Assembly (NCBI GenBank): GCA_010405405.1
Contig: MU004235.1
Location: 1,192,538 to 1,256,537 of the forward strand
Direction of reading: 5' to 3'
Length of the DNA: 64,000 nt
Origin: Microthyrium microscopicum
Taxonomy: Eukaryota; Ascomycota; Dothideomycetes; Microthyriales; Microthyriaceae
Part shown: positions 1 to 64,000 of the stretch, piece by piece
Position numbering within the stretch: position 1 is the stretch's first letter
How the letters are laid out: each line of letters starts with the position of its first letter
Notes under the pieces: generated by a model
Databases searched by the model: none
The model's input: the letters and a program-made list of their open reading frames with translations, nothing else
What the model was told of the DNA's origin: nothing
Position numbers and translations under genes: made by a program

Positions 1-3000
1 ATCTGTTTTCATAGTGTAAGGGATTCCAGAAATTGACCTTGAAAATGGAATAAGAAATGATAGCCTGATGAAGTCCCTAAGATAGGAGGTTGTGATACGA
101 CGAAACTATCACAGAGTACTTTCTATAAATCTGGTCAATAATAACGGGGTTGTTATACGAAAACTTGGTACTGTCTTGGGTATTGATGATATCCCGAATT
201 CCTACCTATTATCTACTGCCGGGAAAGCGTTGCATGTTCCCCGGTACAACTAATGGTGAACGGTTTCAACTTGGTGTGCACCTCGTAAGTCGTATCCCAA
301 TGATAGACAGTAGATTAAAATAGTGTAATTAGCAGCGACAATGAACGATTGGAGGGCACAGTTGCCCATGACTTGCACCGTGAAAGGGGTTGAGAAATTA
401 ATGCTTGACTCGTGAACATGGAACTGTCAGAATTGCACTTTGTAAGGAGTACCCGGGGTCGGAATATGCCGAGGGGCTTGGAAATTCAGCCACCGTTGGA
501 GACTCTTCCGCAGCCTCCAGAATCCAGATTATCATTCTTTAGATAATCTATGAGCTCGTGCCCCCAGCTAAAGACGACTGAAACCGAAAGCGATGGCTCA
601 CGATAACCAGATTAGGTACCTAGCTTGCTAGCTTGATAAGGCCCTTGGTCAACCAGAAAACCCTACAAGAAAGAACACTCAAAATCATGATCTGAGTCTG
701 GCTCCTACTTTAGAACTGACCCGGAGCATGCCTTCCATCTTGACGAGCCGGAGAAGTGTCATTCAAAATTGCATTTGTAGAATAACCTGAAGTACGCGAA
801 CAGGGGCTAGAAGAAACGAAGATTAATGTCCATGTTGTAGATTGGAGGTTGGCGCATCCTGGCCGACCACGTTGTGATCGATTTAGCAAAAGCAATGAAC
901 TCACCAAAGTGTTACAGGTACGGGGTACGATACTTTGAAACTCAAACCTTGGACTTGAAACATTATCATTGATATCAGTAGCCTGATATCAATGTACTCC
1001 TTTTCCCAGGTCTGGAATCGCCCTTTACAAACATAATTGACAGCACTATAGTCTGTTCACCTGCACTTGCAGACAGTGACTATCATACCAATGCAAGTCA
1101 GATTCGCATAGGGCACGCCTTGTGATTGAATTGCAAAGGGCTGGAGATGCACACATCACATCACATGAAACGAAAAACCTCGACAACGGCCAATTGCAGG
1201 GCTATCGCTGAGGTTCTGCTTGACCTACACAGGCTTCTTGCATCTGGCTACATGCACATTCTACGGATAGCCAGGAGCGTTTCGCGTTTGGCTAATCATC
1301 AAGTTGCTGGTGAAAATCAGCATGAACAGCAACAATAATTGATGCAAACAATCTACACACGAACTGCAGGCCCCAGACCACGGCACGGATGTTGGCAATT
1401 TGGGACTCTGATCGACATCCTCTGCAACTGTGCAGTCTAGCTCCAATCGTAAGGCAACAACTTGGAAGATATCGGCAAGCTGTAGCTTTAGGTATCTGGA
1501 ATGTTGACTGGATTGCCAGGTTGAGGCTCCTGTGAGAATGAATGGACATCACAGAGGCTCAAGCTGAACAGACTCGATCGACTTGAGGTCGGTGCCATTG
1601 TGTATGATCCACTGCTTCTCCCTTGACCATGTCATGGCTCGCATGGTAAAAGACAACCTTCTCGTAGGCCAGTTCAAGGAACAAGAATCAAGAGTGATGC
1701 TCAAAGCAGGCCTCAGACAGGAGCTTGAAAGTGGACACTGCTGCAAGCGGGATCAGTAAGTGGACGGAGCGGGCTACAATGCGCGCTCCAGTATAAGGAA
1801 GGGATCCCTTGAGAAAACAGAAGTGCGAACTGTGTCAGAGTCTTAGAGACATAATGATAACCACTCACAGGCAGCCAATCTTCAGAAAAGTTGACGGGAG
1901 GCGGGGGCCCTGGCCCGGATGGTAGAGTGGGCCGTGATCGTTGCTGAACTGACTGCATTCTCACAACGGTCTTTCGTGCACCAAGTCGGAGATTTTTATG
2001 CTACAAAACAGTGTCAATTGGCAGCGCGGGATGCGGGCGATGATTCCGTCGTGAGCACCGCGCATGATGTTTTGAACTTACCGTACACGTGCACAATGTA
2101 TGCTTGAGTGGCAGTCTGACAATGACATCTTGACAATTTTGTCACTTCGAGATGGTCTAATTGGGACCCACCAAGAGTTGCAAGAGGGTGCTTTGGACAC
2201 TTGGGCTGATGTCTTGGCCTTCCTAGATGTCACCTGCCTTGATCTTCGAAGTAGTACGGAGCAGTAGCGGCATGGTTGCAGTCTCCTGGTGTCCTCGCTG
2301 CTTAGATGGACTCATACAAACTACTTCACAATTGTCCTAGAGTGATCTTGGGGCCAATGATAGAGCATGGAACGTTCCGCGCGGACTTTCTCGGCGGACA
2401 TTTTGAGAGGCGGACGAGAGGCAAGCTGCAGATTGTCGCTGAATGATGCTAGTTGTGATACATGGTCTTTGCTCAAAGTTGACGGTAAGATACCGCGATG
2501 TGCCTTGAATGCTTAAACCTGCCAATTCGACTGCCAATTCTGCCAGCTGAAGTTAGTAGGAGAAGGGCATGGGGGTGTGATGGGGTTTGGCATTTCTGTT
2601 CTAACCTTGTACCGTGTACTTTGCAGATGTGGAGAACGGTTGGCACCCTGCGTGCTTAGCCTTGCCAGTTGTCTCTTGTCTGTGATGTTAATCATGTTAT
2701 GCACGTTCATAGTCGGATTAGTCGCGGTAGTGTTGGCAAATATCGTGATGGTTGACTGCCGATGGCGGCGTGGAGGAGGTTGATACCACCTTTTCCGGAC
2801 TCGCTCTCGCGGACCCTGGTGCTTCCTTCTGATTAATCATTCTTGTCCGCTCCACCGAGCCTGCAGGTACCGTCTTGCTGTTTGAATCCGACGTTTATAC
2901 CAACGGCCGTTTGGGTATGGGCTGGTTTGCTAGCATCTATGATCTGGATCTTGATGGGCCCTTTGTCTTGCCAGCACGGCTGCACGTTCAACATCAGCAT

Positions 3001-4287
3001 TTGCTAGCCTCAATCTGCTCATTGCTCATTGCTCAACAGCCTCACAGCCTCATCTACTCCACATCTTTTGGGCCCAATTTCCCAATTTCCAGACGTGTCA
3101 CGTCTTTGCAGTTTCCAACGGTAAATTCCGCATCCATGATTGCACTCAGACCTCAGTAGGCTCGAGTGCTGAACTAAAATCTAACTAATCCGGCCACTGA
3201 CGCCAGGCGCATCACTGCCCACCGCCAAATGTGCCCTGTGTCCTGTGTCTGTCCAGTGTCCAGTGTCTTGTCCCAAAGTGCGTCGGTCACATTTTCAAAC
3301 AGAAACAATCGAGCTCCTCTTGGCTTCCGGTTGCAATTGCTGTTGAATCTAGAGTCTGCCAGTCTGCCATCTGCAAGTCGCAACAACTGCCATCCGCAAG
3401 CCGCTCAATCTGCCAGGCCCAAGGCCGCCGATCATCTTAGTTTCCTCAACCCCATCCCAACAACTGACCGTCCACTTGGCCCTATTCTAGCGCCAATACC
3501 TCTCCCTCTCTCCAGCGTCCGAACTGTCTGGTGTATGGTACTGGTACTTCGTCTCTTTGCCAGCTTCATTCATAACCTACCAACTCTCTCACCCTTCTCT
3601 CGTCCGTTCCATCCTCTTACCCTCTTGTACGTGCGCAATCACTCTGCCCTTGCATTGTGCGCCTAAGTACTACTTCAACCATTTCTCCAACATACATTGC
3701 CACCATCGAGAATTCAACCCTCTTCTCTATCAATTGGGACTTGTCGCATATTTAACTGGACTGATGACACAGCACTCTACCTTCGGATCCACGCTGGCAA
3801 ACTTACGATCGAGGCTGGCCAAATAAACCTACTTGGTTCCGCACAACATTCAGATCATTACTCAGAGAGCGCGTACTATCTACTAGAAAGTAGATTACCG
3901 AGAAAATCCTCCAACCGGCACCATCAAGTACGACCTGCCCGCGTAAATTAAAGGATCACAATTAACGGAATTGGTAGATTTTCACAAGTGCTTTATAGCC
4001 CCTCAGCCTCAAAACCGTGTGAAAAGGCGAAGAAAACTGTATCCCGACGTGGCTGACAGTGGTGGTTGAGGCTTCGATCAGTTCAGCCTCCAAGATATCG
4101 GGCTACCACAACGACTGCAGAAATATTTCCCATCTAGGTCCAGAAGACTTTGGCTGTTGAGGGATTGTGTCTTCAAAATACGTTCTTTTGCCATCGCCAG
4201 TTGTGACTGACTCGCGTGCCATTCGCGACCAGGTGCAACATCAAAACTCGCCACTTTCGCGCGACAATTCACACTCATCATACAACA
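1..4287. other. Long intergenic and leader region upstream of the WOPR gene
   Basis: I see no convincing gene here. All open frames are under about 145 codons, overlap each other on both strands, and lack splice partners or recognisable motifs. From about 3.4 kb onward the + strand becomes rich in C and T (for example around 3590-3640), as expected of a long 5' leader leading into the gene that starts at 4288. WOPR-family regulators in other fungi are known for unusually long upstream regions, so most of this stretch is probably promoter and leader. No tRNA or repeat was noticed. Confidence 0.5.
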
Positions 4288-5796
4288 ATGACAATGATGG
4301 CATCTCATCGATCACTCTCAATGGGCAATTCATCATGGAACACGGATCTGCCCGATACAACAGTAAATACTGCACACCACAATTTGCATCTTATAACGGA
4401 TCACCAACTTCAGCAGTCCATGAGCTATACTTCCCCAGTCACTACATCAAACGACCAGTCGCACCAGAATCATGCAAATATGAGCAGTAATCACTACTCC
4501 CAGTCTCCTGTTTCGGCAGCTTCTCGCCAGTTGCCCTCGCCTATTACCTCTAATCTCAGCGGCGCATGCATGAGTCCAACCTGGAAAGGTTTCATTCATA
4601 CTACAAGAGACGGACTGATCATCCTAGAATCATGCCTTCAAGGTCAACTCAGCCACATCCCACGCAGACCCCACGATAGGGAACGACAAAGTATCATCTC
4701 TTCAGGAAACATCTTTGTCTACGAGGAAAACGCCTCGGGCATCCGGAGATGGACTGACGGCATCACGTGGAGTCCTTCACGCATCATGGGCAATTTCCTA
4801 GTCTATCGGGAATTATTGGATGGACATCCTCCTGGTGAAAAGAAGAGAGCAGCGAAAAAGCGCAAAAGAGGAAGCGAAGACCTTACCGCTATACAGGACA
4901 CGAACCCTAAGACTGAAGAAGATCGTTCATTAATTGGTTCCTTGTCTCTTGAATCCTACAACTTCAAACCAGGCGGACTGGCCAAGAAGACCCTGAGCGT
5001 GGACGTGAGAGGCATACGGCATCATATAATTTCATATTACCGAATAGAAGATGTCAAGGACGGGCTATACCATCGGCCAACCGAGGATGAAATTCTTAGC
5101 AAATGTATACCCAGACAGGAGCTTGTCGACAATCCGAGCTTCAAATCGCCTGTGGAAGATCAGGATGATAAGGTCAACGCGATACTTCCTGCAATATCGC
5201 AAGCTCCGCCGCAGAATCACCTACATAATGTCCACTCAGGCGTTCCTGTTGTTCTCAACGTTGCCGGTAACTCCCCGACGGCCCAATACAGCAGTAATCT
5301 TCCGCGGGGACTACCACAACATTCGAGTCCTGCTATGATGTATCAGCAACGAAGTCATATTCCTACATACCAACTCCCTGTTGGACCACTAGATCCCTTC
5401 GACATGGACCACATGTCTCACTATCAACCAGCTCCAATGAGCGAACCGTCCCGACATCGCCATCATTCAATTTCACATTCACATCACCCACCTGATCGCA
5501 AGACTCAACCAGTGCCCAAAACCATTATTCTACCACCTGATGTCGGTCTACGGGAAGAGAAGCGTCTGCGGCACGACAGCCACACCCACATCCCAGTGAC
5601 TTCGGCGCACCAGCAACAGCAACTGATGTATTTTGACTCACCACTTACGACGGGAGTTGATCTAGGGATATCAAACCTGCAACCCGTTGCTCCACCGAAA
5701 TATGTTGAGGATTCATATCACCACAACCTACAACAACAAGTGGACTTTCCACATGGAGCTATATACATGCTTCCTCAAGGCCAAAGCTACAGATAG
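4288..5796 (+). CDS. WOPR-domain (Gti1/Pac2 family) transcriptional regulator
   Basis: Single-exon gene of 502 residues. The start was placed at the ATG at 4288 (context caacaATGa), 24 codons inside the open frame, because the upstream part reads like leader. The first WOPR segment lies at about residues 98-176 and includes RRPHDRER, GNIFVYEE, RRWTDG and WSPSRIMGNFLVYREL, all hallmarks of the family. A basic, nuclear-localisation-like stretch (KKRAAKKRKRG) follows at about 185-195. The second WOPR segment is at about 229-266 (GGLAKKTLSV, HHIISYY). The C-terminal half is low-complexity, rich in His, Gln and Pro, as is usual. Members (Wor1, Ryp1, Sge1, Gti1, Pac2) bind DNA and control morphological switching, sporulation and virulence programmes. 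I cannot decide between the Wor1/Ryp1/Sge1 and Pac2 branches by eye. The gene stands alone, facing the ferric reductase gene tail to tail. Confidence 0.93.
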   Translation: MTMMASHRSLSMGNSSWNTDLPDTTVNTAHHNLHLITDHQLQQSMSYTSPVTTSNDQSHQNHANMSSNHYSQSPVSAASRQLPSPITSNLSGACMSPTWKGFIHTTRDGLIILESCLQGQLSHIPRRPHDRERQSIISSGNIFVYEENASGIRRWTDGITWSPSRIMGNFLVYRELLDGHPPGEKKRAAKKRKRGSEDLTAIQDTNPKTEEDRSLIGSLSLESYNFKPGGLAKKTLSVDVRGIRHHIISYYRIEDVKDGLYHRPTEDEILSKCIPRQELVDNPSFKSPVEDQDDKVNAILPAISQAPPQNHLHNVHSGVPVVLNVAGNSPTAQYSSNLPRGLPQHSSPAMMYQQRSHIPTYQLPVGPLDPFDMDHMSHYQPAPMSEPSRHRHHSISHSHHPPDRKTQPVPKTIILPPDVGLREEKRLRHDSHTHIPVTSAHQQQQLMYFDSPLTTGVDLGISNLQPVAPPKYVEDSYHHNLQQQVDFPHGAIYMLPQGQSYR

Positions 5797-6419
5797 TTAT
5801 CTGATGTCAGACCAAGGAAATCAAAACCTCGGTGTTTGCTGTGGGATCGCCTGAAGGCACATGATATGGAACTCTTTTCTCCTATAATTGCACACATGTA
5901 TAATTACTACCCGATCGCGAATTTATGACCAATAATATGATTGACGAAACGTATCTTATGATAGATGGTTTCAGCACATGTTGAAAGGACGGAGCGTCCA
6001 TTGGAATCATACGATACCCATCAGGATAATAAATATTTCTAGAATCAGATTACGACATCGAAGTTTATACTGTCAAATAAGCTTCCGAATCATCATAAAT
6101 TACGACGTAGTGAAAAAGGTGCTCTTGGTGATCTTCTCCCCTGCCCTGTGGGCTACTACTTGACAATAATTACTGAGACTACTACTCTAAACAAACTGTT
6201 CATATTGGGCTTAAGAAATATTGAAGATACATGATAACGCTTATATGCTTCACACAGAAAAACACTCAGTTCCAACAACTACCACGGTCCATAACCATCT
6301 CAAATGAAATTCCATCAAAAAAACACCAAGCGCTTTCCACAGTTGCTTCATAACAACCTTATGCTCCTCTCACCAACCCTTTCACTAAATACACCAGACA
6401 AGGTATACTCTAATCTACC
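5797..6419. other. Intergenic region between two convergent genes
   Basis: About 620 bp, AT-rich, holding the 3' ends of the WOPR gene (+) and the ferric reductase gene (-). No gene or repeat is seen. Confidence 0.6.
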
Positions 6420-8815
6420 CTACCAACCAAAACACTCATCAACCAACCTAACAACCCCCTTCCTGCCCCTCCCAACCTCACAAACCACCTCCCTCACATC
6501 ATCTGCCATTGCCTTCGGTCCACTAACCACAACCGCCACTCGCCACCCCTCTGGCACGCCGCTCACCTCCCTCCTCACAATCGCCTTGACATCCAACCTC
6601 TCCTTAGTGACTGCAATCCCATCATACCGACTCACCTCCTCCGCCAACGCGTCCACTAAGGCATCAGATCGACTTCCCCAGTACAGCTTTGCGGCACCCG
6701 GTCCGTTGGTGCGCGCGTGTTCCCGTAGGTAGGAGATCACGGCGGTGATACCGACTCCGCCGGCGATACAGATTAGCCGGTGGTAGTGAGAAAGGTCGAG
6801 AGGAAGACCGTAGGAGCCTTCGATCAGGACGGGGAGACGGCTGCGGAGACGCAGGAGGGATGTTGTGCCGGTGTGCGTGCGCATGAAGAAGGAGAGAGTT
6901 GTGGATGCCGGTTCGGCGCCTGGGGTCGGTGTGTGTGGGGCGAAGGAGATGGTTCTGTATGGGGATTTAAGGCCTGTCGTCGATGTTGGTGAGTTTGGCC
7001 AGGCTGGTGTTGAGGGGAATGTGGGCGAGGTTGGCGATAGGGGGAGCATTGGTACGGATTGCGAGATTGATGTGCGCATGTTTATCCTCATGGGTGTTAG
7101 AGTTGCTGGTGGAGGAGAGGCGTGGGCGGAGGATATTATGACGGTTTTGGGCGAGTCGAGGGGTGATATGGGGACGAAGGACTCGGCGGATAGACGGCTG
7201 GCGAGGCTGGAGGTGTGTTTGTGTTTGCGTAGTGAGTAGGTTGAGCTCCAGCCGCGTTTGTGCGTGCGTGCGAGGCTTAGATGCTCAGATGCTACGGAAA
7301 AGGGGTGGTTTTCCCAGAAACGCCAAGTTAGAGTTGGGAAGTAGAGGTAGACGTGGCCACGGGCTGCGCAGCCACGGATATCGACGCGAATATAGTCATC
7401 GTCAATTGGCATGATGGTCGCTGAGTGCAGCCCGTAGGTAAACAGTCTGATTAGCCGGCAGAGTCGCTCCGTGACCCATAGGAGAACTACAATCCAGCCG
7501 TAGAGTATGTATCCGGCTAGCTTGGTATCGAAGAGGTGATATATGTGGAATATGGTGCCTACGATGACTATTATACTCAAGACAATGTGTGTTACTAGGA
7601 ATAGTTCATATCGCCTTTGTCGAAACCATGACATTGCGAAAGGTAGCATGATCACTACGCATATGGTTGCGACAGAGCCGCACATCCAGGCGGGCGCGCT
7701 GGACCATAGAGCAAATCTATGTTCTTGGACTGCAAGAATCAGGAACAGTAGGGAATGCAGGATGGCCTGCAGGGCTGCAATGAAGCCGACCCATCGATGG
7801 AGCATGAGATATGTTGAATGTGACCAATCTATTACGGAGTTAGTGATGAGATAGATTGGATTGACTAGAGCCACTTACTCGTCAATGCTAATAGAAAGTT
7901 ATTTCTTCCACTATACAAAATAGTCAAAGGAAAGTTCGCCAGTGCAAGTGCCCCAAGCCGATTTGCAAGCGCAGTGACGAATTTGCCATTTCGGTCATCC
8001 CAAGACCAGGTCTCGTGGATATCAGTGTGCAAATCTACGATCGAGAGGACGATATTGAAAAGGACATGGAATGAGATGATGAATGCCTGTCCCATAGTTG
8101 GCCTGACATTACCTGTTTCTCGAAAGTTTACATTCCAGCTATAACGCCATGCCGGATATATCGCGCGTGCGTATAGGAATGATTTTAGTGAATTGGGTAG
8201 AATGTGCTTGAGCAAAGTAAGTAATATGGGCAGTAACAGCCCAACTGCAAATACTACGATACTAAGACCCAAAGTTAGCAAAGGTGACGGTAAAATATGA
8301 AAGGATACATACGCATATATAGCGTGGGATTTTTCAGCAGAATTCCACCTTTGTATGTGGCCATATGCCAATTGATAGCTGGAAGATGAAACTACCGACG
8401 TGCTAAGAAGTAAGCCTCCTGCTTGCAAAGGATTACTTGCAGCCGTGCCATTGAGCAATGCCATTTCGAATGAATAGAATGGCTCAGGCTGCTTCATTTC
8501 CCATCCAACCGCGTAATTCTTCCAGAAGACATTGATGGTCTCCAAGGGAAGATCCAGACAGTATTGGTGTATGCAGAGCCCTAGAGTTGACAGGAATGGT
8601 ACATTCGATGCGTAACAAGTCGGCGTCGTCCGATCGGGAATGGTTGAAGAACAGCTCAATCTGACATCCACCAACGCCGCTCGACAGGCATGAGCACATG
8701 GTGGATAAAACTGCACCTTCTTTAGCTGGAATACATCGTGGTTATTGTTTGCACCTAAGACATATGCTGGAAATTGAAGAAGAAAAGCCCACGAGGCAAG
8801 ATTCGGCCCATACAT
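6420..8815 (-). CDS. Ferric-chelate reductase (FRE/NOX superfamily)
   Basis: Spliced model complement(join(6420..7828,7879..8261,8313..8815)), 764 residues. The 50-nt intron at 7829-7878 (GTAAGT, CTAAC, TAG) and the 51-nt intron at 8262-8312 (GTATGT, GCTAAC, TAG) were placed by splice signals and frame. The protein has a short hydrophobic N-terminus, a cysteine-containing extracellular part, then a multi-span ferric reductase domain. Two HX13H pairs, H306/H320 and H376/H390, are the expected ligands for two hemes. The FAD motif HPFSVAS lies at 470-476, the NADPH motif GGVGIT at about 652, and the chain ends ECFGW. A Ser/Pro-rich insert of about 120 residues separates the FAD and NADPH parts. 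The expected role is plasma-membrane reduction of Fe(III) or Cu(II) with cytosolic NADPH. Substrate preference cannot be read from sequence. No iron-responsive GATA site was looked for systematically. Confidence 0.9.
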
Positions 8816-9277
8816 TGGGTATGAATTTGTACATGAGGATCCAACAAGCTCGAAGTAGATTCATGTTGATGGTAAAAGCCAATCAAGTATACTCCCAATA
8901 CAACATCATCTGTAGAACAATGAAAATCGGCATCCCGGCAAATCCGTATCTTCCGGATTCGTAAATGCCATGCTCTTGACAAAGAAACTCTCGATAGAAT
9001 TCCTTAAACAAAGGACAAAGAACTATGGGCTAAAAGCTCCACTTTCGTGTACAATAGACCGAAGGGACAATGTGGCATGAAGTTATATCGTCATTATAAG
9101 TGTAGTGGCGAGGCTAATATACAATGGGCAGGATCTTGGGTACGATTTCGCGAAAAGGGGTCGTCTCTCTTCTAGGCTTAGATGGTTAGCACACTGTTGA
9201 CAGCAGAATAATGATAAGCCAACCTTGGGACGACTCATAAATTACAACAAGCCAACGTCTGAAAACGAACATCCAGC
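8816..9277. other. Intergenic region
   Basis: About 460 bp between the ferric reductase start and the Tim8 stop. It probably carries the ferric reductase promoter on the minus strand. No other feature is seen. Confidence 0.5.
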
Positions 9278-9602
9278 TTATGATTTTGTAGCCTTTTCCA
9301 ACACCGCATTTTGGACTTCCATAAATCGATTGACGCAGTCGCGCATGCAGGTTTCTTCGGTCCTGCTAATGGCCGACGAAGATACGGGGCCAGGGGCGAC
9401 ACACTTCTTGAAGCATATACCCGTGAGTTTGGAGATGACTGTAACAATAGCGGTTAATAGATGCTGGATCTGAACAGTGAAAATTAAGCTTGCCTCCTTG
9501 TATCATGGCCTTTTGTGATTCAGCATTGTGGAATTGTTCTAGCTCTTGTCGATCGCGAGCATCAAGGCCCAAGCCACCGAGAACTGAATCTATGTTGCTC
9601 AT
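9278..9602 (-). CDS. TIM8: Mitochondrial intermembrane-space chaperone Tim8
   Basis: Two-exon model complement(join(9278..9438,9494..9602)), 89 residues, close to yeast Tim8 (87). Twin CX3C motifs are visible: CFKKC at 45-49 and CMRDC at 67-71, separated by 17 residues. They are followed by a helix-forming tail (VNRFMEVQNAVLEK), and the N-terminal half resembles Tim8 (QELEQF, ESQKAMIQ). Tim8 works with Tim13 as a chaperone carrying hydrophobic precursors such as Tim23 across the intermembrane space, and the four cysteines form two disulfides after Mia40-dependent import. The 55-nt intron at 9439-9493 starts with GC (GCAAGC) rather than GT; no GT donor keeps the frame. It ends in a normal ACAG with a CTATTAAC branch. 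The model is short but firmly identified. Confidence 0.9.
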
Positions 9603-10126
9603 TGTGCTGAGGATGGTAATATGTACAGTTTCGAATTGTCAATGGTAAGGTCTTCGCTGAAGTGATGATATGATGTAGAAAAGTGATGATGCTTCTCAAA
9701 AATTTGAAGTCAGAAAGCTTCGTCTTAACTCCGTTGAGATCCATTCTTATGTCCGGTCTCCTTTTCCAGGGCCCACACGTAAACAAACCTCTCAAATTTC
9801 ACAACCGTTGCTGAGGAAAGTCCGCGATGACAAAGTAGAGCTGAGTTATGGACCAAAGTTCATTCAGTATTAAGGGACTTATTCTGGTAAATGGCAGGAC
9901 TATATCACTACGAATCAGTAGCTAGAGGCTAGGGGCAATGCTCTATGATTTACCGTAACCCGTACCAAGCAAACATATTTCAGTTGATCTTCATTCAACC
10001 TCGCCAACAACCACCGATACCGCTCTCAACTTATTGCGAGTCTGGCATACAACAATCCTTTTCATCAACATCTTCTCCCCTACGCTCACTTACAACAGAA
10101 TCGCATAGATTCAGATATTCATCAAT
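9603..10126. other. Divergent promoter region between TIM8 and the prephenate-dehydratase-like gene
   Basis: About 520 bp between two start codons on opposite strands. The right side (9960-10120) is C/T/A-rich leader typical of fungal genes. No further feature is seen. Confidence 0.5.
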
Positions 10127-10855
10127 ATGGTGTCCGAAATCTCAGAGCAATTAGTGGGGTATTTAGGACCAGAAGGATCGTTCACACAACAGGCTGCGCT
10201 TCAATTATTCCCAGCTCATCAACAAGGAGTGAGGCTCGTGCCTATTTCAGATATCCCATTACTCTTCGACCAAGTAGCCACCAACGCAGTACAGATAAGC
10301 ATCGTGCCCATCAGAAACTCAACGAATGGCTACGTCCAACCAACCATTGACCAACTCAACAAACAATCTGGCTCAAACAAACTAATCATATGCGGCGAGA
10401 CTTCCGTCAAAGTATCGCACTGTCTAGCCGGGAAACGCAAAGAAGAGACCCAACAAAATCCTCCAACCTCAAAAGAATACAACTTCCAACATATCAAAAC
10501 GCTAAAAACGCATCCACAGGCCTGGACACAGTGCCAACGCTTCCTCGAGCAAGCACTACCACACACGGAGCGTCAGCAAGCAGACAGCACCTCTCAAGCC
10601 GCTTTTGAAGTCTCTCAAGATTCGCTCGGTATCAGCGCAGCCATCTGCTCCGAATTGGCAGCCAAAAGATGGGGACTCGACATTCTTGCGAACAACATCC
10701 AAGACGATCCTGACAATGAAACATACTTTGTCGTCATTCGACAGCGCCATGGGAAAGTGCTGGTTGAGCCTGTTGGGGCCGTGCCACTCACCGAGTCGAC
10801 TTCTTTGCTCCCTGTAGACCTCCTTACACCTAATAAACTTCTTGATTCCTCATAG
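10127..10855 (+). CDS. Prephenate-dehydratase-like protein, no ACT domain, altered motifs
   Basis: Intronless, 242 residues. The fold signature of prephenate dehydratase is clear: GYLGPEGSFTQQAALQLF at 11-28, VPI..STNG at 60-68, a histidine/cysteine block (VSHCLAG) near 96-102, THPQAW near 128-133 and LGISAAICSELAAKRWGL near 167-184. Family enzymes turn prephenate into phenylpyruvate in phenylalanine synthesis. Two family motifs are changed. The usual PxENS reads PIRNS (R63), and the catalytic TRF reads TYF (T199, Y200, F201). The protein stops about 40 residues after this motif, so the regulatory ACT domain of Pha2-type enzymes (about 300-330 residues) is absent. It is therefore probably a paralogue rather than the housekeeping enzyme, possibly using prephenate or arogenate in another way. 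The MFS transporter and P450 follow on the opposite strand. Confidence 0.82.
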   Translation: MVSEISEQLVGYLGPEGSFTQQAALQLFPAHQQGVRLVPISDIPLLFDQVATNAVQISIVPIRNSTNGYVQPTIDQLNKQSGSNKLIICGETSVKVSHCLAGKRKEETQQNPPTSKEYNFQHIKTLKTHPQAWTQCQRFLEQALPHTERQQADSTSQAAFEVSQDSLGISAAICSELAAKRWGLDILANNIQDDPDNETYFVVIRQRHGKVLVEPVGAVPLTESTSLLPVDLLTPNKLLDSS

Positions 10856-11240
10856 ACTACTTTTTTTCTCATGGAAGTGCTAATTATGCTGGAAACTTAT
10901 GTCGATCCGAGGTACCTCACCCATTGCCCAACGGCGGGCCGAAAAGGTTGTAGTTTGTCGAGGCACATTCATGTCAAGGTAGCAACAATTGGCCATTCTT
11001 GACTGCATTTAAGTCATCCAGCAGTACAGAAGCAAGTAAAAAGCAGGTCAGATTAACATAACGACAACTGCTTGCATGAGCCAACTTCATCGCCAATGGA
11101 GAAACACAGAATGCGCTTTCAAAAAATAAATCTAGTTTTGTACGATTTGCAATCCCTTTATTTACAGCAATTATTAAACCGCCTCTCACGTCTCTCCATA
11201 CGAAAGCTCATTACCATAGACAACAGAATCCCTCCAAGCG
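10856..11240. other. Intergenic region between convergent genes
   Basis: About 385 bp between the stop codons of the prephenate-dehydratase-like gene and the MFS gene. No gene, repeat or RNA is apparent. Confidence 0.55.
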
Positions 11241-12801
11241 CTAATGGCTTGCCTTGGCCTCTTCAACTGCTACTTTTCGTCGCTGAATCATGACATCAGT
11301 GATCACCAGGAGTATGCTTCCTAGTAGCATCGCGATGCCAGCAAATATCATTAAACCCAGGAGATCATTTCCTTTTGAGATCGAAGCCTGAATGGGGAGT
11401 CCAGTGAGCGACGAGACGGCAATGATCGCGAAGAATGTTCCCATCATCGCACCAAAGTCGCTAGAGTGACCACCAGCTACGTCCAAAAGACACGGAGTCA
11501 TCAAACCAACAAAAGCACCTGAAAAGAAGCCAACCATGAGCGCGAGGAACACAAGTCCCCCAAGAGATGGATGGGAATTGAGTGGCACCCAGATGACTAG
11601 AACGCTGATGGCGGTGAGTACGCCGGAGAAGGCGAGGACTTTCAAGTGACCTATTTTGCCGGAAAAGAGGGATGGTAGAATTCTTCCAGGAAGAGATGCG
11701 GCACTGGGTGATGATCAGTACGCTCTTCTACATCTCGCTACAATATTGACTTACTTCAAAATTGACACCATGTACAAGCTCACTCCTTTCGTAGAGGCAT
11801 CCTGGTCTGCAAAGAGCGGTAGAAAGTCGAATGGCGCAAACAGTCCCCAGCTGTTAAGATTAGCGGATGCTAGTATCTCGTCCTGGCGAAATACTCACAA
11901 GTACAGAAATACTCCAATGACAAAGAGCAGGTACGGGGTTTGCTTGAACAAGGAGAACCGGATCAAAGTGCGACGCCCAGCAAGGCCTTTCGGTTTCATT
12001 GCCGGGAACATCAACACATTCGCGAGCAATAGAGCTATTCCGATGATGAGAGCCGTGTAGAGAATCGTCTTCTCAAAGCCAATTTGTGCATAGAGCTGGG
12101 CGAGGAATATGGGGAATATTACTCCACCCAGTGAAGAGCCAGCTGCGACAACACCCAGAGCGATTACTCTCTTCTTGGAGAACCACTGAGCAGCAACTAC
12201 CATTCCTGCAATATTCTGTTAGTCGACCTTCGAATAGCAACCAACGAGAAGACAAGCGTGGTTGGAAGTCTTACCAACTGTGAATACCCCAGCAGCGCCG
12301 AGTCCAAAGCAAATACTTTGAGCCAGAAAGACCTGCCCGTAGCTTCGAGCAAAGGCGAGTCCAATAAGACCAGCAACCGAGAGCAGAGACGAAACGGCCA
12401 GAATGATACGGTGGCCAAACAAGTCGACCAGCAATCCCACCGGCTGGGAGAAAAAGAACATGAGGAACAGTTGCATTGTAAGAATCCATGTGATGGAGGC
12501 CGGTGAAGTGGTTTTGAGAATATTTGTCTCGTAAATGTACTGGAAGGTGCCAAGTCTACAGATGTAAGCTATTTGTTTTCTCTGGAGTCGAAGGTCCTTA
12601 CGCATTGATGAAGCCAAATGATGCGAACTGGCAGAAGAACCCTCCAGCAACCGTTGACCAGGCCTTCCATCCTCCGTCAGGAGCAACGTATGGCACTGAC
12701 ACTGGTGCTGGTGTTGGCGAATTGATATTGTTGGATGGTTCCTCCATATTGACACGAGGAGGGAGGTTAGAAGATGCCATTGGGGTAGCAGCGGATGCCA
12801 T
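11241..12801 (-). CDS. MFS transporter, monocarboxylate-permease (MCT/MCH) type
   Basis: Five-exon model complement(join(11241..11703,11755..11850,11899..12205,12275..12555,12602..12801)), 448 residues. All four introns are 46-69 nt with GT-AG ends and keep one frame. The start MASAATPM at 12801 has a good context (cccaATGg). Residues 41-48 read PDGGWKAW, the DGGW motif that opens helix 1 of MCT-family carriers. Alternating hydrophobic helices follow, including LLVDLFGHR between helices 2 and 3 and SSLGGVIFPIF in mid-protein, and a short polar C-terminus. Such proteins sit in the plasma or vacuolar membrane and move monocarboxylates, or small metabolites in fungal clusters. The substrate cannot be told. 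It lies next to the P450 gene, transcribed the same way, so joint use in one pathway is possible but unproven. Confidence 0.9.
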
Positions 12802-13392
12802 TGGGTCGTGTAGGACCGAGTGTTTTGCAGATATCAAAATGTTTGCTGTCAGTGTTGAGAGAGGTTGTGGGCAAAGTCCAATGTAGATGGAATGGCGCGT
12901 GTTTGGATGGTACGTAAAGAGAATGGATAAGTCTTGGTGGTGTTTAGCTGATCGACGGAGGTTATCGGGTTGCAGTGAGGTGAAATTTTCGGAGCCTTGG
13001 TTGTTGCTGCCTATAACGTCCATTCTGGGTCGATGTTGCCGGATTCTTCAGCGTTCCTTCCATAGTCGTTTGTTGTGTTACTGTGCACCACCTTGGAAGG
13101 CATCGTGCAACCTCCGTGTACAACCACTGCCTTATCGCATAATATTTCCAAAATGAGACACTCTATAACGGTCGGAGCAACTTGTGCCATGGCCAGCCAA
13201 TTCATTTCGGTTATCAGTCCCCGTTCGGGTCACCAACATCAAGATTCAATCGCAGCTTATAAACGACAGCACGAAGTTAGTTGAACCAAAGGCAAGGGAA
13301 ATGCGAAGTACCAGATCAGCAAATGTACCCTCAATCACTTCATATCAGGCTAGAGTTTTGTTTGCTACTTCTTCAAAATAGCCTATGCCAAT
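12802..13392. other. Intergenic region between MFS and P450 genes
   Basis: About 590 bp containing the MFS promoter and the P450 3' end, both on the minus strand. Short overlapping frames here have no support. Confidence 0.5.
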
Positions 13393-15069
13393 CTACACTA
13401 AGTACAATTTCTGACTGATCTTGCTAAGCTTGACCGTCTTCTTTGGGGTCACAGTGAATCGATCTCTTCGTGTTTCCACCTGCTCTCCATCGTTGACCGA
13501 CAGTTCAAACTGTTGAAGAAGCTCAATCAGGAACACTTTCATCATGACTGGTGAGAAGTTCTTCCCAATACATTTTCGACTCCCAATACCAAAACGTAAG
13601 AAACTCCACCGATGATCCTTCGAGGCCAAGTTTGCAAATCGTCGCGGGTAGAACTGCGCTCCTGTAATCTTCGAATCTGGAGGATTCCAAACTGGCGATT
13701 GTGTGTTCAAGCGTGCCCAGTCGACGATGAATGGCACTCCCGCTGGGATCTTGTATCCACTGATGGTCAACTCGTTGGTTGCATATTCAGGTAGACTGAA
13801 CCAAGCAGCTGGAGCAAGTCTGACGGATTCAGTGCAGGTGTAGTCCAGTAAGGTATCGCTTTGCTTGAAATACCTGTCAATCGATTCTTTACCATCCAAA
13901 GCTCGTGAAAGAATTTCTTCTCTCAACTCCGTCTGTGTTTCGCTATTGATTGCCAGGTTGATCATAAGAAATGCGAGGACTCCAGCAGTGACATCAATAT
14001 TTGCAAACAGAATCTCATCAATCGTATGCAGGAACTACAAAGCTCGTCAGCTTCAGAAACAACAGGTTTTTGGCAGATATACCTCCAAAAGTGGTACCGT
14101 TCCATCATCGACTGATCGATACATCGTTGCTACTGGGCAATTCTTGCCCTCTATATTGGCCGCCTCGATTATCTTCGAGTTCCAGTCTCGCCACTGAACT
14201 TCGAAGCTATCCATCTCTGTTTTCGAATTCGTGGGCAAGCTACAATACCATTTGCTACGCTCTAAGCTTCCAAAGAAAGTAGTGCTGACGACTTTTTCAT
14301 GCATGGAGTTCAATCTGAGGAGTTCCACCCAAGCTTCATTGGTCAAAGACTCTCCGTACAAAGCCAAAGCAATGAGTTTGAAAGGAAGGGTCCGTACTGC
14401 TGTTGCCGCATCGACTTGGATAGAGAAGTTTGTTTGTGGATGTTGCTCTGAAGAGTCTGAGCTCGCTTCCAGATCTCGCACCCAATCTTTCACAATCTGG
14501 GAGAGATCTTTCTGCGATGCAATTGCTTTTGCCCAAGAAAGATGTGGGTCGAAAACTCGGCGTGTAGTTTTCCAAGCTTGACCATTCAGAACGCCTACTG
14601 CTTTACCCATAATCCTAATTCTGTTAGCTAGGCGCGTGCGGGCTTCGAATCTCTACTTACCTGCCGAAATAGTGCCCCATATTCATATTTTGAGCCTTTC
14701 CATGCTCTCCAGCTTCTCGGCAATAGAGGCCTTTCATGTGTTCAGGAGTGTGAAGAACAATCTCCGCGTTCCCAGAGTTCCATAAGATATAGGGGTCTTC
14801 CCCAGCCATCATTTTGCCTTCATTGGATATCTCCCGGCCATGAGTAAAGCGCAGGAAACGAGACTCTTTCGGAACTGCCTTCATAACTACACCATTTTGG
14901 TTTCGAAAGTTGCCTCCGTGAGCGATGTAAAGCCGGAACTTGGACCACGCCTAACTGCTTGTTAGTTTAATTAGCTGAAAGAAAGGCACGTGCTGCGTAC
15001 TAGGCGGAGGAACACTTCAATTGTGATAATACAAGCAGCAGCGACATGCAGGAGCTGTGAGAGAGCCAT
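13393..15069 (-). CDS. Cytochrome P450 monooxygenase
   Basis: Four-exon model complement(join(13393..14034,14083..14620,14661..14950,15001..15069)), 512 residues. The introns are 40-50 nt with GT-AG ends. The first exon encodes a membrane anchor (MALSQLLHVAAACIITIEVF). The K-helix ExxR is E368-R371. The heme loop is FGIGSRKCIG with Cys454 as thiolate ligand, and the meander contains FYPRRF at 427-432. The I-helix reads ANIDVT (310-315), so the usual proton-relay Thr directly after the acidic residue is Val, with Thr one place later. It is a microsomal oxygenase needing P450 reductase. The substrate class is unknown and I did not recognise a named CYP family. It sits beside the MFS transporter in the same orientation, about 590 bp apart. 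Confidence 0.92.
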
Positions 15070-15839
15070 TTTGGGTGGACCTTAGTGGAGTATATTCGAG
15101 ATTGAGATCAAATAGACTGAAGAGTGGTTGGAGAAGTCTGAAGAAGGGTCTATAGATGAGTTGAGAGCACCTGGAGGTCTTCAATGTTATTTGAAAAAAG
15201 CGATTACGTCGTTTTGTTTGGATTATGTCTCCGAGAACATGGCAGTCATGATCCATGGACTACCAAGATAAGTGCAATTACAAACTCCGTCAAAACGATT
15301 CGTGGAGATTGATGACAGCTATTTCTGGAATATTCGAGCTGAGCGAGCCATACCTCTTAGTCTGATCGAGACCTCCTGAAAACGGTATGCGGATCCAAGT
15401 CGTAGGAAAGCTCTCCTATCACAGCCTGTACGGGGAGTCTTCAGCGGTGAACTTGGTGGTACAGAAACCAGCAATTATACAGCGTTGCTTTCGACACCGT
15501 AAAGTGTATTGCTCTCTGTGTTACCAAACCTCGCTTCAGCCTGATAGATTCATATCAATGAGCAGAGCTACCATTAATACATAGGCTGTTGACGACTGTT
15601 GAAGCATCATGGCGCTGACAAGAGTCACTCAGCCCCCAATGTCCGACTTGGCTGGATACGGTGAAAGCCGGAAAATCAGAATTCTGTTCAAATGACACGG
15701 GTCTATGAAAGGCTGCAATGAAGTCATCGAGATGTGTTCGTGTTGGAAGCCTTGGGTTTAAAAGGTCCATAGATGCGAAAGTCAGCATTCGAGTCAAAAC
15801 GATTAACCAAACACTGCCGAAAACATTCAAACTCATACA
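15070..15839. other. Divergent intergenic region
   Basis: About 770 bp between the P450 start (-) and the start of the unrecognised gene at 15840 (+), presumably promoters for both. No other feature is seen. Confidence 0.5.
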
Positions 15840-17533
15840 ATGTCAACTTTTCTTTTCCCTCCAGACGGTGCCAAGAATGGGGCACGAAGACGTGTGAATT
15901 ATCCAGTTGTACTCAGTGATCTTCTTCGAGGCGCAACCGATGCCATCGACGCACTGAAGCTATTTCTGAACCTCATTGGTGGCGATGACAATGATTCTTT
16001 AAGCTATGGGTTCGGTGCTTTCGATGCTCATGGAGGAGACACTAATTGCCATGTTCGTACGGGGATGTTGCTAGAAACTTATACGATTTACTCGTCGATT
16101 GTCAAGAGAAACTCAAATCAAAGCAAGAAGCTTCGGATTTGGATCGAACGAATCATCAAGAATCTGGAAAGAGTCCAAGCCAAGAGTATAGTCGTCTGTG
16201 TCAAACTCACCTGGGAAGACATGTTGCCCACTGAAGTCAACCTTGGCCTGAAAGAAGACCTCCCAGAACAGATCTTGAGAAAACTTGGATGGACTGAAGC
16301 TCTGGAGTCCCTCATGCCACCCAAAGACGCCAGCGAATGTCCACCGCAAAACCCCTTCCTGCCGCAAGCTGACGGTATCTCTGACCTTGATGTCTCTTGG
16401 AACATCTTCGACTCGACAGTTTTGGTCCGCTTCGTCGTCTACTCTTTCATTCTCGCAAAGTACATGCGGCTCGTCAACACGAACGGATCCACGATTGCTC
16501 GGATCGTCTTTGAAGATGTCGAGACATACACCAATGCACTCATCAAACCTTACTGGAATGGAAAGAACATCAAGTACAAACACGCCAAGATACAGAGAAT
16601 TTTCACCGAGTTTACTCGGATGCAAGCCTGGCTATCAGACATCTCTTGTGCCTGGCTGCACGCTCTTTCTTGTCGGTCTGCTGTGAATGCAGACATGAGA
16701 CTGTAAGTGTCCTAATCACTGTGAGATAAACAAAGCTAATAGAAACCAGACTGGTGACAGACACTATACAGAAAAGCCCAAAGGGAGGTAAATCAGTCGC
16801 CTCCTATCCCGGCTGGCTACTCATACGAGAGTCCTTGGGGATTCTTCAGGCAGATGTCCTCCTCGTTAACCGTCACTTCTGCGGCAACGGATACCACTAT
16901 AACATCTTCACGGGCAAGATTGGTGAAGCCGTCTCATGCCAAACTCGCCCACTTGGTCAAAAGCTCCCCTGGTCGATCACTCAGTCTTCAATCGCCGAAC
17001 TACTCTCCTCGACCGACCAAACCAATCCACACGTCGTAATCGTTGGCAATAGCTTCAGCGGCCCAGACTTTCGCAACATCACTCGCACCAGCCACAAATC
17101 ACGTAGCTGTCCACTGCAGCAATCAGGAACTGAGCTCTGCACAAGTCCCCAGTGTTACGAAAACGATGTCCATCTACGCTCATTCAAGTCCGCCGACCAC
17201 GACGCTATAGGTCTCGCTCTCTTCGCTACCCACAAGCCCTACGCCTTCGATTTGGCCGAAGGCGAAGACGAAATCGAGTACGTTACGAAGCAGATGAGTA
17301 CCTGGGAACAGACAAACCCAGCCTGCGCCAACGTCCAAGGCTTGACGGATGGATGGCTGAGAATTAGACAGATCGAAGACTCACCAGGGGCCTCTGACGC
17401 TGTGCTGCAAATCTTCTCGTGGCAGCATATGTTCGTTGAGACAAAGGGTAGATTGGGAGCGGAGGTGAATGGCTGGATGAAGAATGGAGATCCATATTGT
17501 ACTTCTGTACCCAATGTTTCTACAAAGCATTAA
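15840..17533 (+). CDS. Unrecognised protein of 548 residues
   Basis: Two-exon model join(15840..16702,16750..17533). The 47-nt intron at 16703-16749 begins GTAAGT and ends CCAG; the nearer TAG acceptor would run into a stop at once, so the downstream AG was chosen. I do not recognise the family. The first half is mixed alpha-helical (for example WIERIIKNLERVQAK near residues 100-115) with a hydrophobic stretch VLVRFVVYSFILA near 198-210. The second half is cysteine- and tryptophan-containing (HFCGNGYHYN, CTSPQCYEN, IFSWQHMFVE) and looks like a compact globular domain. No signal peptide is evident. A competing frame at 16046-16234 also looks somewhat protein-like, so a further small intron in exon 1 cannot be excluded. 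Confidence 0.6.
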
Positions 17534-17741
17534 CTTGCAGTAGAATCGGTTAGTTTTGGTTGGCTTTGAAATATATAGAATCTATTAGTATCGCGGGTGG
17601 TTTAATGTATACGATAGTATACTGCTCACAAGATTCACCTATCTACATTCATAGCTCGCCTTGCTTTTACTTTCGCCTCACTATATCGTCCACGCCTCAC
17701 TCTCATATTTACAACTATATAAGCATGATCCCCTCCATAAA

Positions 17742-18143
17742 ATGGCTCATCCCTTCATCCCAACCATGACTCTCATGAAAGTCATTCAGACAACAATGCC
17801 AACGACTGAAGCTTCGAATGTGCGTCTTGAGCTGGATGCTACTTCCGTTGTTTCTCCAAAGTTGACAACAGGCTCTTCCCGTACTCAATCCAATACTATT
17901 AAGGCGCCTTTAACACACTGCTGGTTCATGACAAGATGGGGCACATGCTCTCAAAGATATCAAGATTTCGTCCAAAGACTGGACGGTGGCGCCGGAGAGC
18001 AGCTCTCTCACTGCGAGAACTCCTTCCAATCTTACCGCAGCTGGCTGACCCCAGCACAAATGGATATGGCAGACAAATCGCATATCATCTGTGGCGGTGT
18101 GAACATTGTTGGCGATTCCGACGATGTAATGATTGATGAGTAA
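17742..18143 (+). CDS. Small hypothetical protein with cysteines
   Basis: Open frame of 133 codons from an ATG in good context (aaaATGG). The N-terminal half is Thr/Ser-rich. The C-terminal half holds HCWF, GTCSQRYQDF, HCENSFQSYRSWL and IICGGVNIVGD, a pattern that looks like real protein but matches no family I know. It ends 62 bp before the tail of the convergent gene at 18206. Composition of the upstream 150 bp (C/T/A-rich) agrees with a leader. It could instead be a downstream exon or a non-coding transcript. Confidence 0.4.
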   Translation: MAHPFIPTMTLMKVIQTTMPTTEASNVRLELDATSVVSPKLTTGSSRTQSNTIKAPLTHCWFMTRWGTCSQRYQDFVQRLDGGAGEQLSHCENSFQSYRSWLTPAQMDMADKSHIICGGVNIVGDSDDVMIDE

Positions 18144-18205
18144 GGCCAGATGCGTATCATGCGTATCATTATCTTCCTCATCTGGCTCTCACATGCCTCA
18201 CCACA

Positions 18206-20245
18206 TCACCCATCAACATCCATTCTCTCCTCTGCACCGCCAACCATTTGCTCCTCCTCCTGGACCCTGCGATTCTGCACCGTAACGAATCGATCTAACG
18301 CACCACGATCCGCTACCTCCGCGCGAATCCACACCTTTGACGGCGCTGGTTCCGTCCTAACCGCATTCCGTAGCCGCTTCTCCAACCTTTCAGCAGCCTG
18401 ATGCGCATGCATACGCGTCATATGCGACGCGCCGCCCGGAATTGAGGTATGGAATAACTGGACCGTCTCTGCCAGTGTGTCAACTGCCTGATTGAATTCT
18501 CGATGCTCTTGTATGAGCTGTGCAGACACAGGTGACCCACGCCGCGGTGGCGGGACGTCGAAGCCTGCGTCAATGGCCACGTCAAGGGTCTTTAGCTGTG
18601 CAGTGAGCGCCGCGTAGTTGGTAGTTGGTTTGAGTGCGAAGCGCTGCTGAATGAGCAGGACGCAGTGACCAAAGAGAGCGCGATTGGCGAGCGACGCGCC
18701 GAGAATGGTAGACTTGTCGAGGGAGAAGGCGAGGGCTAGTTGACGGCGGAAGTGGTGGGCGCGCGCTGGGGTGATAGGGAGGGCGGAAATGATGCGCTGG
18801 CGGAGAAGGTCGTTTTTGACCATGTCGAAGAGGGAGTATGATATGCGGTTCAGTACGTCCTGAGAGGATTCGGGGAGGGCGGATATTAGTGCTGAGATCG
18901 CTGGGGCGACTTGAATTTGGGGATTGCGGATAATAGTGTCGTCAATGGATAGGCGGATAAGGATATTTATGGTGACTTCGATGGTATTCAGAGGCATAGC
19001 CATAGCTAGTCGCTTGAGTAGGTCTACGATGAAGCGGACACGGAATGATATGTCCCGTTCTGGTGTTTCTGGTGCCTCGTATTCTGCCGTGATGGGTACT
19101 GTATCAGTGGATGATGTTTTGGCGCCTAGTTTTGTGAAAAGGCTGCGGATTGTTTCTGGCTTGAGAACCCCTAGCATGGAAGTTGATGAGGCTGCGCCAA
19201 AAGTGTCCAGATATGAATGCATCAATTCTCCGTCTTCCTCACTGCATAGATCGTCTAACATCCATTGAAGGATCTCAGTCGGGAGCGGGTGGGATTTGGC
19301 AATTCGCTTGACAAAGCCATTTTTGAATGCAGCCTCGCGAGGAAGAGTCGCTACTTGTCGTAAGCTTTGATATCATCAGTTTAGGGTCGAAAACTTACAG
19401 CGTAATGGTTTTGACCAATTGGCTGCCGGTAATGCAAATTTTGGAAATGATGGTGACGGTAAGTCTGGAATCTTCTCATCAAAGAAATGCCAAACGACAG
19501 CCTTTTCCGCAGTCTCAAGACGAGCCATAGCTTCAGTCTTTCTCCTTGCAACAGCCTCCAAGTCCTCATCCTGCTCCCCAGAAGCTCCAAGAACTTTCTT
19601 AGCAAGCTCAAGCGAGGCACTTTCTGACACCTTGACGGGTGTTTGTCCTTCTAGCTCCTTAGTCAAACGTTGAAGTTTAGCTTCAGCTTCCTTGTCCGCG
19701 TTCGCCGACTTTAACAAATCTCCCATCGTCATACGTTTCTTGGGCAGAGAATTCTTCTTATTGATCGCAGCCCTGCTCTTCGTTGGCGGTGCCATTTTCC
19801 GCGCCTTGTCTGCTTTTGCTTGTGCAAGCAGTACTCTGATAACCTCTGGGCCTGGCTCAGATTCATCACCCGAGTCGTCAGAGTCCATGACACCCTTGAG
19901 TTCGCCAACCTGAAATCTTTTACTGTGTGCACTGGACGCATTGCTAGAACGCGGTGCACTAGACAAGGGCGATGTCCGTTGTGGAGGAGGTTTATGAGGG
20001 GATGGGCGCATCGGTAGTGAAGACATTGGCGGAGGTGAGAGCGGCCGTTGAGGGCGTTGTGATACTGGTAAGGGATCTTCTGAAGATGATGAGCAGTCGG
20101 CGAGAAGTGTTTCCATATCAACTCTACTATCAGACTTCTTGGCCGCCAATTGTGCTGGCTTGCTATCTTGAGTTGTTGGCTGAGGGGCTGAGGAAGACGC
20201 AAAAAAGTCCATGATGGATCTGTTATTTGCTAGTTTGGGTGGCAT
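18206..20245 (-). CDS. Nuclear-type protein with PIP-box-like N-terminus and helical C-terminal domain
   Basis: Two-exon model complement(join(18206..19353,19399..20245)), 664 residues. The 45-nt intron at 19354-19398 has GTAAGT and AAG ends. Residues 8-15, NRSIMDFF, fit the PCNA-interacting pattern (usually QxxIxxFF) with Asn in place of Gln. A long disordered, Ser/Pro/Lys-rich region with acidic clusters (MDSDDSGDESE) follows to about residue 150. A helix-rich domain from about 280 to the end has segments such as EILQWMLDDLCSEEDGELM and LNTIEVTINILIRLSIDD. This layout (disordered N-terminus, helical repeats) resembles genome-maintenance proteins. The CANIN/Nse6-type Smc5/6 partners are one possibility, but that is a guess from gestalt, not a matched motif. 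Confidence 0.7.
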
Positions 20246-23200
20246 TCTGAGTCGGAAGTGTGGTTTCCCACAGCATTTAGGCTCCTGATTTCAAATCGGT
20301 AAGTTGCGTCAACTTTTCATGTTCAAAGGTGGCAGGTGGTAGGCCAATGGACGCGAAACAGGAAAGCGCGCCAGTGAGGCGCGCTGTCACGTGATTCTAT
20401 CACGACTTCCCTTTTCGGAACATACATGTGGATTCTTTTCGAACTTCAATCATTGCCCAAATGAGCCTCGCGCTCAACCTCAGCTTCAGATCTCGATATG
20501 AACCAGATCGAGACTCATCGCTAGTGGCAAAAGTGATGAGCGATGGACAAACTTGCCTGCCCTCAATAATGTCCTATTCCCAGCCAATACCATCTATCTG
20601 ACGTTTCGAAACGGACCGATAATGCGACCTGTACCGCTGGACTACATAGATACCCTACCTATATTTACCCAATATTTTGCCGCCAGAGGGCACATCGGGG
20701 CACATCGATTTTTGAAAATGACCAGTTCAGGGTCAGGTATTTCGTTCTCAAAAGATGCAAGTGGGTTAACGTTATGGGGGGGCTAAAAGTCAATCTAGAT
20801 CTAGATACAACTCTGATACCAATTTAGATTCGTCACTTGCTGACGCACTGTGCAAGGCGTGCAGTATTCTTAGCTTGTGGTAGTTTGGTGCTTTGTTAGT
20901 GCTATGGAAGTTTACCTAATTTCATAGCATGATCCATGAATTAGTTGTAGGTTTATAGTATTCAGCCATTCATCAATGAAATATGGAAGATTACGACCAT
21001 AGTTAAGTTGAGGCTGAATATGATGACTTAGTCAGGTACCATAACTTTCTAGCCCGACGGCATCATATTTCGAGACACAAAAGGAAAGCTTGATGTGGGA
21101 TTGTTGGAAGATGAATTGTAAACGGAACATTGGCAGTGGGTGGTAAACAGATTCCGAATGACTCTCTATCCAAGTAGGATCAAATGGAACTCTTTCAGAT
21201 ACCATCAGCCAATGTCAGCCAAGTTTAGCTGCGCGGTTGACGGATTGTTCAGAAACTTGTGATGATAGCTGGTTTCTCACGAGCATGAAGTAAGGTTTTC
21301 CTTGGGACACAACAGGACATTGTCAAGGATCAATCTTGTGAAACGGTTTGGTACCTTGCTGCTTGCCGGACACACCCAATCCTCACTGCTGCTCCTGATA
21401 CACTCGAAGATGTTTCGACGGAATACTGTGCAACCGGGGCAGGCGAAACGGTTAGCCTTGGGTTGGGCAACTCATCCTCCTGATCCACGGTCTTGAAGCC
21501 AAGCTATGGATTGCGGTGTGAGATATCACGTTCTCAAAGAGACTCAAAAATAGGCCTGACAGGTCTCTGAGATCGCGTGGAGAGGCGTCGAAGGGGTAAT
21601 CGGAGCTGCGGAGTTTGGAGTTAAAAAAGCGCCATAACATTGGTCAGCGACCCTGGGCGTAGAAGGCTGAAGAACAACTCCTTGGGATGAGGTAAGGCTG
21701 GGTTCAAATACAGGGTAAAATATGGTCAGCCACTGGGTAAACGGTCGAGCATTCTAAGCTCGGGTTTTATGTTCGATGTGGACACAACATATGGTCAGTT
21801 TTCGCCAATGACTTTTGGAAAAACAGAATGGTCACTTGCCTATAGGAGTTGGAGTAGGATCAAATATCGAGGGATATTTGAGTCAGTTAAGACCATATAG
21901 ACAAGGCTGGGGGCTTTGACAGGCATGAAGTCACAAATTGATGGTGCACGCAGCACTCATGGGCATGACAATATTGTGGACAGATGACAATTGGTGTAGG
22001 GGATGCTCTAACAGCATCCTACACACCTGGGGATTTGTTATATCAAAGTCAATTGGGTCAAGCTTAATCTAGGATAGGATCGAGAACTGCTCAGTAAATT
22101 GCGGTGGTTCTCATGTTCAGTTCCTGGCAATTGGTATGCTGAGCACTACGGAGTACCGCGAACTGAGATGGAAGCATACCTCGAAAAAGCTGTATAAACT
22201 AAATTGACACGGGAATGGCGTCTACAATTTGTTCAGCAGACTCTGAACTAGGGGTTTAGACGCGGGTTGTTGAGGGAGTGGGGCGACATGTTTGGTACAT
22301 TGGGAAATGTAGGGAGTCTGCGAGGGTTCAGAGAATCAGAAGTGCAGACTTGTAACTCGCAACATGACACTGAACTCCAAACATTCAGAGGCCAGACGGT
22401 AAATCCTGTGGTGGTCTGGCTGGCCTAGATGAGAGACAGTGCGGAGGCGCTGTAACACTTGCATCTTGCATCTTTGTCAGTCGTTCTCGATTGAAGATCC
22501 AAGTGATTTACCAACAACTCAGTCGTTCATCGTGAAAAAACAGAGACAGAGGCACGGCAAGGACCAGGCTGGCGGAATCTTCACTTTTTTGGAGATTTGA
22601 ACCCGTTTTCGCCATAGTCAGCCGTAAGCCGCTGTTCAATCTTGTAGCCGAGAGCGCGCCAGGAGCCAGGTGGACAGTTTAGTGGGCAGGAAATCGCTTT
22701 TCATTTCAATTACTTGCCCCGAGCACGCCCAAGCCTAGCACCTAAGCACTCGTACCAACAAGATACATCCTTGGCAGAAGATTGCAGTTGTGATATTCTT
22801 TTTTCCTTTTCCACTGCCTACGAAGAAGAAGAGTGGTTTTCGGCACGCTGAGAAGAGGGATAATATTGAGCAACCAGTGGACCAGGGACACGGCGATTGT
22901 TATAGAGAACAAGGTGTGTGCTTATCTGTCCCCAGTTTCCTACCCAGCCCAAAATCAAAGACAGAGCGCAAGCAACGGCAGACAGACAGAAGACTCGTAG
23001 ACTCAAACCTGCCGTTGGTTTGCGAATTGCGGCTCTTGTAACCATTCCTTTTTACGGATACGGAGCATTGTGTTGCAAAATTACCTACTCCTGCCTGTCA
23101 ATTACAGAGTACTTCGCCACTTGTCTATTCTTGTTGGCTCCTTCTTCCAGATCTTCTCCGCTCCTTCCTCCTACACTCGTTGGGTCGTTATTGGCAGTTG

Positions 23201-23950
23201 CTTGTCAGCATTTGTTGAGCAGGCGCGATCGACCAATCTTCAGGCTTTCAAGTCTTTTTAGTTGCTGAACTTGCTGCAGCACAACACCCAAGGCAGGAAG
23301 CACTAACCTTCTCGAGCAGTCGTCTCCCCCCAACCAACTTACCAAGCCACCCGCACCTTCCAAAGCGTCCAAGACCCCGTAGCTCTTTCCTCCCGCTCCG
23401 GTCCATCCGGTACCAGTAATTCTAGCTTGCTTTGCTTACCAAATCTTTCTCTCTCTCCCTCTGCAATCCAATCCAATCCTATCCAATCCTATCCTACAGT
23501 ATCCAATCTTCGAACCCGCTTGGACTCCTTGAATCAACGCTACCGGTACATCCATCATACCTGTTGCTGCGAGCAACCTCCTCTTCACATCTCCACCATC
23601 TGCATCTGCATCTCCATCTCCATCTCCATCTCCACCCTCGCTCCTCATTGTCGCCTCGAGCCTGTCTGCCCTTGCCTCCGCCAGGGCTGCAACTTCACCC
23701 ACCTCCTCGACTCTCTTCACGCCCTGCAAAGTCTATGACCTCCTTGGCTCATTCGCCTACCGCCATCTATCCTCCATTCCCGAGTCCGCGCCATTCTTTA
23801 TCTTGACATTTTCCACCTCTGCTTCTTCAAATCGCCTTTCATCTGATTCTGAACTGTCAATCTCGCAGCCAGGGCGTCATTGAGACGACCCTCCTGCGCT
23901 CGCGACGCCGCTCCCCTTTCATCGCCAGTCCATGAAGCAGGCCTGCCGTC
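20246..23950. other. 3.7-kb intergenic region and pyrimidine-rich flippase leader
   Basis: No gene is supported between 20246 and about 22.8 kb; open frames are short and unmatched. From about 22.8 kb to 23950 the + strand turns pyrimidine-rich and carries short direct repeats. These are an ATCCAATCCT-type repeat at about 23466-23507 and a hexamer run (CATCTC) at about 23590-23640. The likely explanation is a long 5' leader of the flippase gene, perhaps with a leader intron. Confidence 0.5.
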
Positions 23951-26900
23951 ATGGCTCCCCTGGAACGCAAAGATAGTGAGATCTCGACACCAGTCAACCG
24001 GATACGGTGGGCTACTCGTCGAGAGAATGAAGATGGTGGTGTGCGGAAAAGACAGAGTCTAATTCGAAGGCTTGGCCATCGTAGACACAATGCTGAAAAG
24101 AAGACCGTCGTGGCCGACTCAAATCGGACGAGTACTGTGGAAACCGACAAGCCCAACGATGACACGGCAAGGAACTCAGAGTCAAACGAAACCACGCAAT
24201 CGGAACAAGTGGACAACAAAAGAAGAGTCTTTTTCAACATACCTCTGCCCGATGATGCACGAGACGAAGATGGCAAGCCTATAGAAGAATTTGCTCGAAA
24301 CAAGATACGAACCGCAAAATACACCCCCATCAGTTTCATTCCGAAGAACCTTTACTACCAATTTCACAATGTAGCCAATCTTTATTTCCTTTTTATTATC
24401 GTGCTCGGCGTAAGTTCTTCCAGCTCTCGAGAAAGCAATGTCCTAACATATGATGCAGGCGTTTAGTGTTTTTGGCGCGGCCAATCCTGGTCTTAATGCT
24501 GCTCCGCTTCTTTTTATTCTTGCCGTCACTGCAGTCAAAGATGGCATTGAAGATTGGAGGCGAACCACCCTTGATGCAGAACTAAATAATTCACCCGTAC
24601 ACCGACTGTGCGGATACAACAATGTTAATACAGCAGAAGAAACCATATCATTATGGAGAAAAATAAAGAAAGGTACCTCGAAGGGCATCAGAACGGTGTG
24701 GCTCAGGTGGAAGCACAGGAAAACGCCAAAAGGAGAAAAGAGAAAGAGTTTTGCAGAAATGGCCTTGGATGAGTCAAGACCGTCCATAGATACTCGGAGG
24801 CCTTCGCATGCGACCGAACGTGCGCCATCTGCCGCTACTCAACGTGCTTCTTTTGTGTCTGCACGATCGAGGCGAAGTCAAACTGGCGACGACATCCAGA
24901 TGACTCCAGTCCCATCTCCACGCCCTGATCAACAAGGACCTGATGAAGAAAAGGCCTTTACACCTCGCGATGCGGCGCCCTCCGTCCCGTCGGGGCTTCA
25001 CCTTCGCCCTAAACCTGGTGACCTCAAAACCAGCCTGCTCAACCCCCACCGTGAGGTCACTGGTAATGCCAGATTCAAGAAGGATTTTTGGAAAAATGTG
25101 CAAGTGGGCGACTACGTGAGACTCTATGACGGAGAAGAAGTTCCTTCTGATGTTATCGTACTATCAACAGCCGACGTTGATGGTGCGTGCTACATTGAGA
25201 CAAAGAATCTGGACGGTGAGACAAATCTTAAAGTTCGTCAAGCGCTCCGTTGTGGCCGCAGCATAAGACATGCTCGAGATACCGAACAAGCAGAGTTCAG
25301 CATTGAGAGTGAAGGACCGCAAGCCAACCTCTATAGCTTCAATGGCTTGATCAAATGGAAGCAATACAACTCGTCGAACTTCGACGCTCCTCCAGTCGAA
25401 AAGGCTGAACCTATTTCCATTGCTAATCTACTACCCAGAGGCAGCACAGTCCGGAATACGGAATGGATTCTGGGAGTTGTCCTTTTTACTGGAAGGGAAA
25501 CGAAGATCATGTTGAATTCTGGAATTACCCCAAGTAAGCGAGCACGAATTTCCAAGGAGTTGAACTGGAACGTCGTCTATAACTTCATCATCCTTTTCTT
25601 CATGTGTCTCATTGCAGGCATTGTTCAGGGTACAAATTACGGCAAAGGCAACAATTCGCTGGATTACTTTGAATATGGCGGTTTCTCGAGATCTGCCGCT
25701 GTCAATGGCATAATAACCTTTTGGGCGGCTATCATTCTTGTCCAGAATTTGGTGCCAATTTCTCTCTACATAACACTGGAGATTATCAGAACCCTTCAAG
25801 CCGTGTTCATCTATTCAGATATCGGAATGTACTACGCGCCCATCGATTATCCATGCACTCCCAAATCATGGAACATCTCAGATGATCTTGGTCAAGTTGA
25901 ATACATCTTCTCCGACAAAACGGGAACGCTAACTCAAAATGTCATGGAGTTCAAAAAGGCCACGATCAACGGCACGCCATATGGCGAAGCATATACCGAG
26001 GCTCTGGCTGGCATGCAAAGACGACAAGGAGTCGATGTTGAAACAGAAGGAGCCGCAGCAAGAGCTCAAATTGCCGAAGACAAGATCACCATGTTGGAGC
26101 GTCTACGGCATCTCTACAAAAATCCATATTTGCACGATGATAACCTCACCTTTGTTGCACCTGATTTTGTGTCAGACTTGGGAGGTGAAAGCGGTGATGC
26201 GCAAAAAGATGCCAACATCGAGTTCATGACAGCTCTCGCTCTTTGCCACACAGTCATATCCGAGAGAACACCTGGCGATCCTCCGTCCATGGATTTTAAA
26301 GCGCAATCACCAGATGAAGCTGCTCTGGTTGCTACGGCAAGAGATTGTGGCTTCACTGTCCTTGGTCGAAGCGATGACAAGATCACTGTCAACATTCTTG
26401 GAGAGGACCGACAATACACCGTGCTCAGCACTTTGGAATTCAATTCTTCGAGAAAGCGAATGAGTGCTATCGTCAGAATGCCCAATGGCAGCATCAGACT
26501 TTTCTGCAAGGGTGCCGACAGCATGATCTACTCCCGTTTGAAACCAGGATTACAGACTGACCTGCGAAAATCGACCGCCGAACACCTCGAAATGTTTGCG
26601 CGAGAAGGTCTTCGAACCCTTTGCATAGCCTATAAAGATGTCACAGAAAAGGAATTCCAAAATTGGTTCCTCGAGCATGAAGTAGCCGCAGCCGCGCTGA
26701 CTGACCGTGACGACAAGCTCGATGTTGTAGCTGACAAGATTGAGCGCGATTTGCTTCTGATTGGTGGCACTGCCATTGAAGACAGACTGCAAGATGGCGT
26801 TCCTGCTGCGATTCAGCTTCTCGGTGACGCCGGTATCAAACTATGGGTCTTAACAGGCGACAAGGTTGAGACGGCTATCAACATTGGATTCTCCTGCAAC

Positions 26901-28656
26901 TTGTTGAACAATGACATGGATCTGATTGTTCTCAAGGAAGAGAACGAAAACCTCGAGAATGTTGGAGCAGACTTAGACAAGTGGCTGAAGGTCTTCAACA
27001 TGACCGGTAGTGATGAAGAGCTGGCAGCAGCGCAGACCGACCATATCCCACCTCCTCCAACACACGCCATCGTTATTGATGGTGAAACTCTGAAGCTTGC
27101 GCTGCATGAATCAGTCAAGCAAAGGTTCTTGCTTCTCTGCAAGCAATGCAGAGCTGTTCTTTGCTGTCGTGTTAGCCCAAGTCAAAAAGCTGCCGTGGTC
27201 GAAATGGTCAAGAAGGGTCTTGATTGTTTGACGCTTGCCATTGGAGATGGTGCCAACGATGTTGCCATGATTCAAGAAGCCCATGTTGGTGTTGGTATCG
27301 CCGGTGTTGAAGGAAGACAGGCTGTGATGTCCTCTGATTATGCCATTGGGCAATTTCGTTTCTTGACCCGTCTGGTGCTTGTCCATGGCCGGTGGAGTTA
27401 TAGAAGGTTGGCAGAGACTATTGCCAATTTCTTCTACAAGGTAAGAGAATGCTCCCTACACAAACTTGTGCAAGGTTACTAATGCACTCTAGAATCTTGT
27501 CTGGACATTTGCTCTCTTTTGGTATCAGATTTACGCCAATTTTGACTGTTCCTATCTGTACGATTACACCTACATCGTCATGTACAACCTGGCCTTCACT
27601 TCACTCCCCATTATTCTGATGGGCGTCTTGGACCAGGATGTTGACGACAAGGTTTCTCTCGCCGTGCCACAACTCTATATGCGAGGTATCGAACGTAAAG
27701 AATGGACGCAGCCAAAATTCTGGGCATATATGGGAGATGCTCTTTACCAGTCCGTTCTTATCTTCTGGTCTGCATATTTTTTGTTTGCTCCCGCCAATTT
27801 CATCACAACTAATGGTCGGGGTATCGAAGATGTCAAGCGCATGGGTGTCTTTGTTGCGGCCGTGGCAGTTTTCGTCGTCAATCTTTACATCCTATTCAAC
27901 ACGTATCGATGGGATTGGCTCACACTGCTCATACAATTCATCAGTGTTATGCTTTTTTTCCTTTGGACCGGCGCCTGGACTTCATCAACTGGCTCTCAGT
28001 ATTTCTACAAGGCTGCGGCAGAAGTTTTAGGGACACTAAACTTCTGGGCACTGCTTCTGGTCGTTTCTGTCATCTGTCTGCTACCCCGTTTCACTGTCAA
28101 ATCAGCACAAAAGATTTTCTATCCCCAGGATGTTGATATTATTCGCGAACAAGTCAAGCTAGGACGCTTCGACTACCTCAAGGATCAGAATGATGACTTT
28201 GGACAGCCCAAGGAGGACAAGGATCTGGACAATGCTTCAGATAGCTCGAACGCCCTTGTATCTAAGCGTGTACAGCCACCACATCTTCGTCAACAGTCTA
28301 TGACCGAGACCGGGTCAGCCAGACCACTTTACCCACCATCCACCGCCGCCACACACACGGTTAATGGATCTGATGCCACTGACTATAGTAGTCCTATCGG
28401 TCGGACGCCCACTCCCAGTGCAGCCAACCGTCTCTCTGCTGATATCAATCGAAACTCGATGGGCAACTCTCCACGGCCAAGCATCGAACGGAACCGTCAT
28501 AGTTATGATCGGGCTCGACGAAGCATGGACCGAATGCGTCCTTCGTTTGAGGCAAGCGATCACCTAACTTCCGCAGCCATGTTGACCCGACTGGAAAGCT
28601 CCGGATCATATAGACATGCGCGAGAGCGTGGCAGTACGATAGGAGAAGAAACATAG
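23951..28656 (+). CDS. DNF1: P4-type phospholipid flippase, Dnf1/Dnf2 type
   Basis: Three-exon model join(23951..24409,24459..27440,27493..28656), 1534 residues, close to yeast Dnf1 (1571). Introns of 49 and 52 nt are canonical (GTAAGT with CTAAC and GCAG; GTAAGA and TAG). Helix 1 lies near 135-160 (FHNVANLYFLFIIVLG). The actuator motif DGET is near 404, the P4 signature PISL near 586 in helix 4, and the phosphorylated Asp in DKTGTLT is residue 639. The hinge GDGANDVAMIQEAHVGVGI is near 1082. The cytosolic insert after helix 2 (KIKKGTSKGIRTVWLRWKHR) and the long Ser/Arg-rich tail are typical of the Dnf1/2 branch. The enzyme moves aminophospholipids and phosphatidylcholine from the outer to the inner leaflet of plasma and endosomal membranes, with a Cdc50/Lem3 partner encoded elsewhere. 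Confidence 0.95.
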
Positions 28657-29967
28657 GACGGGATCTCCCTATCGTCGCAGTCATCAAGGGCGGAATTGCG
28701 AAGCACATGCCAGCCACTCCAAAAGTTGGAGAATGGGCGCACAACTTCTAGAGGCAGCCGCTGGAAGTGGCCACGAAGATTTCAGTTACATGATACCCCT
28801 GGGACGGCAAAACCATCTTGAGCATTGGGCACAGCTTTATGTGGCTGTGCCATCACTAGTACACACTCATCTCACTTTTTTTCTTACACTATATTCAGCA
28901 CTTAGCGCACGCCAGCCATAGCGACCGCTTTTGTCAACTATTTCTACAAACACTACCTGGTCTCTTTTTGTCTTTGCTGCGTGTTTTCTAAATCGAATGT
29001 CTGCATACCCCGTTTGCTATCTACTTGTTCTTGCACAAAGGCGTTTTGATTTGTTTTTGAAGCGCCAACTCTGCCCTTCTACTTACTCATCGGCGATCAA
29101 AGCCTTATTGGACATGACTGGTGGGAAAACACAGTACCTACAAGTGACTTTTTCGTCACCTTTTTCTTTCAGCCGTACGCATTGGATGTACTGTGATGGG
29201 ATTTTGCAGTAGCGGAGGACACTTAGCATTTACATGTCCTGGGTACATAGTTGGTGCTATTGGGAAAAAAGGCAAAAGATTGTTTGATACTGGTGCTACG
29301 TGTGTGTTGTTATTTCCGTCTGTGGAATATTGCTTGGAAGTTGGAAGTGAAGTCTTGGCATAGCGTTTGCTTGGAGATGCGGGTACCTTAGCTTTTGGGT
29401 TGCATCTCTTTGAGGAAGTGGAAATATTAAACCTTTCATAATATTTCGTTGATTGCTGGTTCTTGTGATTTCACACTGAGTTGCTGACATTGTGGGATAG
29501 GTAGCGAGCGATATTCATCATTGAATTTTGATACTGGTAGGGGAAAGGCATCTCATTCAAGGTCAGTGGGCAAGTCCTCGCATCAAATATTATGTATGAT
29601 TTCTTGATCTGACAATACGCTAGGTCGTTGCTGCTAATGCTACATTTAATGTGCAGATGAATATCGAACGAGTCGCCCTTGCTTAAAAGCTCAAAAGCTG
29701 TGAAGATGTTTCAAAGTCTCTGGTCGCGACTTCCTCTTTAGGCAATCTCCATCCAGCCAGGCTGCTCTTTCCTCGCTGACAGCCATGTAACTTCCTGAAC
29801 AAGAAGGGAGTGACTATCAAATATTAAACCGTAGAGCCCGACAACGTATCCATTGACAACACCAACCGACTCAATACTTCAAACCAACCCCATTGACCAT
29901 CTCACCGCATTTATACCTCACATCACACAAGACAACAAACCCAACAACACTGAAGACATACACCATC
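28657..29967. other. Intergenic region
   Basis: About 1.3 kb between the flippase and the Flc-like gene, both on the + strand. It holds the flippase 3' UTR and a C/A-rich leader at about 29840-29967. No gene, RNA or repeat is seen. Confidence 0.55.
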
Positions 29968-32156
29968 ATGCGTCCACGCACACTCTCCCTCCTTGCCATC
30001 TGGCCCACTCTCACCCTCACCAAGCGCCTAATCGAATCCCACTCTCTCAACCCTTGCATGCCCCATTCTCAAATCGCCGCCTCCTTCTTCCACGCCGTGC
30101 TATCCCCCGACAACCAAACCCTGAGCATCACTACCGAATTCCACTCTCAAATCGCCCTCCCCAACACCACCATCCAATTCGTCGCCACCGCCTATGGCTA
30201 CCCCGTCTTCACCCAGACCATGAACCCGTGCCTCGTCAAAGGCATGGAAGGTGCTTGCCCCTTACACGCTGGCGCAATTCCGAGGATCGACATGAATATA
30301 CCCGTCCCCAAGGACGGATTGGCCAAAGTTCCGGGCGTGGTATATACGATCCCGGATCTGCAGGCGAGTATACGAGTGTGGGTTAATGATACGAATGATG
30401 GGAGACCGGTGGCATGTGTCGAGGCGGATTTGAGTAACGGGGAGACGGTGCATCAAGATGGAGTTGGGTGGGTGGTAGCACTGTTGGTGGGCGGTGGGTT
30501 TGTGGTTGCTGCGGTCTTGTTTGAGAGGGGCTTTGTGCTTGCGGCGTCGAGAACTTCGGCACATGTTATGCTTTTGCTGGGCTACTATCAGGCCATGGCG
30601 CTGGTTGGGCTGTCGGCGGTGAGAATGCCGCCGATTGTGCAGTCTTGGACGCAGAACTTTGTGTGGAGTATGGGGATTGTGAAGGTTGGGTTTTTGCAGG
30701 CACTCGGGTTGTGGTAAGTTATGGTTGTGGATAGGGGAGTTTGGAAATGGGGAAGTGCTAATGGTGAATAGGTACCTGAGAGCTACGGGTGGAAAGCCAT
30801 CGACTCTGTTGTCGAAGTTGGACCATACTTCTGTACGGATTATGAAGCGAACGAACGCGAATGCCTACTTCAAATCGGAGTCAGAGGTTGTATCGGGGAT
30901 GAAGAGAGTGAGCTTCATTGCGTCCATTGAGATTACGAACTTGTTTATGACTACGTACATTTGGTTTGTCATTGTCGTCATGTTCGTCCTTGGGTTCATG
31001 CTATTACTCAACGTCACCTGCAAGAGATTGTCAAAGAAACGAGGAACTAGGCCGCTTCAAGTCTGCGGCGTCCTCTGGAAAACATATCTGAAGGGGATCC
31101 TCTTTCGTGTGGTAAGCAATGAAGCCTATGTTGATTCGCATAACACTGACCTCGACTATAGGGACTCATCTTTTTCGTGCCTCTGAACACCATGTGTTAC
31201 TGGGAGCTTACGCAGCGCAACTCATCCGCTGAAGGAGCCTTAGCCGCTTTGACCGCTGTCAACATATTTGGCTTGTTCTGCTATGCCATGTGGAGGATCA
31301 TTCGTATTTCGAAACAGTCAGCGATGGTGCATGGCAGCAGTATTGTCCAACTATATGGCGATGAGAGAACGCTAAGTCGATGGGGGTTCCTCTTCGCTCA
31401 CTTCAAGGCTACATGTTCTCCATTTGCTGTGGCTATATTGTTGCATCAGTTGGTCAAGAGCATGATCATAGGACTGGGTCAGAATAGCCCGACTGCTCAA
31501 GCTGTTGCTTTCTTTATCCTAGATTTGCTCGCTTTCGTCTTGATTGTGGTATGTTTTCTGGTTCTGAAAGGTGAACGTAGTTCTTGAACTGACGAGACGC
31601 AGCTTTTCCAACCTTATCTGGACTCTGGAACCAATTTCTTCGCAGCTACCACTAGCGGTATCAATCTGGTCAACTCTATTCTTTTGTTCCTTTTCTCGGA
31701 CGCCTTTACTCTTCCTGTACGTTTCTTCTAAACCAAGCGAGATTGGTTCAATCAGAGCTCCAAGCTAACATAACACACACACAGCCGATCGCTAATGGCG
31801 TATCCGGAATTATCTTCTTCTTCATTAACCTCGTGTTCCTGGCTATTGTGCTATTCTTGACTGTATACAGCTGCATTGTATCACTCTGGAAGGCCAATCC
31901 AGATGTAGCTGGACGGAAACTCCTGGATGACCGTGCTTCCTTCATCAAGCCTCATACACCATGGAGCCATGGCGATTTATCAGCACTTGGACTAACCGCG
32001 CGAGGAGAGTCGCAGCAGTCTCTTCATCGACTGGCTTCTTTGAAGACGAATTCTTCGACTCGAATGGAGCAGATGTCCTCAATGGCCACTCTTACAGATG
32101 GTACCCGACATCGACCAGCTCAGTACGCTGCCGATTGGGTTCCTGGCTCTCGTTGA
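29968..32156 (+). CDS. Flc/TRP-like membrane protein with ML-like N-terminal domain
   Basis: Five-exon model join(29968..30713,30772..31111,31162..31548,31603..31716,31785..32156), 652 residues. All introns are 50-68 nt, GT-AG, in frame. The start has a short hydrophobic leader (MRPRTLSLLAIWPTLTL). Residues up to about 165 form a secreted, ML-like domain with cysteines (SLNPCMPHS, MNPCLVKG, EGACPLH, PVACVEADL). About nine hydrophobic helices follow, beginning GWVVALLVGGGFVVAAVLF. A block such as KRTNANAYFKSESEV after helix 3 is typical of Flc/TRP-like proteins. The Ser/Thr-rich C-terminus is cytosolic. Yeast relatives (Flc1-3) sit in ER and plasma membrane and are linked to flavin and heme transport, calcium homeostasis and cell-wall integrity. 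Which paralogue this is cannot be decided here. Confidence 0.9.
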
Positions 32157-32365
32157 TCATAGCAAGCAAAATCTGGAATGGAATGTCAAGAGAGATATGT
32201 ATACCGAAAGGCATCACTGTACAAAGATGTATAAATGGAGCACCATACCATGTCTTCATTAGCTAAATATCATTATTCTCTATCCTTTCTTTGGAGACCG
32301 CTCTATAGTGACAGACAAATCGAACCTCGTTCATATCCATCAAAGTTCAAATTGGTATATCTTAC

Positions 32366-35251
32366 CTACATCGCATCTGACAACCCAGCCAGCCGACTTT
32401 CGAATCGTCCTGGCGTGGTCGGAAATCCAGACGCAAACGCGCCATTATTCCCAAAGCCATCCAGCTCTCCCCCTGCCTCTACACCATTCGATCCAGTTGC
32501 TCCCCATTCTCGCCACTCATCCCCCGGATTCCCAAAACTCAGAAAATCCAAGTTCGGCACCGTCGCGGGCTCTCCATTCTCACCTATCGTCGGCAGATCA
32601 CGAAGTTCCGGAAAATGAACAGAAGCTAAAGCGCTAATGTCATGGCTGTCCGCAGCATCAGCACCCATCCACGTTGCGCCGCCCGCAGACGCCGAGCTCT
32701 CTAGGATACTGCCCGTCCCACCAGCAGGCCAGCTCCCAAGCTCACTCCTCGGCGTAACAAGCACATAACTATCCGGCCTCTCCAACTCACCCCCCGCATC
32801 ACTCGCCTTCCTACCCCTCCCCACACTCGCCAGCAACGGATCAATCTGCAGATCCAAATGCGCCGGCCTCACCGCATCATTAAAACTGTGCCGCATTCCG
32901 CGGTTCAGCTGCCGTCTCTTGTTAGAGAAACTTGGCAACTCTGCGTCCATGCTGGAGCTATCTCGCCGCGCGGGTATGGCGTGTGGGATGTGGTTGTGGT
33001 GGGAGGGTGCGTGGATCTTGTGCAGCAGGTTGTCGGATGCGGGCAGACCGCGCAGTTCGGCGAGCACGGCTTGCAGGACGATGAACATGCGCTCGGCGGG
33101 CTGGTAGGTGTAGGACATGTCGTGTAGGGCGGCGGAGAGACATTCGAGGTATTGCATGTTGTTGTTGCGGTCGTTGCCGTCTTTTAGAAAGGCGAGGGCT
33201 GCTACTAGCGCGGTGGCGGCTGTGCCCTGGAGAGTTGGGTGTTAGTATTTGTTTATGCAGAAAAAGGGGGTTGGAAAAGGGGTATGGACTTACGGCGTGT
33301 TGCATGCCAGTGACGGGGATTTGTCGTCCGTTGAAACGTTGGCGGTGGTGCCAGAAGATTTTGGCGACTTTGAGAGCTTGTTTGGTGCAGACTGCGCGGG
33401 ATAGGGCGGAGAAGTGGTGTTCTGTGGAGTTTGCGTTTTCTTCGTCGGTGGCGGGTGCTTCTTCGTACATGGCGAAGGGCCGGTGGAGGAGGATTAAACA
33501 GGTGTGGTATTGTTGGTGGAGGAGGAAGAATGAAAGAGGCGCCGTTTCGACGTTCTTGTTGTTGTATTTCAGCTGTTCGGGCAGTCGAGAGTGCCACCGC
33601 CCAAATTCGCGGTCCAGCGAAGCCATGCGTAGATAGGCTTCTTGGTCGATCGCGGCGGAGTCGGACATGGAGCGGCCTTCCATGTTTTCGGTGATGCCGC
33701 CGGCGAGCTCCATGAGGTCGAGAAGAGCTTCGTAGATTTGCGTTTCGAGAGCTTTTTCTTCGCCGGCGGGCTTGCATGTTCCGAGGCGTTCGAATTGTTT
33801 GGCGAGGTGGTAGACTTCTAGATCCGCGCTCTTCATGCTTGTGGGCCGTCCAAGGAAGAGAGCCCAGTATTTGTCGTAGACTACACAGGCCCAGAGTGTC
33901 ATGCGACGGATATCAAGCTCGCGTTGACATAGGCCGGTGGAACGGGCGTCAAGATGGAGGCCAATATCAAAGGCAATTCTGTTTGCCATGCCTGCATATA
34001 GCCAGCCGACGTTATCTCGGCCTACACTGCATTCCATGTCTCCGAGGAGGAGGAGAGCGGCGACACTGGGGATGCTGCCTGGACGCTCTAATTCAAAGTC
34101 GAGCATATACTTTGCTTCTCGGTGCAAAGAGCTCTCTCTTGGGCCCACAGTGATGCGTTGCATGTCCGGACGACTGCGGTCCGCAAACCGATATCCCATG
34201 GCCAATACACAGATGTGCAGAAACGGAGAGAAGAACTGCCCACCGCCTCTCTCCTTGTCCTCTTGGAAAGCGTCATAGTGCAATACGTGGAGATATGTGT
34301 TATAGTGCTGCCAGAATAGGCCCATGAGATAATCATAGGTCTCTACTGACAATTGTCGAATGGCTTTATCGGCTCGCCGTGATTGTTCCATGGCTTCTCG
34401 CGACTCAGCAGCCGGCATGCCAAATTCAGAATGAACATGACAATTGGTTGTAGGGCCAAAATATCTCAACCTCCCATTTAGTTGATCGAAGCTAAGATGA
34501 CCTCGGGTTGAAAGCAGACGACTAACAATACCATCTTTCTTGGGAGGTGGTATCATGGAAGGGGAAGGCGCGGAGTGAGCTGAATGCGAGTCGTCCCCCT
34601 GATGAGATGGGCTATTCTCGCGGTCGAACATCAACTCATCACCTTGACTGTCTGGACTCGAATGTTGGTTTTCTGAGTGTGAACCGCCAGACGCCTTTGT
34701 TGCCACCTGCCGAGTCTTGCTGTCTTTTCGATATGTTGATGGATCCGATTCTTCAGAGCGAGCGCCATGACGTGTCATTGGAGGGTGTTGTGCTGGAGGT
34801 AGATCCTGTCCAGTGTCTTTGAGCATCGACTCGAGGACAGTGATTCGATCTGTAAGAGAGCACATGTAAGCTCGTGAGATGGGTCTATACAAGGTCAGTG
34901 TCTGCCCCGTAAGGCTTCAAAAGTTTCACTAGCCGTCGTCTTTCGTCATCGTTCTTGATAACGCATTCCACACCAGATCGTTTGCACTGGGTGCATTCTG
35001 ATTCTCCTTGTGGTACTACACACTGAGGAATATAAGCTCACGTGTCGCGTCATCATGGACTGTAAACTTACTCGGATCCTCCGGTCTCTGCATGTAGCAC
35101 AAGCAACGGAAGCCCGATGTCTTGCCTTTGTTTTTTTGCCGTTGGTAGTCGCTTGAGATTCATGTTCGTTTTGTTCTTTTGAATCAGTGTCGACTTCAGA
35201 ATTCGCGGCATTTTGCTGGGCCGCTTTTGTCGATGCGTCATCTGCCGCCAT
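32366..35251 (-). CDS. Zn2Cys6 transcription factor with fungal-specific TF domain
   Basis: Four-exon model complement(join(32366..33226,33294..34884,34934..35022,35072..35251)), 906 residues. The zinc cluster is C51-X2-C54-X6-C61-X8-C70-X2-C73-X6-C80, a full binuclear set, and the first intron (49 nt) falls exactly between R60 and C61. The second intron (34885-34933, 49 nt) appears to be a GC-AG intron (GCTAGT donor), because no GT donor keeps the frame. It joins DERR to RPISRAY and restores a linker and short coiled coil (LTDRITVLESMLKD). The fungal TF domain follows (SVETYDYLMGLFWQHYN, ALFLGRPTSMK, LLHRPFAM). The last intron is 67 nt. The C-terminus is acidic and Ser-rich, a likely activation domain. 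The target pathway is unknown. Confidence 0.9.
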
Positions 35252-36075
35252 GTTGCTCTGGCGTTGAGAGAATCAGGGGTATCAAAGGCAATTCAGGTCA
35301 TACAATAACAAAACTACAGTTACAATTATTACTGTTGTATTTGCTAAAGTTCAAAGGATATCGAAAGAAAAATGGAGGGGCAGAACGTGTAAAGATCCAC
35401 AGAATTGCCGTCTATCCAGAAGCAAGCAGCACTTTTCTAAAGAGTTTACGGAAGCAACCCAAATGCCCGGCCTACGCCCTGCTCCACGAAAGAAACCACG
35501 ATTGAAGATTTGCGGGGCCCCGCACAAACCGCTATGGCAAAACGAGCAGGCCAAGCGACCCTCGCATTGGCTAGCATGAGCATCATGGGATGGGGAAGCC
35601 TGAGCAGGTAATTTTCTAGGCGTGTCCAGCCATGTCTGGGCTGTTGTTCGTGGCATCGCCACGCGTACTAGAGTACCGTTCAGCGATGTTTAGAAGCACT
35701 ACCCCGGTTTGCGGAAGGTGGTTAGCAGCTAGCATTGAAGAAATGGTCAGGGTAGATGACCTGCAGTAGGGCCAATGATAGACCATAATGATGGAATGAT
35801 GGATTATTAGATCGAGGAGAAAAAGCAGCCAGAGTTGCTCGATGCTGTCGACGGACCGAATCAGCATCCACTGTGATTCTGCGAGGTCGGATATTGCCTG
35901 GTGAGGAGAAAGAAAGTGCAGCTGTAGTTGGAGATATCGCGAAAAAAGGGGGTGGTGATTGGCTGCGTGGCAGGGCACGCATGGCGTTCTTGACTCGATT
36001 GAGTTGCTCCACTCGTAGGAACCAGCATCCACATGATTCAAGCCTCTTTGGGACTGGGCAAGTCCAGGCTAGTTG
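35252..36075. other. Intergenic region bordering the accessory segment
   Basis: About 820 bp upstream of the Zn2Cys6 gene. Only short overlapping frames occur. It contains the minus-strand promoter of that gene and ends where the 95-bp hairpin repeat begins. Confidence 0.5.
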
Positions 36076-36170
36076 TTATCTCAGTTCTCAGACCCTAACC
36101 CTGCCCGTCCGCGGGCTCCCTCCGCAGGAGGGTCTGAGGACAACTCGGATCTTTTTAGCGTGACGCGCTT
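36076..36170. repeat. 95-bp hairpin repeat, copy 1
   Basis: Identical base for base to 36276-36370, exactly 200 bp away, although the distance includes ten unknown bases. It contains perfect inverted arms CTCAGACCCT (36087-36096) and AGGGTCTGAG (36129-36138). An inner pair CCTGC (36100-36104) / GCAGG (36124-36128) lets it fold into a long hairpin. Positions 36093-36102 read CCCTAACCCT, like ascomycete telomere repeats. The copy abuts the assembly gap. Confidence 0.85.
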
Positions 36171-36180
36171 NNNNNNNNNN
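36171..36180. other. Assembly gap (10 N)
   Basis: Ten unknown bases. The gap lies directly after the first hairpin repeat, so its true length is unknown and further repeat copies may be missing. Confidence 0.99.
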
Positions 36181-36275
36181 GGTGCTGCTCCTCTTCCCTG
36201 CTCTCCGCTTTGCAAAAGCCCAGACAGATCGCCACCATCATCGTGGCCGATGAGCTGCGTTGGGCGTGTGCTCCT

Positions 36276-36370
36276 TTATCTCAGTTCTCAGACCCTAACC
36301 CTGCCCGTCCGCGGGCTCCCTCCGCAGGAGGGTCTGAGGACAACTCGGATCTTTTTAGCGTGACGCGCTT
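36276..36370. repeat. 95-bp hairpin repeat, copy 2
   Basis: Exact second copy of 36076-36170, with hairpin arms at 36287-36296 and 36329-36338. It ends 121 bp before the start codon of the DUF6589 gene, so it could be a terminal or subterminal repeat of an element led by that gene. Confidence 0.85.
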
Positions 36371-36491
36371 CGTGGTTGTTAGTAAATGCCTATATTATTG
36401 CAACCGTGTCCTCGCCACCAATATATATATATTTTTAATAATTCTACCATCATTGCAATCACCGTTTTTTCCTCTATCGATTCTATAAATT

Positions 36492-39400
36492 ATGCCTCCC
36501 ATTAGAAGTACGCGTCGTGGAGGAGGGTCTCATAGAGATAACCCAATTTCTACACAGACCAGGCGTACCTCTCTTCGGCAACAACAGCAGCAAAGGTAGA
36601 TTTATCTCTATAATAATAAAGAGTCTATATTTATGTATCTATAGCAATACCACAACCACGACAGATCCCGCGAATACCTCAAGTAGGATTCAACATGAGC
36701 CTAACAATGCCGAACCATCAGGTCCTTCACAACCAGCGGCGACGACAACACCACGGCAGAGCCCAAACTCGGCCAAAAAAAAGCTCACTGTGATACTTAA
36801 ATGTATTCGAGATCAGAAGATGTCAATGAGATCGTTTCTTCTATCGTGGGCTGGCCAAAAGGATAGTCATAGCAAGATTGTCCTTGATAACGACAAGTAT
36901 GCCAACGTTATCGGTCGCCGTACGCTCTTGAAGGATGTTATAGAACAGTTATCAAGTGATGGGATTATGCCAGAGTATCACACTGATTCTAGACTATGGA
37001 CAGAGTTTCGCGCCCTCGCAAAACTTACAGGTTTCAACCGCTTCAGTAGTAGAGTAGACGGTACGAACATCGACTTCAAGAAAGCCATTAAGAAGATGAG
37101 GAACACTGCACCTATTTGGACAGCCTTCCTTCATAAACTTATGCGCAATCGGGACCACAAGACATACAAACGGAGTGACAAGCCGGGATGGAAGCTCATG
37201 TATATGATCACAGCAATCATTCTTCATCGGCGGAGTAGAGAGACAAATAACTATCTGGCAGCGACGCTTGGTGTCTATTTGCTCGGGTCGGGTGTGAAGA
37301 GACGGGTTATGGACTTGCTAGCAGCTCTTGGAGTATGTACTGGTTATAAGACTGCACTAAGGCATATGAAGAAGGTTTCGAGACGGGCCTTGGTATGTAA
37401 CGGTACTATGCTTAGTATTGAACATGAGATCTTGCAAGATCTTTGAACATGTTGCAAGATCTTTGCACATCTTATAACATCTTCGCACATGTTGCAAGAT
37501 CTTTGCACATCTTATAAGATCTTTGAAAATCTTAAGTTCATAACCTTGAAAGACCTTATGCATTGCTAACGCCCAATATATAGAGAAACATTAGACGACG
37601 CGCACTAAACCGTCGGGCTGTCCTATGTTACGACAACATGAACTTTGCATCTCGCAAGCGCAACGAGATAGTAGGCAATACTGCAAGTATGGCGGCCGTT
37701 ACTACTGCTATTATCGCGATCTGTCCATCCTTACCTCCAGGAGGACTAACACAAGATATGCACGATCCAACAAAGGAGTTCGACTGGAAATCAATACAGG
37801 AAGGCCCATTAGTAAAGGCCGATGGCCAAGGAGGTGAACATGTCAAAACCATTAGCCGGTGCCTTATCGTGGACGCTTTGAAACGCGGCATTCCGGATAT
37901 CATCAAACCTTGGATTGCAAAGCATAAAAAGGATAAACACTGGCCTGGCATGCCAGACATTGATATACTTGCACCACACAAGACAGAGTTTGATCAGCTC
38001 GGCGCTATCATGGAGAACGAGGGAACAACAGATGGTACTTACCGAGTACACGATGAAATCTTCTTACGACATTTCGGCTTCCCAAAACCTCCAATCAATG
38101 ATGCAGGAGACGTGGCCTCATCATCCGATATCACAGCGTCTGTTCCATCCTCTCCACCTAATTCTGGACCAGACGCCTCTTCATCTAGTGTGGCCTATTC
38201 GTCTTCTGGCCGAACGTGCAGCGGGAGTTCATCCGTCCATCATATCTCTAGCCAGGACGGATCTGACGTAGATATGTCTGAGAATGCATCCCCGTCTAGC
38301 AGCGGCCCTGAAGACAATAACCACAACAATAACCACAACAACGAGTGGATTGATGTTGAAGACGATAACGCAAGCGAGTTTGATGATAGTGAAATAGGAG
38401 AGGCGTCTGACAAAGAAGGCAGCACAGACATTGAGTCTATTAGCGACACAAGTGCGTCTCCTAATCCTGGACGCGGTATTCCTCCAGTAGATTCCGTACC
38501 AGCATCGTCATCCAGCATCTTGGGTACAGTTAGCGATGAAAACTCTACTGATGGTTCACAAGCGTTGGATCCAAGTGCCAGGATCTTCGGAAAGAGGCTG
38601 TTTCTTACCCATGGTGATCAGTTAAGCACAAAGATCAACCGCTCTATCAAGGCCGAGGCATTCAATGAAACACAACCGTACGATTCGAGGAAGTTCCTTC
38701 ATCCGGTTCCTGGGTGGTTCCATATATACATGAACTACTTCTTCCACATTGTTCGAACCCATTGGGATTCCTCCGAGGTCGATACACCGGCTCCACATTC
38801 TATTATGCACGACGTTAGTGTATGGGGACGAAGCTGCAGAAAGCGCGACAATGCCCAAACCCATCAGGTTATTCCTGTCTTGATACAAGGATTTAGTAGT
38901 AGAGTCCTGGCGTTGTTTTTGCGGAGTCTGGACCGGAAAGGTCACTGCCCTGGGCGTGTTGATGATTCATTCTTTGCCGTCCCAGAACTACTCAAATCCT
39001 GTATCAATAGGTTATCCATGGAACAGTTCGACGAGATCATTGAAGATGTCCGTCAAACAGCCTTCACGAGAGAAGCATGGGACGGGCGCCCAGATGGGAG
39101 TGATGATATCGAGTTCCGAACCATGTGCCGGTACTTGCAAGAGATTGAGTTGCTCTTAACTATGCGATATGCCCTTCGATATGGCGATATTGGACTTTTG
39201 CGCCTCCTGGTTGATCCCCTAACCATTCACTTTTATGGCACTGGTCAGAACAACTATGGGGATGAGATGCTATGGCTCAGGTGGAACTTATCTGATGTGA
39301 ATACTCCTGAACTTCAAAGGTCTATCCTGGCCTCGAGCTTAGTCAACTGGGAAGGCCGTAAGAACTCCTTTAAGCCTATGGATCTAGGACTGGAGCATTT

Positions 39401-39920
39401 GAATGGCAACTGCAGTAGAGACATGAAGTCGTTTGGTAACTCGACTCACGACGTTGAGGCAACATTCAACAGAGTCTGCCTCTGTAATACGTACATGCGT
39501 CATTTACAAGACGCATTTGCGCGTGCGTTCGTGCGCAAGGCCAGTAACAAGCATACCAACGCTAGTGCGGAGCATGATATATTCTTGTTATGCCAGAATC
39601 TGATCAAAGATGGCCTTGCGGAGTCTCGACCCCAGTCCGCAATCGAGAACTACGGCCCATATTATGACTCGCCAGATGTAAAGAGGATAGGACTTGACAA
39701 GCTTGACATCAAAGCCGAGTCTTTCAATCGCAAAACCACTATCAGGCAAGATCATATGGGAAACAACATCACAACCAGGCCTATTGACATTCTTGACCAA
39801 GACGTTGATAGTAACGACTTGGATGTACGAGAAGAGGTTGCGATGGAGGAGACCATGGGCGATGTATTGTTTGACGGAGATGATCCTGGCGCATTCGAAG
39901 CCATGGAAGTTGATTTGTAA
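36492..39920 (+). CDS. DUF6589-type protein, possible transposase
   Basis: Three-exon model join(36492..36595,36645..37392,37584..39920), 1062 residues, complete. Intron 1 (49 nt, GTAGAT...CTATAG) joins a Gln-rich start to the main frame. Intron 2 (191 nt) is long for this window and has GTATGT, TTGCTAAC and TATAG signals. Residues about 60-284 form a helical N-terminal region. Exon 3 opens with a basic helix and VLCYDNMNF (D301). An acidic, Ser/Asn/His-rich disordered insert spans about 458-610. The core that matches DUF6589 follows: LTHGDQ (D629), PVPGWFHIYMNYFFHIV, EIELLLTMRYALRYGDIGLL and DLGLEHLN (D884, E888). I identify the family from memory of its pattern. Its function is not established. 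The spaced D, D, E positions suggest an RNase-H-like nuclease (inference). TATATATATA at about 36421 precedes the start. Confidence 0.82.
37432..37560 (+). repeat. Short-word repeats inside intron 2 of the DUF6589 gene
   Basis: The intron is built from repeated words of the type TTGCAAGATCTTTGCACATC and CTTATAAGATC, three or four imperfect rounds of roughly 30 bp. AAGATCTT is palindromic. The same AAGATCTTAG/GATGTTAG words recur in the CCAAT blocks further right, which links the intron to the rest of the segment. Confidence 0.75.
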
Positions 39921-39987
39921 ATATGCATTTATTTAAGGTTTCTGCTTCGGTCGTGATTCGTGCAAGGTCAAAATTATGGCAGGATGT

Positions 39988-40075
39988 GATAGGATCTTAT
40001 CTGTTGTGATATAATCTGATTAATGTTAGAAAATGTTAGATGATGTGAGATGATGTTAGCCAATAGGATTGCGCC
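39988..40075 (+). promoter_or_regulatory. CCAAT block 1 behind the DUF6589 gene
   Basis: GATGTTAGCCAATAG lies at 40052-40066, preceded by a run of related words (AATGTTAGA, GATGATGTGAGA) from about 40020. CCAAT is the binding core of the fungal Hap complex. The block recurs seven more times up to 62.1 kb. It may be a promoter element or part of a dispersed repeat. Confidence 0.5.
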
Positions 40076-41865
40076 ATTCGATTCAGCCTTGCCGACGAAT
40101 ACTTTCTTGTTTCCGCAACATCGATTTGACAGACAACTCTGAGCGCGTCCCGGATATGGGACAGTATATTGACCTTCGTTATACGTTGAATGTGGAGGAG
40201 TTCGGAGTCGCTGCAATTTCCTATTTAAGCGTTAGTTATGTCTGTTCGTCGGTTTGGGCTCATTCTAGGTTAGCTTGAAGTATGGAGATGAGGGTAATTT
40301 TACGCCGCCAGGCAAACTAATGTTGTCCATATCGATGGTTCGAATTGACGTCTCAGCCTTGCTTGTTGTAACACAGGATTCTCCGCAAGGTGATATATGG
40401 AACGACAGATAATCGTATTCCATCTCGTGTTGGTTCCATGATCTTTTAAGTTTTGTCTAAGGATGGTTGGTGATCGGGGTTCTCCTGCCGTGGATAGAGT
40501 AGCGGCCTCCTTCAGCTTCAATATAGCCTTATCTTAGGAAGAAGTTGGTGTATTGTCCAACGGGGTTGCAGTATGGTAAGATATGCCGCGTATGCGTCTA
40601 AGGTAGCGAGGAAATCGATAGAGGCGTAGGCTGGTTCCAAGGAGGTAGTTCCTCACTTTCTGCTCCAGTGTTAGCCATGGCATTCAAGGCAATGAGGATG
40701 TCGATGTCGGTGCAGGTTGGTAGGGTGTGGTGGGAGGTTTATCGACCATTTAGTCCAGTAGTAGTCGCGACTACTACTGGGCGGTGGTGAACGTCTTAGA
40801 GAGTTTTCGAAGGAAAAAGAAGGGGAAGAAGAAGTGGTACATGTCTACAAATAGTGATGATATGTTATGCTCTCGACAGTCCAGTGAGCTTTCAGACTTT
40901 AGTAATCCTGTTGAGAAGTATATGCCTGTTACCGCATTTGGGACCTCTAGGACTTATAACGGGTGGATTTGCTTCATTTGCTCTGGTGATATTGTGAGCG
41001 TGGTCGAATCGCTCTCTCTGTTTGTCGGATCATTTCGAAGTGCTTCTGTTGCTCCTTCCGCATAATCCACTGGGTAATTGCGCAGTGGGTATCAACGGCG
41101 CTGTATATTGCGTCTTACGCTGGCCATTAACGCCAACTCGGTGGGATCGATTGCTCGGGTATCGAAGTCGTCGATTTGTAGACAGCGTAGCTGGCGCGCT
41201 GCGCTAGTCAGCAATGCTAGTTCTGTCGGGTCGATCGGCTGTATATTGGCTTCATCGCAGGGCGGGTGAACAGCGCGGCTGGCGCGCTGCAGTAACCATC
41301 AATGCCAGTTCTGTGGGGTCGATTGGCTGTATCTTGACTCCATCGTAGGGCAGGTGAAGAGCACAATTGGGTGTCTTTGGTTCTGTTGATTGTCGAAGTT
41401 GTTTTGCTAGCCTCTGTGTTAATTCTTTTAACTTCTTGCTGTATAAACATTCAGCGGGAAGCTATGGCAGCCGGAAGTAGCAAGAAGAGTGCTATTGGAG
41501 AAGTAAACATGGTGAAGTTTGAGAGTGTTCTGAGCATTGTCTGAGAAGGAAAGAGGATAGGCGAGAAGAGTAATGTGAGTGAAGCAAATGGAAAGTTATA
41601 ACCAAATAACGCACTTGCTAGCTTGCTCATCCTTTTCTTTTAGCAAGATCTTCACCTTCCTAATGTTTAGGTACTACGTATCGGTGTAACCTAGACCGCG
41701 ACCACCAATTGCCCTACGCATTGCTCCCGACTCGGTGGCAGTTCTCTCTAATTACCGAATAGTCGTTGGTGACGTTTATATATATATGTTGCCGAGGGAG
41801 GGAGCCGCGGTGGCATGTAGGCGGATGGCGGAGTAGATCCGGTGGGCCTGTTAGACGTTGGACGT
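40076..41865. other. Gene-poor stretch
   Basis: About 1.8 kb without a supportable gene. Around 41078-41360 there are two or three diverged copies of a roughly 80-100 bp stretch (GGTCGAT, then GGCTGTAT, then GCGGG or GGGCAGG), so this may be an old tandem array like those further right. Short frames such as the one at 40784-41065 lack support. Confidence 0.4.
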
Positions 41866-42686
41866 TCACTTCTTGCCAAGGTCGTTGTTAAAGCGAGATG
41901 CTAGCTGGCTCTCTTGGGTATTACTCTCTCTGAACAACCGACGGGTAGTTTCGAGGTTCGTTGTTTCTTGTGATAGATAGACCTGGAAGGCACATGTACC
42001 GTTCGAGGCACCCGTTCGAAGACCGCCTACGTAGCAAGGTAATGACTCCAGAACCTTACTGAAGTAAAGGTCGATGAGCATGCTGTTTATGTACATTTGC
42101 GTCGATCGGCAAGAAAGACTGCACCTGGGTCTAATCATGAGTGTTGATATGAATGATCATGACAGGAGATAGAGAGAACCTTACTAAAGTAGAGTTCGAT
42201 GAGCATGCTGTTCATGTGTTTGCGATTGATCGGCAAGAAAGAGCGTACGTAGGTCTAAATCTGGGCTGTTAACATGACTATTCATGTCAATCGATAAACA
42301 GGGAAGGAAACTGACCGGTAAATGTCCGTGTGGATTTGAACTCTGGTGATGCTAGATCCAGTGGCCGTAGCTCATATGCCGCTTCGTAGTGTGATATAAG
42401 CAAGGAATCAGGGAGGGTTTGATAACTGTGGTTTCCTCTACATCTAACAGGATATTCGCGAGTCATAAGGTCATAGCATTGCCAGCTGCTTTGGTTGCTG
42501 CAATTACTGGGGAATCGGGCAGTGCATGCCTACCGTGGAAAGGAAGAGGTAATCGTAGCGGTTCGCGTGTTCTCTCGCACCGCCGTTTATGAAGAATGTT
42601 CTTTGCCGCTTGCTCCTCATAGCGGTCACGGTTCGGACGAGGTTGAGGAAGGATAGGGCCGCAGTAAGGATCTGTACTTGAGACAT
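41866..42686 (-). pseudogene. Probable decayed or spliced gene of unknown family
   Basis: Three minus-strand pieces read like protein. The first, from 42686, begins MSQVQILTAALSFLNL, a possible secretion leader. The second, about 42320-42480, contains SYQTLPDSLLISHYEAAYEL. The third, 42138-41866, contains LPCYVGGLRTGASNGTCAF and ends FNNDLGKK. Intron-like signals lie between them (GTCAGT...TTAACAG at about 42319-42265). An exon-sized unit at 42053-42131 is duplicated at 42178-42260 in diverged form, and no single frame joins all pieces, so the locus looks damaged. I do not recognise the family. Confidence 0.35.
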
Positions 42687-44278
42687 GTATGTAATCCTCC
42701 CAACGTAGATGCATCATCTACCTCTATGGGTCTCTTTGGGAGGGTTAGTCTGTGCAAGAGTACCTTCAGCCTTGGATGCGTCTTCTACCTCGTCTTGGCC
42801 TATTTGGAAGTACTTCCTGGAGAAGAGATAGAGGTAGAAGATGCATCTACGAGCTTAGAGGCGACGTATCCGGTACGAGCATTGATAATAGAACTGCTAA
42901 GCACTTTGGCTTGCCCTACACAGGAAGAAGTACGGCAGTGGCCCACCTGGATGGGACGTTGATCTGCCCCCTACGGAACCATGATTAGTACGGATTGTCT
43001 GAAGTGGTAGGCATAATCCCATCGTTTTTTCATACTTATTCTACATGCCTCTCGACACCGCTTATATTTCACTTCTTCTATCACTCTGGTATCTGCCACC
43101 GCTTCCCACCCACGTGTATTGCCGTTGTCCTCCAGTCGGATTACGTTGATTGAAGCCAAAGTCCTAGTTCAAGTGTGTCCCGTGCTCTACTTCTGTATTG
43201 TTGCATAACGTGTGTTCCACGTTGGGCGAAAAGATGATAGAGCCAATGTTGGATAGTGACTGTCTTCCTCGTAGATGGTTTCGATATATCGTGCGAGATG
43301 TGGACAGGGAAAGGACCGATGCCAGAGCGATAGAGGTTGTGGGGAAGTATAGAACGAATATAGGTTATGATGTGAATGCGCGACAGGTACCTAGGATTTT
43401 AGCAAGTGCTTAGCAAGATTATATAATGGAGACTTCGCGCGTAATTTGGGTTTGTCTTACCTGGCAGGAAATATGCTCTTTGAGGAGCTGTTTCCTAGCG
43501 TCCAGAACGAATGGGAATTGTGATTGTGGGTTGTTGGTAATTGTGGATTGTTGTTATCGGTAGACTGCCGGTCAGTTGGGTTGGTAGTAAGGTCGGTTTT
43601 ATTTTCGTCTGATATGATGCGATCTGATGTTGGAACTTGTTAGAAGATCTTAGCCAATAGAATGCCAGGAATGGTTCTTTACCTTGGTAGTACGCAATAC
43701 AGAGATTTTGACTTACTCTCTTGCGGAGTTTACTATAGAATATCGACTTGACTGAGGCAGGACTACCTAACAATAACTAGAATGAGTGTGAGTAGGTATA
43801 AGCTAGCGGATAATTCGGTACGTATGACATTGGAGATTCCATCATAATTATTTTGTATATAGCTGTCTAAGGCTTGGAGTTAGTAGAGAACAATAAAGCG
43901 ACGAGAGAGATCCCGACTTACAGTCAAAGCGTTAGAGCTATTCCTTGATTTATGCCCAACTTGTCGTTATGCCGGAAAAGAATATGTTATTGAGCCAGTG
44001 CTGGATGCGGTTGTATGTCTTGTGGCCGCATGTTCTTCCTTGGGTTTTGGTTTCGGGCTCATTCGCGTAAGCTGAACGAGTTGCAAATGCTTGTATATTA
44101 CTTAGTCGTTGCAATGTTCAGGTCTGCTGCACTTCCGGCCCGTCGATCTCATCCTGGCGATCGATTGTTATGCAACCGGCGTAGCTTGTTGGGACAATCA
44201 AGGCCAATGTTCGACTCACTAGCTCTAGCAGTCGAACGTTGCGTAGCTTGCGAAGTTGGTGTACTTGGCTAGGCCAGA
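42687..44278. other. Gene-poor stretch
   Basis: About 1.6 kb with only short frames on both strands (for example 43198-43413 on + and 42971-43159 on -). The sequence from about 44100 already resembles degraded units of the array that starts at 44279. One CCAAT block lies at 43645-43666. Confidence 0.4.
43645..43666 (+). promoter_or_regulatory. CCAAT block 2
   Basis: AGATCTTAGCCAATAGAATG, close to block 1, preceded by GATCTGATGTTGG. The next feature in its reading direction is the array at 44279. Confidence 0.45.
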
Positions 44279-44698
44279 ATGGTTTGCCCCAAGCCCGTCA
44301 TTCTCGCTCTGGTGGTAGAAGGTTGCGAGCTTACGAAGTTGGTGTACTTGGCTAGGCCACAATGGTTTGCCCCAAGCCCGTCATTCTCGCTCTGGTGGTG
44401 GAAGGTTGCGAGCTTGCGAAGTTGGTGTACTTGGCTGAGCCAGGAATGGTTTGCCCCAAGCCCGTCATTCTCGCTCTGGTGGTGGAAGGTTGCGAGCTTG
44501 CGAAGTTGGTGTACTTGGCTGAGCCAGGAATGGTTTGCCCCAAGCCCGTCATTCTCGCTCTGGTGGTGGAAGGTTGCGAGCTTGCGAAGTTGGTGTACTT
44601 GGCTGAGCCAGGAATGGTTTGCCCCAAGCCCGTCATTCTCGCTCTGGTGGTGGAAGGTTGCGTAGCTAGCGAAGCCGCTACAGTTGGGTGGGTGGCTA
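44279..44698. repeat. Minisatellite array A, 83-84 bp period, five units
   Basis: Units begin at 44279, 44362, 44446, 44530 and 44614 with ATGGTTTGCCCCAAGCCCGT and are nearly identical, then decay at about 44660. Because 84 is a multiple of three, both strands stay open: + reads repeats beginning MVCPKPVILALVVEGC, - reads repeats beginning MTGLGQTIPGSAKYTN, 28 residues each. Coding on either strand is unproven. Confidence 0.9.
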
Positions 44699-44806
44699 GC
44701 ATGACAGCGCTGGTTTGTTCCAAGCCTGTCACCCTCCTTCCAGTGGTTGATTCGCTATGTCGCTGGCGAAGCCGTTGTAGCTGGGTAGGCGGCTAGCATG
44801 ACAGCA

Positions 44807-45198
44807 ATGGTTTGTTCCAAGCCTGTCACTCTCGCTCTAGTGGTCGAACGTTGCGTCGCTGGCGAAGCCTTGACAGACGGCTGTCGCGTCGAAGCACCAC
44901 AGCCATGGTTTGTTCCAAGCCTGTCACTCTCGCTCTAGTGGTCGAACGTTGCGTTGCTGGCGAAGCCTTGACAGACGGCTGTCGCGTCGAAGCACCATAG
45001 CCATGGTTGTTTTAGGTCTGTCTGTCAAGGCTCTAGTGGTCGAACGTTGCGTTGCTGGCGAAGCCTTGACAGACGGCTGTCGCGTCGAAGCACCACAGCC
45101 ATGGTTGTTCCAGGTCTGTCTGTCAAGGCTCTAGTGGTCGAACGTTGCGTTGCTGGCGAAGCCTTGACAGACGGCTGTCGCGTCGAAGCGCGTCGCGA
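44807..45198. repeat. Minisatellite array B, 98-bp period, four units
   Basis: Units begin at ATGG positions 44807, 44905, 45003 and 45101 and contain GTGGTCGAACGTTGCG and GCCTTGACAGACGGCTGTCG. Part of each unit (TGGTTTGTTCCAAGCCTGTC) is a relative of array A. The period is not a multiple of three, so frames change from unit to unit. Confidence 0.88.
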
Positions 45199-45429
45199 AG
45201 CCATTGGAAGGGGTGAATGTGGCGAGTTTGTACTGGTTGCCAGTTGGTGAGAATATATTGGCCGTTGCCGTACTACCAGGAATAAAGGCCTGGTATGTTG
45301 TTAGTCGTAAACCAAGATGGTCAGCCAAGGAGGTACTGCTTACATCAAGACTTCCAACTGCTCAAAGCCTACAGTCAGATAAGTTGTAGTGGAGCTAGAG
45401 GTGACATAGAATTGGTGTCTTTCTCTCAT
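45025..45429 (-). CDS. Tentative two-exon gene running into array B
   Basis: Model complement(join(45025..45289,45344..45429)), 116 residues. The support is gene architecture, not family. On the minus strand a CCAAT block (45515-45540) is followed by a TATA-like ACTATATAAG (at about 45490-45499), then an ATG at 45429. A 54-nt intron follows with GTAAGC, CGACTAAC and CCAG signals. After the intron the frame enters array B and stops. The product is Arg/Ser/Thr-rich and unrecognised. The other open frame through exon 2 looks at least as protein-like but does not fit this intron's phase, so the real product may differ or be absent. Confidence 0.3.
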
Positions 45430-45488
45430 AGAGAGAGGTTGGAACTTCAATGTTGGAAGTGACGTCTGGAGCGTTCTACGAGGGTTGT

Positions 45489-45540
45489 CTTATATAGTAA
45501 CCCTTAAGTTTGAAGGCATCCTATTGGTCCACATCTTCGA
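45489..45540 (-). promoter_or_regulatory. CCAAT block 3 with TATA-like box
   Basis: Minus-strand GATGTGGACCAATAGGATGC at 45516-45535, with ACTATATAAG about 20 bp downstream. This is the best promoter-like arrangement among the eight blocks and points into arrays B and A. Confidence 0.5.
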
Positions 45541-47534
45541 ATATCTTCTAATATCTCGTCAGAATATGAAAGATCTATAATTAAATAGCAATAACTTCCC
45601 TAGACTGTGCCTTTCTAACTTCTCAACGCAAGTGAGATGTACTAATCTCTACTACTCTGACCGTCAGCGCCTTGTTTAAATGTAGCATACTATATCCAAG
45701 CAGCTCCGAGTCTCTTGCTTGGACCTAGGTTGTTGTAGTGGATTAAGGCGTTGGGACTAGAGTCTGCTAGATCATATCGAGTAGATGCGACTTTGATTGG
45801 TCTACATGCTGTTGTTGCTTTCGGTGGAGGTATGGCCACGTCTGAGTAGAGATGTTTCTCGATAGAGCAGTAGATGACACATTCGAACTTTTGAGGTTTC
45901 AAAGTCTGAACGATTAGAAGCGATATTAAAGCCCGGAGTAACTCTGTATCCGATGGAAGGAAGCCAACAAATCGTGTAAATTTAACCGCTTGAGCTTTTC
46001 AATGTTTTACTTCTTCTACTTCTTCTTCTTTAACACACGTCTATACAGAATATTAGCAGAAGAGTCAACAAACAACCAATATACTTTACTAAATACTCCC
46101 ATATCACAAGACAAGTCGTCCTCGCATCTTTTGGCCTTGACATCAAGCTTTACACCCTCTTCAACCTATTATGATGAGTTCAAAGACGTGCCGAATGGTG
46201 GCATATCGACCCGTCATGATAATCTAGCACAGAGCACGCGTGTTTACCAAGCAAGTCGTTGAAGTGGCATTCATGCTTCAGTACCTCCTTTGAGTGCTGC
46301 GGGAAACCCTTTAGAACTCAATCATGGTGCAGTCCTCCCGTAAAAGCTCCCGCCAGGTCTTGGAACAACATCTGTTGACGAGCTCGAAAAGTCGTCAACA
46401 GAGGCTGCGAGCTCGTTAGGGATTTGACCAGGTATCAGTGTAGCGATTGGATTTGACAAGCTCGCAAGAATATTGCCGCGAGCCATCTATCATTTTGTCT
46501 CGCGAATACTAGGGGCGGTCTCCATTAGTTACATCATTTCAATATCAGAACTAAGGACTTACAGGCATCCTGAGCATATCTCCACACCTCGATCTACTCG
46601 CAGGCACCGTGAATAGCATCACGTTCTGGACGCTATGATCCAAAGACTCCGTCTGCGTGTGAAGCACTTGCTACGTCGCAACACCGTTAGCCACAGTTTT
46701 GAGAACGGCTGCGCCAAAAGGGCCAGCGTCCAAAAACCAATTCCATGATAGATTGCAGAACTTCTTCCCGTGAACTAATGACAACAAATGTATCTTCAAT
46801 CATTGTCAGCGAGTTAAGGGATGCGCCATAGTGCACATGCTTCACTTTGCTATATCTGGGATTGTCAAGGGGGAAAGGATAAGCGTACCGTCAGCTATTG
46901 CTTAGTTCATGGCGTACAAGATTGAACGGGGCTTAGATAGGCATGCTATAGCGATTGAATTCGACCACAAAGATCTTGTCTTCAGCCATTAAGCTACAAG
47001 TAGTACTGGTTTAGTATGGAGACTCAATGTTTCTAAGTCTCTAGATTGTAACAGAGTTAGTATACAGAAAGACTGCGTTTAACATATTAGAAGGATGATA
47101 CTTACCTTAAACTCTAAACCTTAAATATTGCAACATCGATATCCATTCCTAGAGAACTAGAGCTTGCTAGTTTATAAGATAGTGCTATGATCTCGCGTTA
47201 AAGAATACTTAAATAAGAAGATGTAGCTTTCAAGAAGTTCTGTACTACAGTTCAACATAAAGAAAAGATAGAGACGGATTTGGTATACAAGTGTTTAACC
47301 ACGTAAGTGATTCAGAATATAAGTTTTCAGAATAGAAAGAAACATAGCCAACGAAGGGGCTAGCAAACGGCAATATAATTGACTGCGTAATCTGCTATCA
47401 TAACTCTAGGGGATAAGGATGTTTGGGAAGAAATAAACGATACGCGCTGCTGGGCTGCTTACCGCATTACTTAGACTTTAATGAAGATGTACCTTTGAAT
47501 ACAGCGCCAAAGAAAAAGGTAGTCCTATTGTCGT
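45541..47534. other. AT-rich gene-poor stretch
   Basis: About 2 kb, markedly more AT-rich than the left half of the window. It holds one coding-like fossil on the minus strand (listed separately) and otherwise only short frames. AT-richness with decayed genes would fit repeat-induced point mutation, but I have not measured dinucleotide bias. Confidence 0.4.
46290..46995 (-). pseudogene. Decayed coding sequence of unknown family
   Basis: Read on the minus strand, separate frames give protein-like pieces: MAEDKIFVVEFNRYSMPI from about 46990, then LDAGPFGAAVLKTVANGVAT and SLDHSVQNVMLFTVPAS around 46730-46580, then NILASLSNPIATLIPGQIPN around 46470-46410. Several in-frame stops and frame changes lie between and within them. 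I do not recognise the family. The pieces are coherent enough to suggest a once-working gene, not chance. Confidence 0.4.
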
Positions 47535-48070
47535 TGGGTACTCCGCCGCATTTCTTGATGGACCATGACAAGGAAGTATTTGGCAGCGGTACTGTGAAAA
47601 ACGAGCGCGAGTAAGGATGGGCGGTGTGCCGTGTCTCTTGATGGTCTATAACAAGGAAGTATTTGGCAGCGGTACTGAGAAAAACGAGCGCGAGTAAGGA
47701 TGGGCGGTGTGCCGTATCTCTTGATGGTCTATGACGAGGAAATATTCGGCGGCGGTACTAAGAAAAACAAGCGCGAGTAAGGATGGATGATATGCCGTGT
47801 CTCTTGATGTTTAAGAACAGGAAGATATTTGGTAGCGGTCTGAAGGAAAAACGAGTGCGAGTTGTAGTATGCGATATGCGGTGTCTCTTAATGTTTAAGA
47901 GCAGGAAGATATTTGGTAGCGGTCTGAAGGAAAAACGAGTGCGAGTTGTAGTATGCGATATGCGGTGTCTCTTAATGTTTAAGAGCAGGAAGATATTTGG
48001 TAGCGGTCTGAAGGAAAAACGAGTACGAGTTGTAGTATGCGATATGCGGTGTTTCTTAATGGTTGATAAG
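47535..48070. repeat. Minisatellite array C, 83-84 bp period, about six units
   Basis: Units share GTGTCTCTTGATG or GTGTCTCTTAATG, then AGGAAGATATTTGG, then a GCGGTC/AAAACGAG block. GTGTCTCTT-type positions 47797, 47881, 47965 and 48049 are exactly 84 bp apart, and earlier units (47615, 47698, 47781) are 83 bp apart. Later units keep a + frame with 28-residue repeats (MFKSRKIFGSGLKEKRVRVV). Confidence 0.88.
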
Positions 48071-48240
48071 TTAGCAACAACTTGCAGTGGGTACTAAGAC
48101 ATAGGAAATATACGTATCATTGGCTACTGAAATGCCAGTTAATGGCCCATAATAAGAGCTTCGTTTAAGGTGATCTTTACTACGCTAAGGAGTATATATC
48201 CGTAGTTGACATGTTGGTTTACTGTTAGGCATTGAGGAGG

Positions 48241-49205
48241 TTTTGGCGGCGGTGTTTGGGAGGAAGATGTGGTCTTGTATTGTGTAAATGATACTGTTAG
48301 AAGAACGCTGGCGAGCGGACTTTTGGCGGCAATCTTTGGGGAGCAAGATGTGTTCTTGTATTATGTAAATGATGCTGTTAGAAGAAGGCTGGCGAGCGGA
48401 CTTTTGGCGGCAGTCTTTGGGGAGCAAGATGTGGTCTTGTATTGTGTAAATGATACTGTTAGAAGAACGCTGGCGAGCGGACTTTTGGCGGCAATCTTTG
48501 GGGAGCAAGATGTGTTCTTATATTGTGTAAATGATGCTGTTGGAAGAAGGCTAGCGAGCGGATATTTGGCGACAGTCTTTGGGGAGGGATATGATAGTGT
48601 TCAGCGTAGCGAATCGTGTTCTTGGAATGAAGCTGGCGAGCGGATTTTGGCGACAGTCTTTGGGGAGGGATATGATAGTGTTCAGCGTAGCGAATCGTGT
48701 TCTTGGAATGAAGCTGGCGAGCGGATTTTGGCGACAGTCTTTGGGGAGGGATATGACAGTGTTCAGCGTAGCGAATCGTGTTCTTGGAATGAAGCTGGCG
48801 AGCGGATTTTGGCGACAGTCTTTGGGGAGGGATATGATAGTGTTCAGCGTAGCGAATCGTGTTCTTGGAATGAAGCTGGCGAGCAGATTTTTGGCGATAG
48901 TCTTTGGGGAGGGATGTATGGTATTCAGCGCGCGAATCGTGTTCTTGGAATGAAGCTGGCGAGCGGATTTTTGGCGATAGTCTTTGGGGAGGGATGTATG
49001 GTATTCAGCGCGCGAATCGTGTTCTTGGAATGAAGCTGGCGAGCGGATTTTTGGCGATAGTCTTTGGGGAGGGATGTATGGTATTCAGCGCGCGAATCGT
49101 GTTCTTGGAATGAAGCTGGCAAGCGGATTTTTGGCGGTAGTCTTTGGGGAGGGATATATGGTATTCAGCGTGCGAATCGTGCTCTTGGAATGAAGCTGGC
49201 GAGTA
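48241..49205. repeat. Minisatellite array D/E, 80-82 bp period, about twelve units
   Basis: Two related blocks. D (48241-48563) has units starting TTTTGGCGGC at 48241, 48321, 48402 and 48483. E (48564-49205) has units with TTTGGGGAGGGAT and GAATGAAGCTGGCGAGCGG, spaced 80-82 bp. D and E share the GCTGGCGAGCGGA...TTTTGGCG junction, so they are one family that diverged and was then re-amplified. A + frame from 48269 stays open for 254 codons with 27-residue repeats. The minus strand is also partly open (SLPKDCRQ repeats). Confidence 0.92.
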
Positions 49206-50782
49206 GACTTTGAGAAAGAGAATGCTTGTACCAAGTTGAGGATGCCGCTTAATAGCTGATGTTGCGATAAGACTTTTGAGTGCGTGTAAGGCTTTGGAAA
49301 GGATTATGCTGTGTGCTCGAATCTAGTGTACTGGTATGTGATGAAATCGGCTTTGCGACTTTGCCTTTGGCTTTTGAGGAAACATCGGTGCCATCTTGTG
49401 ATGGGCGGGAATATGCGTTGCGATATGAATTGGTTGTTGCTTTGGACGTAGAAGATATCAACATTGGCCAGCTTTGTAAGATAAAGAATGTGGGGATGCC
49501 AATGGCCAGAGAGATCGCGGCATAGACGATGAGGAAGTTATGTGTAAGCCGTAGGTGTGAGCGACGCTGATTATGCCTAGTCTTAAACCGTGGTTGTTGA
49601 GGTGAATTGTATCGTGATGGAAGGTATGAATGTTGAAGTTAGATGCATCAGCATGAAGTTGAAAAGACTTTGAAGTTACGATGCGATGTTAGGTATTATA
49701 CGCTAATGATTAAGTCTCGCTAAGAGCTGTTTGATTGGACTAACATCTTTGCACAACTTGAAACATTATTTAAGAACGTCCCATATTATCTAAAAGTAGT
49801 TAAGCGTATCTTGGTCTGCCCGTTCGGAGTAGAACCTTAAATCTAGCTTTGCTCAAATACTACTGGCTTCGTAACTTATTGCTACACCTTTCGCCTTTAT
49901 GATCTGGTTTCATTCTACAGACAATATACGGGTACTTAGAATCATCTTCTCTTTCGTCACAGACATAATGATTATAAGGTGAGGTTAATGACAAGCTCTA
50001 GAGTATATCTTCAAATGTTGGGTTACCTGTCAAGCCAAAGCAAGCCATTGATGTGCCAACGAGAGTAATAGTACTGCTAGTTTCTAGTCCGGGGCTCTAA
50101 GCAATTATGATTGGAGCAGATCTACAAAACAGTTCGACTTGTGGACTGATGTGGACTAGCTAGTATTCAGATGTGCAACGCACTGTCATCCCATTCTGAA
50201 GGAAAGAGATTTTGGAAATCCCTTTTTGACTTTGCAACGTCGACTTCTGAAAGCATTGCTGCTTAGCAGCAGTTTAAGACATTCTGATCGCAAGCTAGCA
50301 AGGGACTTTACTATATCATTGGATGGCTCATGTCCATTACGTTATTTGAGACATGATCTACGGCTTAGCTCTATCGCTACTGGATGTAGTCAGCCGAAAC
50401 GAGGAATGTTCGACTAGGATATGATCCACTAACATGGCTTGCATGCCGCTATGCCGATCAGGCTCCATAGATAAAGACGAGATGAGCTAAAAACAGGGAT
50501 TACCTGATCTGAATTCATGAGCGCGGCATGGTTAGTCGTAGATCGCCTATCCCGTTTATGGTTAAGAAGCACATTATCACTCGTACTCTGAGAGTACTTG
50601 TAGAGTCGTAGAATTTGGCAACGGCTCACAGGCATGTAAGCCTACCAGCGAGCGGCGACGTAGTGTCAAAGACGATGGAAATTCTCTAAGTCTGGTCTCA
50701 AAAGATTGAACAAGAATCATTATTTATCTATCTTTGGGCAAACAATACATATCCTGTAGGAAATCATTGTCAGGGTCGTTGG
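49206..50782. other. Gene-poor stretch
   Basis: About 1.6 kb between array D/E and the gene ending at 50783. It contains an inverted CCAAT block at 49724-49750. A minus-strand frame at 49249-49464 (MLISSTSKATTNSYRN) lies between that block and the array and could be a first exon, but no splice site joins it convincingly to the array. Confidence 0.35.
49724..49750 (-). promoter_or_regulatory. CCAAT block 4
   Basis: On the minus strand AAAGATGTTAGTCCAATCAA, about 260 bp upstream of the minus frame starting at 49464 and pointing into array D/E. Confidence 0.45.
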
Positions 50783-52447
50783 TCAAACCAAACCCTTTCG
50801 AATAGCTGCATCTCGAGTTTCCACTCCTTTGATTGCCATCTCGTGTTGTTCGGTCTTCCATGACTTCCATTTTTCCTCACCAGCAACAAGGCAAGCAATT
50901 TGCCGAGATGTGAATTCGCTGAAGTCCTCCTTGGCCTTTCTGGTCTTCGCGACATTGGGACGTGGCTTAGGCGCCGATTGCTTGTTGTCCTCATGAAACG
51001 AGCAAGTCTCATGACATCCTTCCATAACACAATTTGTACAGGCTCCCTTGAACAGAACGCTTCCGTCCTCGACTTTCATAATTATGCAGGTAGTGCATGC
51101 CAATGTTGGTTCTTCACTATTCTTTGTTTGGGATGGACCAAGACTTCGAATTTCAGAGCAACGCTGACAAGAGTATTCAACCCGACCCGTGGCAAGGCAA
51201 TATGCCATCGCGGCATATAGTGAAGGTAGTGTCTTTAGAATATTTGCAAGCTGAGGAGTGGAACGTTTATGCCATTGTAGACCTCGTACCGGTTGGTATT
51301 TGAGGAGTGCTTGAAGCATTGTCAGATCAGTGTCATTGGGGATCCATTTTCGGAGCAGGTGGAAGAGTAGTTGCACAACTCGGACATCGGTAGTTTTGGC
51401 GCGGTCATTAAAGATAGACACTTTCATGTCACCGAACATATATTGCTTCTCCAAGAACCGTAGAACCGGGACCCGAAGGTCCGCTTTCGGCGTCGACTTC
51501 TCGCTCGTGGATGATTTAGAGGATGGTGATGGCTTCTTGACCATGACTTGAGTTGGAGAAGTTGTTGGACTTTTAGGTGATGCCGTAGTCTTTGTGTTAT
51601 TTCGCGACGGAGTTATGGAGCCTGTATTGGTTGTGTCACCTTGGGTACTTCGACGCACGCGTGCTTGACTATGAGCAGCCTCCTCTGCGATAGGTTCCAA
51701 GTTGCTCGCTCGGCGTTTTTGGCGTGCCTCTTTCTGCTGTTTTGCTGTTTCTACTTCGCTACTAGCTATGCGGTACCTTTCCTGCCAAATCCGCGAATTT
51801 CCTTCATGGGCGCTATGTAGAAGCATTGCATTATCACGGCGGCGAGTTGCTGCAGTTACTGGTGATTCTTCGCGATCTGGGGTTGGCCGCACTTCTTCTC
51901 CTTTTAGAGGAGGAATAAATCCATATTTGAAACCTCTTTCTATCGCAGCAGCATCCTCTTTACTACGAACTGGCATCAATGGATGATCATAATCATAATG
52001 GCTCTCGTCCTTTTCGACTGATTGTTTGATGGAAGTGGAAGCCTGGTTTCTGTCGCTTTGCATGGATAACGCGGCGAGTTGATTCGCCGTTTTGCTGGTA
52101 GGAGTGACTGCGGCTAGCTGGGCCTGGTTAGGCTTTTGAGGAGTTTGTGGCGATCGTGCCGACATTTCTTGACGAGGATGTTTTTCGCCGCGAAATTGGG
52201 AATTGGTAGAAGGTAGAGATGTCTGCGGTGATCGGATTGGAGTGGTTTGACGGCTCACTGAACGTGCTTGGTTTGGATTCGTAGACTGCTTAATTGGAGT
52301 GGCTTGTCGGGTAGATTCTGGTGACGAGGATTTGTCTGAGTTCAGGGTGATTGGGTCTTTAGCAGAGCTTCCAGGTGTTTTCGGTGTGCTTGAAGCAGTT
52401 GTAGCATGCTTGATGTCAGAGCTTGTAGATGCACGCTTTGGAGCCAT
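50783..52447 (-). CDS. DUF3716-like cysteine-cluster protein, 554 residues
   Basis: Single exon. The start at 52447 has a strong context (aacaATGG) behind a T/C-rich leader and TATTTAA. The first two-thirds is disordered, rich in Ser, Thr, Pro and Gln (TPKTPGSSAKDP, RQTTPIRSP, TTASPKSPTTSP). The last third is globular: FLEKQYMFGDMKVSIFND, then a cysteine cluster at roughly residues 415-478 with CQRC, CTTC and CTNCVMEGCHETCSF. The CxNC...C..CSF ending is the pattern I associate with fungal DUF3716, a presumed zinc-binding domain of unknown role. The protein ends in a charged helix (EEKWKSWKTEQHEM). Two other genes in this segment carry related clusters. Likely nuclear, by composition; function unknown. 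Confidence 0.75.
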   Translation of the reverse strand: MAPKRASTSSDIKHATTASSTPKTPGSSAKDPITLNSDKSSSPESTRQATPIKQSTNPNQARSVSRQTTPIRSPQTSLPSTNSQFRGEKHPRQEMSARSPQTPQKPNQAQLAAVTPTSKTANQLAALSMQSDRNQASTSIKQSVEKDESHYDYDHPLMPVRSKEDAAAIERGFKYGFIPPLKGEEVRPTPDREESPVTAATRRRDNAMLLHSAHEGNSRIWQERYRIASSEVETAKQQKEARQKRRASNLEPIAEEAAHSQARVRRSTQGDTTNTGSITPSRNNTKTTASPKSPTTSPTQVMVKKPSPSSKSSTSEKSTPKADLRVPVLRFLEKQYMFGDMKVSIFNDRAKTTDVRVVQLLFHLLRKWIPNDTDLTMLQALLKYQPVRGLQWHKRSTPQLANILKTLPSLYAAMAYCLATGRVEYSCQRCSEIRSLGPSQTKNSEEPTLACTTCIIMKVEDGSVLFKGACTNCVMEGCHETCSFHEDNKQSAPKPRPNVAKTRKAKEDFSEFTSRQIACLVAGEEKWKSWKTEQHEMAIKGVETRDAAIRKGLV

Positions 52448-52904
52448 TGTTATGAGTTTCAGTAGAAGAAATTGTGTCTTGTAGTTATTTGAAGTATTCT
52501 TTAGATGTAGGAGTACAAAGAAGAAGAAGAAGTGGAGAAGTTGATGGATCGAGAGATTAAATAGACCACAAACGCAGGCTCCTACTGTCGAGCCTAAAAT
52601 TGCTCTATCGTGAGAGGTTACTGCTTCGCTTGATTACTGAAGCTTCAGCCTTCAAGGCTTCAGAGCTTCAAAGCGCTCAGCCAGTCCGGTCCTCCCTTGC
52701 TACATGTAGACGCATCTCACGATTATTACCATCTTACCTACTCCATCAGTGAATTGCTGACTGCCATGTTGTAATGGGCACATCCCGAAGGAATAAAGAC
52801 GCCTAACTATGTGGTTGATATCCGATAGCATTCTGGGCAGCCGGCGCCAACAACGTCCGAGCCCTTCCGGATTGCGTAGTTTTGGTTTTGTGAGTGCTAT
52901 GACT
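52448..52904. other. Intergenic region
   Basis: About 460 bp with the promoter and leader of the minus-strand DUF3716-like gene on its left side. No gene is seen. Confidence 0.45.
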
Positions 52905-53262
52905 GTTGGCGCAAAGAACACTGTTTCATCGTCGGAATGGGCGATGAGGAGGATGATGCGCTTATTGCGGAGGATAGGAGGTACGGTGGATGTTTCATGG
53001 GCGCAAAGAACATTGCTTCATTGGCGGGACGGGCGATGAGTAGCACGATGCGCTTCTTTCGGAGGGCGGGACATGTAATGGATGTTTTCATAACGCAAAG
53101 AGCATTGCTTCATTGGCGGGACGGGCGATGAGGAGCACGATGCGCTTGTTTCGGAGGGTGGGACATCTGATGGATGTTTCCATAACGCGAAGAGCATTGC
53201 GTTGTTGGCGGGATAGGCGATGAGGAGCACGATGCGCTTGTTTCGGAGGGTAGGAGACGCCC
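52905..53262. repeat. Minisatellite array F, 92-93 bp period, four units
   Basis: The CAAAGAAC/CAAAGAGC/CGAAGAGC positions at 52911, 53004, 53096 and 53188 mark the period. Each unit has a GGCGATGAGGAGCACGATG block and a CGGAGGGTGGGACAT-type block. A minus frame 53110-53436 begins upstream of the array (MKHLSDPSTTTLYTIF) and runs into it, with a TATAAA-like site at about 53516 and a CCAAT block at about 53640. Confidence 0.88.
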
Positions 53263-54339
53263 CATGATTCTTCCCAAAGCCGTGCAGAGTCTGTGTTTTT
53301 GTAACGATATACTGTTGTAGTTGTTGGCTCGCCGGATACACTTGCGGTGGTTATTGCGGGCTGGTTGGTGGTTCCTATCGGCCGAGGAAAAGATGGTATA
53401 GAGGGTAGTGGTACTCGGATCAGATAGATGTTTCAAGGGCGCGAAGAGAACAGTAGAAGTACTGGCAAGGGTATAGAATTCGAATATCAGCGCAAGAAAT
53501 AAGAGAGGCAGTTTATAAGATAGAGGACAGGAGATGTGGGGGCAAAGACTGGTAAGGATTAGAAGTTGATGCGGTATTAAAAATTAATGGGTTGGGAACT
53601 AGATAAGATATGGACTATATGATCAGAACTAAGGTAAATGATTGGCTCAGAAGTAATAACATCATCTAAGATCTTGAAAGATTGTTACATAACTCCGTTC
53701 ATCTAACCAGATTCAGTAAGATCAATATTAGCGTATGGATCTCTTACTACAACCTTCTGAATTCAAGTAACCGCTACTCCTTAATTCTCACACCAGCATT
53801 TATACAATATAAAATGTCTATACTTGTTTCACACACTATGTCCCTATTAGCCATCACACTACAACAGACAAGCCTACCAGACGGAACCACCATCTCATAG
53901 AAACACCTTCAATCACAAATAACTCCTCATCTGATTCACTATCAGTATAATCACGACGTAGAATATCCTTGCTATAAAAGGACTGGATCGCTCTGCTAAC
54001 TCCTTTTACAGATCAATCAAATAGAAACGAACCGTCTCCTCTCTCCAGCCTACTATACATCCCTCCGACCTACCACATATCCAATCTAGGAATACCTTGC
54101 ACCCTAAAACAAGAGCTTTATCATCTAGACAATCGGTATCACTACGTTACACGCAAGAAGCCTATCACGGCATCGATTTGCATATCTCTATCAGCAAAAC
54201 AACGAATCCATAATAGGTGCCGCCCTCAACCACCAGCCGGCCACCAGCCGTACATGAGATCAACCATCAAGTCGACTATCATCTCTTACATCAATGCCAA
54301 CCGCGTTCAATCACCAGCCGGCTCATTGCCCCTTCCGGA
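53263..54339. other. Gene-poor stretch
   Basis: About 1.1 kb. The left part looks like promoter and leader for a minus-strand transcript into array F. The right part has only short frames on the + strand. Confidence 0.35.
53638..53680 (-). promoter_or_regulatory. CCAAT block 5
   Basis: Minus strand: CAAGATCTTAGATGATGTTA, then after a 10-bp spacer GAGCCAATCAT. It has the same words as the other blocks but a looser spacing, and lies upstream of array F on the minus strand. Confidence 0.4.
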
Positions 54340-54800
54340 CCGCTTGCCAAATATTCCGTCAATTTCCAGAAGTTGGTAACGATTACACAAAATACATATC
54401 TGGCAGTACTTCCATGCAAAGTCCCTTCACTAAATATCTTGTCAATGTCTCGATGCTAGCGGTGATTTTACAAAATACGCCACTGGCAATGTGCCCATCA
54501 AAAGCCCAATCGTCAAATTCTTCATCAGTCACTGAATATTAGAGGCGACAACGCGAAATACAAAAGCGGCAACACCTCCCATTGGAAGCCATGGTTTGCA
54601 CACTATGTCAACCTTTGAATATTAAGGACAATGACACAGAATCTACACCTGGCATTACTTGCTATCCGGAACCGCTGCCATGGAGGGTGTCTCATCCAAC
54701 CAATATTGGCGGTAATTGTACAGAATCTCTTTTCAAGTGGCACTTCTCAGCAAAAGAGCCATATCAGTTGAAATTACTTTTAGTAATTGTTCGCAATAAC
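54340..54800. repeat. Old minisatellite array G, about 82-84 bp period, five diverged units
   Basis: Related segments of the type ACAAAATAC..CTGGCA recur at about 54381, 54463, 54546, 54628 and 54712. Spacing is regular but identity is low, so this is an aged array of the same period class as A and C. Frames change between units. Confidence 0.6.
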
Positions 54801-55329
54801 TGGACAGCAGAATCAAAGAGTATAATTTGTAAGGCCCGTTCTCCACTCCAGTTAATGCATTGTTTATCTCCATCAAGTCAATAATATCTCTTGTAGTTTG
54901 GTAGCCGTGGATTACAGAAATCTTAGCTTTCTTCAGACGAAGACATCCCATGGCATGTTCTTACGTACAAACTATACATGGTCTTGTTACCATCTGCTTC
55001 ATATTATCATGTAAGATGTAGCGCTTCGTCAAAGTCCAAAACTACATAATCACATTGGACGATAATACGGAGATTTGATATATTCGACGATGTCACGATC
55101 ATAAAGAACAATGTTAGAAAGATTCAAGTTCATAAGCCAGTGTTATCTTCCTTGGCTACAACCGACAAGTAAGCAAAGCCTTCAAAGTACTACTATACAG
55201 GATCTCGTTGGTTATCACCTCCCACTCGCATTACCCTCAGCGACCAAACTGAAGCTGAATCCAGAGCCACCAGACATTAACGGCAGCCAGAGCTAGCGGA
55301 TATCATCCGACTGTAATCACGTCCAACAA
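54801..55329. other. Gene-poor stretch
   Basis: About 530 bp downstream of array G and before the stop of the gene at 55330. Nothing recognisable is seen. Confidence 0.4.
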
Positions 55330-56420
55330 TCACGACCATGTGCTTCCTCGTGGGTTGAGTACAGCTGGAAGATCGGCCATATCAAGGAAAGGAGCGTGAA
55401 ATGTTGGCGGCGGGAGGCTAGTATCGATCATTGGAACTGATCCAGGTGGCGCGGTACCGTAAACCCATTCTCCGTCTCCTGAGGCGGGCAGATGAGGAAC
55501 GACGTCTTCGAAACTGCAGTGTACGCCATCCCACATACAGCACGCACATTGACCATTTCGATGTCCAGGGAGATTAACGCACCCCATCATCGCTGGCCAG
55601 TCGATTTGGGACCGAGAATGAGGAACTGCCGCCGGGCAATGGGACAGGCATCGGGTGCATTTTCGATCAGCTGTGTGGTATTTCCCGCGACTGTATAAGA
55701 CCATGGCTTCGATAAAGACACCAGCGATCTCAGCACCAGACTGCTGAAAGATTTGAGAGAACAAGTCTGCCATTGGGTGCGGGATGCCGGACTTTCTAAT
55801 CGCACATACACGAAACGGGTTACCGCTTCCTGCGAGAAAACCATTTGGACGGGGAGGAACCGCCCAGAGTCGCCATAAGCCTGGGTCCTGACTAAAGGTT
55901 AGTGAAATGATTCGCAATTGGAAGAATATATACTTACGTTCACGATCTGGACTAAGACCTGGAAGATATAACAGGTCAAAGGGTGGTGGAAATCGATTTG
56001 AGCATACTGGCTATTGTTTGGTCCCCAGCGAACTAACTGTCCACCCGGATTTCGCACCGTCACCTGTCGCCAAGTAGGGAGTGAGCTGTTATCCTTCAAT
56101 CCGAGCGCAACACAAATGGCCGTCATGGTAGAGAGCTGAAAGGGCAGGCCAATCCGACCGAAAGGACGTCGCGCGTTGACGTCGGCTTGATGTCGCACAC
56201 GCGCAAGTGTCTCCTGATGCTTTCTCTCCTGGCCCAATACGAAGACAGCATAATGGTATGACATGAGTGCCACAGGAATGAAACTACGCCAATCGAAATT
56301 GGCTTTGGTCTGAGACTCAGACCATACTGCGCGGGGGGAGAAGTTCTGCTCATAGAACTGCCAAATGCTCCAAACGATGAGGGGCGCGTGGAAGTGAACC
56401 CAGAAGCGGAGGCCAGGCAT
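55330..56420 (-). CDS. DUF3716-like cysteine-cluster protein, 346 residues
   Basis: Two-exon model complement(join(55330..55887,55938..56420)). The 50-nt intron has GTAAGT, CACTAAC and TCAG signals; the nearer TAG acceptor breaks the frame, so the AG three bases later was used. Exon 1 encodes a helical region with W- and H-rich segments (FDWRSFIPVALMSYHYAVF). Exon 2 holds a hydrophobic helix (AEIAGVFIEAMVLY) and the cluster CTRCLSHC, MGCVNLPGHRNGQCACCMW, then HCSFED, which matches the DUF3716 style of paired cysteines ending in CSF. The upstream region has GTCCAATCACG and a TTTAAAT box in the expected places, so the gene looks intact. Function unknown. Confidence 0.75.
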
Positions 56421-58575
56421 GGTGCTGACAATGGACGTGGTTTGAATTATGGGTTGGTTATTGGGGGTGTAGTGCTCGAAGTTGTTGTTATGGTTTGGAG
56501 TTGTGTTGGGATTTAAAGGTCGAGAGGTTCTTAGTGGGTCCCACGCCGTCGCCTAGGCAGCGTGATTGGACAACAACCACGAACCGATGATGTCAATAGC
56601 TTCCCTTCCAAAATTATGAAGACTGAAGACTGATTCATTGGGCAGTTTGGGTAGCTGGAAAAGCACGAATACGCGCGAGTGTACATCCATGGAGCTGAAT
56701 GGAAGTGTAAGTCGTTGGAACGTGATTGCAGGATGGAACTTACAGCTTTCTCGTTACCAAGCTGACAGACAGCTGAAGACTGAAATAGAATTGCCTCTCC
56801 CAGCGCGAGTAGTAGGAGGAAGCGCCAGGCAACAGCAAATTATGAAAGACAAGAGATCCTCACTTCAAAGGTTGGCGGACGAGAGTCTGCGTTGATAGCA
56901 CTGGGTGAATGAGGTCAGTTCTTGAATAGACACGGCACAGTAGAACTTACAGTCTTTCGATATGAGGCTGAACACGAGACACCATCGCAGCATATAGTAG
57001 GCAGCGCAAGTAATCAAAGCAAATGAAGATGAAGAAGTCCTCACTCTCAAAGGGAGTGAGGAACTCTAATGGAGAGTCAAAGAGTGGTGTGAAGAAGTGA
57101 TGGAGGTGTAGACAAGTGGAAGGGTTTTATAGACAACAACCTGATCAAACGGCTGCCTGCTCAGCAAGGGATGAGTAAGAGCGATCAGCGCGGCTGCGGA
57201 TTACAATGTGACCCAAGCTGAAGTGGTGAATAACTGTATGACCATCGTTGTGTGACGTGATAGCCTTTACCAGCGTGATGTTCTGAAGAAACCTTACGAT
57301 TGATGCACCATAAACGGCAACGATGTCTACGAAAATAGTCATCTTTCCGTAGCAATAGCAGTAAGTGCAGGCATCAGTGACATTGAAAGAGTACATGGAA
57401 GCTAGGAACTCGCAGTGTTGATAGAAGGACGCAGACCAGAACGGCCAAGAGCAACGACAGTTGGTAATTACGGCCAGAGCATTGATATCAGCTATTACAG
57501 CGACTGAATATATAGAAAAAGGCAAGGAAATTATAGTTCTAATAGACAGTGATCTCTACAAGAAGAAGTTGCCTTCTGCCAACATAAAGTAAGGTATGGC
57601 GAGAGCAAGGGTTTCAGGGAAGGCAAGATGATGAACACAAGTATCCAACACAAGTAACAACTTGACGGGTATCAAGGAACTTACTTATCTGATTCCATAA
57701 TTTGATATTGACACACAGCGAGTGCGCAGAGCCCGTCCAGTAGTCTCCCAGTCGACGGTAACAAGCAGCCAGTAACGGATAGACCAAATCAGTGTTGGAA
57801 GTGCTGTCTCTACGACAGAAAGACTTGGCCAAAGTCTAGCAAATAAGAATGGCGGTATTAGCATCACGGGGGATGCGTAGCAGATATAACAGTAGCTCTT
57901 CCAAAGCTGAACTATTGAGAGTGGGGGCTGCATAATCGAAGCCAAGGATGCTAGGTTGATTTTCTTAGGACATGTTGGAAGATGTTAACCAATAGAAAAG
58001 CGTGTATCTAATTAATCAGCATTCATAGCCCCTTTCCCTAACTTCATCTCATCAAATTCATATTAACTTCATTGAATCTTCATGTTAGCACTTTAATCGC
58101 ATCATATCCCTCAACTTCGAGTATACAATGACTTTCCCGACTACAACGAAGTACGGCTGCTTTGCCTCCCGAATCGATCCATACACAGTGTTGAATGCCA
58201 ACGGTCACAGTCAAACGATCACGATGAGAACAAGAACCAAGTTCATACAATTACAACAGTTTCATTTGTTACAATTATGTGGGATGCGGAGTCTTGCGAT
58301 TGGGGCCGCCCTGAAACCTACGGCCGTTTGGAAGAAGCCGGACTAAGCTCGTAGGGCCAGGTTGAACCTTACCTCGCGAAGACGAAGCGCATCGAGACGT
58401 GTCTTGCGATATCAAGCCGCACTGGACATCCGCGGTCGTTCGGTAGAGTCCTATAAACCCGCGGAGCCAGATTGAACCATCAATCGCGAAGAACAAAATG
58501 CGCTCAGGTAGTTACCGTCATCACGCATAAAGTGCGTCGAAACGCCACCCTCCACCACACCACACCCATCACCAC
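56421..58575. other. Gene-poor stretch with short minus-strand frames
   Basis: About 2.1 kb. Several short minus-strand frames have hydrophobic segments and nearby splice-like signals. One at 57945-57685 begins MASIMQPPLSIVQLWKSY. One at 57525-57145 begins MPFSIYSVAVIADINAL. One from 57050 has a plausible 48-nt intron. A + frame at 58128-58346 follows CCAAT block 6 and a T/C-rich leader. None matches a family. They may be small secreted or membrane peptides, fragments, or chance. Confidence 0.3.
57972..57996 (+). promoter_or_regulatory. CCAAT block 6
   Basis: AGATGTTAACCAATAG at 57980-57995, between a minus frame starting at 57945 and a + frame starting at 58128, so it could serve a divergent pair. 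Confidence 0.45.
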
Positions 58576-60084
58576 TTAAGTCGACGCACTGGCCGAACCT
58601 CCACCAACGGGCAAAATCGCCACGAACTCCCCACGTTCCTTCGGCAATCTTCCCAACGCCCCCTTCTTCCCAGTCGGTGTATTCACAGGTCCGACTATAC
58701 TGCAACCACCCTTTAGCGGCCCTGCCGCACGGCACCGCGAACACCGGAACCCAGGTTTTTTGAGAACATTTCTCGCCTCCGAAATGTATGCTCGGCACAC
58801 ATAACCCCTAAGCTGGCAACGCTTACAAGCGTCATCACCAGTCAGAGTCTCACCAGCATCCGTCTCTTCTATACGACCGATATGAGTCGCCTTACGCTTC
58901 TGGTCGGGCGACATGGCCTCCCACTGGTCAACGGTCACTGACCAGAAATAATCTGGTACGAGAGGGCGACTCAAAACATCGCTGCTCTCGTGAAAATGCC
59001 AAGGGATTTTCTTGACCAAACCGCAGGCCTTGGCAACGGCCATGGCCTTTGAGTTAAAAGACCCAACCGGGCCTAAAGAGGAGGCCTCTGCGATAGCGGC
59101 TGCTGCGCGAGCTGCAAGTGAGGCTTTTGCAGCTTCAACTTCCTCGTCGAAGTCTGCATAGGTGGTGCTATCGTGAGCACCGGCGGGAGAAATTGGGGCG
59201 GCAGGAGATGGTAGGTCGAGAGGAGACGGTGTGGCAGCACGCGCGGCAAAGAAGTTCGCAGCGCGAGAAAAAACTCCGCCAAAATACGGCACGCCGGCCA
59301 ACCAAGGAGAAGGGGGAGAGGGAGGAGGAGAGCCCCAAGGCGTCCCAGTGGAAGGAGCAGCAGAGCTCTCTCGAGAGCGGAGAGGAGAAGGAGACCGAGA
59401 AGGCACAAACAAATCGCGACCATCATCTTCGTCGTGATTGTCGTCGTAGACCAGCGTATCATCCCCATCCCCATCCCACATATACGAATCCTCCTTTTCT
59501 GCAGCAGGAGGAGCCTTTTTAAAGGCGAGCGAATCCTCCTCTTGCAAGGCAGGCAAATCGCTATCAAAATCGGCGGACAACGCCAAGGACTCTCGCCCAG
59601 AAGAACGCGAGAAAGCGGGCGAAGCAAGGTATCCGCGCTCATCCGAGAGCTCGGGCTCAGACGACGACGGTTGTTGAATTGCGCCTAGAGGCGCAACCGC
59701 GCGAGAAGACCGCTGTGGTGGTGGTGGCGGTGGTGGAGGAGAGGAGGGAGGAGTAGGTGGATTTGAGGGTGGCGAGCCCCAGACTACCGCCCATTCTTCT
59801 CGATCATCATCACTATGATATTGTCAACATCATTATTTGCGATTCAAAAGCAAAGGAACATACTCATCAGCGTCGGGAAGAACGTCCAGGAGGTCTACGC
59901 GCTTATCGTAGCGCGAACGTGTCTCTCGTCGACGGACCGTTCTAGATTCCCTGACGACCGCCGCGTAGGCTTTCAGGCCATATATCTTTTTTTTACCCTC
60001 AAAATTATGTTCGAACGGGTTGGTGCGAATATACGGCGCATCACGGCGCACTAAATGTGCTGGAGGCTGGTGATATCGAGGCAT
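58576..60084 (-). CDS. Cysteine-cluster protein with Pro-rich linker, 485 residues
   Basis: Two-exon model complement(join(58576..59812,59864..60084)). The 51-nt intron has GTATGT, a TGTTGAC branch and TAG. Exon 1 is basic (LVRRDAPYIRTNPFEHNF, RTVRRRETRSRYDKR). Exon 2 begins with acidic residues and a Pro tract of eight (PPPPPPPP), then acidic and Ala-rich regions. The C-terminal cluster is CKRCQLRGYVC, about 15 residues later FRCSRCRAAG, then GGCS; this resembles the DUF3716 pattern or a zinc knuckle but is less typical than the two genes to the left. Intact frames, normal splice signals and strong third-position GC in exon 2 suggest a working gene. Function unknown. A reversed CCAAT block lies about 260 bp upstream. 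Confidence 0.7.
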
Positions 60085-60337
60085 CTTCAAAAGTCCAATG
60101 GAAAGCTGACGTTTGTAAAGGGTGTATGAAGCTGATGTGTGTGTCGTTGAAGAGCTTCAAAATGTGGGGCAAGGGGAGGTTTTATCATGGCAACACTCCT
60201 ATCCAACCCGCACTCTTACGGAAACGAAGCCCAGTCAGTTTGGGCTATTGTTCCCTATTGAAGCCATCCCCAAGGACAACATCTTATTGTTCTTTCCTGA
60301 AGTGTGAAGTTCTGGCAAATTGTGCAAAGTTCTGCAA

Positions 60338-60359
60338 AGATGTTAGCCAATCATATGCC
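60338..60359 (+). promoter_or_regulatory. CCAAT block 7
   Basis: AGATGTTAGCCAATCATATG, nearly the same as blocks 1, 2 and 6. For the minus-strand gene starting at 60084 it lies upstream in reversed orientation, which Hap-type factors tolerate. Confidence 0.5.
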
Positions 60360-62059
60360 AGAATGTCTTCGTGGGAGCCCATTTACTGTGGGAGCGTCAA
60401 TGACGCAAGATAGCGGATATCATGAGGCGGCCCAATTGCGACGGCCTCATAATGGGACAGATCTCTTGAAGACACGGGAGGTCCACGGGTCTGTTCTTCA
60501 AGTGCTGGAGGCGTTATGAAAATCTGGAGTGCTCGCCGTTAATCTTGGAATCAGATATTGTGGAACGAGATCAACTCACCGAAAGCCACGACGATGCCGC
60601 CACCACAAGGTGTAGGACAAATGGCTACTGCGCAGTCTACTTCCAGGCCTTGGAATGGGAGAAGTCTGACCCAGTCCGATGGCACGCGACATGAATTTCG
60701 GAAGATGGTCTCCACTATACAAACTGAAGTCATCCAGATTTGGCAACCAAAATCTCGCGCCGTAAGACTAGGATTGAACCCACGAGATTGGCGACCATGT
60801 CGTCGCCCGTCTGCAAGCAAGTCAGCGGGATTCACGTAGTGTTGTCTGTTGAATGTCGACCACTTACTGGCTACTCATGAGCCCATGAAGATAAGCCATA
60901 ACAGGCTCAGAATGGGCAGTGTTCAAGATGACAGTCCGCTCGGGGCTCGTCAGGCGAATACAGATCAACCTAAGGAACTCTCTCAGCATGAGGCTTGACA
61001 AATAAGTTAGGGATATCAGACCGAATACGCACAAATGAGGACCTGATTTCCCGGGCTGCTGAGCTGCTGAGAAGTAGTGAATGCGATTTTGAATCCAGCG
61101 CCGTGAACTCAGAGGCAGTGACCGGAGATTTGATGTCAGCACCACGAAGATGATGATCAGGCCTAGAGAAGTGTGAGAATCAGTCTAAGAGTTGAACTTG
61201 GAAACAGACCTGAATAGCCTTGTACGCGCGCTGACTAGAGGTTGCTGAGCGAGTGAAGGAACTCAAAACTACGCATAGAAAGGCGTGTAAGCAATGTGGC
61301 ATACAACGTCAACATCAACGTCAAACTTACTGAATATCTCTACAAGGCAAAGCTTTGTGAAGCTCGGATGTGGAGTGAAGGTATGATGAAGAGATGTGGA
61401 GGATCTGGAGCGGCAGATGTGGTTAAATACCCATCAGGCTCCAGTCTCAACCGGTTCGAGCAGGCACTATGGTAGGCTGCATTCACTTCTCACCTTTCAG
61501 CTCACCGACTCCCTTTCTGCAGGCACTGATGTTGACGATGTCGCTGCGTGGTGGTTAGTTCCTCCCGCGTGCCGTAAGGATCAAGTTGAGCCGGTGGTGA
61601 CTGCGCTTAGCCTGCTATCTCAAGCCGTTACCTTGTATGGAAATCCAATCTTTACCCGGACGCAGCGAGATACAACACCAAAAGCAACATACCATAATAG
61701 ACAGGAGGCCACCGATATTACGGCAAGACCTTTCGAGGGAGAAGTGAACGTATCTTCTCACGCGCTTTAAACGCTGTGGGGTGATGGCGTTACACCAAGG
61801 GACGGCCATGCTGGCGGACAGTGCATCAACCAAAAGCTTTGACGAGAGAAGCACACAACATAACTCATTGTACAATTGTGCTTTTGCTGAAAATGCGGCA
61901 AGGGTCGTTGGCATGCATGGCTTCCATTGACGGCACAATGATAGAATATGGTCCTGTTGTCAGTAAGCCTATGGCTGCATGCTACCCTGTCTAACTCTGC
62001 TGGAAACAATACACCTGGGTAGCGGAAGTTCAGTGTTGTTATGATATATTTGAATTTGT

Positions 62060-62113
62060 GGGATTATCTGATTTGATCTTAAATGATCTTGGTTGATGTT
62101 AACCAATCAGAGG
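62060..62113 (+). promoter_or_regulatory. CCAAT block 8
   Basis: GATGTTAACCAATCAG at 62095-62110, preceded by TTGATCTTAAATGATCTTGG. It lies about 100 bp beyond the stop codon of the helicase gene. Confidence 0.45.
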
Positions 62114-62211
62114 GCAGCATTTTACCAATATCAGATACAGAGTAGGCAGCCCGCCAGGAGCACGGAACTCTGCGTACCAGTATCAAAAGACACACCAAGC
62201 CAAAGCAACGA

Positions 62212-64000
62212 TCAGTCAGGAAAGGCGGTGTTATGCCTCCCCTTTTCCGTAAGAATTAATGAACGCCCGATACGCGTTTTCTGGATGTGGCTCAACCCAA
62301 CAGTTCCCTGTCGAGCTCTCTTCTCTACTTGTTTAATACTAGCGACACTCGGCGACCGGGCAGCTCTTTTACGACCAGGTGGTGTGCTTGAAGTGTCTCT
62401 TGCTTGCCCGCTGGCTCTAGCCTGGGTTGAGCCGACGGGCAACTCTGCGAGAGCACTACGACGTGTAGTTCTGCTGGTAAGCGGAGATATGGGACTGCTT
62501 GGCTCAGAATCCTCAAGAATTGTGGTATCGACCATAGCCTGCGACGCACGGCGACGAGAAGGCTTGGGAGCCAGAGAAGAGGCCAACAGTCCTGGAGCTG
62601 AACTAGACATTGGCGCAGTACTAGATGTGCCCATCGCCTGAGATGGCAAGCCGCTCTGGCGACGCCGTTTTTCGTCCCGTTCGCGCGCTGTAGCTTTGAA
62701 ACGAGCCTCGATGTCAGTCTGGTCGGCTTCTCGCCGCTGTCCAATGGCCTCATCGGTGTCCTCGGCCGAGTCAATCTCAATTACTTGTCGATTGGCAGAT
62801 TGAGATGCGCTCTGGCCTCTCGTCGCCTCTTTTTGTTTCCTGCGTTCCTGCCTCTGTTGCTCGAGTTCAGTAAACCTTGTGGGTACCAGAACGGCCAACG
62901 CCTCAAGCTTTTTAAGCAGGTCTATGCTATGGTCATCATATTCATCCCAGTCATGAGGAAGAGTTGCTTGACCCTTTAACCAATCCCATTCTATTGGGGA
63001 TGGCAGGTTGCTGAGCTTAGTAGCACTAGAGAAGATATGGGCCAACTGCCATTGAGTATGACGGCTTAGCACTGTAAAAGACGATACACCATACTTAGAC
63101 ATAGCAGAGGGTGGATGTAATCTCCGTGCCCAGTCTTGCGCCCAAGCTGTAATCTCTTCTAAAGCAAACCAGCCACGACTATTGAGAGCTGGAGGTTTCA
63201 GTTCGGCCAATTTGTCTTTGCGAGGAGCAATCTCCGGAAGTAACAGGGCTGGGTTACATCTATTACAGCAAAGTAGCGGATCTCGAGCTGGTAAAGATGG
63301 CATCTGATCTTCACCAAGAAACTTCCAGATTACGACGCGGATACAATCAGCGTTTGCCAAATCATGGAACTCCTGGGGAGTTTTCGCTCGTTGCTTAGTC
63401 TCGGGTTTGGAAAAGAACTCTATCTTCTTTGACTTCTTTTGCTTCCCTACTGTATTCTGGGTTGAAGGTCCGGCCCAAGACGAACTAGCCACGGGAGATT
63501 CTGGTTCAGTAGATTCTCGTTCTACATCAGCGAGGCTATTTTCGCTAATGTCTGATACATCGCCTGGTGTCCATACTTGCGATAGAGGATGCGATGAAGC
63601 TTGCTGGGAAAGAGCCTGCTGAGACTGATGTTGTCGTTGCATAGCGCGATGCGATGAAAGCATATGACGCGTAGCAGTTTTCCGCTGGCGCGTTATAGCC
63701 GTACTGGGCTCAGGTGCATCCTGAACAGGTCGTTCTTTTGCATATTCATTATGCAAGTAATATGGGAGCCAAATTTCGACCGTACCATGGTCACCTTCAC
63801 CTCGCGCGCCACGACCAGCGCGCTGCCAGAGATCCAGCATATCGTAACCAATCGGTATTTTCCAAATGATGATAAGCATGACACCAGGAATGTGGCAGCC
63901 AAGCCCAAGACAAGTGGTCGCTACCATAATTCGAATCTCGGAGTCGGGTTTGCAGAAAGTGGTATAGCGGCGATTTTGATCATACTTGGATGACCGAGAC
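62212..64000 (-). CDS. RecQ-like helicase, C-terminal part (cut by window edge)
   Basis: The frame is open from the window edge to a stop at 62212, giving 595 visible residues; the ATPase half lies beyond 64000. Helicase motif V reads MVATTCLGLGCHIPGV and motif VI reads LWQRAGRGARGEG, as in RecQ enzymes and the telomere-linked helicases of ascomycetes and basidiomycetes. A zinc-type LLCCNRCNP follows about 180 residues later, as in that helicase group. The rest is disordered and charged, with Ser/Gln-rich (QQALSQQASSHPLSQ) and Arg-rich segments. Telomere-linked helicases lie in subtelomeres and are thought to act in telomere maintenance by recombination, so this gene supports a subtelomeric setting. 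No intron is needed in the visible part. Confidence 0.85.
   Translation of the reverse strand, partial: SRSSKYDQNRRYTTFCKPDSEIRIMVATTCLGLGCHIPGVMLIIIWKIPIGYDMLDLWQRAGRGARGEGDHGTVEIWLPYYLHNEYAKERPVQDAPEPSTAITRQRKTATRHMLSSHRAMQRQHQSQQALSQQASSHPLSQVWTPGDVSDISENSLADVERESTEPESPVASSSWAGPSTQNTVGKQKKSKKIEFFSKPETKQRAKTPQEFHDLANADCIRVVIWKFLGEDQMPSLPARDPLLCCNRCNPALLLPEIAPRKDKLAELKPPALNSRGWFALEEITAWAQDWARRLHPPSAMSKYGVSSFTVLSRHTQWQLAHIFSSATKLSNLPSPIEWDWLKGQATLPHDWDEYDDHSIDLLKKLEALAVLVPTRFTELEQQRQERRKQKEATRGQSASQSANRQVIEIDSAEDTDEAIGQRREADQTDIEARFKATARERDEKRRRQSGLPSQAMGTSSTAPMSSSAPGLLASSLAPKPSRRRASQAMVDTTILEDSEPSSPISPLTSRTTRRSALAELPVGSTQARASGQARDTSSTPPGRKRAARSPSVASIKQVEKRARQGTVGLSHIQKTRIGRSLILTEKGRHNTAFPD

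What the first reader, a model, noticed from the sequence alone, without database searches (positions are those of the whole stretch)
36492..39920. A complete DUF6589 gene whose motifs suggest a D-D-E type transposase
Seen: a 1062-codon, three-exon gene with intact frames. Its conserved blocks place acidic residues at D301 (YDNMNF), D629 (THGDQ) and E888 (LGLEHLN), with a long disordered insert between the first two. Known: DUF6589 proteins are numerous in fungi, and to my knowledge no biochemical function is assigned. Inference: three acidic motifs in this order, an N-terminal helical region and a position directly behind hairpin repeats are what a transposase gene of a large element would show. 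If so, this would be an undescribed class of fungal mobile element.
Basis: partly seen in the sequence, partly recalled or inferred. Interest (0 to 1): 0.8.

Follow-up and report, generated by a model that had tools for sequence, protein, structure and literature searches.

The report
Intact fungal DUF6589 gene, probable transposase
An intact fungal gene of the uncharacterised DUF6589 family carries motifs like those of cut-and-paste DNA-moving enzymes, but nothing here shows that it forms, or ever formed, a mobile element.

Summary
The gene is real: three exons, 1062 aa, D301, D629 and E888 where stated, DUF6589 at 3e-62. The D-D-E reading is partly supported. Substitution probes of a recalled family consensus against the Pfam model make E (EHxN), H (FH) and D (GDQ) the most constrained of 11 chosen positions. 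D301 lies outside the Pfam domain and was not testable. The fold is untested: AlphaFold on one sequence gave pLDDT 35 and 38, and no homologue was obtained. No inverted repeats with target-site duplication were found, so an undescribed element class is not shown. The 'hairpin repeats' are two identical 95-bp copies beside a 10-N gap, probably a collapsed tandem array. Outside the given coordinates, the gene borders a minisatellite-rich domain with a helicase fragment. A 41-bp module (10-bp-phased units plus CCAAT) recurs there at seven places, plus one shifted copy, between 40 and 62 kb, with no comparable match in 1-36 kb; intron 2 holds an array of the same unit. Most likely: a DDE-like transposase gene of a catalogued but unassigned family.

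The parts
36492..36595 (+). DUF6589 gene, exon 1 (intron 1 acceptor uncertain)
36645..37392 (+). DUF6589 gene, exon 2 (residues 1-284 of exons 1-2 hold 52 K/R against 20 D/E)
37393..37583 (+). intron 2 (GTATGT...ATATAG)
37429..37533 (+). array of 10-bp-phased ATSTT units inside intron 2; same unit as in the dispersed 41-bp modules
37584..39920 (+). DUF6589 gene, exon 3 (residues 285-1062 and stop), includes the Pfam DUF6589 domain
37632..37634 (+). codon of D301 (YDNMNF), candidate first catalytic Asp
   Evidence: N-terminal to the Pfam match seen
38097..38567 (+). Ser/Asp/Asn-rich insert, residues 456-612
38616..38618 (+). codon of D629 (GDQ), candidate second catalytic Asp
   Evidence: family constraint
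38721..38723 (+). codon of H664 (PGWFH), position strongly constrained in the family model
39393..39395 (+). codon of E888 (LGLEHLN), candidate catalytic Glu
   Evidence: family constraint
36076..36370 (.). two identical 95-bp hairpin-forming copies around a 10-N gap and a 95-bp spacer; probably a collapsed 190-bp tandem array (inference)
40032..40072 (+). 41-bp phased-repeat plus CCAAT module
43626..43666 (+). 41-bp module
45515..45555 (-). 41-bp module, TATATAAG downstream on its strand
49726..49766 (-). module copy with a 1-base shift; fails the leave-one-out score (-23.2)
53633..53673 (-). 41-bp module, weakest of the seven; found by scan
57961..58001 (+). 41-bp module
60319..60359 (+). 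41-bp module, found by scan, not used to build the first matrix
62075..62115 (+). 41-bp module, about 100 bp past the 3' end of the helicase-like ORF
62215..63999 (-). 3' part of a helicase-like ORF (Helicase_C), open at the window end

Best explanation
The gene encodes a DUF6589 protein that most likely works as an RNase H-fold D-D-E DNA transposase, or descends from one. The basic N-terminal exons would bind DNA (inferred). D301, D629 and E888 would hold the two metal ions for strand cleavage and transfer (inferred). A largely helical domain would sit between H664 and E888, as in hAT- and MULE-like transposases (inferred, comparison recalled). The reading frame is intact (shown). D629, H664 and E888 sit at the strongest family constraints among the positions tested (shown for the Pfam model, through a recalled consensus). 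The gene sits at the edge of a gene-poor, minisatellite-rich domain (shown in this window). Whether it still moves anything, itself included, is not shown.
For: Intact 1062-aa frame. DUF6589 3e-62, with GDQ and EHLN inside the aligned range. Of 11 positions chosen and probed in a 127-residue family consensus (unchanged 125.6 bits), changes to Ala cost: E(EHxN) 8.3, H(FH) 8.2, D(GDQ) 6.6; then H92 4.9, N94 4.7, Q35 3.8, K98 3.7, D87 3.1, E52 1.3, E111 1.2, D74 0.5 bits. Milder swaps also cost: D->N 4.2, D->E 4.4, E->Q 7.5, E->D 6.4. The recalled strings and the window protein align without gaps from GDQ to the FH motif and share DNxN and EHxN. Strand propensity before both Asp and helix propensity at Glu. 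An animal-type string recalled from memory also hits DUF6589 (4.2e-10, over its GDQ part), which suggests a broad spread.
Against: No fold support: single-sequence models pLDDT 35.1 and 38.3; at that low confidence they place helices over D301 and D629, and two strands as well as helices between H664 and E888. No similarity to a solved transposase: one chain, mS117, at E=4.6. No TIR plus TSD pair; no second copy in the window. The gene is no composition outlier: GC3 0.484 among 0.413-0.601 for eight other ORFs, tetranucleotide correlation 0.59 to the left part and 0.62 to the right. D301 lies outside the Pfam match; a 75-residue typed string with the YDN motif alone matched no DUF6589.
Confidence: 0.57

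Rival explanations
1. It is the transposase of a known helicase-coupled fungal superfamily (AcademH, or a KolobokH-like element), and the helicase-like ORF at 62-64 kb belongs to the same element. This is a special case of the best explanation, not exclusive of it.
For: A Helicase_C ORF lies in the same domain (4.1e-07) with weak RecQ similarity. KolobokH carries a RecQ helicase and is found only in fungi; AcademH makes 9-10 bp TSDs (PMC9587614, PMC10045372, passages). Academ is reported in fungi (PMC8290104, PMC10799480, passages).
Against: The helicase ORF is about 22 kb away on the other strand; RecQ matches are weak (E 0.011 and 0.029, beside RhlB 0.031) and no solved structure matches it at E up to 0.1. 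No TIR with a 9-10 bp TSD in the ranges searched. Kolobok motifs as I recall them do not resemble YDN/GDQ. The paper defining AcademH is not held, so no sequence comparison was made.
Confidence: 0.2
2. The gene is a passive resident of a subtelomeric or accessory domain; its DUF6589 protein is a host or domesticated protein, perhaps an RNase H-like nuclease, with no mobility of its own.
For: The domain right of the gene has minisatellites with 80-125 bp units, positive GC skew in 21 of 24 one-kb bins from 40001 and a helicase-like ORF. RecQ helicases are telomere-linked in several fungi (PMC4522978, passages). Single copy in the window; no TIR plus TSD; no composition outlier.
Against: No telomere repeat array among the 23 tandem-repeat rows. 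Catalytic-type motifs under strong family constraint fit a nucleic-acid enzyme. Family expansion in mushrooms and animals (recalled) is typical of mobile genes.
Confidence: 0.25
3. The three acidic residues are coincidental motifs of an unrelated fold.
For: No structure; D301 untested; low-confidence models show no RNase H core.
Against: Two of the three, plus the His, are the top constraints among 11 positions probed, with strand-Asp, strand-Asp, helix-Glu propensity.
Confidence: 0.15

Closest known systems
DUF6589 (Pfam PF20231)
   Same: C-terminal part of the domain matched to its end, 3e-62; GDQ, FH and EHxN motifs present.
   Different: This member has a 157-aa Ser/Asp-rich insert and an intron array of 10-bp units, whose spread in the family is not known; Pfam assigns no function.
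DDE superfamilies with a His after the second Asp (hAT, P, MuDR, Kolobok, Dada)
   Same: Order D ... D ... H ... E, long stretch between H and E (signature from PMC3706591, PMC9587614, passages).
   Different: GWFH instead of C/DxxH; no sequence similarity detected; fold not shown.
AcademH / KolobokH helicase-coupled fungal transposons
   Same: Fungal; a transposase candidate and a helicase-like ORF in one region.
   Different: The helicase is a separate ORF about 22 kb away on the opposite strand; no TIR with 9-10 bp TSD found.
Starship giant elements
   Same: Candidate mobility gene at one edge of a large accessory-like domain, transcribed into it.
   Different: DUF6589 is not the tyrosine recombinase captain (recalled: DUF3435); no element ends found.
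Telomere-linked RecQ helicase regions
   Same: Helicase-like ORF, minisatellites, few genes (PMC4522978, passages).
   Different: No telomere repeat array in the window; only a helicase C-terminal part is seen.

Membership tests
DUF6589 (PF20231) | score above the Pfam cut-off of 27 bits | tested here: met
   211.1 bits, 3e-62
DDE/RNase H transposases | RNase H fold | tested here: inconclusive
   single-sequence models pLDDT 35.1 and 38.3, no usable fold
DDE/RNase H transposases | three invariant acidic residues in order | tested here: inconclusive
   D629 and E888 positions strongly constrained in the Pfam model; D301 outside the match
[quoted passage not shown]
   no pair with TIR score plus TSD length of 16 or more between 33500-36480 and 39925-63900; the N gap, weaker ends and anything past 64 kb unsearched
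hAT/P/MuDR/Kolobok/Dada group | C/DxxH after the second Asp | tested here: not met
   GWFH at 661-664: His present and its position constrained, G at -3
AcademH | helicase encoded with the transposase; 9-10 bp TSD | tested here: inconclusive
   helicase-like ORF in the region but 22 kb off and antisense; no TSD found
AcademH | Academ transposase sequence | not testable with these tools
   paper not held; no Academ sequence at hand
Starship | tyrosine-recombinase captain | tested here: not met
   exon 3 matches only DUF6589 and the exon 1-2 frame only two sub-threshold families; Starship definition recalled, papers seen as a listing
subtelomeric helicase region | adjacent telomere repeats | tested here: not met
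   no telomeric array among 23 tandem-repeat rows; the chromosome end may lie outside the window

The most novel reading that the evidence does not exclude
DUF6589 is the transposase of an undescribed giant fungal DDE element. It sits at the left edge and drives a region of at least 26 kb that carries a helicase and cysteine-motif genes. The 41-bp phased modules scattered through that region, and the matching array in the gene's own intron, are its binding sites, in the manner of subterminal transposase-binding arrays.
Probability: 0.09. Interest if true: 0.85.

Novelty: new member of a known kind. Interest (0 to 1): 0.42.

Why it matters
DUF6589 has no assigned function in the Pfam copy used, and no paper of the searched open library uses the name. 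If it is a DDE transposase family, many fungal and (recalled) animal 'unknown' genes become mobile-element genes, and genome annotations would change. The three-residue test is simple and decisive once an alignment and a model are at hand. The dispersed 41-bp module beside this gene is a concrete cis-element to test for binding.

Tried and rejected
Homologue searches that found nothing: viral contigs, 7 of 8 scans used. One of them used a pattern one base short. The three matches are chance. Genome contigs, 1 scan, 63 stretches. tblastn of the window protein and the two recalled strings against all 67 loci held then: none for the window protein at E up to 1; the strings' best were 0.099 and 0.37. 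Pfam PF20231 in two viral records: none, but none of the 14 control genomes rang either, so this shows nothing. No metagenome scan was allowed.

Structure: exon 3 and residues 612-925 folded without an alignment; confidence too low, so no fold search was run.

Mobile-element ends: TIR+TSD search negative; its direct-repeat control was empty too, so the threshold is strict. Considered the 41-bp modules as TIRs: shared words of 6 or more bases at matching offsets were 0 against 1.5 expected in one orientation and 4 against 2.3 in the other. Considered the modules as promoters of the visible genes: only the one at 45.5 kb has a TATA box that I could see, and no consistent gene start follows the others (read by eye).

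Against the module claim: the site at 49.7 kb fails in strict register (-23.2); a looser three-unit pattern also matches at 25885 and the first matrix scores 16.2 bits at 25864. The matrix was built from six of the eight sites; one search is the fair leave-one-out test.

Tetranucleotide composition did not place the gene clearly with either side. DUF3716 and KolobokH paper searches gave listings only. Papers: PMC10799480, PMC10045372, PMC4522978, PMC8290104, PMC12210899, PMC3706591, PMC9587614 as passages; PMC12730594 as outline and abstract; the rest as listings.

Full report
OBSERVATION. The window holds an intact plus-strand gene at 36492-39920. Exons 36492-36595, 36645-37392 and 37584-39920 give 1062 aa; the four combinations that keep the frame differ only at intron 1. 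D301, D629 and E888 lie in YDNMNF, THGDQ and LGLEHLN as stated. Exon 3 matches only DUF6589 in Pfam, 3e-62, and no NCBIfam model. No second copy lies in the window: all other tblastn matches have E of 5.3 or more. Between them lie a 10-N gap and exactly 95 further bases. That layout is what an assembler may leave when a 190-bp tandem array is collapsed; this last step is inference.

DOES THE FAMILY LOOK CATALYTIC? No homologue could be fetched, since the collections on hand are prokaryotic and viral: 7 viral scans and 1 genome scan gave none. I therefore used the Pfam model as a probe. Changing single residues and reading the loss ranks 11 positions that I chose: E of EHxN 8.3 bits, H of FH 8.2, D of GDQ 6.6; the other eight lose 0.5 to 4.9. 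These three correspond to E888, H664 and D629 here; GDQL and PGxFH are 28 residues apart in the window and in both recalled strings. The motif with D301 is N-terminal to the Pfam match, which in a test of residues 285-440 begins at residue 361. So its conservation rests on recalled sequences only, and a typed string with that motif alone matched no DUF6589.

FOLD. Two AlphaFold runs without an alignment are useless as models (pLDDT 35.1 and 38.3). For what little they say, they put helices over D301 and D629, against the RNase H reading, and helices plus two strands between H664 and E888. No solved transposase is similar by sequence: the single match up to E=10 is mS117 at 4.6. The six residues before D301 and before D629 rank at the 96th and 90th percentile of strand propensity in this protein, and the eight around E888 at the 92nd percentile of helix propensity. 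That is the RNase H order, but weak evidence.

MOBILITY. No pair of ends with TIR score plus TSD length of 16 or more was found between 33500-36480 and 39925-63900. The gap, weaker ends and the sequence past 64 kb remain unsearched. No related strain is available, so presence or absence could not be tested. The gene is not a composition outlier (GC3 0.484 among 0.413-0.601 in eight other ORFs; tetranucleotide correlation 0.59 left, 0.62 right).

SURROUNDINGS. Left of 36 kb the recognised genes are ordinary fungal ones: Gti1/Pac2, ferric reductase, MFS transporter, P-type phospholipid ATPase, TRP-like channel, a fungal transcription-factor domain; some ORFs there match nothing. Right of the gene lie minisatellites with units of 80-125 bp, six stretches totalling 3202 bp of 24000, each G-richer on the plus strand. 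GC skew is positive in 21 of 24 one-kb bins from 40001. The TA/AT index is 0.94-1.09 at 40-48 kb, against at most 0.84 in the other 2-kb blocks. Three ORFs carry CxxC motifs, two with sub-threshold DUF3716 matches. At the end is a Helicase_C ORF (4.1e-07) with weak RecQ similarity and no PDB match at E up to 0.1. Ten ORFs, one of them the third cysteine ORF, gave no Pfam match at 0.05; two repeat-derived ORFs had only sub-threshold matches.

A DISPERSED MODULE. Intron 2 of the gene is largely an array of 10-bp units of the form ATSTTNNNNN. The spaced pattern ATSTTN5ATSTT occurs 19 times in the window: 12 in that array and 7 elsewhere, all 7 between 40.0 and 62.1 kb, against a mean of 0.75 (maximum 3) in 60 simulated windows of the same local dinucleotide make-up. 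A looser three-unit pattern adds one match at 25885. Most outside sites run into a CCAAT box and share about 41 bp, consensus nATnTTAGAnGATnTTnGAAGATGTTAnCCAATnnnATnnC. Leave-one-out scoring gives 27.3-41.4 bits for 7 of 8 sites, while the best score in 1-36000 is 10.6-15.0; the eighth has a one-base shift and fails at -23.2. With the first matrix, the best left-hand score was 16.2 at 25864. The modules do not behave as TIRs with TSDs. They may be regulatory or protein-binding sites; that DUF6589 binds them is a guess.

MECHANISM AND KNOWN KINDS. [quoted passage not shown] passages). Here the His is kept but the residue three before it is Gly, so it is not filed in that group. Helicase-coupled fungal transposons exist (KolobokH, PMC9587614; AcademH with 9-10 bp duplications, PMC10045372), and a link to them is open. 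RecQ helicases near telomeres are reported in several fungi (PMC4522978, passages), which would make the region ordinary.

LITERATURE. One search for the name DUF6589 returned 0 papers. A search for PF20231, IPR046496 or GDQLT returned 1 unrelated paper. Nothing outside this open library, and no supplement, was searched.

VERDICT. Observation confirmed. The D-D-E transposase reading is plausible and has support for two of three residues, but the fold, the first Asp and any mobility are unproven. An undescribed class of mobile element is not shown.

Noticed in passing
40032-62115 (seven sites plus one shifted copy) and 37429-37533: A 41-bp module of 10-bp-phased GATNTT units plus CCAAT recurs through the right part of the window with no comparable match in 1-36 kb; the bare unit array sits in intron 2 of the DUF6589 gene.
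   Followed up: partly
41182-53255: Six minisatellite stretches with units of 80-125 bp, all G-richer on the plus strand; none of that unit size left of 36 kb in the tandem-repeat list.
   Followed up: partly
36076-36370: Ten-N gap flanked by identical 95-bp copies with a 95-bp spacer, suggesting a collapsed 190-bp tandem array just upstream of the gene.
   Followed up: partly
62215-63999 (-): Helicase-like ORF open at the window end, Helicase_C 4.1e-07, weak RecQ similarity; possible telomere-linked or transposon helicase.
   Followed up: partly
50783-52633, 55330-56010, 58576-59823 (-): Three ORFs with CxxC-type cysteine clusters; two have sub-threshold DUF3716 matches, little similarity to one another.
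   Followed up: partly
40001-48000: TA/AT ratio raised (0.94-1.09) compared with the rest of the window, a mild RIP-like shift in gene-poor DNA.
   Followed up: no
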